Positions 1 through 38,592 of a stretch of 38,592 nucleotides of DNA are shown here, in pieces. Numbering within the stretch: position 1 is the stretch's first letter; each line of letters begins with the position of its first letter. A program made the translations under genes and the position numbers. The notes below the pieces were generated by a model. The model was not told the origin of the DNA, searched no databases, and saw nothing but the letters and a program-made list of their open reading frames with translations. The stretch covers positions 1 through 38,592 of IMG/VR virus record IMGVR_UViG_3300027649_000291; one strand, written 5' to 3'. This DNA comes from a virus.

Positions 1-1
1 C

Positions 2-1909
2 ACGGTTGCAATGCTTATGACCACCTTTGACCGATGCAAGGTCAAGGTCAAGGGTACTGAATTCAACGATTACGACTTCGCTGGCTCTGCCACAATCCTG
101 ATGGATTGGTTTACTCAGGCTAAAATGCGTACAGAACTCAGAAATGAGGCTGAACTGCTTGCTCAGTACACGCAACAATACGGCTGGTCTGTCCTTCAGG
201 TCACTTGGCTTCAAGAAGAGGCTCTTCGTGCTCAGATTATCAGAATTGAAGAACTGGCGGCTGTCGCAGAACAGGCTATGCAGAAAGACCCGTCAAGCGT
301 TCTTGGCGGATTGGTCAATGCTATCATAGACCCTGCTCAGGAGGACTACGCCGTTAGTCTTATCCAAAGTTTCCTTACTGATGTAAAGACAAGTGAAGTC
401 AAAAAGGCTGTGAAGTCTCTCAGGAGTACTGGTAAGGCTGACATCCCTCAAAAGTATGTGTCTAAGAACCTTCCTGTTGTTTCTGCTCTCAAGCCCTATG
501 ACGAGATTTCTTTCCCGCCTGAAACTATAGAAATCCAGAACGCTAGAGTCATTTTTAGGCGGGTGTTTATGACAGAAGTAGAACTTCGTTCTATGGGTGA
601 AAAGGAAGGCTGGAATCAAGCATTTATTGATGAGGCTATTCTTACCGCTGGTAAGGCTAGTGCCTACAACGACCCTAATGTGCTTCCTGCCGCTTCTCTG
701 ATTAACTATCAGGTCAACCGCAACAACCACCTCATTGAAATTATCTACTCTTACTCTAAGTTGCTTGATGAAAACAATGTCCAGTCGGTGTACTGCACAA
801 TATTTGCTCCTGTTGCTGGTAGTGAGAATTATGCCAGCCACGAAATGCTAGGCTATGCTCACAACGAGTATCCTTTCGTTGTTTACCGCAGAGAACGCAT
901 CCGCCGCCCTATTCAGGAGTCCCGTGGTATTCCTGAGATTGCTATTACAGACCAAGATGAAATAAAGGCTCAGCACGATTCAATTCGTGACAGAACTGCT
1001 TTTACAACACTACCTCCAATCCTAGTTAAGAAAAGACTTGGCGGAATGAACAAGGTGGCTCCAGGAATTCACCTCCCTGTAACATCACCTGACGACTACA
1101 AATTTATGCCAACACCTACAGGTGATGCTAACTTGGCTTTTGCACTTATGGACAGGGTTGAAATCAACCACGCTCATTATTTTGGAATGTATCATCCGAG
1201 TATCATTCCTGCTAAGACCCAGACCACTCAGCAGTTCATCGTAAACGGATGGCTTGATATCTGGGGTAAGGTTTACAATATGACATTTAGTATGATGCTC
1301 CAGTATCTTGACCCTGCGGAAATTGAGCAGATTACAAATACTCCTGTTCCTCAGAACCTTGCTTCCATCTCTAATCAGTATGACTTCCAGATTAAATACG
1401 ATGTCAGAGAACTAGACACGGACTTTGTAATGGAAAAACTTAAGGCTGTTATGCAGTTCATCGTTCCGCTTGATAGCGGAGGCGTTATTGACAAGAATAA
1501 ACTTGTCAGAGCCGCTATTGAGGCTGTTGACCCTGACAAGGCTAAAGACCTTATCCTTGAGACTTCTTCGGCTTCTCAGATGCTTTATAAGGACATCCAG
1601 TCTGACATTGGGCTTATGATGCTTGGAAATGAGGCTAATTATGTCGAAAACGACCCTGCCGCTCCTACAAAACTGCAATATCTACAGGATATTATGGGTA
1701 AGAACCCTAAGGCTCAGCAATCTATGCAAGGCGACCAGCATTTCAGAGCCTTGATGGAAAACTATATAAAGAACCTTCAGATGTCTGTTAGCCAACAGCA
1801 GAACAAGCAAATTGGCAGAACTGGCGTTACCCCTGTTGCAGAACAGGCTGGAAACCAGATGCAACAGCAAATTGAACAGGCTGATGAACAAGAACCCCCG
1901 CAACAATAA
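2..1909 (+). CDS. Portal protein (5' end cut by the window edge)
   Basis: The dodecameric portal forms the DNA entry/exit channel at the capsid vertex and binds the terminase and the head-tail adaptor. The frame is open to the left edge and the first ATG (position 11) already lies in sequence that looks internal, so the true start is probably outside the window. At least 632 residues are visible. Portal-like features are the stretch around YPFVVYRRE followed by ESRGIPEI and TDQDEIKAQHDSIRDR (about residues 286-330), then TTLPPILVKKR. The C-terminus is rich in Gln. The position ahead of a scaffold and capsid gene supports the call. The stop overlaps the next start as TAATG, suggesting translational coupling. 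The family call rests on recognised sequence pattern and gene order, not on a search. Confidence 0.85.
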   Translation, partial: TVAMLMTTFDRCKVKVKGTEFNDYDFAGSATILMDWFTQAKMRTELRNEAELLAQYTQQYGWSVLQVTWLQEEALRAQIIRIEELAAVAEQAMQKDPSSVLGGLVNAIIDPAQEDYAVSLIQSFLTDVKTSEVKKAVKSLRSTGKADIPQKYVSKNLPVVSALKPYDEISFPPETIEIQNARVIFRRVFMTEVELRSMGEKEGWNQAFIDEAILTAGKASAYNDPNVLPAASLINYQVNRNNHLIEIIYSYSKLLDENNVQSVYCTIFAPVAGSENYASHEMLGYAHNEYPFVVYRRERIRRPIQESRGIPEIAITDQDEIKAQHDSIRDRTAFTTLPPILVKKRLGGMNKVAPGIHLPVTSPDDYKFMPTPTGDANLAFALMDRVEINHAHYFGMYHPSIIPAKTQTTQQFIVNGWLDIWGKVYNMTFSMMLQYLDPAEIEQITNTPVPQNLASISNQYDFQIKYDVRELDTDFVMEKLKAVMQFIVPLDSGGVIDKNKLVRAAIEAVDPDKAKDLILETSSASQMLYKDIQSDIGLMMLGNEANYVENDPAAPTKLQYLQDIMGKNPKAQQSMQGDQHFRALMENYIKNLQMSVSQQQNKQIGRTGVTPVAEQAGNQMQQQIEQADEQEPPQQ

Positions 1910-2163
1910 TGCTTCCTAAAGAAATACTACAAGGCTTCAGTTTTGAGGCTGGAAACGACACTTGGAAGGCTGTACACCTCCTTTTAGATGCCTCTGTTGA
2001 ATCTGAAGTGGCTAATGCCATTTCAAAGGAAAACAAAGGCGAAGACAGGGCTTGGTACGCTGGACGGGCTGACGCTCTTATGGCTTTTAAGGAAATTCTT
2101 GTAAATACTAGGAATACAGTCCTTGAAGACCAAGGCAGACCTCTTGAAGAGGATGTTTCGTAA
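1909..2163 (+). CDS. Small conserved-looking protein between portal and scaffold
   Basis: This 84-residue acidic protein is predicted to be mostly helical. It starts at an ATG overlapping the portal stop (TAATG), with no Shine-Dalgarno sequence, so it is probably translated by re-initiation. Trp19, Trp49 and the segment AWYAGRADALMAFKEIL give it a helix-rich core. I do not recognise a characterised family. Small genes in this position of podovirus-like late operons are common and often of unknown function. Being inside the head-gene block suggests a role in morphogenesis, but this is only inference. Confidence 0.7.
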   Translation: MLPKEILQGFSFEAGNDTWKAVHLLLDASVESEVANAISKENKGEDRAWYAGRADALMAFKEILVNTRNTVLEDQGRPLEEDVS

Positions 2164-2178
2164 GAAATTGGCTCCTTG

Positions 2179-2239
2179 TTAATTAGTCACTTGCTAATTA
2201 ATATTAACTGACATTTATGGTAAGTAGTTCTGGGACTAC
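2179..2239. repeat. Two inverted repeats in the gap before the scaffold gene
   Basis: The 123-nt gap 2164-2286 holds a perfect AT-rich inverted repeat, TTAATTAG (2179-2186) and CTAATTAA (2194-2201), separated by 7 nt. A weaker one, GTAGT (2224-2228) and ACTAC (2235-2239), has a 6-nt loop. Neither is followed by a T-run, so an intrinsic terminator is unlikely. They may be RNA processing or stability elements, or a regulator site, ahead of the scaffold and capsid genes. The rest of the gap is AT-rich and could hold a promoter, but I see no clear -35/-10 pair. Confidence 0.4.
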
Positions 2240-2286
2240 ACAAAAAACCCTGCTTATAGTAATATAGGACTTTAGACCTTTCTCTA

Positions 2287-3297
2287 ATGAATACAGAAAA
2301 TCAATCCGACCTTGGGACGGAATCAAATAACCCCACGAAAAATGAAGGAACACCCGCTCCTTTTAATCAAAACAAACTTGCTGACATTGTTAGCGAGACA
2401 TTCCTAAGCGGTGAGGAAAGAGAGGATTCTTCAGATTCCGAAAATTCTGAAGCGGAAGTTCAAGCGACTTCCGAAGATGGTGATGTTCATTCACAGTACA
2501 CAGAAAAACAGCCCGAACAAGAAAGTCCTGAAGACTCCGAGGAAACCGAAGAAACCAAGTCTGAAGATGATGATTTTGAACGGGGGTTGCCAAAAGGAGT
2601 CAAGAAACGCATTGATAAACTCTCCGCTAAACGCAGAGAGGCTGAGGCTGAAGTTGAGAAGTTGAGGGGAGAAGTTGAGCGACTGTCGCAAGAGGCTACC
2701 AAGCCAGCACAGGTTTCAACTAAAAAAGACCCTTATGCTCACCTTTCATCCATTGAAGAAGTCGGTCGTGAGGCTGACCAAGCCAAAAAGATTAGACGAT
2801 GGTGCGAATTGAATCCTGATGGTGCAGTAGTTACGAAGCCTGATGGTGAAGAAGTTGAGTATACCGCAGATGAAGTCCGTAAGATTAAGGTTAAGGCAAT
2901 GGATGCTCTTGAAGAGCACCTACCTGTCAGAGCCAAATATCTTCAGGAATACCAACAGATTGAACAGGTCGCCGCTAAGGAATACCCTTGGTGGAAGGAC
3001 AGGAGTTCAACTGAAAGACAAATTGCGGAATCATTCCTTAAACACTTCCCAGAAATTCAGCGTTTCCCTGACTATAAGATGGTGCTAGGCGATTACATTC
3101 GTGGCGTTAAATCGAGAGAATCCTCTCAAAAGAACGGCAAGACATTTAATCAAAAGGCTCCCAACCAACCAAGACCCTCTGCTTCCCCTGCTCGTCTGAG
3201 TTCTCAAGACTCTAACGCTCAAGGTGCAACAAAGCGTTTTATGTCTTCTGGTAACAAAGATGACCTTTCGTCTATAATCGCTAACCGATTCCTGTAA
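2287..3297 (+). CDS. Scaffolding protein
   Basis: This 336-residue, highly charged protein lies directly ahead of the major capsid gene, the usual place for the internal scaffold that directs procapsid assembly. Residues 1-110 are very acidic and low in complexity (many Glu, Asp and Ser). Residues about 112-145 form a Lys/Arg/Glu-rich stretch with coiled-coil character. The middle contains WWKDRSSTERQIAESFLKHFPE. The C-terminus is basic and Ser/Asn-rich, as in scaffolds whose C-terminal helices bind the coat protein. No protease motif is visible. The start has no Shine-Dalgarno sequence. The call is from composition and position; sequence identity within this family is normally low. Confidence 0.72.
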   Translation: MNTENQSDLGTESNNPTKNEGTPAPFNQNKLADIVSETFLSGEEREDSSDSENSEAEVQATSEDGDVHSQYTEKQPEQESPEDSEETEETKSEDDDFERGLPKGVKKRIDKLSAKRREAEAEVEKLRGEVERLSQEATKPAQVSTKKDPYAHLSSIEEVGREADQAKKIRRWCELNPDGAVVTKPDGEEVEYTADEVRKIKVKAMDALEEHLPVRAKYLQEYQQIEQVAAKEYPWWKDRSSTERQIAESFLKHFPEIQRFPDYKMVLGDYIRGVKSRESSQKNGKTFNQKAPNQPRPSASPARLSSQDSNAQGATKRFMSSGNKDDLSSIIANRFL

Positions 3298-3331
3298 TCA
3301 AAACCCCTACCCCTAAAACCTATATTATAAT

Positions 3332-4417
3332 ATGGCAAACCTAACAGAACCCTCCTTCCTCTCTGGCAAGAGAGAAGAACTCGCAGACCTTATCGCCCTC
3401 GTCGACGCTAAGGATACACCCTTTACTTCGATGGCGAAGAAAGGCAGCAAACCTGGCAATACCCTTTTCAGATGGCAGGCTGACAGCCTTCCTCTGCCGA
3501 AGATGACTGGCACAGTTGACGGCACAGATGTCTCCACATACGACAACTATGTGAAGGACGCTGACGCTGGTAAGCAGTATCGTGCTGAACTCTCCAACTA
3601 CATTCAGATTTTCCGCAGAGCCGTCCGTGTGTCGCCTCTGACTCAGGATATCACAACTGTCGCTGGTGTTCGTGACGAACTCGCTAACAATGTCGCCAAG
3701 GGCATCCAAGCCCTTAAGCGTGATATGGAAGTCACTCTCTGCTCCAACAACGGTGCTCAGGCTGACGCTGGTGGTTCTACCCCCTACCTCACCCGTGGTC
3801 TTCACAAGTGGCTCCAACCCGCTGGTACAGGCACAGTCAATTTCAACACAGGTCTTTGGTCTACCGTTAACGGTAATCAGGATACTGTTCAGCCTATTCA
3901 CGGTAACTTCCAGACTCCTGCCGCTAACCGCTCGACAGTCGGCACAGCCGCTCTGACGGAAACGGTTGTTCAGGACATCCTCACAGGTATCTACTCCCAG
4001 ACTGGTCAATACAAGGATTATGATGCTCTTGTCGGCACAGCCCTCAAGAGAGCGTTCACAAACCTCGTCTTCACAACTGCTCAGGGTTCTGGTACTGCTC
4101 CTCAGACCGCTATTCGCACCCTTAACCGTGAGTCGGACTCTTCGTCCTACATCTCTTCGGTTGATGTTTTCGAGGGCGACTTCGGAAAGTTGAGACTCCA
4201 CCCGTCGCACTACCTCAAGGCTACCGCTGGTGTCGGTTCGACATTCGCTGGTTACATCATCCCGTTTGACCAAGTTGAAGTTCGTTATGGCGGCAATGTC
4301 GCTGGCGTTACCAAACTCACCAACAACGGTGGTGGCGAAGCCCGAATGATTGAAGCAGTTGCTGGACTTTGCGTCTACAACCCGCTTGCCTTCGGCGTGT
4401 TCGACTTCACGGCTTAA
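3332..4417 (+). CDS. Major capsid protein, SU10/DUF5309-like
   Basis: This 361-residue protein is predicted to form the icosahedral head lattice with an HK97-type fold. The N-terminus has the pattern I associate with the SU10-like major capsid family (DUF5309): a region with DTPFTSMAKKG (about residues 29-39), then LFRWQADSL, then QIFRRAVRVSPLTQDI. The C-terminal part contains VEVRYGG and ends NPLAFGVFDF. Compared with its neighbours the gene uses many more C-ending codons (CTC, GTC, ATC, TCC), as expected for the most highly translated structural gene. There is no Shine-Dalgarno sequence; the 5' flank is AT-rich with TATTATAAT just before the ATG. Confidence is high from pattern and order. 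Confidence 0.88.
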   Translation: MANLTEPSFLSGKREELADLIALVDAKDTPFTSMAKKGSKPGNTLFRWQADSLPLPKMTGTVDGTDVSTYDNYVKDADAGKQYRAELSNYIQIFRRAVRVSPLTQDITTVAGVRDELANNVAKGIQALKRDMEVTLCSNNGAQADAGGSTPYLTRGLHKWLQPAGTGTVNFNTGLWSTVNGNQDTVQPIHGNFQTPAANRSTVGTAALTETVVQDILTGIYSQTGQYKDYDALVGTALKRAFTNLVFTTAQGSGTAPQTAIRTLNRESDSSSYISSVDVFEGDFGKLRLHPSHYLKATAGVGSTFAGYIIPFDQVEVRYGGNVAGVTKLTNNGGGEARMIEAVAGLCVYNPLAFGVFDFTA

Positions 4418-4423
4418 CCGCTA

Positions 4424-4789
4424 GTGTCAGACATTATCCAAAGTCTGACTGAAGTGATTCCCTCCCATCTTAGAAATAGGGTGGAGAGGGAACTCCTTCA
4501 CGGTTGGAGGATGTCGGAAATTAAGGCTCAGGCGACTGCTACGCAGAACGCTGTTTTTAACCACTCCAATGAAGCACATAACATTGAGGGTGTAGGTCGC
4601 CTAAAGGCGAGAATACCTGTTGAGGCGTGGCACTATTGGGGTCAACGCCTTGGCTATGAGTGCTGGGAGGACAAGCAGTTTCTTGACGAATTCCTCCGAG
4701 ATAACCCCGATACAGCCATAAGAAACTATGCAAAGCGTACCACCGTTAATGGTGCTATTTTTACTGGTGACGGCTATCTAACCAAATGA
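4424..4789 (+). CDS. Conserved-looking head/tail region protein
   Basis: This 121-residue protein starts at GTG, 6 nt after the capsid stop, and its stop overlaps the next ATG (ATGA). I saw no in-frame ATG before codon 30, so GTG is preferred. The central segment RIPVEAWHYWGQRLGYECW followed by EFLRDNP (about residues 64-96) is rich in aromatic residues and looks like a conserved core. I recognise this type of small protein from late operons next to capsid genes but cannot attach a proven role. A minor head or connector component is a reasonable inference. Confidence 0.7.
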   Translation: MSDIIQSLTEVIPSHLRNRVERELLHGWRMSEIKAQATATQNAVFNHSNEAHNIEGVGRLKARIPVEAWHYWGQRLGYECWEDKQFLDEFLRDNPDTAIRNYAKRTTVNGAIFTGDGYLTK

Positions 4790-5553
4790 GAACCACGGAA
4801 TTTTCTAAAATCCTGTTCGATGCAATTCAATACTCTGGCAACGACAGACATAACATTTCTGATGAGACATTTGCTCAATTCAGGGACTTTATCTCTGCCC
4901 GTATCCCTGAGGCTTGGGAGTCTAATCAATGGGCGGATATCTGCCGACTTACTAGTTTTACTACATCTGTTGATGCCAACAATGTAACCTATTTTACTCC
5001 TGTGGAGGAGGCTGACGAAATCCTTGGTGTATATTCCAAGAATCCTCAGGAAACCACAAAAGCGACACAACTTGGCTACCAGATTTATGACAGCGGTAGC
5101 GAGCGTAAGGTCATCCTATCCAGCACAGTAAGTACTGGATATTACATTTACAGAAAGGACTGCATTATGCTCAATGGCGATGTGTATAGTCCTTCTACAG
5201 TTTATTACAGCGGAGTTCAAATTTATTTTGACTCTGGCTCTGGAACAGGCACATATATTCCAGTTCAAGGAAAGCCCCACGCTGGCAACTTTTATACCTG
5301 TCTTGCTACGGCAACTACGGCGGGTCAAAGTCCTACAACTCATCCATCTCTTTGGTCTAAGATTGAAATACCTTACATATTTGGTTCTTTCCTGTCTTGG
5401 GCGGCGGCAACAAATTGGCTAGTGTCTGAAGGTCAAATGCAAGAAGCCGCTACAATTGAAGCCAAGGCTCAGCAAATTCTTGAGCAAGAGTACGATAAGT
5501 TCTTGCGTCAGCAGGGTCAGTTCGGAAAGATAAATATGATACAAACTTACTAA
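4786..5553 (+). CDS. Head-tail adaptor-like protein with an inserted sugar-binding-like module
   Basis: This 255-residue protein lies right after the capsid and its partner gene, with a 4-nt ATGA overlap, where podoviruses encode the adaptor ring docking under the portal. The N-terminal helical part (residues 1-60) and C-terminal helical part (about 196-255, AQQILEQEYDKFL) fit an adaptor. Between them, residues about 128-197 form a separate module with spaced Tyr, Gly and Trp (GDVYSPSTVYYSG ... NFYTCLATA ... THPSLWSKIE). This resembles the small aromatic modules of the carbohydrate-binding 5/12 type found in phage virion proteins. An adaptor with an exposed glycan-binding insertion is unusual. 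The adaptor call is mainly positional; the module call is by pattern. Confidence 0.6.
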   Translation: MRTTEFSKILFDAIQYSGNDRHNISDETFAQFRDFISARIPEAWESNQWADICRLTSFTTSVDANNVTYFTPVEEADEILGVYSKNPQETTKATQLGYQIYDSGSERKVILSSTVSTGYYIYRKDCIMLNGDVYSPSTVYYSGVQIYFDSGSGTGTYIPVQGKPHAGNFYTCLATATTAGQSPTTHPSLWSKIEIPYIFGSFLSWAAATNWLVSEGQMQEAATIEAKAQQILEQEYDKFLRQQGQFGKINMIQTY

Positions 5554-5560
5554 TACAAAA

Positions 5561-5860
5561 ATGGCTCACATCTCATTCTCCTCCCCCTTCCTCCGTGGCT
5601 TTAACCACACCGAAGTTATTATTGGCACATCTGCCAGCACAGCCCTTGTTGCCGCCATTACCCCCGAAAGACGGGTCAGCGTCATCATCCAGAACCAACA
5701 CGCTACGGCTCTGGTGACTGTTATCTTTTCGGACTCTGGCTCTTCTGGTCTTAAGGTCAAGGCTGGCGAAAGCATCTCCCTCGACAACTACAACGGCATC
5801 GTGCGTTGTGTTTCTGATACCGCCTCTACCCCTGTTCATATCGCCTACGCTGTTTGCTAA
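5561..5860 (+). CDS. Small beta-rich virion protein, possible head decoration protein
   Basis: This 99-residue protein is predicted to be nearly all beta strand, with alternating hydrophobic runs (VSVIIQNQHATALVTVIFSD, then GLKVKAGESISLDNYNG). This resembles small beta-sandwich virion proteins. Like the major capsid gene it is strongly enriched in C-ending codons, and neighbouring genes are not, which suggests very high expression and therefore an abundant virion component. Its stop overlaps the next start (TAATG). There is no Shine-Dalgarno sequence; the leader is AT-rich. A decoration protein or head fibre base is the best guess, without family recognition. Confidence 0.6.
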   Translation: MAHISFSSPFLRGFNHTEVIIGTSASTALVAAITPERRVSVIIQNQHATALVTVIFSDSGSSGLKVKAGESISLDNYNGIVRCVSDTASTPVHIAYAVC

Positions 5861-6744
5861 TGGCGGTTAACCTACATCGGATAAGCACAGGCATCTCGTC
5901 TGGCTCTAGCCGTAATGGGTTCGGGAACATCGTGTCGTTTCCTAGCGTCCCTGCTGGCTTCCCTGCGTATGGGACTGTGCTGTCTACTGCCAGCGGCGTG
6001 ACTTATGAACAAGCCATTTATGAGGCATATTCAGCCTTTCTTGTTAATAATGTTTACACTTACAATTGTGATGTAAATACCGTAGCAGATGGAGTTGGTG
6101 GTTCATTCATAGATTGGGCTAATGCAGTTAATATTTACCCTAAAAATAACGGCATATTTATTGCAACTAGTACTAATGACTTTCCCGCTAATCCAGTCGC
6201 AGTTGCTGGCAATTACTATAACTCTGGTGCTTACCCCGACACAAATGAAGTTCACGACGGAACAGGAAGCATTATTACAGTAGGTGCAGGGACTTTTGTT
6301 TATTACCCAGAGGGGCAGAACATTACAAGTGCTGGAAGCATCGATAATACCACAGAAGTTCCTGCTGGGTCAAATAACTTTTACTCAAATGGGTCATATA
6401 CTGATTATATGTATGTTTGGGACGGCTGGGGCAGTTTCTACCAAGACGGAGGCTCAGGTGCAGGTAGTTATCACTCCGCTGGGACAGAGGTTAGTAGCAA
6501 CCTTAGATACAATATTGTCTATCTTGAAACAGAAGTGCCTTCTGGGTCTGGACATTGGGAGAACAACGGAAAGGTTGATTTTGACTCTTACTACTGGAAT
6601 GGCACAGGCAACGCCAATTCTAACAATTACAACCCCAACGGAAGTTTCTACCCTCACGGAACATATATCTACTACGATAATAATCTGGCTTCTGACCACT
6701 ACTGGAATGGCTTAGGAGGCTACTACAGCGAGGCCACACCCTAA
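5860..6744 (+). CDS. Tyr/Asn/Gly-rich repeat protein, possible surface or receptor-binding protein
   Basis: This 294-residue protein starts at the ATG overlapping the previous stop (TAATG); a TTG two codons earlier is less likely. Residues about 105-290 contain at least three diverged repeats of 45-70 residues. Each has a stretch such as EVPAGSNNFYSNG or EVPSGSGHWENNG, followed by a Tyr/Trp run and WDGWGS or WNGTGN, then a Gly/Ser turn. This pattern suggests short beta hairpins displayed in tandem, as in fibre-like or adhesive virion proteins. There is no signal peptide and no coiled coil. No named family is recognised. The role is inferred from its location between head and tail genes and from its composition. 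Confidence 0.55.
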   Translation: MAVNLHRISTGISSGSSRNGFGNIVSFPSVPAGFPAYGTVLSTASGVTYEQAIYEAYSAFLVNNVYTYNCDVNTVADGVGGSFIDWANAVNIYPKNNGIFIATSTNDFPANPVAVAGNYYNSGAYPDTNEVHDGTGSIITVGAGTFVYYPEGQNITSAGSIDNTTEVPAGSNNFYSNGSYTDYMYVWDGWGSFYQDGGSGAGSYHSAGTEVSSNLRYNIVYLETEVPSGSGHWENNGKVDFDSYYWNGTGNANSNNYNPNGSFYPHGTYIYYDNNLASDHYWNGLGGYYSEATP

Positions 6745-6749
6745 CATTT

Positions 6750-6857
6750 ATGATTACTATTCTTCTTTCTACTGTCACCTTCCTTGGTGGCGTTTATGTC
6801 GGCACTCGCTGGTCTGAAAAGATTAAGGCTGTCTACTTCTCTATTATTTCTCAGTAA
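6750..6857 (+). CDS. 35-residue single-span membrane protein
   Basis: This small gene fills the gap between two larger ones. ATG at 6750 opens 35 codons to a TAA at 6855-6857 that overlaps the ATG of the next gene (TAATG), the same coupling used elsewhere in this operon. The product begins MITILLSTVTFLGGVYVG, a short membrane segment, followed by a basic/amphipathic tail (TRWSEKIKAVYF). Its function is unknown; tiny membrane proteins in late operons can affect lysis or injection, but nothing here decides this. Confidence 0.55.
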   Translation: MITILLSTVTFLGGVYVGTRWSEKIKAVYFSIISQ

Positions 6858-9166
6858 TGCCTAATGAATACCAAAGGGATGGAGATATAGCGTTTATCGG
6901 GCTTAACAGCCGTGATAACCCTAGTTCTTTGCCCGAAGGTATCCTTAGCAAGTCTCAGAATTTTAGACTAGACCGTGGTGTTGCCCAGACCAGAAAAGGT
7001 CTAGAGCGAAAAACTATTGGCGAAATAGTTGGTCAGACAATTTATTCTACAGGAACTTACATTCTTCCGAGTGGGCAGGAAATGATTGTCCTAGTTGTTG
7101 CAAATGGTCTGTACACATATAACCCTCAGACAGAAGCACTTTCTGCTAAGATTTATTTTCCCAATAAAATAACTGGAGCAACGCTTACTTCTACAGACAG
7201 CATAATTGTAACTGTAACAAAAACAGCCCACGGTCTTTTGGCTGGTGCAAGCGTGTATGTGGAATGTGGTACTGTTACATACTCTGGCTTGTTCGTAATA
7301 ACATCGGTAACTGCAAATACATTTACCTATTCTATGGCAAGGGTTGCATCTACTGGTGTAATAACTGGAGCCGCCTGTTCTTATAGTGCCTCAGAACTAA
7401 TTATTACCCCAGAGGGTTGTGATGTCTGCAATGCTGTAGATAAGATTTTTATTAGCAGAGGTTTTTCCAAGCGTCCTTTGATGTGGGATTTGGCTACTAC
7501 AATAATTGCCCTTCCTGTTACCCCAGCCGCCGCACATCAATTCCCTAATTGTTCAACATTGATGTACTATGGCAATAGACTTATTGCTATTGGTGCTAAC
7601 CACGCTGAACAAACTTCTAACATAAATACACTCCGAAACTACGATACCGTTAGTGTTAGCAATTATCTTGACTACGAAAGTTGGGATATAGCAGATGCTT
7701 TTACGGTTAATAACGGAAGTAATGACCACCTTGTAGGCGTTGCCCCTTGGACGCTTAATGAGTTCCTTGTGTTTATGCGTAATAGCATATATTACATTTC
7801 AATTGGAAGTGACAGGTACACAACAGGTGCGGTTTTAAGTTCAGATTCATACATCAAGACTCTGGCTACAGACATTGGTTGTCTTGCTAAGAAGAGCGTG
7901 GTTCAGGCTGGTGGTGGCGTATTTTTCCTTTCTGATAACGGTGTGTACTTCCTGCAACCTCAACCAGCCTCTGCTGAGTCGATGAAGTTGCTCACGATGT
8001 CTGACCCTATATCGGCTCCTATTGATAATGTTATCCAGCGAATCAATCGTAATTACGCAAGCAACGCTGTTGCTACCTATTGGAATAATCGTTACTACCT
8101 TGCCGTTCCGCTTGACGATAGTACTGTCAACAATACTGTATTGGTCTTTAACTTCATCCTAAGGCAATGGGAGTCGGTTGATACATACCCTACGCTTGTA
8201 ACTACTAGCAATAATCTTGTTGCTGATTCTTGGGCTATCAATACATCTGCATCTGGGCTAACTGATTACATTTACATTGTTATAACAAAATCCGCAGTAC
8301 CGCAACACGGACTGGCTGTCGGAGATTATGTAAATGTAAACTTCACAGGTCAGTCTTGGACTGGTTCTGGATATGTTGATTTGCTTCCCCCAAGCGGAAC
8401 ATACAAGGTTATAGACGATGCTTATTCTAACCTTGATTCTTCATTCTTTTATATAAAGATTCCAAAGTCTTCCTTTCTAGTCCTTCCGTATACTGGTACT
8501 TATCCTACTTTAAGTTGGATTTATACACTTGGGTATGGTGTCACATTTGCCAAGGCTGAGTCTGTATCCCTCAAGGAGTTTATTGTAGTCAAGAAAGACA
8601 ACCAGAGACGAATGTTCTTGGTTGATAACTATCAAGGCATATTCCTTACAGAAGAACTAGATTACGATGAGTTCGGAGATTCTACTGGAAGCCCAATTTT
8701 GCCTATTCCTATTGCTGGAGTTGATACGGCTGTAAACATAGCAAACGGAAAATATGGAAACCTTATATTAGTTTCCCTGACTAATAGTGCTGGTGTCCCT
8801 AACGCTAATGTAATAGTCCTAGACTCCCTTTCTTTCTCTAAAAACGACATTCTTGCCGTTCTTGAGACACGAAAGTATTCGTTTAAGAACATAGGCGACA
8901 AACGCTTTAGTTCATACGAAGCAAGCCTACTTACATCTGGAGGCGAAAAGATAGAAACTTATGTAGATGTATCTAATCCTGATGTAATTGTTAAGGTTGA
9001 CTCCTTTGGCTCTTCTTCTAATGAAGATTACACAAGGTCTAATCCTATCAGAAAAACTGGCTCAGATGCTTTAATAAGATTTGTTTCTTACTCAAAGCGA
9101 CCATCTATCCGCTCGGCGTACATATACGCATCGCAACAAAAAAAGACCAACTTAAACAAAGAATAA
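6857..9166 (+). CDS. Large tail protein, nozzle/tail-tube B-like
   Basis: This 769-residue, beta-rich protein lies downstream of the adaptor, where short-tailed phages encode the tail nozzle (tail tubular protein B). The N-terminus (SSLPEGILSKSQNFRLDRG, then QTRKGLERK) is a pattern I know from the start of such nozzle-like proteins. A propeller-like middle follows, with RQWESVDTYP at about residue 437. Two small inserted beta modules share the motif HGL-x-x-G-x-x-V (about residues 104-170 and 465-550); a third copy is in the next gene. The C-terminal region has a beta-sandwich look (RFVSYSKRPSIRSAYIYAS). Codon use is AT-richer than in the capsid gene. The exact homolog is not established. Confidence 0.65.
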   Translation: MPNEYQRDGDIAFIGLNSRDNPSSLPEGILSKSQNFRLDRGVAQTRKGLERKTIGEIVGQTIYSTGTYILPSGQEMIVLVVANGLYTYNPQTEALSAKIYFPNKITGATLTSTDSIIVTVTKTAHGLLAGASVYVECGTVTYSGLFVITSVTANTFTYSMARVASTGVITGAACSYSASELIITPEGCDVCNAVDKIFISRGFSKRPLMWDLATTIIALPVTPAAAHQFPNCSTLMYYGNRLIAIGANHAEQTSNINTLRNYDTVSVSNYLDYESWDIADAFTVNNGSNDHLVGVAPWTLNEFLVFMRNSIYYISIGSDRYTTGAVLSSDSYIKTLATDIGCLAKKSVVQAGGGVFFLSDNGVYFLQPQPASAESMKLLTMSDPISAPIDNVIQRINRNYASNAVATYWNNRYYLAVPLDDSTVNNTVLVFNFILRQWESVDTYPTLVTTSNNLVADSWAINTSASGLTDYIYIVITKSAVPQHGLAVGDYVNVNFTGQSWTGSGYVDLLPPSGTYKVIDDAYSNLDSSFFYIKIPKSSFLVLPYTGTYPTLSWIYTLGYGVTFAKAESVSLKEFIVVKKDNQRRMFLVDNYQGIFLTEELDYDEFGDSTGSPILPIPIAGVDTAVNIANGKYGNLILVSLTNSAGVPNANVIVLDSLSFSKNDILAVLETRKYSFKNIGDKRFSSYEASLLTSGGEKIETYVDVSNPDVIVKVDSFGSSSNEDYTRSNPIRKTGSDALIRFVSYSKRPSIRSAYIYASQQKKTNLNKE

Positions 9167-9167
9167 T

Positions 9168-10319
9168 ATGGCTCAACTATCTAAAGGCGATACATTTGCC
9201 GACACGCAACAACTTACGGCTACCCGACTCAACCAACTTGTTGACTCTGCCACCCTTCTTGTGGGTGCTATTACTGACCAGCCTGCGATTACGGCTAACA
9301 CCCTTGAGGCAACAGACACTACCATTGTGAATGATGCTGGCGTACTAAAAGAAGCCACTATTGGCGATTTCTTTGGTTCTGGTCTTCCGCTTGTATCTGC
9401 AACGCTTACCTCTACGGCTAACAAAGATATAACTATTACTCCTAACGATGGGGTTATTGTTGCTGGAAGCACTTATACAAGTTCAGACGGTCTTACTGTT
9501 ACGGTAACAACACTAGTTGCTCACGGACTTCTGGTTAACAATGTTGTCCTTATTTCTGCCGCTGGTTCTGGGTACAACGGAACCTTTAGAATTAGTGCTG
9601 TAACATCTTTGACATTCCAGTATGTAATGCCCCTGTTAACGGCGGCTACATTAACACCAACAGCCACAGCGTGTAATTATACACGAAAAGCGTCGTCTTT
9701 AATTGCTGGGAATGAAGTTGTAAATGGTACTCAATTTGTAACTGGGGCTATAGAATCTCCTACCATAAAGAGCACTACAGCCGCTGAATTTAACCTCAGC
9801 ACAGCCAAGACAAGTAATGTAACTACTGCTATGCAATTTAGCGGAGTGCCTGTAATGGGTCTTGCTTCTATTGCTGAAACAACAATTCCGTTTTTTCAAT
9901 GTAATGCAACAACTGCTGGCGGGCTTTCCTCTACTTGTAATCAATGGGCAACAGTTACAACTTTGTCCTCCCTTACTAAGACAGATAAAGAAATGTGGGT
10001 TATCCAATTTGATATTCCTTTTTATTATTACTCATTATATTCCGCAAAATTAAGAATTATACAGGTTAGTAATAATTCCGTTTTAGCAATGAATTTGTTT
10101 TTCCTACAAGGGTTTTTAAATTATCAATATATGCAATGTCGATTGGAGGCTGTAATTCCTGTTGGCACTATATTTACAGCAGATTCTATTAGACTTGAGG
10201 CTTTTTATGCCGCAACTGCTGTTAATGCTTCTGCTATTATGAATATTGGATATGGCGGGTCTATGACTGACAGCACTATTACTAGGGTTGGTAGAATCAT
10301 AAAGTACAACAAGCCTTAA
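9168..10319 (+). CDS. Tail fibre-like protein
   Basis: This 383-residue protein starts one nucleotide after the previous stop. The N-terminus (KGDTFADTQQLTATRLNQLV, residues 6-25) is a pattern common in phage fibre or collar proteins, where it serves as an attachment segment. Residues about 88-165 repeat the HGL beta module found in the upstream tail gene. The region after 180 is Ser/Thr-rich and beta-rich, and the C-terminal 130 residues look like a compact beta domain with many aromatics, a candidate receptor-binding head. The stop overlaps the next ATG (TAATG), so the next small gene may be a partner of the fibre. Confidence 0.6.
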   Translation: MAQLSKGDTFADTQQLTATRLNQLVDSATLLVGAITDQPAITANTLEATDTTIVNDAGVLKEATIGDFFGSGLPLVSATLTSTANKDITITPNDGVIVAGSTYTSSDGLTVTVTTLVAHGLLVNNVVLISAAGSGYNGTFRISAVTSLTFQYVMPLLTAATLTPTATACNYTRKASSLIAGNEVVNGTQFVTGAIESPTIKSTTAAEFNLSTAKTSNVTTAMQFSGVPVMGLASIAETTIPFFQCNATTAGGLSSTCNQWATVTTLSSLTKTDKEMWVIQFDIPFYYYSLYSAKLRIIQVSNNSVLAMNLFFLQGFLNYQYMQCRLEAVIPVGTIFTADSIRLEAFYAATAVNASAIMNIGYGGSMTDSTITRVGRIIKYNKP

Positions 10320-10735
10320 TGAACCTTGCTGACTTAATCAGTTTTATAGAACAAAACCGATTTAAGGGCAGGGGTGAGTCTTTTGGCTGGAGCGGGGATG
10401 AGTTGCAAGTGTATTTACAATGGGCTGACAAATTTAACTTCTTGTTTGTATCTATTGAAGACAACAAGTTTACAGGGGTGTCAATAATGTATCCATTGTG
10501 TACATCTTTCTGTGGGGACGGGGATAAACTCTATGACTTCAGCAATACTGAAGAAACCGAACACGACGACTTGTGTATAATGGATTTCATATCTATTACT
10601 GATAAAGCAAAAAAAGACCTTGTAAGCCAACTCAAGACACGATATCCAAATTGGGAAGCCCAAAATAAGTGGGCTTTAAGGTTTGGAAGTCCACGGAAAA
10701 TAACCAACAAATACATCAACCTTTTAAACAATTAA
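10319..10735 (+). CDS. Fibre-linked small protein, possibly acyltransferase-like
   Basis: This 138-residue acidic protein is translationally coupled to the fibre-like gene (TAATG). The segment around NKFTGVSIMYPL and the C-terminal QLKTRYPNWEAQNKWALRFG pattern remind me of small acetyl/acyltransferase-like proteins carried next to virion genes. No catalytic motif is clear enough to be sure. It could alternatively be a fibre chaperone. The call is deliberately weak. Confidence 0.45.
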   Translation: MNLADLISFIEQNRFKGRGESFGWSGDELQVYLQWADKFNFLFVSIEDNKFTGVSIMYPLCTSFCGDGDKLYDFSNTEETEHDDLCIMDFISITDKAKKDLVSQLKTRYPNWEAQNKWALRFGSPRKITNKYINLLNN

Positions 10736-10739
10736 TACA

Positions 10740-11627
10740 ATGGGAAACACGAAAGTACAAGCACCTAAGCCAAGAGATTACAAGCAAGAGATGCTTGATT
10801 CTATGGCTGGACAAGAAGCAATCCAACCACGACTCCTAGCACTAGAGCGTCAGTATCAACCCCTGTATCAGAAGATGCAACAGGAAATGATGGACAGGCA
10901 GATGGAATACCAACTGGATTCCTACGGCAAGGCTATCCCTAAGGCGGCGGCTCTCAGCGGTCAGTTTGCTGACGCAATGGCTCCTGTGTATGGCAAGATG
11001 GGAGAACAGTCCCTGACGGCTTACAGGCAGGGTCTAGGTAGTGGTACGGCTGGTCTTTACGACACCCTTCTAGGTCAGGCTCAGGGCGACCTTGCCGCTG
11101 GCAGAAACCTCACTCCTGAGATGACAAGGCAAGCCAATAACGCCGCTAGACAGGCTATGACAGCCAGAGGGCTTTCTGGCAATCAAGGCATACAGGCTGA
11201 AATCCTCAACAACTATGCTTATGGTACTGACAGGGAAAATGCTTCTAGGCAGTTTGCTGGCAATGTATATGGTATGGGTCAGGGCAACTTCCAGAACGCT
11301 ATGGCTACCTATGGTCAGCAATTCCTAGGTCAGTCTGCTCAATACTCTCCTGCTAATCTTTACAACTCTGCCTACGGAATGTCGCAGGGTCTTGGTGCTC
11401 AGATATTCCAGCCTGAGTCCCAATACAACGCTAGTTTGATTGGTGCTAACCAGTCTAATGATTTGAACGCAAGAATGGCTACTGCCGCTAATAAGTCTGC
11501 TCTTACTGGTGCTTTGATTGGTGGAGTCGCTTCTTTTGCTACTGCTGGACTTAGTGGTATGGCTAAAACTGGAACTGGTTTCTTTTCTGGTGCTAAAGGT
11601 TACGAAGGAAAAGCATACCCCGCATAA
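10740..11627 (+). CDS. Candidate internal virion (ejection) protein, small
   Basis: This 295-residue, Gln/Ala/Gly-rich, mostly helical protein is first of a set of three genes ending with two giant proteins, matching the internal core/ejection set of podoviruses. Residues 15-70 are helical with coiled-coil potential (LERQYQPLYQKMQQEMMDRQ). The middle is rich in Gln, Ala and Asn with repeated YGM/YGQ-type segments. Residues about 250-285 form a Gly/Ala-rich hydrophobic stretch (ALTGALIGGVASFATAGLSG) that could insert into a membrane. There is no signal peptide. The role, helping DNA cross the cell envelope, is inferred from order and composition. Confidence 0.6.
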   Translation: MGNTKVQAPKPRDYKQEMLDSMAGQEAIQPRLLALERQYQPLYQKMQQEMMDRQMEYQLDSYGKAIPKAAALSGQFADAMAPVYGKMGEQSLTAYRQGLGSGTAGLYDTLLGQAQGDLAAGRNLTPEMTRQANNAARQAMTARGLSGNQGIQAEILNNYAYGTDRENASRQFAGNVYGMGQGNFQNAMATYGQQFLGQSAQYSPANLYNSAYGMSQGLGAQIFQPESQYNASLIGANQSNDLNARMATAANKSALTGALIGGVASFATAGLSGMAKTGTGFFSGAKGYEGKAYPA

Positions 11628-11630
11628 TTT

Positions 11631-14600
11631 ATGGCATCACAATTTTCTAAATATACAGGCGGTATTGCTCCCGTTCAAGGGCTTTACGAAATGGGTGCTC
11701 AGATTGGCAAGAACTATGCCGCTGGGATAAACTCTGTTTCTGAAACTCTTACTAAGGGCGTTGACGATTATTACAAAATGGTCGGTGAGGCTCAATACGC
11801 TGATGCTGAATTTGATGCTGATGGTGAAAAATACACTAATCTTAGCAAGGCACTTCTTAGTGAACCTGAAACGGCTCACCTAGCAGAAGCAATAACTCCT
11901 ATTCTTGAGACAATTGCAAAAGGAAGAAAAGGTAGCCACAATGCAAAAATGGCGGCTTTGTCTCAGGTTAAGGCTCAAGGCAAGACTCTTAACGAAACCT
12001 TTGGCTATATGGGTCTGGTTCAGGGTGCTAAGGAGCGTCGGACATTTGGTGAGGCTGGCAACCTTCCCGCTGAAGGCGAAGAAACCCTAACCAAGTCGTT
12101 TGGCGTTAACCCTCAGGACACAAAATGGAGTCCTAACCTTGGTTATAACGACAATGTTAACCGTGTAAGAGGCAACTACAGAAAGTGGCTTGATATGCAC
12201 AAGGACGAACTTGCTTCTGGTAAGTTCAGGGTGATGTCTGAAGAAGACTTTATTAAGGACTGGAAGAAGAAACTTCCGTTTTCTATTCAAAATTCTGACC
12301 TTGCTCCTCAGGACAAGGCTTGGGCAATGGACATCCTTGAAAACAACAACTTACTTGAAAACATAGACATTGACAACGACCCGTCTATGGAAGGTCTGCG
12401 TGGTCAAGCGAGTTACTTCCAAGATTGGGCTACTATTAATCCGTACAAAGGTAGTGGAACAATTAACCCTGATGTGGCTCCTGCTGGTACAATTGCTCAA
12501 CAACCAGCGGGTCGTCAGAATCGTTATGGTCATCCTGATGCCATTAAACTTAGAGATGAAAACGACAGACTAATAGCAGAAGCAAAAAAACTTAGGGATA
12601 GAATTGGTACTGGATGGTTTGGTGGAAATGACAGCGTAGACAAACCTAGACTTGCGGAAATAAGCACACAACTTTCGGCTAACTATAAGATAATCGAATC
12701 AATGGGCGGTGCTTCGTCTTCGGTTGAAATAAATAGGATGGAAGCATATCGAGCAAAAGTAAATGAAACTTGGTCGCCTTATATAACTCAAATTGTCGTT
12801 GACGAAGACGACGAAGAAACGGCTCCAGAGCCTGTTGTTGTTCCTGACAAGGTAGTTGAACCTGAGGCTGTTCCTGCCCCAGTCCCTGTTCAGCGGGTAG
12901 CCCCTGCCCCAGTTCAGCAAGCGGCTCCTGCCCCTGCCCCTTACTACCCTCCCGCTCCTCCTGTAGTTCAATCAGATGAGCCAGAAGAGGAACCTCAAAT
13001 GTCTCAAAGGCTTGAGCCTATGGCTCCGCCTAAGGTTGTTGAAACCCCTAAGGCTCCTACGGCTCCTGCCCCTGCTAAGGCTTCTGCCCCTCCTGCCCCT
13101 GCTAAGGCTTCTGCCCCTTCCGCTCCTGCTAAGGCTCCTACGGCTCCTGCTAAGGCTCCTACGGCTCCTGCTAAAGATGGTGAATCTATTGTTTACCCAT
13201 TCCCTCCAGAAACAGGCGGTAAGTATACAGTTAAAAAGGGAATGACGCTGATGACTATTGCTCAGCGAGCAGGAACTACACGAAGAGCAATAATGAAGGC
13301 TAATGGGATAAATGAAAATCACGATTTTAAGGGTGGTGAAACAATTATCATTCCTCCGTCTATAGAGCAAAATAAGGCTGTAGACCGTGACCCTCAATCT
13401 GCTGAGCCTCTGTATCCTGAAGCACAAATTTCCCAAGAAGAGGCTGAAAGTGGTCAGCAACAAGAGGAGGGCAATCTTATCATAGACCCCGTAACTGGTA
13501 ATATGGTAATCAATACCCCTATTGATGGAATTATTCCTCCTGACAAGGTTGCTGAAACAGAAGGCGACGATGAAGGCATTGATGTTGAAGCCTTTGCTCC
13601 TATTAAACTTAGACCAGTAGGTTCTCAAAAGCCAACACAGCAACCTGTACTTCCTCAAGGCGTTAAGCAATCTTACACAAAGGATGAACTTGATGACATA
13701 AAAATTGGTGCAAGAAATGTTGAAGAAAACAACAATCAAATTCAAAGCCAACAGCGTTCAATAAAGCCAGCCATAGAATACCTTGAAAGAATTAAGGAAA
13801 ATGTTTTAAGCGGAAAATCTAATTCTGTAGACTTTGGTACTTACGGTGCGTGGCAAAAGATGAACCCAGATAAGGCTACTGTCATATCTGTCGGTACTCA
13901 AGCCGCCGCTATGTGGATTGGTGGAGGGTGGGCTAAGACTATTGGAACAGCAAACAAACTTTCAAAAGCAAACTTTGCTTCCAAGAGGGTTTCTTATGCA
14001 AGAGAACTTGCTGAGGCGGCGTTTGACTCTCAATCGTTAAAACTTGGAAGAGAACTTACAGATAGCGAAATTGGAGAACTAACAGTTAAAGCATTTAACA
14101 AGGCTGGACTGGCAAAGCACTCGCTTAACGCTGAAGACACTTATAAGATTGGTAAGGCTATTACCGTGTCTGGAGTTAAATCTGCATTTTGGGAAACGCT
14201 TGCCCTTGCTATGGTTGGGGCTGAAGATGACGGATTTAACGCTCCAGACTCCGCAAGTGATAAGGACATTAGAAAACATCTTATAGACACCCTTGCAGAA
14301 ATAAAAACAGTTAGACACACAAACGGAGGATACAACCAGTTTGTTCCTTTTGGTCTTGCAGATGAAGAAATTACCTCTGGAGAAGTAAAAGGAATCAAGA
14401 CTATTCTTGATGATAAAATTGCAGGACTTAAGAAAATCTACGCCGATAACGAAATTCAAGCACAATACCTTAAGGTAAATGCAACTCCTAACAACTTGCT
14501 AAAACTTGCAAAAGCCCTTGGCGATGACACTAAGGCAAAACTTACGGCTATTGAAATGGCAAAGGCTAGTGGTCTTTACGAAGACCCTTCTGCTGATATT

Positions 14601-15494
14601 CCTGTTGATGGTTATGATGACATTGAAGTAGGAACACAGCCAATAGCCTCAAAGGACATTGTTATTCCTCAGTCTAGCGAAAGCCGAAAGAAGCAAATGT
14701 CTGATTATATGAAGAGCAGACTTGGCTATCTTCCTGCTGGCTTTGACGATATGTGGAGAAAACAAAACCCAGAGTCTACGCTTCAACTTAAGGAAACTCC
14801 GTATGGTGTGTTTTATAGCGACAAGACTGGCGAATGGAAGCAAATGACTATTACTAAGGGCAATCAAATGGAGCCAAAGGATATTGCGGCTAACAAGGCT
14901 GTCCAGTTTGGCAACCTTCAGCCTGACGGAACCTATGAACCTACAGAGTTTGTAAAGGGTTCTGGCATTAAACTTGGCGGCATTGGTACATTTGGTACTG
15001 CGGCGGACGCTTCTAAATTCAGAGTTGACTATCTAAAAAAGATTAAAGCCCTTAGATATGCTGACGAACTCAGAGAAATGAATGAAGTTTTATTCCGTTC
15101 TATGATGCCTTCTATGTGGGGTAAATCTACTACCAAGGTAGCGGCTCTTGTTGCGGCAATGAGACAAGAACTTATTGGCGTAGGCTCTGTGTCTGACTTT
15201 GAACAAAAGTTGCTAAAAGACCTTGTTGCTAATCCTACAGATTTTTGGAGGCTTCAATCTACGGTAAGGGCTACCTATGAAGAACTTATTGAAAAACTTT
15301 CTCGAAGTCTTGTTGAAGACCCTCAAGCCTTAGGACTTGATGTTCAAATGCCAAAAGACAAACAGGCTCAAGTGAAGAATATGAGAGCCATACACCTTGC
15401 TTCAATAGGTCGTAATAAGGCTAAGATGGCTGAATTCCAAAAGCAGGACAAAACTATATACAAATACAGTCAACAATACGACGACCCTAAATAA
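11631..15494 (+). CDS. Internal virion/ejection protein with LysM domain
   Basis: This 1287-residue protein has an N-terminal helical part (1-390), then a Pro/Ala linker with tandem repeats (about 400-520), then a LysM domain at about 531-575 (YTVKKGMTLMTIAQRAG, then IMKANGI, then GGETIIIPPS), which binds peptidoglycan N-acetylglucosamine. A second, acidic linker follows. The rest is helical, with a hydrophobic patch near residue 755-775 (AAAMWIGGGWAKTIG). I see no lytic transglycosylase or peptidase active-site pattern, so LysM may serve anchoring rather than cutting. The stop overlaps the start of the giant gene (TAATG). The gene is plausibly ejected with DNA to span the periplasm; this is inference from order and size. 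Confidence 0.65.
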   Translation: MASQFSKYTGGIAPVQGLYEMGAQIGKNYAAGINSVSETLTKGVDDYYKMVGEAQYADAEFDADGEKYTNLSKALLSEPETAHLAEAITPILETIAKGRKGSHNAKMAALSQVKAQGKTLNETFGYMGLVQGAKERRTFGEAGNLPAEGEETLTKSFGVNPQDTKWSPNLGYNDNVNRVRGNYRKWLDMHKDELASGKFRVMSEEDFIKDWKKKLPFSIQNSDLAPQDKAWAMDILENNNLLENIDIDNDPSMEGLRGQASYFQDWATINPYKGSGTINPDVAPAGTIAQQPAGRQNRYGHPDAIKLRDENDRLIAEAKKLRDRIGTGWFGGNDSVDKPRLAEISTQLSANYKIIESMGGASSSVEINRMEAYRAKVNETWSPYITQIVVDEDDEETAPEPVVVPDKVVEPEAVPAPVPVQRVAPAPVQQAAPAPAPYYPPAPPVVQSDEPEEEPQMSQRLEPMAPPKVVETPKAPTAPAPAKASAPPAPAKASAPSAPAKAPTAPAKAPTAPAKDGESIVYPFPPETGGKYTVKKGMTLMTIAQRAGTTRRAIMKANGINENHDFKGGETIIIPPSIEQNKAVDRDPQSAEPLYPEAQISQEEAESGQQQEEGNLIIDPVTGNMVINTPIDGIIPPDKVAETEGDDEGIDVEAFAPIKLRPVGSQKPTQQPVLPQGVKQSYTKDELDDIKIGARNVEENNNQIQSQQRSIKPAIEYLERIKENVLSGKSNSVDFGTYGAWQKMNPDKATVISVGTQAAAMWIGGGWAKTIGTANKLSKANFASKRVSYARELAEAAFDSQSLKLGRELTDSEIGELTVKAFNKAGLAKHSLNAEDTYKIGKAITVSGVKSAFWETLALAMVGAEDDGFNAPDSASDKDIRKHLIDTLAEIKTVRHTNGGYNQFVPFGLADEEITSGEVKGIKTILDDKIAGLKKIYADNEIQAQYLKVNATPNNLLKLAKALGDDTKAKLTAIEMAKASGLYEDPSADIPVDGYDDIEVGTQPIASKDIVIPQSSESRKKQMSDYMKSRLGYLPAGFDDMWRKQNPESTLQLKETPYGVFYSDKTGEWKQMTITKGNQMEPKDIAANKAVQFGNLQPDGTYEPTEFVKGSGIKLGGIGTFGTAADASKFRVDYLKKIKALRYADELREMNEVLFRSMMPSMWGKSTTKVAALVAAMRQELIGVGSVSDFEQKLLKDLVANPTDFWRLQSTVRATYEELIEKLSRSLVEDPQALGLDVQMPKDKQAQVKNMRAIHLASIGRNKAKMAEFQKQDKTIYKYSQQYDDPK
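13060..13178 (+). repeat. Tandem repeats encoding an Ala/Pro/Lys linker
   Basis: About five imperfect copies of a 21-27 nt unit containing CCTGCTAAGGCT encode repeats of the type APAKASAP / APAKAPT. The repeat sits just before the LysM domain and should form an extended, flexible spacer. Unit number could vary between strains by slippage. Confidence 0.8.
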
Positions 15495-18400
15495 TGGCTG
15501 AAATATTTAAAAACCCTGAACTCATAATTACGCCTTCGGTCAATGCACCGTCAGCGGGAGGAAAGGAATACACAGGCAATAGTGAGATTGATTCATACAT
15601 CAACTCTCTTCCTGAAGACGAGCGTGAAGAGGCTTTGCTTGCTATTACAGCCCCTAAGACTGGTGAGGAAATTCACCTTGAAATGAGTCAAACGGGTGTA
15701 GACCCGAATAAAGAAGACTGGATTAAGATGAACCAGTACTATCGTACAAGAGATACCGACTACCTTAAGGCTATCTCTGAAGGTGCTGGGCATATCTATG
15801 ATGTATTTGGAAGTGCTATTCAGTCTGTTCAGGATGACCCGTCTATGGATACACTAGGGAAAGTAACTCCTAGTGTAATTGAAGGTGCTATACAAAACCT
15901 AAGGGGTCTTTATGGCATTGCCGCTGAATCTGCCGACTCAACAAGTATGCAGTCTAAATTCTTTAACATCCTTAACGGAAGAATGGAAGACAGCGATGAG
16001 GCTTACCGTGTTTTTCTTGACGCTAGAAATTTTGGCAGAGACTCAGAAGCGTATGCAAAAGGAGAAAAGACTACGCTTTTTGATAAACACCATCTAGATA
16101 ACAACTTTGTTCAGGCGGCGGCTCTAGTGGCTGACCCCACAATGTTCATTCCTTTTGGTAAGGCTTTTAGTGTTGCTGGCGGTATGCTTGGTATGTCTGA
16201 ACGCTCTATGGCTCTTGCCGCAAGAACCGCTAACCTTAAGAACAAGATTCTTGGAGGCACTTTAAAATACGGAGTTGGTATGCCTATTGAGTTCATTGGT
16301 AAAGGTACAAGAGTAACCCTTGACCACGCTATCGCCACAGGCGAGAAAGCGTTTGTAGCGGCTACTGGAGTTTCCTCTGAGACATTTAGAGAAGGTATGC
16401 GAATGAGCGGAGTTGGCAGTCTTGGTGCTGGATACTTTGGTCACAGCGTTCCGCTTCTTACTTCCGCCTCTGGTGCTTATGTGGCTGGAACCGCCGCCGC
16501 TGGCGTTGGTGAGGCTGTGTCTGTTATCGGACACCAGATAATGAAAGGTGAAAGAGGTATCGCTTCTTACGCTAAACAGGCATTAATGGACTCCGCTAAA
16601 AACGGCGTTGAACTCTCTGGTCACGCTAAGGCGTTGCTTAGGATAGTAAATGGGTTTGACCCGCTTATTGACTACACAACTACCGTTGCCCAAGGTGCGG
16701 CTACTGGTTCTATGATTGGTGCTGGTCTTGGATACTGGTCTGCTGGCGAAGAAGGAATGGCTCAAGGCATAGGTGCTGGCATAGCCCTAGGTTCTGTTGG
16801 CGGAACTGCTGGTAAGATTCTTGCTGATGTTACTGGAAGAACATACAAACACCGTACACATATTCAGGCTAAACTTGTGCTTGAAGGTATTCGTGATATG
16901 CACCCTGAACAGGCTCAAAGTTGGGAACGGGCTGAAATTTGGGCTAAAACAAGAGGGTTTACACTTGACGGTATTCTTGCCGCCAAGGACACCATCCACC
17001 CCAATACCCACATTGAAGTTCTTACTCAAAGAGAATACGCAAATTACCTTAAAGAAAACGGTCTTAATCCTAACACTTATGACGGAAAGACATTCCTAAA
17101 GGATGGCGACCAGCCACTTAGCCTCAGGTCTTTTGAGCAACAGAACGGCTATGTAATTGAAAATAGGGCTAATGGTACTGTAAAGATTTACCTAAACGCT
17201 GATGCCGCTCCCAGAGCAACAATGGGACACGAAATCTTTCACTCTATTCTCCGCAATAGCGTAATGAAAGATTACTATGCTCAGGCTGTTAAAGAAAAAG
17301 TAATCGGAACTAGAGACGCTGAAGGCAACCTCACAAACAGGGGAACCGTTGACATCAAGGAAGTTAAGCAGATGTTCAGGCGTTATCTTGACGCAGAGTT
17401 CAAAGACCCTGCGGAACGGGCTGACGCTCAGGCTAGACTTGAAATGGCAGAAAAGGCTTACCAAGACAACGGGCAGATGGTTTCAGACCCGTCCCTTGGT
17501 GGTCGTCCTCTGCTTGAACATTTGAGTGAAGAATTTGGTGCTTACTATTTCTCTCACCTAGTGATGGATAAACCAATTGACTGGCTATATCACGGTGGTG
17601 ATTTGCCAGGAATTCGTGGTGTTTTAGATAACGCAGGAATGTTGTATAAAAACTACTGGAGAAGCAGAATGAATAGTACTGCACCAGAGTTTAACTTCAA
17701 CAGAACTTTTATAGATAAAAACGGTGCAGAAAAACTTGTGCCTATTGATGAAGTGTTTGCTCCTGCTACTTATGATATTTTTGGTAATGTTACTGGAAAC
17801 GCAAAGCGTGTAGTCAATCCTGCTATGGATATGTTCTTTAGGGATATGCTTAGGATTGAAAAGAAGGTCAACGAGACTGGGCAATTTGACATATCAAACC
17901 TTAGCAAAGAATCACAACAACGCTTCATTGACTCTGAAGGTCTTGATGGCGTGTTCACAAAAGATATGTCTGGTAACTACAGGCATAACACAGAGGCTCA
18001 GATTAAGCGTGAGAACAAGATAAAGGGTAGGGCTGTGCATAAGTTGCTGATGGCTATCCCTGAGGCTGAGCGTACATTTACGGTAGATGCAGACGGGAAT
18101 ATCCGTGGTCACTTGACCCCCCAGATGCTTGATAACATCGTTAACTCTGGGCATATGACTAGGGCTATGGCTAACAAGATTAGCCTATTCCAGTCTATAG
18201 CCAGAGGCGAAGCCGCTGGCAACATCGTAGACTTTGGTGGCATTGCCAGCACAGGAGAGCGACCAATGAATGTTAATAACCCTACCCGTGTTAGGGGTGA
18301 CAGGGTTCCGTTTAAGTCTAGAACGGCTGTTGTCTTTGGTATTGATACCGTAATCGGAAAGAACGGCGAGTTTCAGTTTAAGGGCAATATGCTTGATTAC

Positions 18401-21400
18401 AAAGTAATTGAGACAAGGGCTAACAACGAATGGAGCAATCTTAGCACACGGTCTTTGTGGAACGGAAACCATACAGAGTATATGGCTGACTTCTACAGGT
18501 ATCTTGAGAACGCATCCAAGGCTCACGACGATGCTACCAGAGTGCCTTCCGCTGACCTGTGGACTGACGGCAAGGGCGGCGAGCGTAGGAATGTCCTGCA
18601 TCAAGTCCTAGGAATGGCTAAGGGTGAGGCTGATACCTTCCTTAACTCTCCTAATGCTGAGATTAACCGTAACGCTTATTCTACTGTGATGTCGTTCAGC
18701 CTGAATCGAATGACCAATCTGCGTCTTCGTAACCAGAGCGTCCCGTTCAAATTTGAAAACGCTTACCGTGACCTTGTGCGTAACTGGTCGCCTAGGGAGA
18801 TGGACAGCGAGATTACACCTAGGGGTAGAATATTTAAACACCCTTCTGGCTTTAGGTTTATCCAAAGAGAAGACGGCAAGACAGATGCCTTTGACGAACT
18901 CAACAAGCGTATTGGAACCTACCAGACGGCTGAAGAGGCTACTGAGGCTGGCAGAAGACACGCCATAAAGAACCCTTCTACTGTTTTGCTCAAGGACAAT
19001 ATGACGGATAACAGCGTCATCAACCGCTCACCCAACGAAGGTGCAGGGGAAGTTCCTGTTCTTGGGGCAAGAGAAGCCGCCGAAGCCAGACGCATTGGAA
19101 ACCTATTTAATACCCGTGAAATGCAGGAGTTTGTTGGAGACAGGAAACTTGTCGCTCAGACTGCCGACGAAGGATTTACGGACTTTATAAACAAATTTAG
19201 AGAAGGTGAAATAAACCAAGAGACAGCCTTAATGATGCTTGAACAAATGTCTAAGGATATGTTTGGTGGTCTTGATAGACAGACTAAAAGAATTAGACTT
19301 CAAGAGTTAAAAGAAAAAGCGGTGGCTAATTTTGAAAAAGAATACCCACGATTTAAAGGCACTATAAAAACTGATGACTATAGAACTGACCACAGCCTTA
19401 CAATAGAAGATTATGCAGAAGTAAAACAACTTGAAAAAGATTTAGCCAAGCCAGCATCAGAAAAACAACGCCATAGTTATTTTACAAGTGAAAACTCTAG
19501 AGACTTTGCAAAAAAAATAAAAGATGCAAAGAAATGGGTAAAAAATGCGGCTTCTACATACAATGACTTTGCTGGATACTTAGCCGAGAATGTTCCTATG
19601 CGTGAGTATTATCAACACGCTGTGTATTCTAAACAGTTTAGAACTGGAGAACCTGTTGTTGTTGTAGGCGTTCACGGGACAAACACATCTCAAGGATTCT
19701 TAAAAGACAAAAAATATAGACCTGTTTCAAGAAATGACAATGTCCCTTTTTCTGAAGGAGAATTGCGTGGGGCTTATTTTGCTTCTTCTGATGCAACTGT
19801 TTTAAACAAAGAGTATCAAGGAGGATACCTTGAAAGTATGGGTTATGAAATTAGCGAAGACACTCATAGACCAGAATCTGGTTCTCCTAACATTGCTAAA
19901 TCTGCAATAAGGTTTGACAATCCGCTTGTTGTAGACGGACAGTTTACAGATATGATGAAACGCACCGAGAAGATTCTTGGTGAAGCAATTGAACAAGGAC
20001 ACGATGGTGTCATTTACATTAATCAATCAGACGGAGGAAACCTTGATGTTACATTTATTGTTCCTGCAAACAAGGCTAATCAGCATCAGCGTATGATTGG
20101 TAGCACCCGTGAAAAGGCTCAGGCTGGTGCGGCGTATGAGCCTCTACCCCGTGGTGAAGGTCGCACAAACAGAACTGTTAACCTTTCCCCCCACGAAGGT
20201 GCAGGAGAACTAAGCACAACTAGATATAAAGTTCCCCGTGAAGAGCCTAGATATCAAGACTCTATTGAATATAACGAACTGTTTGTTTTGCCTTGGAATA
20301 CAAAACCTTGGTTTGACCCTAAACGATTTGATTCACTTGTTAAGGATGGCACAGATTTCTTTACTGTACCAGACCCCAAGCGGCATACACTTTGGCAATA
20401 TTTAGATTATCATCAAAAAGCAAAGACTCCTGTAACCCTTGGAGATGTTCTTAAATTTATAACTGAACAAGGAAAATCTATTCACCCAAATGTTCCTAGG
20501 GATTATCACAGTAAATATGCTGAACTTTTGTTGTCAATTGGTTCTGGATTGCTTCATCTGCCTGTAAATATTACATCTGACGGGCATTGGACTGGCGGAA
20601 GCAAAGGTGCTAATATGGCAACAAAGCACTCATCAAGGAATATTCGTGAGGCATCATTTGCAGAAAGACACGCACATTTTAAGCAACAATATAAAAATGC
20701 TCCAACAGAGGAACTTAAAAGAATTCTACAGGAAATGGACAGGCAAGATAAAGCCAGAAGAAAAGTATTACAAGAAAGTAAGGAAAATAAACCAGAAGAA
20801 ACCGAAGAAGAAGAAGGCGACCAAAATAAAACAAAGAAAGAGCCTGAATACGACCTTCCTGTAATAGAGTTTATTGAAAAGAAAGGTCATCAACAGATGA
20901 ACATTAATCTTGCTCAACTAGTTGACGCACTTTGGGCTTCAAATACTCCAGAAGGGAGCACCTTTGGAAATGACAAGAGGGGTGATTATGGAAGAGAATA
21001 TGTAAGAAGACAGAGAGCAATGGACGGACAGTCGTTTGAAGGAACTGCACTTGAAGAAATTGGACACGCTTTGTTTTCATTTTCTGAACAAGCCGCAGTA
21101 AGGGCTGACCCTGAACTTGGTAAACTAATTCAGAATTTTAACGAAGCAGACCAGACAGGATACAAAGGAGTTGCTTGGAAGCGTGGAGTTGAAAAATTCC
21201 TAGAAGATACTGGTTCAAAAATAAAGGCTGGTCTTATTTTACCAGAACCTGTTATTGCGTGGGCTAGACTTCTTGCACTTCAAAAACACGCAATTGAAAA
21301 TACATTTGTTGTTCACTTTAAGTCTCCACAAAACCCTATTTCTTTATGGGATGCTGACAAGGCTATCATTCTCAATGATTCTGTTAATACGGCAAAAGGA

Positions 21401-22876
21401 AAACCCAAGGCTGGAAGAGGGCATCTTAAAGATGGTTGGAGAGTTGTAGCCCCTTGGGAGTTTGTTAGTTACAAAGGAACAAGAGAGTTTGAGGCTCCAA
21501 TGGACGGAAAGAGACATTACAATCCAACTAGAACCAGCGTATATAGGTTAATGTCAACTGCGGAGTTTAGCATCGCTATGCTTAACGACCCTGATACAAT
21601 TACTAGATGGCTAAGTATGCCGTTTGAGCCTCTTTTGCTTGAAAGATTAGGTCTTGACACAGATAAAGTTAAACAAGGTTTTCCTGAAAGACTTGCAGAC
21701 TTGCACAATCAGATGGCTGAAGGAGTAAAGCAATTTACAGAACACGATACTGGTTTTGTGTATCAACATCTTGAAGAAGTAATAAGAACATTGAGTTCAA
21801 CAAAACCTGATGGTTGGGATTTGCCAAAGCGTGTAAATCTTCAAAACGAAATAGCAAAACCGTCATCTGCAAGACCAGAAAGACCTTCTGGTTTTCTTAC
21901 CAAATACGAAACTGCTTGGGTTAATGATGCTAGGATTAATATGAAAATCTGGTCTGAGGCACACCAAAAAAAGAATCCATTTGAAGGTCTTAGCAATATG
22001 GAGATTTGGGAAATGACAAACAACAATACTATTGAAGGTCTTAGTGAGGCTATGGGTCGTCCTAAATCTGACTGGAAAATTAATGCAAAACCCGTAAAAG
22101 AATCACTCGTAACAGGTGTTGAGGTTGGAGAAATGAATTTAAGAGATGAAAAGACTGGTGAAATAACTGGTAAATTTTCTTTGCTTCGTGGTGGCGAAAC
22201 AAAACAAACTGGCAAAGGAAAAAAGAAAAAAAATTGGGTTTACGACTATAAAGTCGGATGGATAGAGGAAGGTTATGTAACGAAAAACCAGCGTGTTGGA
22301 AGATGGGATAATGAAAAGCATCGCTGGGTTCCTATTGACGAAGAAACTGGCACACAGCCAATTCAAGAAACCCCTGCTGAGCATAAAACAACTATAGATG
22401 AAGAGGGGAATACTGTAATCATTGATGATGAAGGTAATCCTATAATTGACGACGATACAGGCAGACCAGTTATAATAGATGAAGAAGGTCAAACTGTAAT
22501 TATTGACGAAGAAGGAAATAGAATCCCTGTTGAAGTTCCTCCTCCAGTACTTCCCGTACCCCCAGTACCTCCAGTACCTCCTGTACCTCCTGTACGCCCA
22601 GTACGCCCAGTACCTAAAACTCCGCTACCAACTCAACCTGTTCCCCCAGCCCCTATCCCTAAGCGTGACTTCACTCAGGCTGACATCAGGGTGTGGCGTT
22701 CTTGGAAGACTGAAACCTATGGCAATAGTTCTGCCTTAAAGAACGCTCTTGGCTATATCATTATGAGCCTAAACAAAAACTACAGGGTGTATAATCCTCA
22801 AAGGGTTCTGCTTGGAATCTATAAGGACGAGGAAGACGCTAAGCGTAGAGTCCAGCGTGAGGAGCCTAAGAGATGA
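15494..22876 (+). CDS. Giant polyvalent-type ejection protein with zincin and ADP-ribosyltransferase-like domains
   Basis: This 2460-residue protein is probably carried in the virion and delivered with DNA. Residues 1-450 are helical with Gly/Ala-rich hydrophobic stretches (about 315-346 and 400-446), typical of ejection proteins. A zincin follows: GHEIFH at 578-583 (His579, Glu580, His583) with SEEFGAYYF at 678-686 supplying a likely third ligand or helix. Residues about 1385-1545 resemble the ADP-ribosyltransferase of phage polyvalent proteins (HGTN at 1394-1397, GAYFAS at 1426-1431, GHDGVIY at 1502-1508). A second metallopeptidase-like region has EEIGHA at 1854-1859, where the first His is Glu. 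Residues about 2300-2342 are acidic 9-residue repeats, 2345-2380 are Pro-rich, and a small basic domain ends it. Domain calls are by motif; substrates are unknown. Confidence 0.68.
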   Translation: MAEIFKNPELIITPSVNAPSAGGKEYTGNSEIDSYINSLPEDEREEALLAITAPKTGEEIHLEMSQTGVDPNKEDWIKMNQYYRTRDTDYLKAISEGAGHIYDVFGSAIQSVQDDPSMDTLGKVTPSVIEGAIQNLRGLYGIAAESADSTSMQSKFFNILNGRMEDSDEAYRVFLDARNFGRDSEAYAKGEKTTLFDKHHLDNNFVQAAALVADPTMFIPFGKAFSVAGGMLGMSERSMALAARTANLKNKILGGTLKYGVGMPIEFIGKGTRVTLDHAIATGEKAFVAATGVSSETFREGMRMSGVGSLGAGYFGHSVPLLTSASGAYVAGTAAAGVGEAVSVIGHQIMKGERGIASYAKQALMDSAKNGVELSGHAKALLRIVNGFDPLIDYTTTVAQGAATGSMIGAGLGYWSAGEEGMAQGIGAGIALGSVGGTAGKILADVTGRTYKHRTHIQAKLVLEGIRDMHPEQAQSWERAEIWAKTRGFTLDGILAAKDTIHPNTHIEVLTQREYANYLKENGLNPNTYDGKTFLKDGDQPLSLRSFEQQNGYVIENRANGTVKIYLNADAAPRATMGHEIFHSILRNSVMKDYYAQAVKEKVIGTRDAEGNLTNRGTVDIKEVKQMFRRYLDAEFKDPAERADAQARLEMAEKAYQDNGQMVSDPSLGGRPLLEHLSEEFGAYYFSHLVMDKPIDWLYHGGDLPGIRGVLDNAGMLYKNYWRSRMNSTAPEFNFNRTFIDKNGAEKLVPIDEVFAPATYDIFGNVTGNAKRVVNPAMDMFFRDMLRIEKKVNETGQFDISNLSKESQQRFIDSEGLDGVFTKDMSGNYRHNTEAQIKRENKIKGRAVHKLLMAIPEAERTFTVDADGNIRGHLTPQMLDNIVNSGHMTRAMANKISLFQSIARGEAAGNIVDFGGIASTGERPMNVNNPTRVRGDRVPFKSRTAVVFGIDTVIGKNGEFQFKGNMLDYKVIETRANNEWSNLSTRSLWNGNHTEYMADFYRYLENASKAHDDATRVPSADLWTDGKGGERRNVLHQVLGMAKGEADTFLNSPNAEINRNAYSTVMSFSLNRMTNLRLRNQSVPFKFENAYRDLVRNWSPREMDSEITPRGRIFKHPSGFRFIQREDGKTDAFDELNKRIGTYQTAEEATEAGRRHAIKNPSTVLLKDNMTDNSVINRSPNEGAGEVPVLGAREAAEARRIGNLFNTREMQEFVGDRKLVAQTADEGFTDFINKFREGEINQETALMMLEQMSKDMFGGLDRQTKRIRLQELKEKAVANFEKEYPRFKGTIKTDDYRTDHSLTIEDYAEVKQLEKDLAKPASEKQRHSYFTSENSRDFAKKIKDAKKWVKNAASTYNDFAGYLAENVPMREYYQHAVYSKQFRTGEPVVVVGVHGTNTSQGFLKDKKYRPVSRNDNVPFSEGELRGAYFASSDATVLNKEYQGGYLESMGYEISEDTHRPESGSPNIAKSAIRFDNPLVVDGQFTDMMKRTEKILGEAIEQGHDGVIYINQSDGGNLDVTFIVPANKANQHQRMIGSTREKAQAGAAYEPLPRGEGRTNRTVNLSPHEGAGELSTTRYKVPREEPRYQDSIEYNELFVLPWNTKPWFDPKRFDSLVKDGTDFFTVPDPKRHTLWQYLDYHQKAKTPVTLGDVLKFITEQGKSIHPNVPRDYHSKYAELLLSIGSGLLHLPVNITSDGHWTGGSKGANMATKHSSRNIREASFAERHAHFKQQYKNAPTEELKRILQEMDRQDKARRKVLQESKENKPEETEEEEGDQNKTKKEPEYDLPVIEFIEKKGHQQMNINLAQLVDALWASNTPEGSTFGNDKRGDYGREYVRRQRAMDGQSFEGTALEEIGHALFSFSEQAAVRADPELGKLIQNFNEADQTGYKGVAWKRGVEKFLEDTGSKIKAGLILPEPVIAWARLLALQKHAIENTFVVHFKSPQNPISLWDADKAIILNDSVNTAKGKPKAGRGHLKDGWRVVAPWEFVSYKGTREFEAPMDGKRHYNPTRTSVYRLMSTAEFSIAMLNDPDTITRWLSMPFEPLLLERLGLDTDKVKQGFPERLADLHNQMAEGVKQFTEHDTGFVYQHLEEVIRTLSSTKPDGWDLPKRVNLQNEIAKPSSARPERPSGFLTKYETAWVNDARINMKIWSEAHQKKNPFEGLSNMEIWEMTNNNTIEGLSEAMGRPKSDWKINAKPVKESLVTGVEVGEMNLRDEKTGEITGKFSLLRGGETKQTGKGKKKKNWVYDYKVGWIEEGYVTKNQRVGRWDNEKHRWVPIDEETGTQPIQETPAEHKTTIDEEGNTVIIDDEGNPIIDDDTGRPVIIDEEGQTVIIDEEGNRIPVEVPPPVLPVPPVPPVPPVPPVRPVRPVPKTPLPTQPVPPAPIPKRDFTQADIRVWRSWKTETYGNSSALKNALGYIIMSLNKNYRVYNPQRVLLGIYKDEEDAKRRVQREEPKR
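22390..22614 (+). repeat. Acidic 27-nt repeats followed by 9-nt Pro/Val repeats
   Basis: Within the giant gene, five 27-nt units encode variants of VIIDEEGNT (residues about 2300-2342). Immediately after them (22543-22614), tandem 9-nt units of the form CCAGTACCT encode repeated PVPPVP segments with some Arg. Together they form an acidic arm and a stiff polyproline spacer before the C-terminal domain. Confidence 0.8.
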
Positions 22877-23184
22877 GCCAAGACCCCCAAAGCCTTGATG
22901 CAATAGCCGAAGAGTTCAAAAAGACTGGATGGCTGTTCGCAATACTTGGGGCTATTGGGATGCTGGCTAGACTCATCCTGACCGAAGAAAGGTATTACAC
23001 ATTCAAGTGGATAAGGATGGTTATTGCTGGGGCTATCGTAGGGGTCATCTGTTATTTCACCCTTTACAACGCACCCCTAGACCCTTTCTACAAAAGCGTC
23101 TTGTGCAGTATCTCTGGCTCTCTAGCACCAGAGATGTTCAACTGGATTAGAAACAAATTTATACAAAAAACCAATGGCAATTGA
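22873..23184 (+). CDS. LydA-like holin
   Basis: This 103-residue protein overlaps the giant gene stop by 4 nt (ATGA). Three hydrophobic segments are visible: residues about 20-36 (WLFAILGAIGMLARLIL), 47-64 (RMVIAGAIVGVICYFTL) and 73-87. The short basic C-terminus ends RNKFIQKTNGN. The pattern with LGAIGMLARL, the central basic YTFKWIR loop and CSISGSLAPEMFNW fits phage holins of the LydA type, which make inner-membrane holes at lysis. A GAGGAG stretch about 10 nt before the ATG may serve as a ribosome binding site. The nearby membrane lipoprotein gene supports a lysis cassette. Confidence 0.72.
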   Translation: MSQDPQSLDAIAEEFKKTGWLFAILGAIGMLARLILTEERYYTFKWIRMVIAGAIVGVICYFTLYNAPLDPFYKSVLCSISGSLAPEMFNWIRNKFIQKTNGN

Positions 23185-24304
23185 ACTCAGAAAATCAATC
23201 CCAGACCCAGAGTTAAACACTAGGATATGGGGTACTTCAATAAATCCAAATTCATATTATAGAGCACTTGGAGAAACAGGCGATGCGGCTTGGAATATTT
23301 ATGATGATGTTTTAAAATCTGGTGCTATCAGGGGTTCAGGAGGATTTTCTGGTGATGCTTATTTTTCAAAAGGAGCACCTCAAGGTATTTACCTTCATAG
23401 TCAATCAAGTAATCTTAAAGAACTTCTTAAATATTATCCAGAGTCTGAAGTTGGAAATAACAATTTTCTTATTGAGGCTACTGAAGATTTTCATCCTAAA
23501 AACAATCCTCTTTATAAACCAAATGAAACATTAAGATACAGAGCACTTCCTACTATTGGTGGTATTCCCGCTCCAGAAGGTCTTGCTTTCCCAGTTGGCA
23601 ATTCTGGTTCAAGATGGCTTACTACAGTAGATTCTACTGGACTTCCAGTACCTCAAGGAACTTATTCTGTTGCCGCTCCTGCTGGAGACACAACTTTTTT
23701 ACAAAGAATTAATCCTGCAAATCAAAAAAACTTAAGGATGCTTCAGGCATATACTCCTTCTTGGAGTAACTCAACAATAGGATTTGATGGAGGAGTTCCC
23801 CCAAAGTGGAAAACATTGTTTGATTATACAAAAGATTTTAAGAACACATCAATTCCTACACACGGGAAAAACTTAGTTCATATAGGAAAAACAGTATTAG
23901 CACAACCAGAAACAAAGGCTGTGCTTGCCGCCGCTGGTGATGCTACTGTAAAGGCTGGCGGAGCGGCATCATTTTTATTAGACGCACCTGAATTTTATTA
24001 TGACGCAAACAAAAAGCGTGATGCTGATGCAAGGACTAAAGCAAAAGCAAATTGGTGGCAAGATGAAGACGCAATACTTTCGTTTGTAAATAAACCAAAA
24101 AGTATTTCAGAAAAGTTAAGCCTTGCGGCTGAGGCTTCTTTAAAATCTGCTGTAAATGCAGTAACATTTGGTGCGGCTTATGCAGGAACAGGAAAAAATA
24201 GACCTAGCCGTGGACTGGGAGAAATGGAAAAAAGCACAGATGAAATGTATAGAATACTTAAAGAGCGTGGCGATAAATTTTTAAAACAAGAAACACCTAA
24301 ATGA
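23174..24304 (+). CDS. Unknown AT-rich protein with a toxin-like N-terminal pattern
   Basis: This 376-residue protein overlaps the holin gene by 11 nt. Base and codon use is clearly more AT-rich than in the flanking lysis genes. The N-terminus (YYRALGETGDAAWNIYDDVL, then GAIRG, then GDAYFSKGAPQGIYLH, then NNFLIEATED) resembles the early part of ADP-ribosyltransferase-type folds, where an Arg or Tyr is followed by an AYFS-like strand, but the catalytic set is not secured. Residues about 250-275 are Ala/Gly-rich and hydrophobic (AAAGDATVKAGGAASFLL). The C-terminus is charged and helical. It is either an accessory effector or a fourth ejection protein. No function is assigned. Confidence 0.55.
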   Translation: MAIELRKSIPDPELNTRIWGTSINPNSYYRALGETGDAAWNIYDDVLKSGAIRGSGGFSGDAYFSKGAPQGIYLHSQSSNLKELLKYYPESEVGNNNFLIEATEDFHPKNNPLYKPNETLRYRALPTIGGIPAPEGLAFPVGNSGSRWLTTVDSTGLPVPQGTYSVAAPAGDTTFLQRINPANQKNLRMLQAYTPSWSNSTIGFDGGVPPKWKTLFDYTKDFKNTSIPTHGKNLVHIGKTVLAQPETKAVLAAAGDATVKAGGAASFLLDAPEFYYDANKKRDADARTKAKANWWQDEDAILSFVNKPKSISEKLSLAAEASLKSAVNAVTFGAAYAGTGKNRPSRGLGEMEKSTDEMYRILKERGDKFLKQETPK

Positions 24305-24305
24305 T

Positions 24306-24782
24306 ATGTATGAATATAAACCAAATTTTATAACAGCATCAAATACACCTGTTACTATTCCTGTTAATAAAAGTAATGTTTCTAATTTTTTTGGAAAATA
24401 CAATTTTGAAATAACAAAACAGAAAAACCCTAACTCAATTTCTACAAAAGATTATAGGACAGCAAGGGCTATTGAAGATTATTACAACAATGTGTATCCT
24501 TATATAGCAAATAATTCTTACGGTTTACTTGACGGCAAAGACCAAGAAATGATTCAGGAACCTAAAATAGATAAACTTAATCCTGACCAATATAAATTAT
24601 CTATTTCTCCACCTTGGAGTTATAGACCACGCACACAATATACTGACAAATTAACTGAAGATGAAAGAAAAAAAATGAATGAATGGTTTAAACTTAAAGA
24701 TGAAATAAATCCACATAAAGTAAATTCATTTGAAGAAGAAGAATTAGATTATAAATTGTGGAAAAATAACAGAGGTGCATAA
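24306..24782 (+). CDS. Unknown AT-rich protein in the lysis region
   Basis: This 158-residue protein starts at the ATG one nucleotide after the previous stop. It is rich in Asn, Tyr, Lys and Pro, with no signal peptide, membrane segment or recognised motif. Its base composition matches the preceding AT-rich gene and not the lipoprotein gene downstream, so the two probably arrived together. It could act as partner or immunity-like protein for the preceding product, but nothing in the sequence shows this. Confidence 0.55.
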   Translation: MYEYKPNFITASNTPVTIPVNKSNVSNFFGKYNFEITKQKNPNSISTKDYRTARAIEDYYNNVYPYIANNSYGLLDGKDQEMIQEPKIDKLNPDQYKLSISPPWSYRPRTQYTDKLTEDERKKMNEWFKLKDEINPHKVNSFEEEELDYKLWKNNRGA

Positions 24783-25508
24783 ATGAGTTTACAAAGCCTT
24801 ACAATAATCTTTGTGTTTGTAACCTTAGTTGGTTGCTCCACTCAGCCGCAACCTTTAACCCCTCTGCTCATTGAAACGCCGAACAAAGAAAAAGACACCT
24901 ACATCCAGAAAGTCGAGTCGGTCGTTTCTGACTCTGCTTCTGCCCTTACTGCTGTCGTTCCTGTCCTCGATAAAGGAACTGTCAGAGAAGTTGTCGAAGC
25001 CCAAGTAACCCGTCTGTCTGGCATCTCTAAGCCCTCGGTTGCCAAGGTGGAGGAGTTCACCCGTATCATCAAACAGAATGACACCAAGGCTGTCCAGAAG
25101 GACAAGGACGAAGCATCTAAGGTAGACGCTGAGACATCAGCCCTGTATGCTATGGTAGAGCAGAAAGACTGGGAGATACAGGAGGCTCACGCTAGGGCTG
25201 ACGGTGAGTTTAAGCAGAAGGTACTCTGGCAGTACAGTACGGCAGGGCTAGGACTATTTGTGATTGGCGTAATGGCAATGGCATTTACTCCGTTTAAGAA
25301 GTCGGCTGGTATTATTATGGCTGGGGGTATGCTGGCTATGGCATCCGCTTGGGTCTTTGAATCCACTTGGTTCATCTGGATTGTGGGGACAGCCATAGGC
25401 ATTACAACTTTGAGCATACTTTATACAATGCTCAAGAAGCCTTCTGCTTCACCCGTTGTACCGCCTGAGGGTCAAGACCACCATATGACCAACAGTTCGG
25501 GTGGCTGA
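24783..25508 (+). CDS. Lipoprotein with coiled coil and three C-terminal membrane segments, spanin candidate
   Basis: This 241-residue protein has a lipoprotein signal (residues 1-18, lipobox LVGC with Cys18), so the N-terminus should be anchored in the outer membrane. A long charged, helical middle follows (about 38-148) and three hydrophobic segments near the C-terminus (about 152-168, 174-191, 195-217). Outer-membrane lipid plus inner-membrane span in one chain is the layout of unimolecular spanins, which fuse the membranes in the last step of Gram-negative lysis. Known unimolecular spanins have one C-terminal span, so three is odd. AGGTG 5 nt before the ATG is one of the clearer ribosome binding sites here. 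The 3' end overlaps the opposite-strand gene by 77 nt. Confidence 0.6.
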   Translation: MSLQSLTIIFVFVTLVGCSTQPQPLTPLLIETPNKEKDTYIQKVESVVSDSASALTAVVPVLDKGTVREVVEAQVTRLSGISKPSVAKVEEFTRIIKQNDTKAVQKDKDEASKVDAETSALYAMVEQKDWEIQEAHARADGEFKQKVLWQYSTAGLGLFVIGVMAMAFTPFKKSAGIIMAGGMLAMASAWVFESTWFIWIVGTAIGITTLSILYTMLKKPSASPVVPPEGQDHHMTNSSGG

Positions 25509-25617
25509 GTTTTTGAATCCAAGCCTTGTTTGAACAGCGGCAAGTGCTACGCTCACCTTCACGGGCTGGGGCTGACAAAACGGTATTACAGGACAGACAA
25601 ACTAAATGGTTCTTCAT
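25432..25617 (-). CDS. Small zinc-ribbon protein
   Basis: This 61-residue protein has paired cysteines CLSC (Cys7, Cys10) and CRC (Cys26, Cys28), a CxxC...CxC zinc-ribbon layout, then YGGLDPQAV. This resembles small phage zinc-ribbon proteins of unknown function (DUF7695-like, by memory of the pattern). The ATG overlaps the stop of the upstream HTH gene by 4 nt (ATGA), strong evidence that it is real even though its 3' end runs 77 nt into the lipoprotein gene on the other strand. It is the last gene of the leftward operon. Confidence 0.62.
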   Translation of the reverse strand: MKNHLVCLSCNTVLSAPAREGERSTCRCSNKAWIQKLSHPNCWSYGGLDPQAVQRVKQKAS

Positions 25618-25853
25618 AGTTTAAAGAAATAGTGTGGAGTATTGCGTACCGATTTCTTTTGTCTGACATTAAAATTTCTTACTTTAACCTCTCCACTTTT
25701 TCCATTAATGTGCTTTGCTATCATAGCACCAACAGTAGTTTTTCCTTTGCCAGTAATTTCTACAAGTTGATTTACTGTGTACCATCCCTTTGGAACCTCT
25801 TCTGGTTTGCCTTGGAATAGATGTTGAAGTTTTTCTATTTGTTTTTTGTTCAT
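25614..25853 (-). CDS. Small HTH/winged-helix protein
   Basis: This 79-residue protein starts at ATG 25853, overlapping the phosphoesterase stop by 4 nt (ATGA). The longer in-frame extension upstream lies inside that gene and is rejected. The segment GWYTVNQLVEITGKGKTTVG (about residues 22-41) has a helix-turn-helix rhythm, followed by AMIAKHING and a beta-wing-like basic stretch (EVKVRNFNVRQKKS), ending in HYFFKL. This is probably a sequence-specific DNA-binding regulator or replication accessory; the target is unknown. Confidence 0.65.
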   Translation of the reverse strand: MNKKQIEKLQHLFQGKPEEVPKGWYTVNQLVEITGKGKTTVGAMIAKHINGKSGEVKVRNFNVRQKKSVRNTPHYFFKL

Positions 25854-26602
25854 AGTCCTTTGATAGAGTAGATAAATTCTTTGCCGACCCTGTGGGCTTG
25901 CCACACTTTCCAATCGTTGCCTTGGGTGAACCCATAAGTCCAGCCTGACCCCCACTTTGAGGTGGCTAAGCGGTTCTTGCTATAGGTCATATCAGCCTTA
26001 CGGCATAGACATCCACCTGAGAACCCAACGGCTCCTTGGTGCTTCCTAGCGTTGATTTGCTGGATGCTGTGCAAGTGTCCCATAATGACAGCACCTTGAG
26101 GTTCCGCATAATGGATTGCGTGTTCCTCTACTGCACGAATACCACAAGTGTAGCCGTGTACATAAGCAATCTTGCCTAACCTGTGTACGCCTTCTTCGGC
26201 GTGGTAATCGTAAATCTTCTTACAGCCATTCTTTTTAAGATGGTTGTTAATGTCATATTTTAGGTCATTGCAGTAGTCAACTAACATACCGCTAGTAGAA
26301 CCATTGATAATCTGGTCTAGTCTGTCGTCGTGGTTTCCGTTTAAAAATACAGTAGGTTGTACACGACTAATAAATTCTTTGCCAGCCTTAACATCAGCCA
26401 CTAGCGATTCGTTTTCTTCCTTGCCGCCAGCACCTCTACGGATGCTACGGAAATCAAAGTTATCTCCTAAGTGAATAACTTCTAGGTTGTTGTTTCCTTT
26501 CCCAAACCATTTAAGGAATTTAAAGAACTGCTGTGCAACATCCTTGTCAATCATATCACCGTGGTTGTCTCCGACGGCTACAAATTTAATCATCTTGCTC
26601 AT
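25850..26602 (-). CDS. Calcineurin-like metallophosphoesterase
   Basis: This 250-residue protein has the full set of metal-ligand motifs: GDNHGD (Asp12, His14), GDNFD (Asp47), GNHDD (Asn90, His91), VHGY (His149) and GHLH (His176, His178). These bind two metal ions and support phosphodiester or phosphomonoester hydrolysis. The substrate cannot be told: phage members include DNA-repair-type nucleases, nucleotide phosphatases and RNA-ligase-linked phosphatases. It lies in the leftward DNA-metabolism operon, 3 nt after a 54-residue gene. Confidence 0.88.
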   Translation of the reverse strand: MSKMIKFVAVGDNHGDMIDKDVAQQFFKFLKWFGKGNNNLEVIHLGDNFDFRSIRRGAGGKEENESLVADVKAGKEFISRVQPTVFLNGNHDDRLDQIINGSTSGMLVDYCNDLKYDINNHLKKNGCKKIYDYHAEEGVHRLGKIAYVHGYTCGIRAVEEHAIHYAEPQGAVIMGHLHSIQQINARKHQGAVGFSGGCLCRKADMTYSKNRLATSKWGSGWTYGFTQGNDWKVWQAHRVGKEFIYSIKGL

Positions 26603-26605
26603 AGG

Positions 26606-26770
26606 TTATTTAATTAATGCCCATTTGTTTCTGGAAAACAAGTACTCCCAGCGTTCTTTAGCATCAATAAGATATTGCTTGCTTGCCATAACCTCTGCCG
26701 TGGTCTGCTTCTTTCTTTCTAAATGACCGCCGCCGTGGGCTGGGCGTTTCCAAGTTCGTTTTTTTCTCAC
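26606..26770 (-). CDS. 54-residue basic protein, GTG start
   Basis: This small gene is easily missed. A GTG at 26770-26768 overlaps the stop of the upstream gene by 4 nt (GTGA) and opens 54 codons to TAA at 26608-26606. The product starts MRKKRTWKRPAHGGGH, a basic Arg/Lys/Trp-rich head that could bind nucleic acid, then a helical part (LIDAKERWEYLFSRNKWALI). The exact overlaps on one side and 3-nt gap on the other make it a convincing operon member. No family is recognised. Confidence 0.6.
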   Translation of the reverse strand: MRKKRTWKRPAHGGGHLERKKQTTAEVMASKQYLIDAKERWEYLFSRNKWALIK

Positions 26771-26970
26771 GACTGATTTCCTTCTATATCAAATGTATCG
26801 TTCCTTAACAGGGAGAACTGGTCAGTTCGCATATGGCGGATGACCCCATCCTTTTCCATTACAACAGCAAAGATATCGTTAGACCAAGTGCCGCCGTCTC
26901 TTACATACATCAACCAGCCGTAGCCGATTTCTGTACTTACTGGGACAGGGTTACGAAACTCTAAGAACAT
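26767..26970 (-). CDS. Small beta-rich unknown protein
   Basis: This 67-residue protein begins with ATG at 26970, which overlaps the upstream stop (TAATG); the upstream in-frame extension falls inside the neighbouring gene and is rejected. The core GYGWLMYVRDGGTWSNDIFAV, then VVMEKDGVIRHMRTDQF, looks like a single small beta barrel. I know this compact pattern from phage hypothetical proteins with no assigned role. Confidence 0.62.
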   Translation of the reverse strand: MFLEFRNPVPVSTEIGYGWLMYVRDGGTWSNDIFAVVMEKDGVIRHMRTDQFSLLRNDTFDIEGNQS

Positions 26971-27347
26971 TACAAGGATTTTGTGCGAACCCAATGCTTG
27001 ATTGAAGCATCTGTGAGTCGATTGTTAACAAGTGCATCTCCCGCTTCTTGTAGTTCTTTAATCTTGCATCGTGCTTCTGCTAAATCGCTTAAAATACTTG
27101 AAGGGGTAGGGCAATTAAGACGCTCCATTAGTTCCTTTACATCCATTGCCAGCACAACAGCCGCACCCTTTACAGAGTTGCTTTTGCTGTTGTACTGGTT
27201 TTGGGTGGGCTGGAAGCCGTTAGACTCAGCGATAATTTCTTCTGCTTTATCCACAGGTAGACTGATGTATTTCAGTTTTTTATTTCGGTGAGCAACGGCG
27301 TGTCGTAGGTAAGTAATGCCGTGACTTTTAGGACTGTACTGCGTCAT
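26970..27347 (-). CDS. Unknown basic protein of the early operon
   Basis: This 125-residue protein starts MTQYSPKSHGITYLRHAV. An in-frame TTG five codons further upstream is possible but would enlarge the overlap with the previous gene, so the ATG is chosen. The last part (about residues 70-108: VLAMDVKELMERLN, LSDLAEARCKIKELQEAG) is helical with a coiled-coil look. There is no recognised domain. Neighbours are small proteins between the ERF annealase and the phosphoesterase. Confidence 0.58.
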   Translation of the reverse strand: MTQYSPKSHGITYLRHAVAHRNKKLKYISLPVDKAEEIIAESNGFQPTQNQYNSKSNSVKGAAVVLAMDVKELMERLNCPTPSSILSDLAEARCKIKELQEAGDALVNNRLTDASIKHWVRTKSL

Positions 27348-27528
27348 CCTTTTCGTCTTCAAACGGCTTCATAAGTAGCGTCTTGTTAACACGCTTCATC
27401 TTGCCGTCGAGAATCAGATTATAATAAACCTGATTGTTGATAGGAGTGGGCTTGAGCAGTCGGGCGACATTACCATCTTGAAGGATGATGTATTCGCTGT
27501 CGGGGTATTGGTAAAACAGGTCTTTCAT
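27328..27528 (-). CDS. Small unknown protein
   Basis: This 66-residue protein starts MKDLFYQYPDSEYIILQDG. The pattern SEYIILQDGNVARLLKPT followed by YYNLILDGK and RVNKTLLM resembles short beta domains sometimes found with HNH endonucleases or as free small phage proteins. The acidic tail is EDEKDDAVQS. Its start is 12 nt after the ERF stop, and its end overlaps the next gene by 20 nt. Function unknown. Confidence 0.55.
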   Translation of the reverse strand: MKDLFYQYPDSEYIILQDGNVARLLKPTPINNQVYYNLILDGKMKRVNKTLLMKPFEDEKDDAVQS

Positions 27529-27540
27529 AGTGTTGGTGGA

Positions 27541-28320
27541 TTAGAATGGGATTTCGTCGGTGGAGTCCTGAGCGGAAACTTCGTTGTCGCCAGCCCAGAG
27601 ACGCTGAGCCTCAGCCTTGGTAGCAATGTCCTTGGGGGAAATCTTACCCGTGTCGCCAAACGGACGGGGTTCCCAGACATTAGCCCAGTAGTTCAGGTCA
27701 GCACACTTCTTGCTCCTGTCGTCAGACTGACGAGGAAGGTCAGCAAGCGGCGTACCCTTGGCATCACCAAAGGGAGCCACGGCAGTACCGCTGGCTTTGC
27801 CCACAGAGGGGTTTGCAACAAACTTGGATGTCTTGGTCGTGCCAAGGCTTACAGGGGCTTGGGAGGCAGGACGGGCTACACGGTCAGTCTCTGCATCGCA
27901 GTCATCGGTAGCGACCCCTGCTAGTCCAGCCAAGGCATAGCGGCGAATGTAGGAATAGATAGCACCAGCCTGTTGACCGCTCATACCCTTGTCGGCAGGA
28001 AGGAAGGCATCTGATTCCAGCGACGCACCACTAGTGTGGATTACGATGGTGCGGATGCCGACAGACTCAGAGTTGCCAATCGGGAGTTGGACAACAGCAA
28101 GGTCGTGCTTGGCAAAGATTGGTTTAATTTTTTCCAAGTGAGCCGACAGGCTGGCGTATTTCGACTTGTGAAATGGGTTCGTGGAATCCGCTACGATATC
28201 CTTTGTCTCACTTACTGCCTTTGCAAGAGAGGCATAGAGTTTGACCTGATTTTCTGCGGTGTTTGGGATGGTGTTATTTTCGTGGTGCATATGGTGGAAG
28301 AGTTCGTGGAAGGTATACAT
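27541..28320 (-). CDS. erf: ERF-family single-strand annealing protein with SSB-like C-terminal tip
   Basis: This 259-residue protein anneals single-stranded DNA for phage recombination. The ERF domain spans about residues 24-145, with HKSKYASLSAHLEKIKPIFA (51-70) and GQQAGAIYSYIRRYALAGL (115-133), both typical of the family. A disordered linker follows, and the chain ends DSTDEIPF, closely resembling the acidic DDDIPF tip of bacterial SSB that recruits partner proteins. The ATG at 28320 is preferred, 13 nt after the upstream stop; a further ATG at 28290 is possible. A TTGACA sequence (28342-28347, minus strand) lies 22 nt upstream, inside the RHH gene. Confidence 0.85.
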   Translation of the reverse strand: MYTFHELFHHMHHENNTIPNTAENQVKLYASLAKAVSETKDIVADSTNPFHKSKYASLSAHLEKIKPIFAKHDLAVVQLPIGNSESVGIRTIVIHTSGASLESDAFLPADKGMSGQQAGAIYSYIRRYALAGLAGVATDDCDAETDRVARPASQAPVSLGTTKTSKFVANPSVGKASGTAVAPFGDAKGTPLADLPRQSDDRSKKCADLNYWANVWEPRPFGDTGKISPKDIATKAEAQRLWAGDNEVSAQDSTDEIPF

Positions 28321-28333
28321 TGATGCCGTTGTG

Positions 28334-28507
28334 TTACTTGTTGTCAAGGCGGTAAACGATTTGTTCAAGAATATTTCTCACTAGGTCAGAACGGGTGACT
28401 TTCTGCCTCATTGCAACCTTGGTTACTTTGAGCATAAGAGCCTTCGGTAGCCGCACCGTGAGCATAGATTCGTTGTTTACCAGCCGTTGTGATGTATTGG
28501 GTTTCAT
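28334..28507 (-). CDS. Ribbon-helix-helix regulator
   Basis: This 57-residue protein has the Arc/CopG ribbon-helix-helix layout: a beta strand SMLTVRLPKALM (about residues 14-25), then helix LKVTKVAMRQ, a turn at KVTRSDLV and a second helix. Such proteins bind operators as dimers of dimers and often repress their own operon. The ATG at 28507 is chosen over one 15 codons upstream that lies in the leader. The gene stands first after a terminator and a TTGACA-containing leader, directly ahead of ERF, so it may control that operon. Confidence 0.75.
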   Translation of the reverse strand: MKPNTSQRLVNNESMLTVRLPKALMLKVTKVAMRQKVTRSDLVRNILEQIVYRLDNK

Positions 28508-28534
28508 AGTGGAAATGGGAGGAAAAGGGAAAAG

Positions 28535-28548
28535 GTAATACTTGTCAA
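28535..28548 (-). promoter_or_regulatory. Possible promoter/operator element ahead of the RHH gene
   Basis: On the minus strand TTTGACAAG is followed at once by TATTACC, just downstream of a terminator and about 28 nt ahead of the RHH start. TTGACA matches a -35 box but no good -10 follows at 16-18 nt. The overlapping GTATTAC belongs to a recurring GTRWYAC-type heptamer seen near several starts. Confidence 0.35.
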
Positions 28549-28550
28549 AC

Positions 28551-28590
28551 AAAAAGGAGGGGGATGGTTTCTTACGCCACCCCCCTCTTT
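28551..28590 (-). terminator. Rho-independent terminator after the DnaC-like gene
   Basis: A G/C-rich stem is formed by AAAAGGAGGGGGATGG (28552-28567) and CCACCCCCCTCTTTT (28577-28591), nearly complementary with one bulge and an 8-10 nt loop. Read leftward it is followed by TTTTTG, a usable U-tract. It would end the leftward transcript that starts near 31333, so the RHH/ERF part needs its own promoter. Read rightward it also has CTCTTTTCT, so weak two-way action is possible. Confidence 0.62.
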
Positions 28591-28630
28591 TCTATGCGAC
28601 CGACAACAATGAACAACCAATACGCATTGT

Positions 28631-29326
28631 TCAAACTTTGGCAGGGTTGTCAAGTCCCATACCGACGATTTTGTAGTAGTCCTTAAAACGGCGGATTAAG
28701 GCTACACCCGTCTCCTTGTCCCTAGCGTCAAAGCGTTCCAGCAGGGATGCTCCGTTAAAGTTTGTGCTGATAATGGTGCAACGCTTATTCACAGTTCGCT
28801 CATCAATTACGCTAAACAGGTCAGATGCCATACGCTGAGTAAGTCGCTCCTTGCCGAAGTCATCAATGACAAGGATTTTGCACTCGATAAGGGTATCAAT
28901 CATCTTGCTGTGGTTACGCTCATCAAAAGACTTTTCAATCAAGCCTTCCAGTTTACGCATCGTGAGGAAAGTGTATTCCAGTTGCTTGTCCTTCTTGGCT
29001 TCATCTACCCAAAGACGGCGGATGACTTCCCAGATACCACGGGTCTTGCCAACCCCAGTTGTGCCGTGGAACAACAGACCACACACTTCACCCTCTGGCT
29101 TCCAGTCTAGGACGCTTTGAACCTTAGGGTGGAGCCTTGATGTGTCTGTGTCCACAAAGACCGTAGGCATAGACGGAGGGAACTTAGGCTCCTGCAACCC
29201 AGAAGCAAACACCCGCTCAGAATCCATATGCTCCCGACAATGATGCCAACGGACGAGTTTATTGGAGCCGTCGTCCTTAGCGAACAACGCACCTCTTCGA
29301 CCACAATGACAGGCTAGGTCAGACAT
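28631..29326 (-). CDS. DnaC/IstB-like AAA+ ATPase, helicase loader
   Basis: This 231-residue protein has Walker A GTTGVGKT (88-95), Walker B ILVIDD (151-156), a sensor-1-like STN (187-189) and an RR pair at 212-213 that could hold the arginine finger. This matches the helicase-loader family that places a replicative helicase on DNA at the phage origin. The N-terminus has CHC (6-8) and HHCREH (28-33), which may bind zinc. The ATG overlaps the stop of the HTH protein gene (TAATG), so the two are co-translated, consistent with an initiator/loader pair. No helicase gene is visible in the window, so a host helicase is a possible partner. Confidence 0.82.
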   Translation of the reverse strand: MSDLACHCGRRGALFAKDDGSNKLVRWHHCREHMDSERVFASGLQEPKFPPSMPTVFVDTDTSRLHPKVQSVLDWKPEGEVCGLLFHGTTGVGKTRGIWEVIRRLWVDEAKKDKQLEYTFLTMRKLEGLIEKSFDERNHSKMIDTLIECKILVIDDFGKERLTQRMASDLFSVIDERTVNKRCTIISTNFNGASLLERFDARDKETGVALIRRFKDYYKIVGMGLDNPAKV

Positions 29327-29985
29327 TAGAATTGATTGTGGTCTTCTGCGGTTAGCGGCTTTGCTTTGTAAACGCCGATGTTCTTCTTCGGTTCAAAGAT
29401 TCCAGCCCAGCCCTGCATAATGCTCTGCTGGATTGCATAGATAGATTTATCCTCACCCCAGTCCTTAAACTGTTTGCATTGAGCCTGAACGGTTGCGTCC
29501 TTTAATGGCTTCTTGCGTTCCTTGTGATAGGCTACCCAGCCCTTCCAAGCGTTGACAAAAGCCTCAGAGCCAAAGGGTAAACGGACAATCCACATAGCCT
29601 CAGTCCCTGTATTTTTATCTGCTTTATTATCTACTTTGTTATATGGGTGCATAATTTTGCACCCCCTCCCCGCAGATTTCTTCACCTCCCCCCGCAGATT
29701 TTTGCACCCCGTAAGGGCGATGCCTTCGACAGTCCTGATGATGCGTCGTCCGTTGATTTCCTCCCTGACGATTAGACCAGCATCCTCCAACTGTTTAAGG
29801 ACTACCTGAATAGCCCTCTCTCCTTGGCGTAGGGACGCTTGGAGGTAGGCATTGGAGGCATAGCACCCGTCCTCCCCGTCCAGACCAGCCACTACCCCGT
29901 AGAGTAGTTTAGCGGTGTTGGACAGTTCGTCGGACTGGAAGATTTGAGCGGGAATCCAGACTCCCGTAAACTTAGGTTCGCTCAT
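29326..29985 (-). CDS. HTH replication initiator-like protein
   Basis: This 219-residue protein has an N-terminal winged-helix region (about residues 18-90: LSNTAKLLYGVVAG ... NAYLQASLRQGERAIQ ... QLEDAGLIVREE), then a low-complexity linker (about 92-128, with RGEVKKSAGRGCKI), then a helical C-terminal part. The C-terminal part has WKGWVAYHKERKKPL ... QCKQFKDWGED ... IQQSIMQGWAGIF. This layout, followed by a DnaC-like loader, is like phage O/DnaD-type initiator proteins that bind the origin and recruit the loader. No origin repeats were found inside this gene. The start shares one base with the RecE-like stop. Confidence 0.7.
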   Translation of the reverse strand: MSEPKFTGVWIPAQIFQSDELSNTAKLLYGVVAGLDGEDGCYASNAYLQASLRQGERAIQVVLKQLEDAGLIVREEINGRRIIRTVEGIALTGCKNLRGEVKKSAGRGCKIMHPYNKVDNKADKNTGTEAMWIVRLPFGSEAFVNAWKGWVAYHKERKKPLKDATVQAQCKQFKDWGEDKSIYAIQQSIMQGWAGIFEPKKNIGVYKAKPLTAEDHNQF

Positions 29986-30791
29986 CAGAGTTCAAGTGCA
30001 ATGCACTCGTCGGAGTAAGCAGGATATGTCTGCGTATCCTCACAGAAAGCGTAGTTCTGAATGTGCCTGTTCCATTCAAGATTCGCATACTTCTTAGTCT
30101 GGTCGCCAATTTTATAAACACCCACGGCGTAAGGTGGAGATTTTTCCACCGCAATGAAATAAAATTCCTTCACAGTATACAACTGACTAGCAAGCCAAGT
30201 GTATTGCACATATTGTAAATCGTATCGGTAAAGACGACAGGCTTTTCGGAAACCCTCAGGGCTTGCGTCTTCACAACTTTTCAGGTCAATGATGACACCA
30301 GTATCAATATTGAAAGCGTCAAAGCGACCCTTCAAAAGCACAGGAGTCCTGCCTTCGGTGAAGGTAGCAAACACAGAGAACTCATTGAGTCCACGGTCTT
30401 CCATTAACTGACGAGCAAGCGGATGGTTCCAGACAGCCTGACGCATACCCTTAATGCTCTCTTCTTCGACGACATCAATGCAAGCCTTACCAGCGTTCTG
30501 GATTTCAAACTGCTCATTGTAAGCCTTACCTTCTTTGGTGCGACCATCCATCTTCAACTTCACAGCGTAATGCTCAGACGGGATAGGCATCAGCATCTCA
30601 GCGTGGAAGGCAGTCCCAAAGACCATTGCTTTGGTAGGCTCTACCTTCTCCGTGAGAGCGTGGATATAGTGGGCTGGTGACTTAGCGAAATGAGTCAACA
30701 TCGACTTCGATAATCCCTTAGCGTTGCGGTAGTCTGCGTCAGCCATTCCAGCGAAGGACGCTGGGCTGAACGGGTTATTAGGGTTGGACAT
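29985..30791 (-). CDS. RecE-like PD-(D/E)XK exonuclease
   Basis: This 268-residue protein is a 5'-3' double-strand exonuclease of the RecE/YqaJ type (DUF3799-like). Visible motifs are GLSKSMLTHFAKSPAHYIHAL (26-46, the entry segment), GTAFHAEML (59-67), GRFDAF (155-160, Asp158), IIDLKSCEDA (167-176, Asp169 and Lys171 of the PD-(D/E)XK core) and YDLQYVQYTWL (190-200). It would resect ends to make substrate for the ERF annealase encoded in the same operon. ATG at 30791 is chosen because AAGGTGAG lies just upstream; a GTG nine codons earlier is possible. Confidence 0.85.
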   Translation of the reverse strand: MSNPNNPFSPASFAGMADADYRNAKGLSKSMLTHFAKSPAHYIHALTEKVEPTKAMVFGTAFHAEMLMPIPSEHYAVKLKMDGRTKEGKAYNEQFEIQNAGKACIDVVEEESIKGMRQAVWNHPLARQLMEDRGLNEFSVFATFTEGRTPVLLKGRFDAFNIDTGVIIDLKSCEDASPEGFRKACRLYRYDLQYVQYTWLASQLYTVKEFYFIAVEKSPPYAVGVYKIGDQTKKYANLEWNRHIQNYAFCEDTQTYPAYSDECIALEL

Positions 30792-30824
30792 AGGACACTC
30801 ACCTTGCCCCTGTATCACAGCCTG

Positions 30825-31202
30825 TCAACCACCTTTCTTACTTCTTTTCAATCTAGCCTTCTTATTCTTCCTGAGCCTCTTCTCGTCGGCTGACCTATGG
30901 CTGGGGTGCAACTCGCTACGGGGGTTCTTCTGCCAGTAGTCCCAGTAGGACAGGATAGACTGTAAGAACGCTGGCTCATCCCTGTCCCTCTTTGCCCTGC
31001 GGCACAGGTTGAATATCTTGCCTTCGATACCATTGCAATTCCCGCACAGCACAGCCCTGATGCGTCCAGAGCCGTGGTCGTGGTCAAGGCAAGCCACAAC
31101 CGTATCCAACTCCACCCGACACAAGAAACACTCGCCACCTTGGGCTTCAATCAGCCTCTCCCTAAGGGTGGCAATGTCCTTTACTTTAAGTCTCACAGCC
31201 AT
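30825..31202 (-). CDS. Recombination endonuclease VII (Holliday junction resolvase)
   Basis: This 125-residue protein has the HNH/endonuclease VII signature: zinc ligands Cys25, Cys28, Cys53 and Cys56, and the catalytic segment LDHDHGSGRIRAVLCGNCN (39-57) with Asp40, His41 and Asn57. T4 endonuclease VII resolves branched DNA before packaging. The C-terminus is Lys/Arg-rich and replaces the longer dimerisation region of T4, so the protein is close to the short family form. Its ATG is overlapped by the end of the small membrane gene upstream, and its stop lies 33 nt ahead of the RecE-like start. Confidence 0.88.
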   Translation of the reverse strand: MAVRLKVKDIATLRERLIEAQGGECFLCRVELDTVVACLDHDHGSGRIRAVLCGNCNGIEGKIFNLCRRAKRDRDEPAFLQSILSYWDYWQKNPRSELHPSHRSADEKRLRKNKKARLKRSKKGG

Positions 31203-31333
31203 TCCCTTTCGTTGCGTCGGTCATCCCTCGTCTTGCGACCAAACCCTAACAGGGCTAAGACAAAAGCAACGACATCTACACAAACGATAAAAGCAATCAG
31301 GATGCCGAAAAATACATAGAGAAACGGAAACAT
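31193..31333 (-). CDS. 46-residue membrane protein
   Basis: ATG at 31333 opens 46 codons whose TGA (31193-31195) lies inside the start of the endonuclease VII gene, a 10-nt overlap. The product begins MFPFLYVFFGILIAFIVC and stays hydrophobic to about residue 31, then has a very charged tail (GRKTRDDRRNEREWL). This is one long or two short membrane spans with the positive tail probably in the cytoplasm. It would be the first gene of the leftward operon. Function unknown. Confidence 0.55.
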   Translation of the reverse strand: MFPFLYVFFGILIAFIVCVDVVAFVLALLGFGRKTRDDRRNEREWL

Positions 31334-31346
31334 AGAGCGATGGAAA

Positions 31347-31370
31347 TAATGCTTGCATTACACAGGTCAA
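31347..31370. promoter_or_regulatory. Divergent control region with a palindrome
   Basis: The 52-nt space between the leftward operon and the rightward HTH gene holds TAATGC-TT-GCATTA (31347-31360), an inverted repeat with 6-nt arms, and TTGACC on the minus strand (31365-31370). The palindrome lies where the minus-strand spacer and -10 region would be, which is a good place for a repressor operator acting on both directions. Confidence 0.45.
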
Positions 31371-31385
31371 CTACATAATGGCTGA

Positions 31386-31844
31386 ATGGAATACGAGTCC
31401 GAAGAAGAGCGTCTAAGCACCAACCCGTCTATCAACTGCACAGGGAAGAATGTCCCTGCTGAGAAACGGAAGAAAGTCGTTGAACTCCTGCAAGACGGAA
31501 CAGGCACACGGGCTATCAACGCAGAAACTGGTGTCAGCCGTCCTGCTATCATTGCCATCAGGAAGGATGAGGAAGACGCTGGGAAGTTTGAACTCGGCAC
31601 TTGGAAGAAGCAAACAGCCTCCCTGCTGTCCCAGATTGTGAGCAAGGGTTCCACAAGGCTCTTGACAGAGATTGAAAACATCCCTGCTGGGCAACTCCCG
31701 TTGGCTATCGCCATTATGACGGACAAGGTGATGCAACTGCAAGACGCTCCCACTACCATCGTGGAGCATCGCCTGAGAGTGAGCCACGAAGACATCAATG
31801 CTATGTTGTCTGGAAGGAAGGCTCCCGACGCAATAGACATTTGA
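31386..31844 (+). CDS. HTH protein, possible regulator or terminase small subunit
   Basis: This 152-residue protein has a clear helix-turn-helix in residues about 27-60 (RKKVVELLQDGTGTRAINAE, then TGVSRPAIIAIRKD), like transposase/terminase-type HTH domains. The rest is helical (LLSQIVSKGSTRLLTEIENI, then IAIMTDKVMQLQDAP). It is the first rightward gene beside the divergent operator, so a regulator is likely; small terminase subunits can look similar and this cannot be excluded. Another ATG at 31379 is in a frame that stops after 12 codons. Confidence 0.6.
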   Translation: MEYESEEERLSTNPSINCTGKNVPAEKRKKVVELLQDGTGTRAINAETGVSRPAIIAIRKDEEDAGKFELGTWKKQTASLLSQIVSKGSTRLLTEIENIPAGQLPLAIAIMTDKVMQLQDAPTTIVEHRLRVSHEDINAMLSGRKAPDAIDI

Positions 31845-31869
31845 CCCCTTTAAACATTGAACAAAACCT

Positions 31870-32136
31870 ATGCACGAATACATCATCAAAAACTTCAACC
31901 TCAACTACAACGGCAAAACATATCTAGTGTATGGAAAAGCCACCTACACTATTGAGACAGACGCAGAGACTGGTGCTGAGGCTGTGTTTGAAGCAGTCCA
32001 CATTAAGGACGCTATCGGGTTCAGCGGACTTATAACTGACAGGAATATCTTAGACCCGATGCAGGAGAGCCTGATTGCCGCCCTTAATAACGACGACCAT
32101 TTGAGCCGTATGTTGGGGTCTGGGATACGAAAGTAA
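31870..32136 (+). CDS. Small unknown protein
   Basis: This 88-residue protein starts MHEYIIKNFNLNYNGKTYLV. It has a beta-rich first half (YGKATYTIETDAETGAEAVF) and a helical second half ending LSRMLGSGIRK. No motif or family is recognised. There is no Shine-Dalgarno sequence ahead of the ATG. It lies 25 nt after the HTH gene and is probably on the same transcript. Confidence 0.55.
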   Translation: MHEYIIKNFNLNYNGKTYLVYGKATYTIETDAETGAEAVFEAVHIKDAIGFSGLITDRNILDPMQESLIAALNNDDHLSRMLGSGIRK

Positions 32137-32155
32137 GAAAAATGAAAATAACTGC

Positions 32156-32180
32156 TTGACGGCTGGCGGAACCGTAATAC
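32156..32180 (+). promoter_or_regulatory. Possible promoter/operator in the gap before 32194
   Basis: TTGACG (32156-32161) and GTAATAC (32174-32180) lie in the 57-nt gap between two small genes, and TATAAG follows at about 32184. Spacing to a standard -10 is not good. Listed because TTGAC- and GTRWYAC-type words recur near other starts in this phage. Confidence 0.3.
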
Positions 32181-32193
32181 ACCTATAAGTCCT

Positions 32194-32418
32194 ATGCCAC
32201 ACCAACCGCTCAAACCCATCCCTCCTAAATCTAATCCTATATTCCTGATTGATATGCTACCCGAAAGGCGTGGCAAAAAGTGGGTCGTATCTGTTCACCT
32301 TGAACAGTCCGAAACCAAACATCTGCTTGATGCAGAATACTCCTTCAACTTGAAGCGTGAAGCCGTCCTGTTTATCGAAGGCTGGGTAGCCAATGTTGAA
32401 ACTCATAACCGCAACTGA
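32194..32418 (+). CDS. Small unknown protein
   Basis: This 74-residue protein has a Pro-rich start (MPHQPLKPIPPKSNPIF) and a beta-rich, charged centre (GKKWVVSVHLEQSE), ending EGWVANVETHNRN. No recognised family. The next gene begins one nucleotide after its stop, so these small genes form an operon. Confidence 0.52.
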   Translation: MPHQPLKPIPPKSNPIFLIDMLPERRGKKWVVSVHLEQSETKHLLDAEYSFNLKREAVLFIEGWVANVETHNRN

Positions 32419-32419
32419 T

Positions 32420-32638
32420 ATGGACGCTCCTAATAATTCTAAGCATCAACGCCGTCAGGCTAACAAAATCCTGAGTCAACTGATTGACACCCTAGGCAAC
32501 ATTGACGGCGATACAGCGGCTGAGTCCGCTGGTCGTCTCAACGCCGCCGCAGAAACTCTGAGGCTCTGGGCTGACAACACCCTACATACCGCTGACGAAG
32601 TAAATCAATTCCGCCGTGATGCTGGACATATCAAATGA
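32420..32638 (+). CDS. Small helical unknown protein
   Basis: This 72-residue protein starts at the ATG one nucleotide after the previous stop; an in-frame ATG 27 nt earlier lies inside that gene and is less likely. It is helical, with HQRRQANKILSQLIDTLG and AESAGRLNAAAETLRLWADN. No family is recognised. Its stop overlaps the next start (ATGA). Confidence 0.52.
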   Translation: MDAPNNSKHQRRQANKILSQLIDTLGNIDGDTAAESAGRLNAAAETLRLWADNTLHTADEVNQFRRDAGHIK

Positions 32639-32856
32639 AAGGACTAACTCCTGAGAATAAATACTTCTACATTCTGTATAATAAAGCATACAAAATGGTA
32701 GAGCATCACCAAAAGAAAATGGATAAGGCTCAGCCTGACTCACCCGCTTGGCAAATCGCTAAGACCCATCGCCAATACTACGCAGAAATGTGTGTATTCC
32801 TAGACGCTAACTCACCCTCATCCCTTGGCTTCTGTCATTACCAGAAGCGTCCCTAA
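32635..32856 (+). CDS. Small unknown protein
   Basis: This 73-residue protein is rich in Tyr, Lys and His (NKYFYILYNKAYKMVEHHQ) with a Cys near each end of the last third (MCVF, GFCHY). It is coupled to the previous gene by an ATGA overlap. No family is recognised. Confidence 0.5.
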   Translation: MKGLTPENKYFYILYNKAYKMVEHHQKKMDKAQPDSPAWQIAKTHRQYYAEMCVFLDANSPSSLGFCHYQKRP

Positions 32857-32886
32857 TTTCCCAACCACAACCAAACAATAATAACA

Positions 32887-33171
32887 ATGGACTATAATAA
32901 CATCAAAAACTACATCGTAACCACGGCTTTCTGTTTTCAGAAAACTACCGTTCATATTCAAACTCTTAGTTTCGATACTGCTGTTGCCACTATGCAACAT
33001 ATTGAAAAGGATAAGACACAGGCTGAGCAATGGAAAGCAGAAGGTTCTACATTGTATTCAATGCAGATTCATTTTGTTAAGATTTATCCTACTTCCCAAA
33101 GGGTTAGTGTTTTCCATATGACAGAGGAAGTTTTGAAAGAGCGAGTCGAAGCAGAGAAAGGAGCCGTTTAA
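32887..33171 (+). CDS. Small unknown protein
   Basis: This 94-residue protein starts MDYNNIKNYIVTTAFCFQKT. It has a beta-rich first half and a helical end (EEVLKERVEAEKGAV). The leader is A/C-rich with no Shine-Dalgarno sequence. It ends 2 nt before the next start, indicating one transcript. Function unknown. Confidence 0.52.
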   Translation: MDYNNIKNYIVTTAFCFQKTTVHIQTLSFDTAVATMQHIEKDKTQAEQWKAEGSTLYSMQIHFVKIYPTSQRVSVFHMTEEVLKERVEAEKGAV

Positions 33172-33173
33172 CA

Positions 33174-33521
33174 ATGGCTTCTTATTCTTTTTCTGATTTA
33201 AAAGTTAAGTTAGGTTCCTGCTTTTACCTTTGCTCTGGTGAGGTAGATTACGAAATCGAAGACGAAGGAATTGGCTCATATGAATTTCACGGGGCGAAGG
33301 GAAATGACTCCTATTTAATCGCCGCTTTTGACGGCGTGAGCCTCAGCAGTTATGACCTGATAGGATGTTACCCAGCCGACGCAACGGGGGAGCCGTTGCA
33401 GGGACTGACGGCGGCAGAAGTTAAACTGTTAGAGGAAGGGGTAATTGATATCCTTTCCGCCGACAATGAATTGTCAGCCGAGTTAGTCAGGAAGGCTAAG
33501 GGAGACTTTCAGGAAGATTAA
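33174..33521 (+). CDS. Acidic unknown protein
   Basis: This 115-residue protein has a net negative charge (GEVDYEIEDEGIGSYEFHG, later LLEEGVIDILSADNELS). The first half is beta-rich, and the second has an Ala/Leu/Glu helix (LTAAEVKLLEEGVIDIL). Cys16, Cys20 and Cys64 are present but no metal motif is clear. It is the last gene before the terminator-cassette array. Function unknown. Confidence 0.52.
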   Translation: MASYSFSDLKVKLGSCFYLCSGEVDYEIEDEGIGSYEFHGAKGNDSYLIAAFDGVSLSSYDLIGCYPADATGEPLQGLTAAEVKLLEEGVIDILSADNELSAELVRKAKGDFQED

Positions 33522-33533
33522 TTGTAAAGACTG

Positions 33534-33548
33534 TTGACAATGTAACAC
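33534..33548 (+). promoter_or_regulatory. Possible promoter ahead of the cassette array
   Basis: TTGACA (33534-33539) and GTAACAC (33542-33548) lie in the 41-nt gap before the first cassette gene, followed by AGGGGAG, a good Shine-Dalgarno match close to the ATG. A -10 box at the usual spacing (GAGATT) is poor, so host sigma recognition is uncertain. Confidence 0.38.
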
Positions 33549-33562
33549 AAACAGGGGAGATT

Positions 33563-34765
33563 ATGTGTCCTATGCACACTAAAATAAAAAAATGTCAGCC
33601 TAATCAGAAAGCACTAATTCACCTATGGGCGAACGGAGCGGACGGCGTAATGACCTGCCCCGCTTCTGTCCATACTTCAAAAATCGGAGAGGATACCTTA
33701 ATCTACTCTTATTCTACCCGTATCGCAATGCGTCGGGAAATTAAGGGTCAGGGAGTCTTCGCCGTCAGCAGTTACGGCTATTCAAAAACGACTAGCAAAC
33801 ATCAGGGGACAATTCAAAACTCAATCCCGCTCCCGTTCAGAATGTCTCATTGGGATATGAATAGCGAATTTGATGCACTCCCGATTGTGGAACAATTCGC
33901 CCTGTTTGAAATGCGTTTCGCAGAGCGTTTGAAAGATAAGCAACTGTCGCTAGTGTTCACGGCTCCCAGCCGCTCCGTCGGATTTAATAACGATTTCTAT
34001 TCCGCACAAATGGAGGCAGTCAGGGAGCAAGTTAAGCACCTTGCAAACCCTAGGGTTAAACGCTTCGGATGCGTTCAAGTTTGGGAAATCTACTGCGAGT
34101 ATCTGAAAGCCGAAATCTTCCGTAAGAAATTCTGCAAGGGTTATCCCAAACAGGGCGTGTCGGAAATCAAAAAGATTATAACGGGTTATCTCGAAAGGTT
34201 GTTTGATAGGAAGGCTAAGCAAGCGGCGGAGATTGAGGAGTATTTCAAAAAGGTTAAGCGTATCGCCGTCCTTTATTCAAAAGACCTATACATTGCGTAT
34301 ACTCAGATGCGGGAAACGATAGTATCGGAAGCGGAATGTTGGAAAAACTTCCTGCCTAGGGATAACCAATTCGATAAGCGTCAAATGATTATCGGCACGA
34401 TTAGGGAAAACATCTGCAAGGTTCAGAAAATTGAATACGGACATTTGATGACTGAATGGATGGAAATGGCGGGGATTGACGCTGGGAGCGATGTGAAAGC
34501 GACAACGCTTCTAAGGTTCAACCCAGATGAAGGGGATATTGAAACCAACAGGGGAGCAAGGTTGCCTGAGACGCTCTGCAAGGCTCTCTGGAAGCGATAC
34601 GGGGATAAAGTGCAGGATACGGAAAAAGGTTTGCCCGTCGAAGGGTTGCCAATCGCCCTAGGTAGTTTCAACTGGACTAAGAGTGAGGCAGGAAACCTGA
34701 CCATCGGTTGCCACATCATCCCAGCGTCAGAAGTGATTAGCCTAGCAATGAAGCGGGACTGGTGA
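33563..34765 (+). CDS. Large unknown protein of cassette 1, with a phage SYxT/TTSKH-type N-terminal domain
   Basis: This 400-residue protein is the largest of the cassette genes. Residues about 17-85 have ALIHLWANGADGV, then LIYSYSTRIA and YSKTTSKHQGTI. The order S-Y-S-T-x-I-A followed by S-K-T-T-S-K-H is a pattern I have seen at the start of unrelated-looking phage proteins with no known role. The rest is helical and basic (RKAKQAAEIEEYFKKVKRI), ending in a beta part with IALGSFNWTKSEAG. The first 13 nt, ATGTGTCCTATGC, are repeated at the start of the 35581 gene; the second ATG (codon 4) could be the true start. It ends 5 nt before terminator 1. Confidence 0.6.
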   Translation: MCPMHTKIKKCQPNQKALIHLWANGADGVMTCPASVHTSKIGEDTLIYSYSTRIAMRREIKGQGVFAVSSYGYSKTTSKHQGTIQNSIPLPFRMSHWDMNSEFDALPIVEQFALFEMRFAERLKDKQLSLVFTAPSRSVGFNNDFYSAQMEAVREQVKHLANPRVKRFGCVQVWEIYCEYLKAEIFRKKFCKGYPKQGVSEIKKIITGYLERLFDRKAKQAAEIEEYFKKVKRIAVLYSKDLYIAYTQMRETIVSEAECWKNFLPRDNQFDKRQMIIGTIRENICKVQKIEYGHLMTEWMEMAGIDAGSDVKATTLLRFNPDEGDIETNRGARLPETLCKALWKRYGDKVQDTEKGLPVEGLPIALGSFNWTKSEAGNLTIGCHIIPASEVISLAMKRDW

Positions 34766-34770
34766 GCAAG

Positions 34771-34798
34771 GGGGAGCCGAAAGGCTCCCCTTTTTTTT
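34771..34798 (+). terminator. Cassette terminator 1
   Basis: Perfect stem GGGGAGCC / GGCTCCCC with GAAA tetraloop (34771-34790) followed by eight T. The stop of cassette 1 is 5 nt upstream. Confidence 0.92.
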
Positions 34799-34800
34799 GC

Positions 34801-34836
34801 CTTGCTTTTGTGTTACTGGTAGGCACATTGAGTTTG
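34801..34836 (+). promoter_or_regulatory. Repeated leader block, copy 1
   Basis: 36 nt starting CTTGCTTTTGTGTTAC and ending AGGCACATTGAGTTTG. It matches the block after terminator 2 at 32 of 36 positions. As it directly follows a terminator and precedes a gene, a promoter or leader function is likely. TTGCTT could serve as a -35 box. Confidence 0.5.
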
Positions 34837-34864
34837 AACCCATAACCAATAACCCAAAATACAT

Positions 34865-35095
34865 ATGAACATCCCTGAGCAATTCAACAAACACTCCGCC
34901 GAAGCCGCCGTCCTGATATGGGCGACGAAAGACGCAGTTCAAGCAATGGAAACCATCTGGAAGCCAATGCAACAGTTTCGGCGGGCGGACATTCTGGAAA
35001 CAGAAGTCATCCGCCTGAGCCTAAAATGTCAGGAATTGGCAGAGCGTTACGCAGAGCAACGCAACGGGTTGAACAAACCCGAAGGAAACAACTGA
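34865..35095 (+). CDS. Small helical protein of cassette 2
   Basis: This 76-residue protein is mainly helical (EAAVLIWATKDAVQAMETIW, then LETEVIRLSLKCQELAERYA) with coiled-coil character, ending NGLNKPEGNN. It starts MNIPEQFNKHS. No family is recognised. It is closed by terminator 2, 6 nt after the stop. The overlapping frame that continues through the terminator is not considered real over this span. Confidence 0.58.
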   Translation: MNIPEQFNKHSAEAAVLIWATKDAVQAMETIWKPMQQFRRADILETEVIRLSLKCQELAERYAEQRNGLNKPEGNN

Positions 35096-35101
35096 CCCAA
35101 A

Positions 35102-35127
35102 GGGGAGCCGAAAGGCTCCCCTTTTTT
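35102..35127 (+). terminator. Cassette terminator 2
   Basis: Same 8-bp stem and GAAA loop as terminator 1 (35102-35121), followed by six T, 6 nt after the stop of cassette 2. Confidence 0.92.
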
Positions 35128-35131
35128 GTGT

Positions 35132-35167
35132 CTTGCTTTTGTGTTACCCTCAGGCACATTGAGTTTG
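35132..35167 (+). promoter_or_regulatory. Repeated leader block, copy 2
   Basis: 36-nt block matching the one after terminator 1 at 32 of 36 positions; the four differences are clustered in the middle (TGGT against CCTC). Here its last base is the G of the GTG start of the next gene. Confidence 0.5.
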
Positions 35168-35514
35168 TGGAACATAACACATCAGGGGAAACTCCCGACG
35201 CTACCTCCCCTAGCGTCACCGCCCCGCAAGCGTCTCTTGCGGATACCATCAAAACCCAGAAACTCGAAAAGAAGTTTTTGGCTCACCTGACCCGAATGGG
35301 AGGCAATCGTAATTATCATTACTATCAGCATCAGGAATTGAACCAGAAGATTGAGTTTGCTAGGGAGCAATACACCCTAGCGATTGCGGCAATTCAGTCA
35401 ATGCGACACGGGAGCGAAGCCGCCGCCGTCGCACACCTTCGGGAAGCAATCCTGAGGATTAAGGGCGAAAGTTTGGCTCAGATTGCGGACAGTTTGCGGA
35501 ACGGAATTAAATAA
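35167..35514 (+). CDS. Unknown protein of cassette 3, GTG start
   Basis: This 115-residue protein begins at GTGGAACAT (MEHNTSGETPDATSPSV), right at the end of the repeated leader block. The frame is open further upstream but only by running back through terminator 2, so the GTG is chosen. Three other cassettes also begin with GTGGAAC. A Thr/Ser/Pro-rich leader of about 25 residues precedes a helical body (TIKTQKLEKKFLAHLTRMGG, ELNQKIEFAREQYTLAIAAI). No family is recognised. Terminator 3 follows 7 nt after the stop. Confidence 0.58.
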   Translation: MEHNTSGETPDATSPSVTAPQASLADTIKTQKLEKKFLAHLTRMGGNRNYHYYQHQELNQKIEFAREQYTLAIAAIQSMRHGSEAAAVAHLREAILRIKGESLAQIADSLRNGIK

Positions 35515-35521
35515 CCTAACT

Positions 35522-35547
35522 GGGGAGCCGAAAGGCTCCCCTTTTTT
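35522..35547 (+). terminator. Cassette terminator 3
   Basis: Same 8-bp stem with GAAA loop (35522-35541), followed by six T, 7 nt after the stop of cassette 3. Confidence 0.92.
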
Positions 35548-35580
35548 GTTATTGTGTTACCCGCCGTTTGCGGTTTGTTT

Positions 35581-36048
35581 ATGTGTCCTATGCCAACCAT
35601 AACAAAAGCAGAAAAAATGAAAGCGTTCCTAACAAACAAAACGATGTCCGAAGATTACGCAAAAAATCTCTGGTATATCGTGAGCGGAGCCGTCGAAGGT
35701 GGACTGGGGGGATACAGTTGGGGGTTCCCCGCAAACCCTGAGAGCAAAGGTTACAGGGATTACAATAAAGCGGGAGAAAAGGACGGTATCCCTTACGCTT
35801 CCTTGATGATTGAAATCAAGTGTGCGGATTTGGAGCAAGGGGAAGACCTGACGAAGTATCAGGATGTCACGGCGGTTTGGCTTCATAATAAACTGGTGAA
35901 GTTTGTGAGCGATGAGAAGCAACCTGATTGGCTCCGCAAAATGTATGCAGAAATGTTAGTGACTCAGGAACACCCGACGGAAGCGGACGGCGTAAGCGAT
36001 GACGCTTTCTTTCAATACTGCTTCCTAGGGGAAATCACATTCGGATAA
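35581..36048 (+). CDS. Unknown protein of cassette 4
   Basis: This 155-residue protein starts ATGTGTCCTATGC, the same 13 nt as cassette 1; the second ATG (codon 4, before PTITKAEKM) could be the true start. A GTG at 35554 is in frame but lies in the leader. The body has LWYIVSGAVEGGLGGYSWG (about residues 30-48), then PYASLMIEIKCADLEQGED, and an acidic end. There are no known catalytic motifs. Terminator 4 begins 10 nt after the stop. Confidence 0.58.
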   Translation: MCPMPTITKAEKMKAFLTNKTMSEDYAKNLWYIVSGAVEGGLGGYSWGFPANPESKGYRDYNKAGEKDGIPYASLMIEIKCADLEQGEDLTKYQDVTAVWLHNKLVKFVSDEKQPDWLRKMYAEMLVTQEHPTEADGVSDDAFFQYCFLGEITFG

Positions 36049-36057
36049 CGAACGCAA

Positions 36058-36083
36058 GGGGAGCCGAAAGGCTCCCCTTTTTT
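36058..36083 (+). terminator. Cassette terminator 4
   Basis: Same 8-bp stem with GAAA loop (36058-36077), followed by six T, 9 nt of spacer after the stop of cassette 4. Confidence 0.92.
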
Positions 36084-36116
36084 GTGTTTGTGTTTTTTAC
36101 TTACGGCTCCTAGTTT

Positions 36117-36380
36117 ATGGATGTGGAACCCGAAACCCCCCCCGCAGAAAACCTGAGCGTCTCTGCCGCTCAAACGCCCCAGCCGTCCGCTGGGAAACAC
36201 AAAACAAAGGGAGCCTTTGGTAAGGCTAAGGCAATGAAGCGTCTTAGCGACTACTTCCCTGACCATCGCCGCAAGGTTCAGCGTCAGCACACCTTTGCCG
36301 CCAATAGTGTGCCGAAGGAAACTGAACCCGATATGCTGGGGGAGCATATCGCAACGGAGCAAGGCTGGGAGAAAAAGTAA
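36117..36380 (+). CDS. Small basic/Pro-rich protein of cassette 5
   Basis: This 87-residue protein starts at ATG (MDVEPETPPAENLSV); the GTG two codons later gives the GTGGAACC start shared with cassettes 3, 7 and 8 and may be the real one. The leader (residues 1-30) is Pro/Ser/Ala-rich, then a basic part (KHKTKGAFGKAKAMKRLSDY, DHRRKVQRQH) that could bind nucleic acid. The first 45 nt resemble those of cassette 8. Terminator 5 follows after 8 nt. Confidence 0.55.
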   Translation: MDVEPETPPAENLSVSAAQTPQPSAGKHKTKGAFGKAKAMKRLSDYFPDHRRKVQRQHTFAANSVPKETEPDMLGEHIATEQGWEKK

Positions 36381-36388
36381 CCCTGACT

Positions 36389-36416
36389 GGGGGAGCCGAA
36401 AGGCTCCCCCTTTTTT
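36389..36416 (+). terminator. Cassette terminator 5
   Basis: Stem extended to 9 bp, GGGGGAGCC / GGCTCCCCC, with GAAA loop (36389-36410), then six T. The extra G:C pair appears on both sides, a compensated change. Confidence 0.92.
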
Positions 36417-36481
36417 GTGCCTGTTTTGTATTTGCGTAATAGAATTTTACTAACTACGCTCTGTTTGCCGCTAGGCACAAA

Positions 36482-36883
36482 ATGAACCAACCAAAAAAGC
36501 CTGAGAGTCTTAAACTCTCCGCCCATCAGCAGGGCGTAAAATTCCTGCTGGGGGAAACGAAAGTGAAACCGTCCGACTTCCCGCAAGTGGAATGGACTCG
36601 AATCGACGGGAATGTTTTCAGCCTCTTCGCTACGGCGACGAACGCTTGGAAACGGAAAGACCTGTCGGTTGCGAACCGAGTGCGGAGTCTGGCAAGTGTA
36701 GCAATGTCGGGCGAGTGTAAGGACGCTCCCGACTTCGCCGCCGCCCTGCGAACGGAAGCGGATAACGGTGCGGATGGTTACTACATCCTGCTCGGTATCC
36801 TGACGGAAATCTGCCCGCACGATAGCGACGGCGACGACGAAGAGGAAGACGAAGAGGAAGACGACGACGACTGCGACGAATAG
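36482..36883 (+). CDS. Protein of cassette 6 with extreme acidic C-terminal tail
   Basis: This 133-residue protein starts MNQPKKPESLKLSAHQQGV. It has a helical, fairly ordinary body (AWKRKDLSVANRVRSLASVA, then DFAAALRTEADNGADGYYIL) and ends in about 21 residues that are nearly all Asp and Glu (after ICPHDSD), interrupted by one Cys. Acidic tails of this type occur in DNA-mimic and histone-binding-like proteins; phage DNA mimics often block host restriction or repair enzymes. This role is only a suggestion. The leader ends TAGGCACAAA, sharing AGGCACA with the repeated leader block. Terminator 6 follows after 8 nt. Confidence 0.58.
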   Translation: MNQPKKPESLKLSAHQQGVKFLLGETKVKPSDFPQVEWTRIDGNVFSLFATATNAWKRKDLSVANRVRSLASVAMSGECKDAPDFAAALRTEADNGADGYYILLGILTEICPHDSDGDDEEEDEEEDDDDCDE

Positions 36884-36891
36884 CAAACCTA

Positions 36892-36918
36892 GGGGAGCCG
36901 AAAGGCTCCCCTTTTTTT
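36892..36918 (+). terminator. Cassette terminator 6
   Basis: 8-bp stem with GAAA loop (36892-36911), then seven T, 8 nt after the stop of cassette 6. Confidence 0.92.
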
Positions 36919-36957
36919 GCGTTGCTCTGTATCCAGCCTGACGGTTACACTAACGGC

Positions 36958-37629
36958 GTGGAACCTAACACAACTGGGGATAACAATCAGGAAGCCTCCC
37001 CCTTCCTGCCGCTTGCGACGGCTTCGCAAAAAACGAAGGGCGAACGGGAGGAATTGTTTTTCAAGTGGTTCCGTTCCGAGCGAGTGAAACCGAATAACAC
37101 CCTAGCGGGTTTGCAGGATGCTCTGGATGCTCTGGATAAGCACGAAGAGGAAGTCAGGAAGTTTCTGCACGACGAAGAGGAACAGGCACTAGCGGATTGG
37201 ACTGCGACGGCGGAAAGTTATCGGGATGAATTCCTGATGCCGCTCAGGATGCGGAAAGGGGATAGTGAAGTGAACTTCGTGAATTTTTACCGAACGGAGT
37301 TAGTCGAATACAGTCCAGCCGAGGGAGGTTGTTTTTACCACCGTCGCACCTGTTTGGCTTCCTTCCCCGTGAGTTACTTCAACGCCGTGAAATTCTACGG
37401 AGAGTTTACCTGCCCTGAAAATGCCGAAGATAAAACTCTGGAAGCGGCGAAGGAATACGGACGGGAGAAATTCGGACTCACCTTTCAGGGCGACAGGGTT
37501 GACTGGGGCGACGGCGACACTAGGGAGGTTAGGGGATTCTCCTCTGCACGACCTGAGGCTGACGGCGAAGCGATGCTGGAACGCTTCCCCTTCCAGTCGG
37601 CGACGATGACAGTCCCGCACTACGAATGA
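36958..37629 (+). CDS. Unknown protein of cassette 7, GTG start
   Basis: This 223-residue protein begins GTGGAACCTAACAC (MEPNTTGDNNQEASPF), like cassettes 3, 5 and 8. A TTG 36 nt earlier is in frame but sits three nt after the T-run of terminator 6 and is rejected. The leader (about 25 residues) ends in KTKG, as does that of cassette 5. The body has a helical part (LAGLQDALDALDKHEEEVRK, FLHDEEEQALADWTATAESY) and a Cys/aromatic part (GGCFYHRRTCLASFPVSYFN). No family is recognised. GC content is higher than in the late genes. Terminator 7 follows after 7 nt. Confidence 0.58.
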   Translation: MEPNTTGDNNQEASPFLPLATASQKTKGEREELFFKWFRSERVKPNNTLAGLQDALDALDKHEEEVRKFLHDEEEQALADWTATAESYRDEFLMPLRMRKGDSEVNFVNFYRTELVEYSPAEGGCFYHRRTCLASFPVSYFNAVKFYGEFTCPENAEDKTLEAAKEYGREKFGLTFQGDRVDWGDGDTREVRGFSSARPEADGEAMLERFPFQSATMTVPHYE

Positions 37630-37636
37630 CCTAACT

Positions 37637-37663
37637 GGGGGAGCCGAAAGGCTCCCCCTTTTT
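37637..37663 (+). terminator. Cassette terminator 7
   Basis: 9-bp stem GGGGGAGCC / GGCTCCCCC with GAAA loop (37637-37658), then five T. Confidence 0.92.
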
Positions 37664-37725
37664 CGTCGTTAGAAAATCCTGACAAGATTCTTGCGGCGTT
37701 GCCGCCGTCGTGATTGAATCGAGTC

Positions 37726-38220
37726 GTGGAACCGAAACCCAAGGGAAAGAAACTGAGCGCCCCCCCCGCTCAATCGCCGACGGCGAATCCGTCGCTAAAT
37801 CAAATCACGAAACTCCGCAACCTCCACGCCGCAATCACGGCTAACTGGTTCGCCCAGCAGGAAGTCGAACGGACTGCGGAAGCAATCCTCACGAAGACGG
37901 ACGGCGGTATCCTGATGGACAATCCCAATCGGGAAGTGTGGGAGGATTACTTCTACTCCTGCCGAGACCATCGCCGCCACCTGCGGGGAATGTTAGACCA
38001 ACTGGACTGCACCATCTGGCTGACGGAGAAAACGATGACGGCTAGTGAGGATACATTGCAGGACTGGTATGCGAACGCTACGGCGACGACTAGTTGCGGC
38101 GGACACAAGAAGGGCGAGAGGAATGAGCGGCTGGCAAAAGCCTACCTGTCAGAATTGGAGGGACGGGGACTGCGACCCGACGGACGCAAGGGGTCATTCA
38201 ACGGCGACGGAGCGTCCTGA
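37726..38220 (+). CDS. Unknown protein of cassette 8, GTG start
   Basis: This 164-residue protein begins GTGGAACCGAAACCC (MEPKPKGKKLSAPPAQ). A TTG four codons earlier is possible. A basic/Pro leader of about 25 residues resembles cassette 5 at the nucleotide level. The body is helical (LNQITKLRNLHAAITANWFA, WEDYFYSCRDHRRHLRGMLD, QLDCTIWLTEKTM), with His/Arg-rich stretches and a polar tail. No family is recognised. Terminator 8, a loop variant, follows after 14 nt; no gene is seen beyond it. Confidence 0.55.
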   Translation: MEPKPKGKKLSAPPAQSPTANPSLNQITKLRNLHAAITANWFAQQEVERTAEAILTKTDGGILMDNPNREVWEDYFYSCRDHRRHLRGMLDQLDCTIWLTEKTMTASEDTLQDWYANATATTSCGGHKKGERNERLAKAYLSELEGRGLRPDGRKGSFNGDGAS

Positions 38221-38234
38221 CCAGTCACACCCTA

Positions 38235-38260
38235 GGGGAGCCGCAAGGCTCCCCTTTTTT
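38235..38260 (+). terminator. Cassette terminator 8, GCAA-loop variant
   Basis: Same stem GGGGAGCC / GGCTCCCC (38235-38242 and 38247-38254) but loop GCAA, followed by six T. GCAA is also a GNRA tetraloop, so the single change keeps the loop class. Confidence 0.92.
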
Positions 38261-38531
38261 GTGCCTGCATCCCAGCCGTCAGGCTGACGGCCTGAGCCGT
38301 CCTGAGCCTGAGGCCTGAGGCCTGAGCCGCCCAGCCGCCCACCCCCTCCCCTGAGCCGTCCTGAGCATCGTCGGCGGACGCTCTGCCTGACGCTCCCAGC
38401 CGCCCTGCCGCCCTGCCCCCAGCCTGACCCGTCCAGCCTGTCCCAGCCTCCCTGAGAGCCTCCCAGCCTACCCCCTTGCCTGACCCGTCCCAGCACCCCC
38501 TTTACCCCCGTAAAAGGGCGGAGCCTAGCCG
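38261..38531. other. C-rich low-complexity non-coding region
   Basis: No believable gene lies here. The plus strand is strongly C-biased and built from recurring short words: CCTGAG about eight times, CAGCC seven times and CCTGACCCGTCC-type words. Near its end CCCTTTAC (38498-38505) pairs with GTAAAAGGG (38510-38518) with one bulge. Open frames in this stretch encode only biased low-complexity peptides. Confidence 0.6.

Positions 38532-38592
<61 letters not shown>

Follow-up and report, generated by a model that had tools for sequence, protein, structure and literature searches.

Morons are genes that have their own promoter and terminator, and shared sequence among morons is not required. 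The locus that we analysed, a row of eight small genes in the genome of an uncultured bacteriophage (the window is the whole stretch of DNA analysed, 38,592 nt), resembles them in its apparent plan of one gene with one candidate promoter and one terminator, and its gene 2 has the look of a recent acquisition, but it differs in that eight such units stand one after another, their order is conserved, and they share control sequences that have been homogenised. SPO1-type host-takeover regions and the monocistronic early region of Bacillus phage 0305phi8-36 contain small genes in a row, each apparently monocistronic, a layout that was proposed to serve rapid expression after injection (PMC2147016). 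The sequence layout of our array would fit such small monocistronic genes; the passages of that report drawn on here make no mention of terminators that are identical within a genome and specific to it, of leaderless starts or of a pseudoknot shared among coding sequences, all of which are observed or predicted features of the array. The SAS/ESAS elements of Cluster K mycobacteriophages are likewise genome-specific repeats with inverted repeats at the translation starts of some genes, SAS being the 13-bp GGGATAGGAGCCC upstream of the start with 17-bp inverted repeats (PMC3203893), whereas the element in the array lies downstream of the start, is intragenic and forms a covarying pseudoknot, and its units also have a terminator. 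Halovirus HF2 has repeated intergenic sequences with promoter activity whose position is conserved in the virus genus; however, it is an archaeal virus with very long transcripts, and the part of its description used here mentions no per-gene terminator or pseudoknot (PMC8707807). In gene 32 of phages T4 and RB69, an mRNA pseudoknot near the translation start has kept its shape while its sequence diverged (PMC535899), but this is a single gene with a gp32-bound element upstream of the Shine-Dalgarno site, in contrast to the many genes of the array, where the element follows the start codon. Finally, with regard to integron-type cassette arrays, which have an integrase and attC-like sites at the cassette ends, the hairpins here are in terminator position with T-runs, and a recombination joint was also found at a start codon.

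Each of the eight genes is closed by its own copy of one hairpin (Table 1). As the first-pass annotation of this DNA had described, there are eight hairpins for eight genes, each of the form GGGGAGCC-GNAA-GGCTCCCC on the + strand, placed 5-14 nt past the stop codon and followed by a T-run (T5-T8); the extra G:C pair it reported in two copies (those at 36389 and 37637) and the GCAA loop in one (that at 38235) are present as well. The pattern GGGGAGCCN{3,12}GGCTCCCC occurs eight times, always on the + strand, between 34771 and 38254, with none expected in shuffled sequences. All eight copies show the layout of an intrinsic (Rho-independent) terminator, namely, a G+C-rich hairpin just downstream of a gene with a T-run directly after it; the predicted energies of the terminator hairpins range from -16 to -24 kcal/mol. 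When the whole window was scanned for terminators under stricter settings, the eight copies on the + strand were the only hits, and the - strand gave no hit; elsewhere in the record, there is thus no terminator comparable to them. We rejected the hairpin by itself as a diagnostic, since its exact 20-mer occurs in many unrelated viral contigs, mostly as a single copy and with a T-rich tail in about half of them.

Based on the relatives and on promoter spacing, genes 1 and 4 probably start at their second ATG (33572 and 35590), and genes 3, 5, 7 and 8 at a GTG (35167, 36123, 36958 and 37726). The products had been called unrelated and of unknown function. No function was indeed found in searches against Pfam, PHROGs, NCBIfam and PADLOC, but several of the proteins share an N-terminal leader peptide (for example, VEPNTTGDN / VEHNTSGET), encoded by a conserved RNA structure that is described below. 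The product of gene 1 has a weak match to PHROG 7247 (E=2e-13), itself without known function, and PADLOC gave no defence-protein match for the eight array proteins and no indication of an anti-phage defence island. A structure model of the gene 7 family (pLDDT 71) had no significant match in PDB or BFVD, and that of the gene 4 family (pLDDT 40) was unusable.

Table 1. Coordinates of the array features in the window
Feature	Position	Strand	Remarks
Candidate promoter, gene 1	33534..33571	+	TTGACA at 33534-33539; consensus match only; up to likely ATG 33572
Candidate promoter, gene 5	36088..36116	+	TTGTGT-17-TAGTTT, ends 6 nt before GTG 36123
Candidate promoter, gene 7	36922..36951	+	TTGCTC-18-TACACT, ends 6 nt before GTG 36958
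Cassette gene 1	33572..34765	+	397 aa; orthologs in G001, G002, G003
Cassette gene 2	34865..35095	+	76 aa; in this phage only; duplicated hairpin and promoter segment on both flanks
Cassette gene 3	35167..35514	+	115 aa; GTG start; ortholog group A
Cassette gene 4	35590..36048	+	152 aa; ortholog group B; 57% identical in G002; without pseudoknot
Cassette gene 5	36123..36380	+	85 aa; GTG start; ortholog group D
Cassette gene 6	36482..36883	+	133 aa; acidic C-terminal tail; ortholog group E; without pseudoknot
Cassette gene 7	36958..37629	+	223 aa; ortholog group F
Cassette gene 8	37726..38220	+	164 aa; ortholog group H
5' pseudoknot, gene 3	35185..35217	+	S1 GGGGA:TCCCC, S2 GACGCTA:TAGCGTC
5' pseudoknot, gene 5	36144..36172	+	S1 GCAGA:TCTGC, S2 TGAGCG:CGCTCA
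5' pseudoknot, gene 7	36976..37008	+	S1 GGGGA:TCCCC, S2 CAGGAAG:CTTCCTG
Weaker 5' pseudoknot, gene 8	37743..37772	+	GGG:CCC; TGAGCG:CGCTCA
Simple leader hairpin, gene 6	36503-36519	+	
Terminator hairpin 1	34771..34790	+	GAAA loop, T8
Terminator hairpin 2	35102..35121	+	
Terminator hairpin 3	35522..35541	+	
Terminator hairpin 4	36058..36077	+	
Terminator hairpin 5	36389..36410	+	9-bp stem
Terminator hairpin 6	36892..36911	+	
Terminator hairpin 7	37637..37658	+	9-bp stem
Terminator hairpin 8	38235..38254	+	GCAA loop; end of the array

The same array is present in at least four related phages (G001, G002, G003 and G009, in addition to G016 and L242). The first-pass annotation had proposed a search of relatives for the hairpin and for the genes between its copies, and in each of the relatives the hairpins resemble terminators; each genome has its own hairpin sequence, identical in most of its copies, and the terminator layout recurs in all copies of G001, G003 and G009 and in the six internal copies of G002. 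The gene order is c1-A-B-C-(D)-E-F-H in G001 and G003, and A...E-F-H is recognisable in G009. Orthologs across these phages are just 30-58% identical, yet order and content are mostly kept, and dN/dS values of 0.09-0.26 between the two closest phages indicate purifying selection on the proteins. Beyond this group, IMG/VR searches with genes 1, 4 and 7 returned only the same few phages and one distant relative of gene 7, an alignment search with gene 6 found no relatives, and INPHARED had no match for genes 1 and 7. In G005/G017/G018, a distant relative of gene 7 stands as a single gene without terminators. A capsid search gave isolates only at a distance (32% identity at best) and a single distant contig from Azospirillum, and in whole-genome terminator scans most capsid relatives had few or no terminators and no array.

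The spacer from each hairpin to the next start is nearly constant, with a median of 47 nt and longer spacers before genes 2, 6 and 8 (74, 72 and 68 nt). When all array genomes were pooled, a sigma70-like promoter pattern was found in 20 of the 34 spacers, against 7.4 +/- 2.3 (maximum 17) in shuffled sequences; this enrichment is that of all genomes together, and in the window itself only two of the seven internal spacers have the strict pattern. TAnnnT 4-11 nt upstream of the start was also found in 20/34 spacers (6.6 +/- 2.2 expected), typically at a distance of 6 or 9 nt, and a Shine-Dalgarno-like site in only one of the 34. Taken together, the array genomes thus show the layout of leaderless genes, in which a -10 element is some 6-9 nt upstream of the start and a Shine-Dalgarno site is absent. 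With only 6 or 9 nt between the end of the candidate -10 and the start codon, the mRNAs are predicted to be nearly leaderless. The lack of Shine-Dalgarno sites is not special to the array, because the whole phage seems poor in them (3/22 of the + strand starts checked). Positions +4 to +18 are A or C in 83% of cases in the array and in 62% in other ORFs (p=5e-11), and CA repeats are reported to enhance leaderless translation (PMC9031893). The first-pass annotation mentioned neither a promoter/leaderless module nor a 5' pseudoknot.

Just past the start codon of most genes lies a predicted 5' folded RNA that was previously unlisted and matches no Rfam family: the Rfam search, including the T4 gene 32 and preQ1 types, gave no matches in the window, and the array came nowhere near a gathering threshold. 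Searches of the open-access literature likewise turned up neither this pseudoknot nor an array of this kind. An H-type pseudoknot is possible at about +19 to +51 in 25 of the 36 array cassettes, against 8/3600 shuffles and 4/227 other ORFs in the same search, whose limits were chosen after viewing the sequences and applied unchanged to the controls, the cassettes within one genome not being independent. It consists of two interleaved helices, as an H-type fold does, both supported by compensatory change, and the S1 strand adjoins the S2 3' strand, which leaves a 0-nt loop in the prediction. For A5, 97.9% of cells are paired vs 78.6 when shuffled, with a covariation of 0.598 vs 0.174 +/- 0.048 (0/500); for A6, 100% are paired vs 84.0%, with changes on both sides in 3/5 S1 pairs and 4/7 S2 pairs. 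When the arms were re-dealt among cassettes, the observed pairing was never reached (0/20000 per helix). The gene 8 ortholog of G001 has the full GGGGA:TCCCC form, but gene 4 and its orthologs, as well as genes 2 and 6 of this phage, have no pseudoknot, so that the element is not obligatory. A loose whole-genome pseudoknot scan without start-codon anchoring was not selective.

The leader could instead be kept as a protein tag for targeting, packaging or processing, with the RNA pairing incidental, since a similar leader E-x-N-x-x-G-x-x-x-D-S-x-S-P stands on several otherwise unrelated proteins. However, the paired changes alter amino acids, and it is synonymous changes that are suppressed in the leader (4/50.7 sites vs 99.5/342.3 in the rest, p=4e-4), not nonsynonymous ones (p=0.66). 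Cassettes without the pseudoknot show no comparable drop of synonymous changes in the leader, and the structure survived in only 92 of 1500 synonymous recodings, being destroyed in 94% of trials. We therefore rejected a protein tag on the suppression of synonymous changes, and hold it to be very improbable. A shared sequence-specific DNA operator was also rejected, because the stem sequences vary among cassettes while the pairing persists. That one fold recurs in different sequences on many non-homologous genes suggests recognition of shape, and one phage or host protein may bind the pseudoknot and repress or activate all the genes post-transcriptionally, in the way that T4 gp32 acts on its own mRNA; the T4/RB69 gene 32 pseudoknot is a precedent in phage mRNA, and the protein that binds it has only loose sequence requirements (PMC535899). 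We regard such a common operator as doubtful, as the T4 element is upstream of the ribosome site and the element here is inside the coding region. As a second possibility, the first-pass annotation had suggested that the hairpins may set graded read-through or protect mRNA 3' ends. It is improbable that the pseudoknot and the GNRA hairpin mainly cap the 5' and 3' ends of short mRNAs against exonucleases. Both are structured, lie near the predicted ends and are kept by compensatory or homogenising change, and the terminator energies given above are compatible with a cap, but termination requires a 3' hairpin anyway, the pseudoknot is absent from several units, and at about 18 nt inside the message it would be opened by ribosomes.

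The locus had been read as an exchangeable accessory locus with exchange at the hairpins, and this reading is only partly supported, because the cassette changes found were a single gain, a single loss and a single swap. The gain is gene 2, present in this phage only and lying between duplicated copies of hairpin and promoter; the loss is cassette C, with its joint inside GTGGAACC at the start of gene 5; and the swap concerns genes 6 and 7 (E/F) in G002. Repeats stand at the joints and the hairpins are homogenised within a genome (p=0.0007), the same A-to-G change being present in all six internal G002 copies, and the phage does encode, as claimed, its own Erf-like and RecE/exonuclease VIII-like proteins. 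All this would suit hairpins and spacer repeats that serve mainly as recombination sites, with an integron-like role via general phage recombination. On the other hand, one of the two base-resolved joints is at a start codon and not at a hairpin, the rearrangements are just three, order and content are largely conserved despite the divergence of the orthologs, the proteins are under purifying selection, and the selection on RNA pairing would be left unexplained, so that we consider this reading unlikely. An ordinary moron array, in which unrelated genes arrived each with its own promoter and terminator, would fit the single gene per promoter and terminator, the small proteins of no known function and the one clear recent gain. 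However, the units have terminator, spacer and 5' RNA in common, in forms specific to each genome, and the genes are for the most part old orthologs in collinear order; these shared modules and conserved synteny disfavour morons and make them, in our judgement, rather improbable.

Our preferred reading, to which we assign a probability of about 0.62, is that the array consists of tandem, separately transcribed one-gene units with a common expression module that includes the 5' pseudoknot, and is not a conventional operon; it looks like a standard 'expression kit' fixed onto unrelated genes. The anatomy of the units is well supported by sequence comparison, while the individual firing of the promoters and the leaderless mRNAs are predictions from it. 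In each unit, a sigma70-like promoter would begin within the T-run that closes the previous terminator or immediately behind it, and the mRNA would begin at the start codon or no more than about 3 nt from it. The CA-rich +4 to +18 comes next, then in most units the H-type pseudoknot (about +19 to +51), and after it the body of the gene with the unit's own GNRA-loop terminator. The pseudoknot would then lie at the expected front edge of the initiating ribosome, and it probably acts at translation initiation, setting or regulating it, perhaps by serving as operator for an RNA-binding protein of the phage. By analogy, the genes may form an early host-takeover-like set, which would need fast, independent expression from the host RNA polymerase. 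The shared module would also offer short stretches of homology for the gain, loss and homogenisation of units, plausibly through Erf/RecE-type recombination of the phage. More tentatively, and with somewhat less than even confidence, we propose that the pseudoknot represents a new class of phage cis-acting RNA, positioned on leaderless monocistronic mRNAs where the initiating ribosome has its front edge, and a movable 'start module' on many unrelated genes through which a common partner, the ribosome or a phage protein, would control all of them together.

If the separate-unit reading is right, the array would exemplify a phage strategy in which unrelated small genes are provided with one kit, namely, a leaderless promoter, a CA-rich start, structured 5' coding RNA and a private terminator. 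It would be a testable case for structure just downstream of the start codon in leaderless translation; structures around the start codon of leaderless mRNAs have been described as inhibitory (PMC9031893). The covarying RNA signature could then be used to find such genes in uncultured phages, and the array would show terminators homogenised inside one phage genome. The GGGGAGCC core of hairpin 8 is the form retained also in the last copies of G002 and G003.

We identified eight perfect GGGGAGCC-GNAA-GGCTCCCC hairpins in this IMG/VR virus record of 38,592 bases, where none is expected by chance; each copy begins 5-14 nt past a stop codon, with a T-run behind it. A stricter hairpin scan of the whole record returned the same eight + strand copies, and the - strand gave none. 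The details given in the first-pass annotation, namely 9-bp stems in two copies and a GCAA loop in one, are correct. The likely start codons, which differ slightly from those of the longest ORFs, are listed in the table.

Coordinates of features in the window and in other records
Feature	Record or locus	Position	Strand
Terminator hairpins, eight copies	window	34771-38254	+
Likely start, ATG	window	33572	
Likely start, GTG	window	35167	
Likely start, ATG	window	35590	
Likely start, GTG	window	36123	
Likely start, GTG	window	36958	
Likely start, GTG	window	37726	
Other starts checked for Shine-Dalgarno-like sequences	window	2287-33174	+
2,460-aa ORF amid structural genes	window	15494-22876	
C-rich, low-complexity stretch past the last hairpin	window	38260-38592	
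Distant relative of gene 7 (example)	G005	20238-20606	-
Three hairpins near the end of an 84-kb record	L041 / L210	11710-12750 / 12222-13262	
Two hairpins in a 171-kb contig	L029	4145 and 6529 (reverse-complement count)	-

Since the exact hairpin 20-mer is common as a lone copy in unrelated viral contigs, the point of interest is the array rather than the hairpin. A close relative in IMG/VR, G001 (IMGVR_UViG_3300009158_002133, ~88% DNA identity to the window), has eight copies. Among more distant relatives, G002 (3300010158_000006) carries six GAGGGGGCC-GAAA-GGCTCCCTC copies, and its last copy has the window's GGGGAGCC as core; G003 (3300021519_001029) has eight copies built on GGGAGCC-NNAA-GGCTCCC, and G009 (3300021963_000308) has seven of CCCCCA-GC(A/G)A-TGGGGG, an array repeated in locus L242. 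The relative G016 shows two copies at a contig edge. A hairpin scan of the capsid relatives found no such array in most other phages with the same capsid family.

The cassette proteins are collinear orthologs, window genes 1, 3, 4, 5, 6, 7 and 8 corresponding to groups c1, A, B, D, E, F and H. The order in G001 and G003 is c1-A-B-C-D-E-F-H, the gene at the D position of G003 having no recognisable relation to D in the protein comparison, and G009 retains A...E-F-H. In the G002 array (- strand), F precedes E, swapped relative to the window, G001 and G003. Window gene 2 has no counterpart in the compared array genomes, and is flanked by two near-identical copies of hairpin plus promoter where G001 has one. 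As cassette C is present in G001, G002 and G003 and missing from the window, its loss in the window lineage is the simplest explanation: in an alignment of the two, the window retains the B-hairpin and the promoter located ahead of C in G001, with near-identity extending to TGGATGTGGAACC, and at GTGGAACC it crosses into the D body. Thus, the exchangeable locus proposed from the sequence at first holds insofar as gain, loss and swap occur, but we take shuffling to be secondary, the orthologs being collinear. In every cassette common to the window and G001, dN/dS is 0.09-0.26, which shows purifying selection on the proteins; neither structure prediction nor family searches yielded a usable result for them. 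In G005, G017 and G018, a distant relative of gene 7 stands at an equivalent place as a single gene without terminators, between a tRNA cluster and a gene that we take to resemble antirestriction ArdC.

In the five cassette groups common to G000 (presumably the window phage), G002 and G003, the arms of hairpins from one genome resemble each other more closely (0.944) than do those of orthologs from different genomes (0.844; permutation p=0.0007). Homogenisation is clearest in G002, whose six internal copies all share one A-to-G substitution that yields a G-U pair at the RNA level. The phage encodes Erf-like and exonuclease VIII-like genes, and gene conversion through this annealing system is a plausible cause.

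The spacer between a hairpin and the next start codon varies little in length (median 47 nt, interquartile 45-49). Only one of the 34 array spacers contains a Shine-Dalgarno-like sequence. Elsewhere in the phage such sequences are scarce as well, with 3 among the 22 other + strand starts checked, which suggests a host that largely does without them when initiating translation. Of the 34 spacers, 20 carry a promoter-like pair whose -10 is close to the start codon, compared with 7.4 +/- 2.3 in shuffles. The usual distance from the end of the -10 to the start codon is 6 or 9 nt, which predicts leaderless or nearly leaderless mRNAs. A/C content from +4 to +18 is 83% in array cassettes and 62% in other ORFs (p=5e-11); CA repeats after the start have been reported to raise leaderless translation (PMC9031893).

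Most cassettes contain a predicted H-type pseudoknot, set at a fixed distance from the start codon. It is composed of a 5-7 bp hairpin (S2) and a second helix (S1) formed between the hairpin loop and 3-6 nt on its upstream side, usually GGGGA with TCCCC. It matches no Rfam family and is absent from gene 2, window gene 6, and gene 4 with its orthologs. A position-restricted search, with limits chosen after seeing the data and identical for the controls, detected it above threshold at 25 of the 36 array starts (cassettes of one genome are not independent, and these represent a small number of independent phages, about four lineages); among the controls, it scored as high in 8 of 3,600 dinucleotide shuffles and at 4 of the 227 starts of other ORFs. 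Over ~45,800 ORF starts from all loci analysed, a stricter form gave 61 occurrences in array genomes, with overlapping loci counted repeatedly, and 22 elsewhere, several being one conserved coding sequence.

In eight sequences of equal geometry, 97.9% of cells pair (78.6% when shuffled), and the covariation score is 0.598 versus 0.174 +/- 0.048, a value that none of 500 shuffles reached. Each of the seven S2 pairs has changed on both sides. All cells are paired in five sequences longer by one nucleotide, with both-side changes in three of five S1 and four of seven S2 pairs. Other cassettes keep S1 pairing as GCAGA:TCTGC, GGGC:GCCC, GGTG:CACC or GGCT:AGCC. When arms were re-dealt among 21 cassettes, the observed pairing was reached in 0 of 20,000 trials for each helix. 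The S1 3' strand directly adjoins that of S2, so the three-dimensional form of the predicted fold stays tentative.

Synonymous recoding retained the pseudoknot in 6% of trials. Between the window and G001, cassettes with the pseudoknot have 4 synonymous changes in 50.7 sites within their first 51 nt versus 99.5 in 342.3 in the remainder (p=4e-4), while synonymous changes are not reduced there in cassettes without the pseudoknot, nor are nonsynonymous changes in the first 51 nt; the constraint therefore acts on nucleic acid. Because the stems vary in sequence and yet still pair, RNA structure is far more likely than a DNA operator. We commit to the reading that each cassette would be an independent leaderless transcription unit with a common module, whose pseudoknot would act at translation initiation, either in cis or by offering one shared partner a place to bind. 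The layout fits the idea, described for phage 0305phi8-36 and preceded by SPO1, that small early genes are each carried on a monocistronic transcript (PMC2147016); the shared start element recalls the cluster K SAS/ESAS repeats in its placement (PMC3203893) and the T4/RB69 gene 32 pseudoknot in its kind (PMC535899). None of the three is described, in the cited parts of these papers, as combining the features of the window array.

The C-rich stretch past the last hairpin ends in a long C run, whose length may be an assembly artefact. Locus L083 matches the left end of the window with 99.85% identity over 13.4 kb, and in L083 and L084 the region left of the window opens with a comparable C-rich stretch and then has four tRNA genes; hence, this stretch probably links the two window ends. 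Three GGGGAGCC-GCAA-GGCTCCCC hairpins, 400-616 nt apart and without an immediate T-run, lie in IMGVR_UViG_3300042521_003909 in a region with six copies of CTTTTTCCCCCGC, possibly an independent per-gene hairpin array. In L029, from a different virus record, a TTGACA-like and a -10-like sequence with a start codon close by lie 3' of each hairpin copy.
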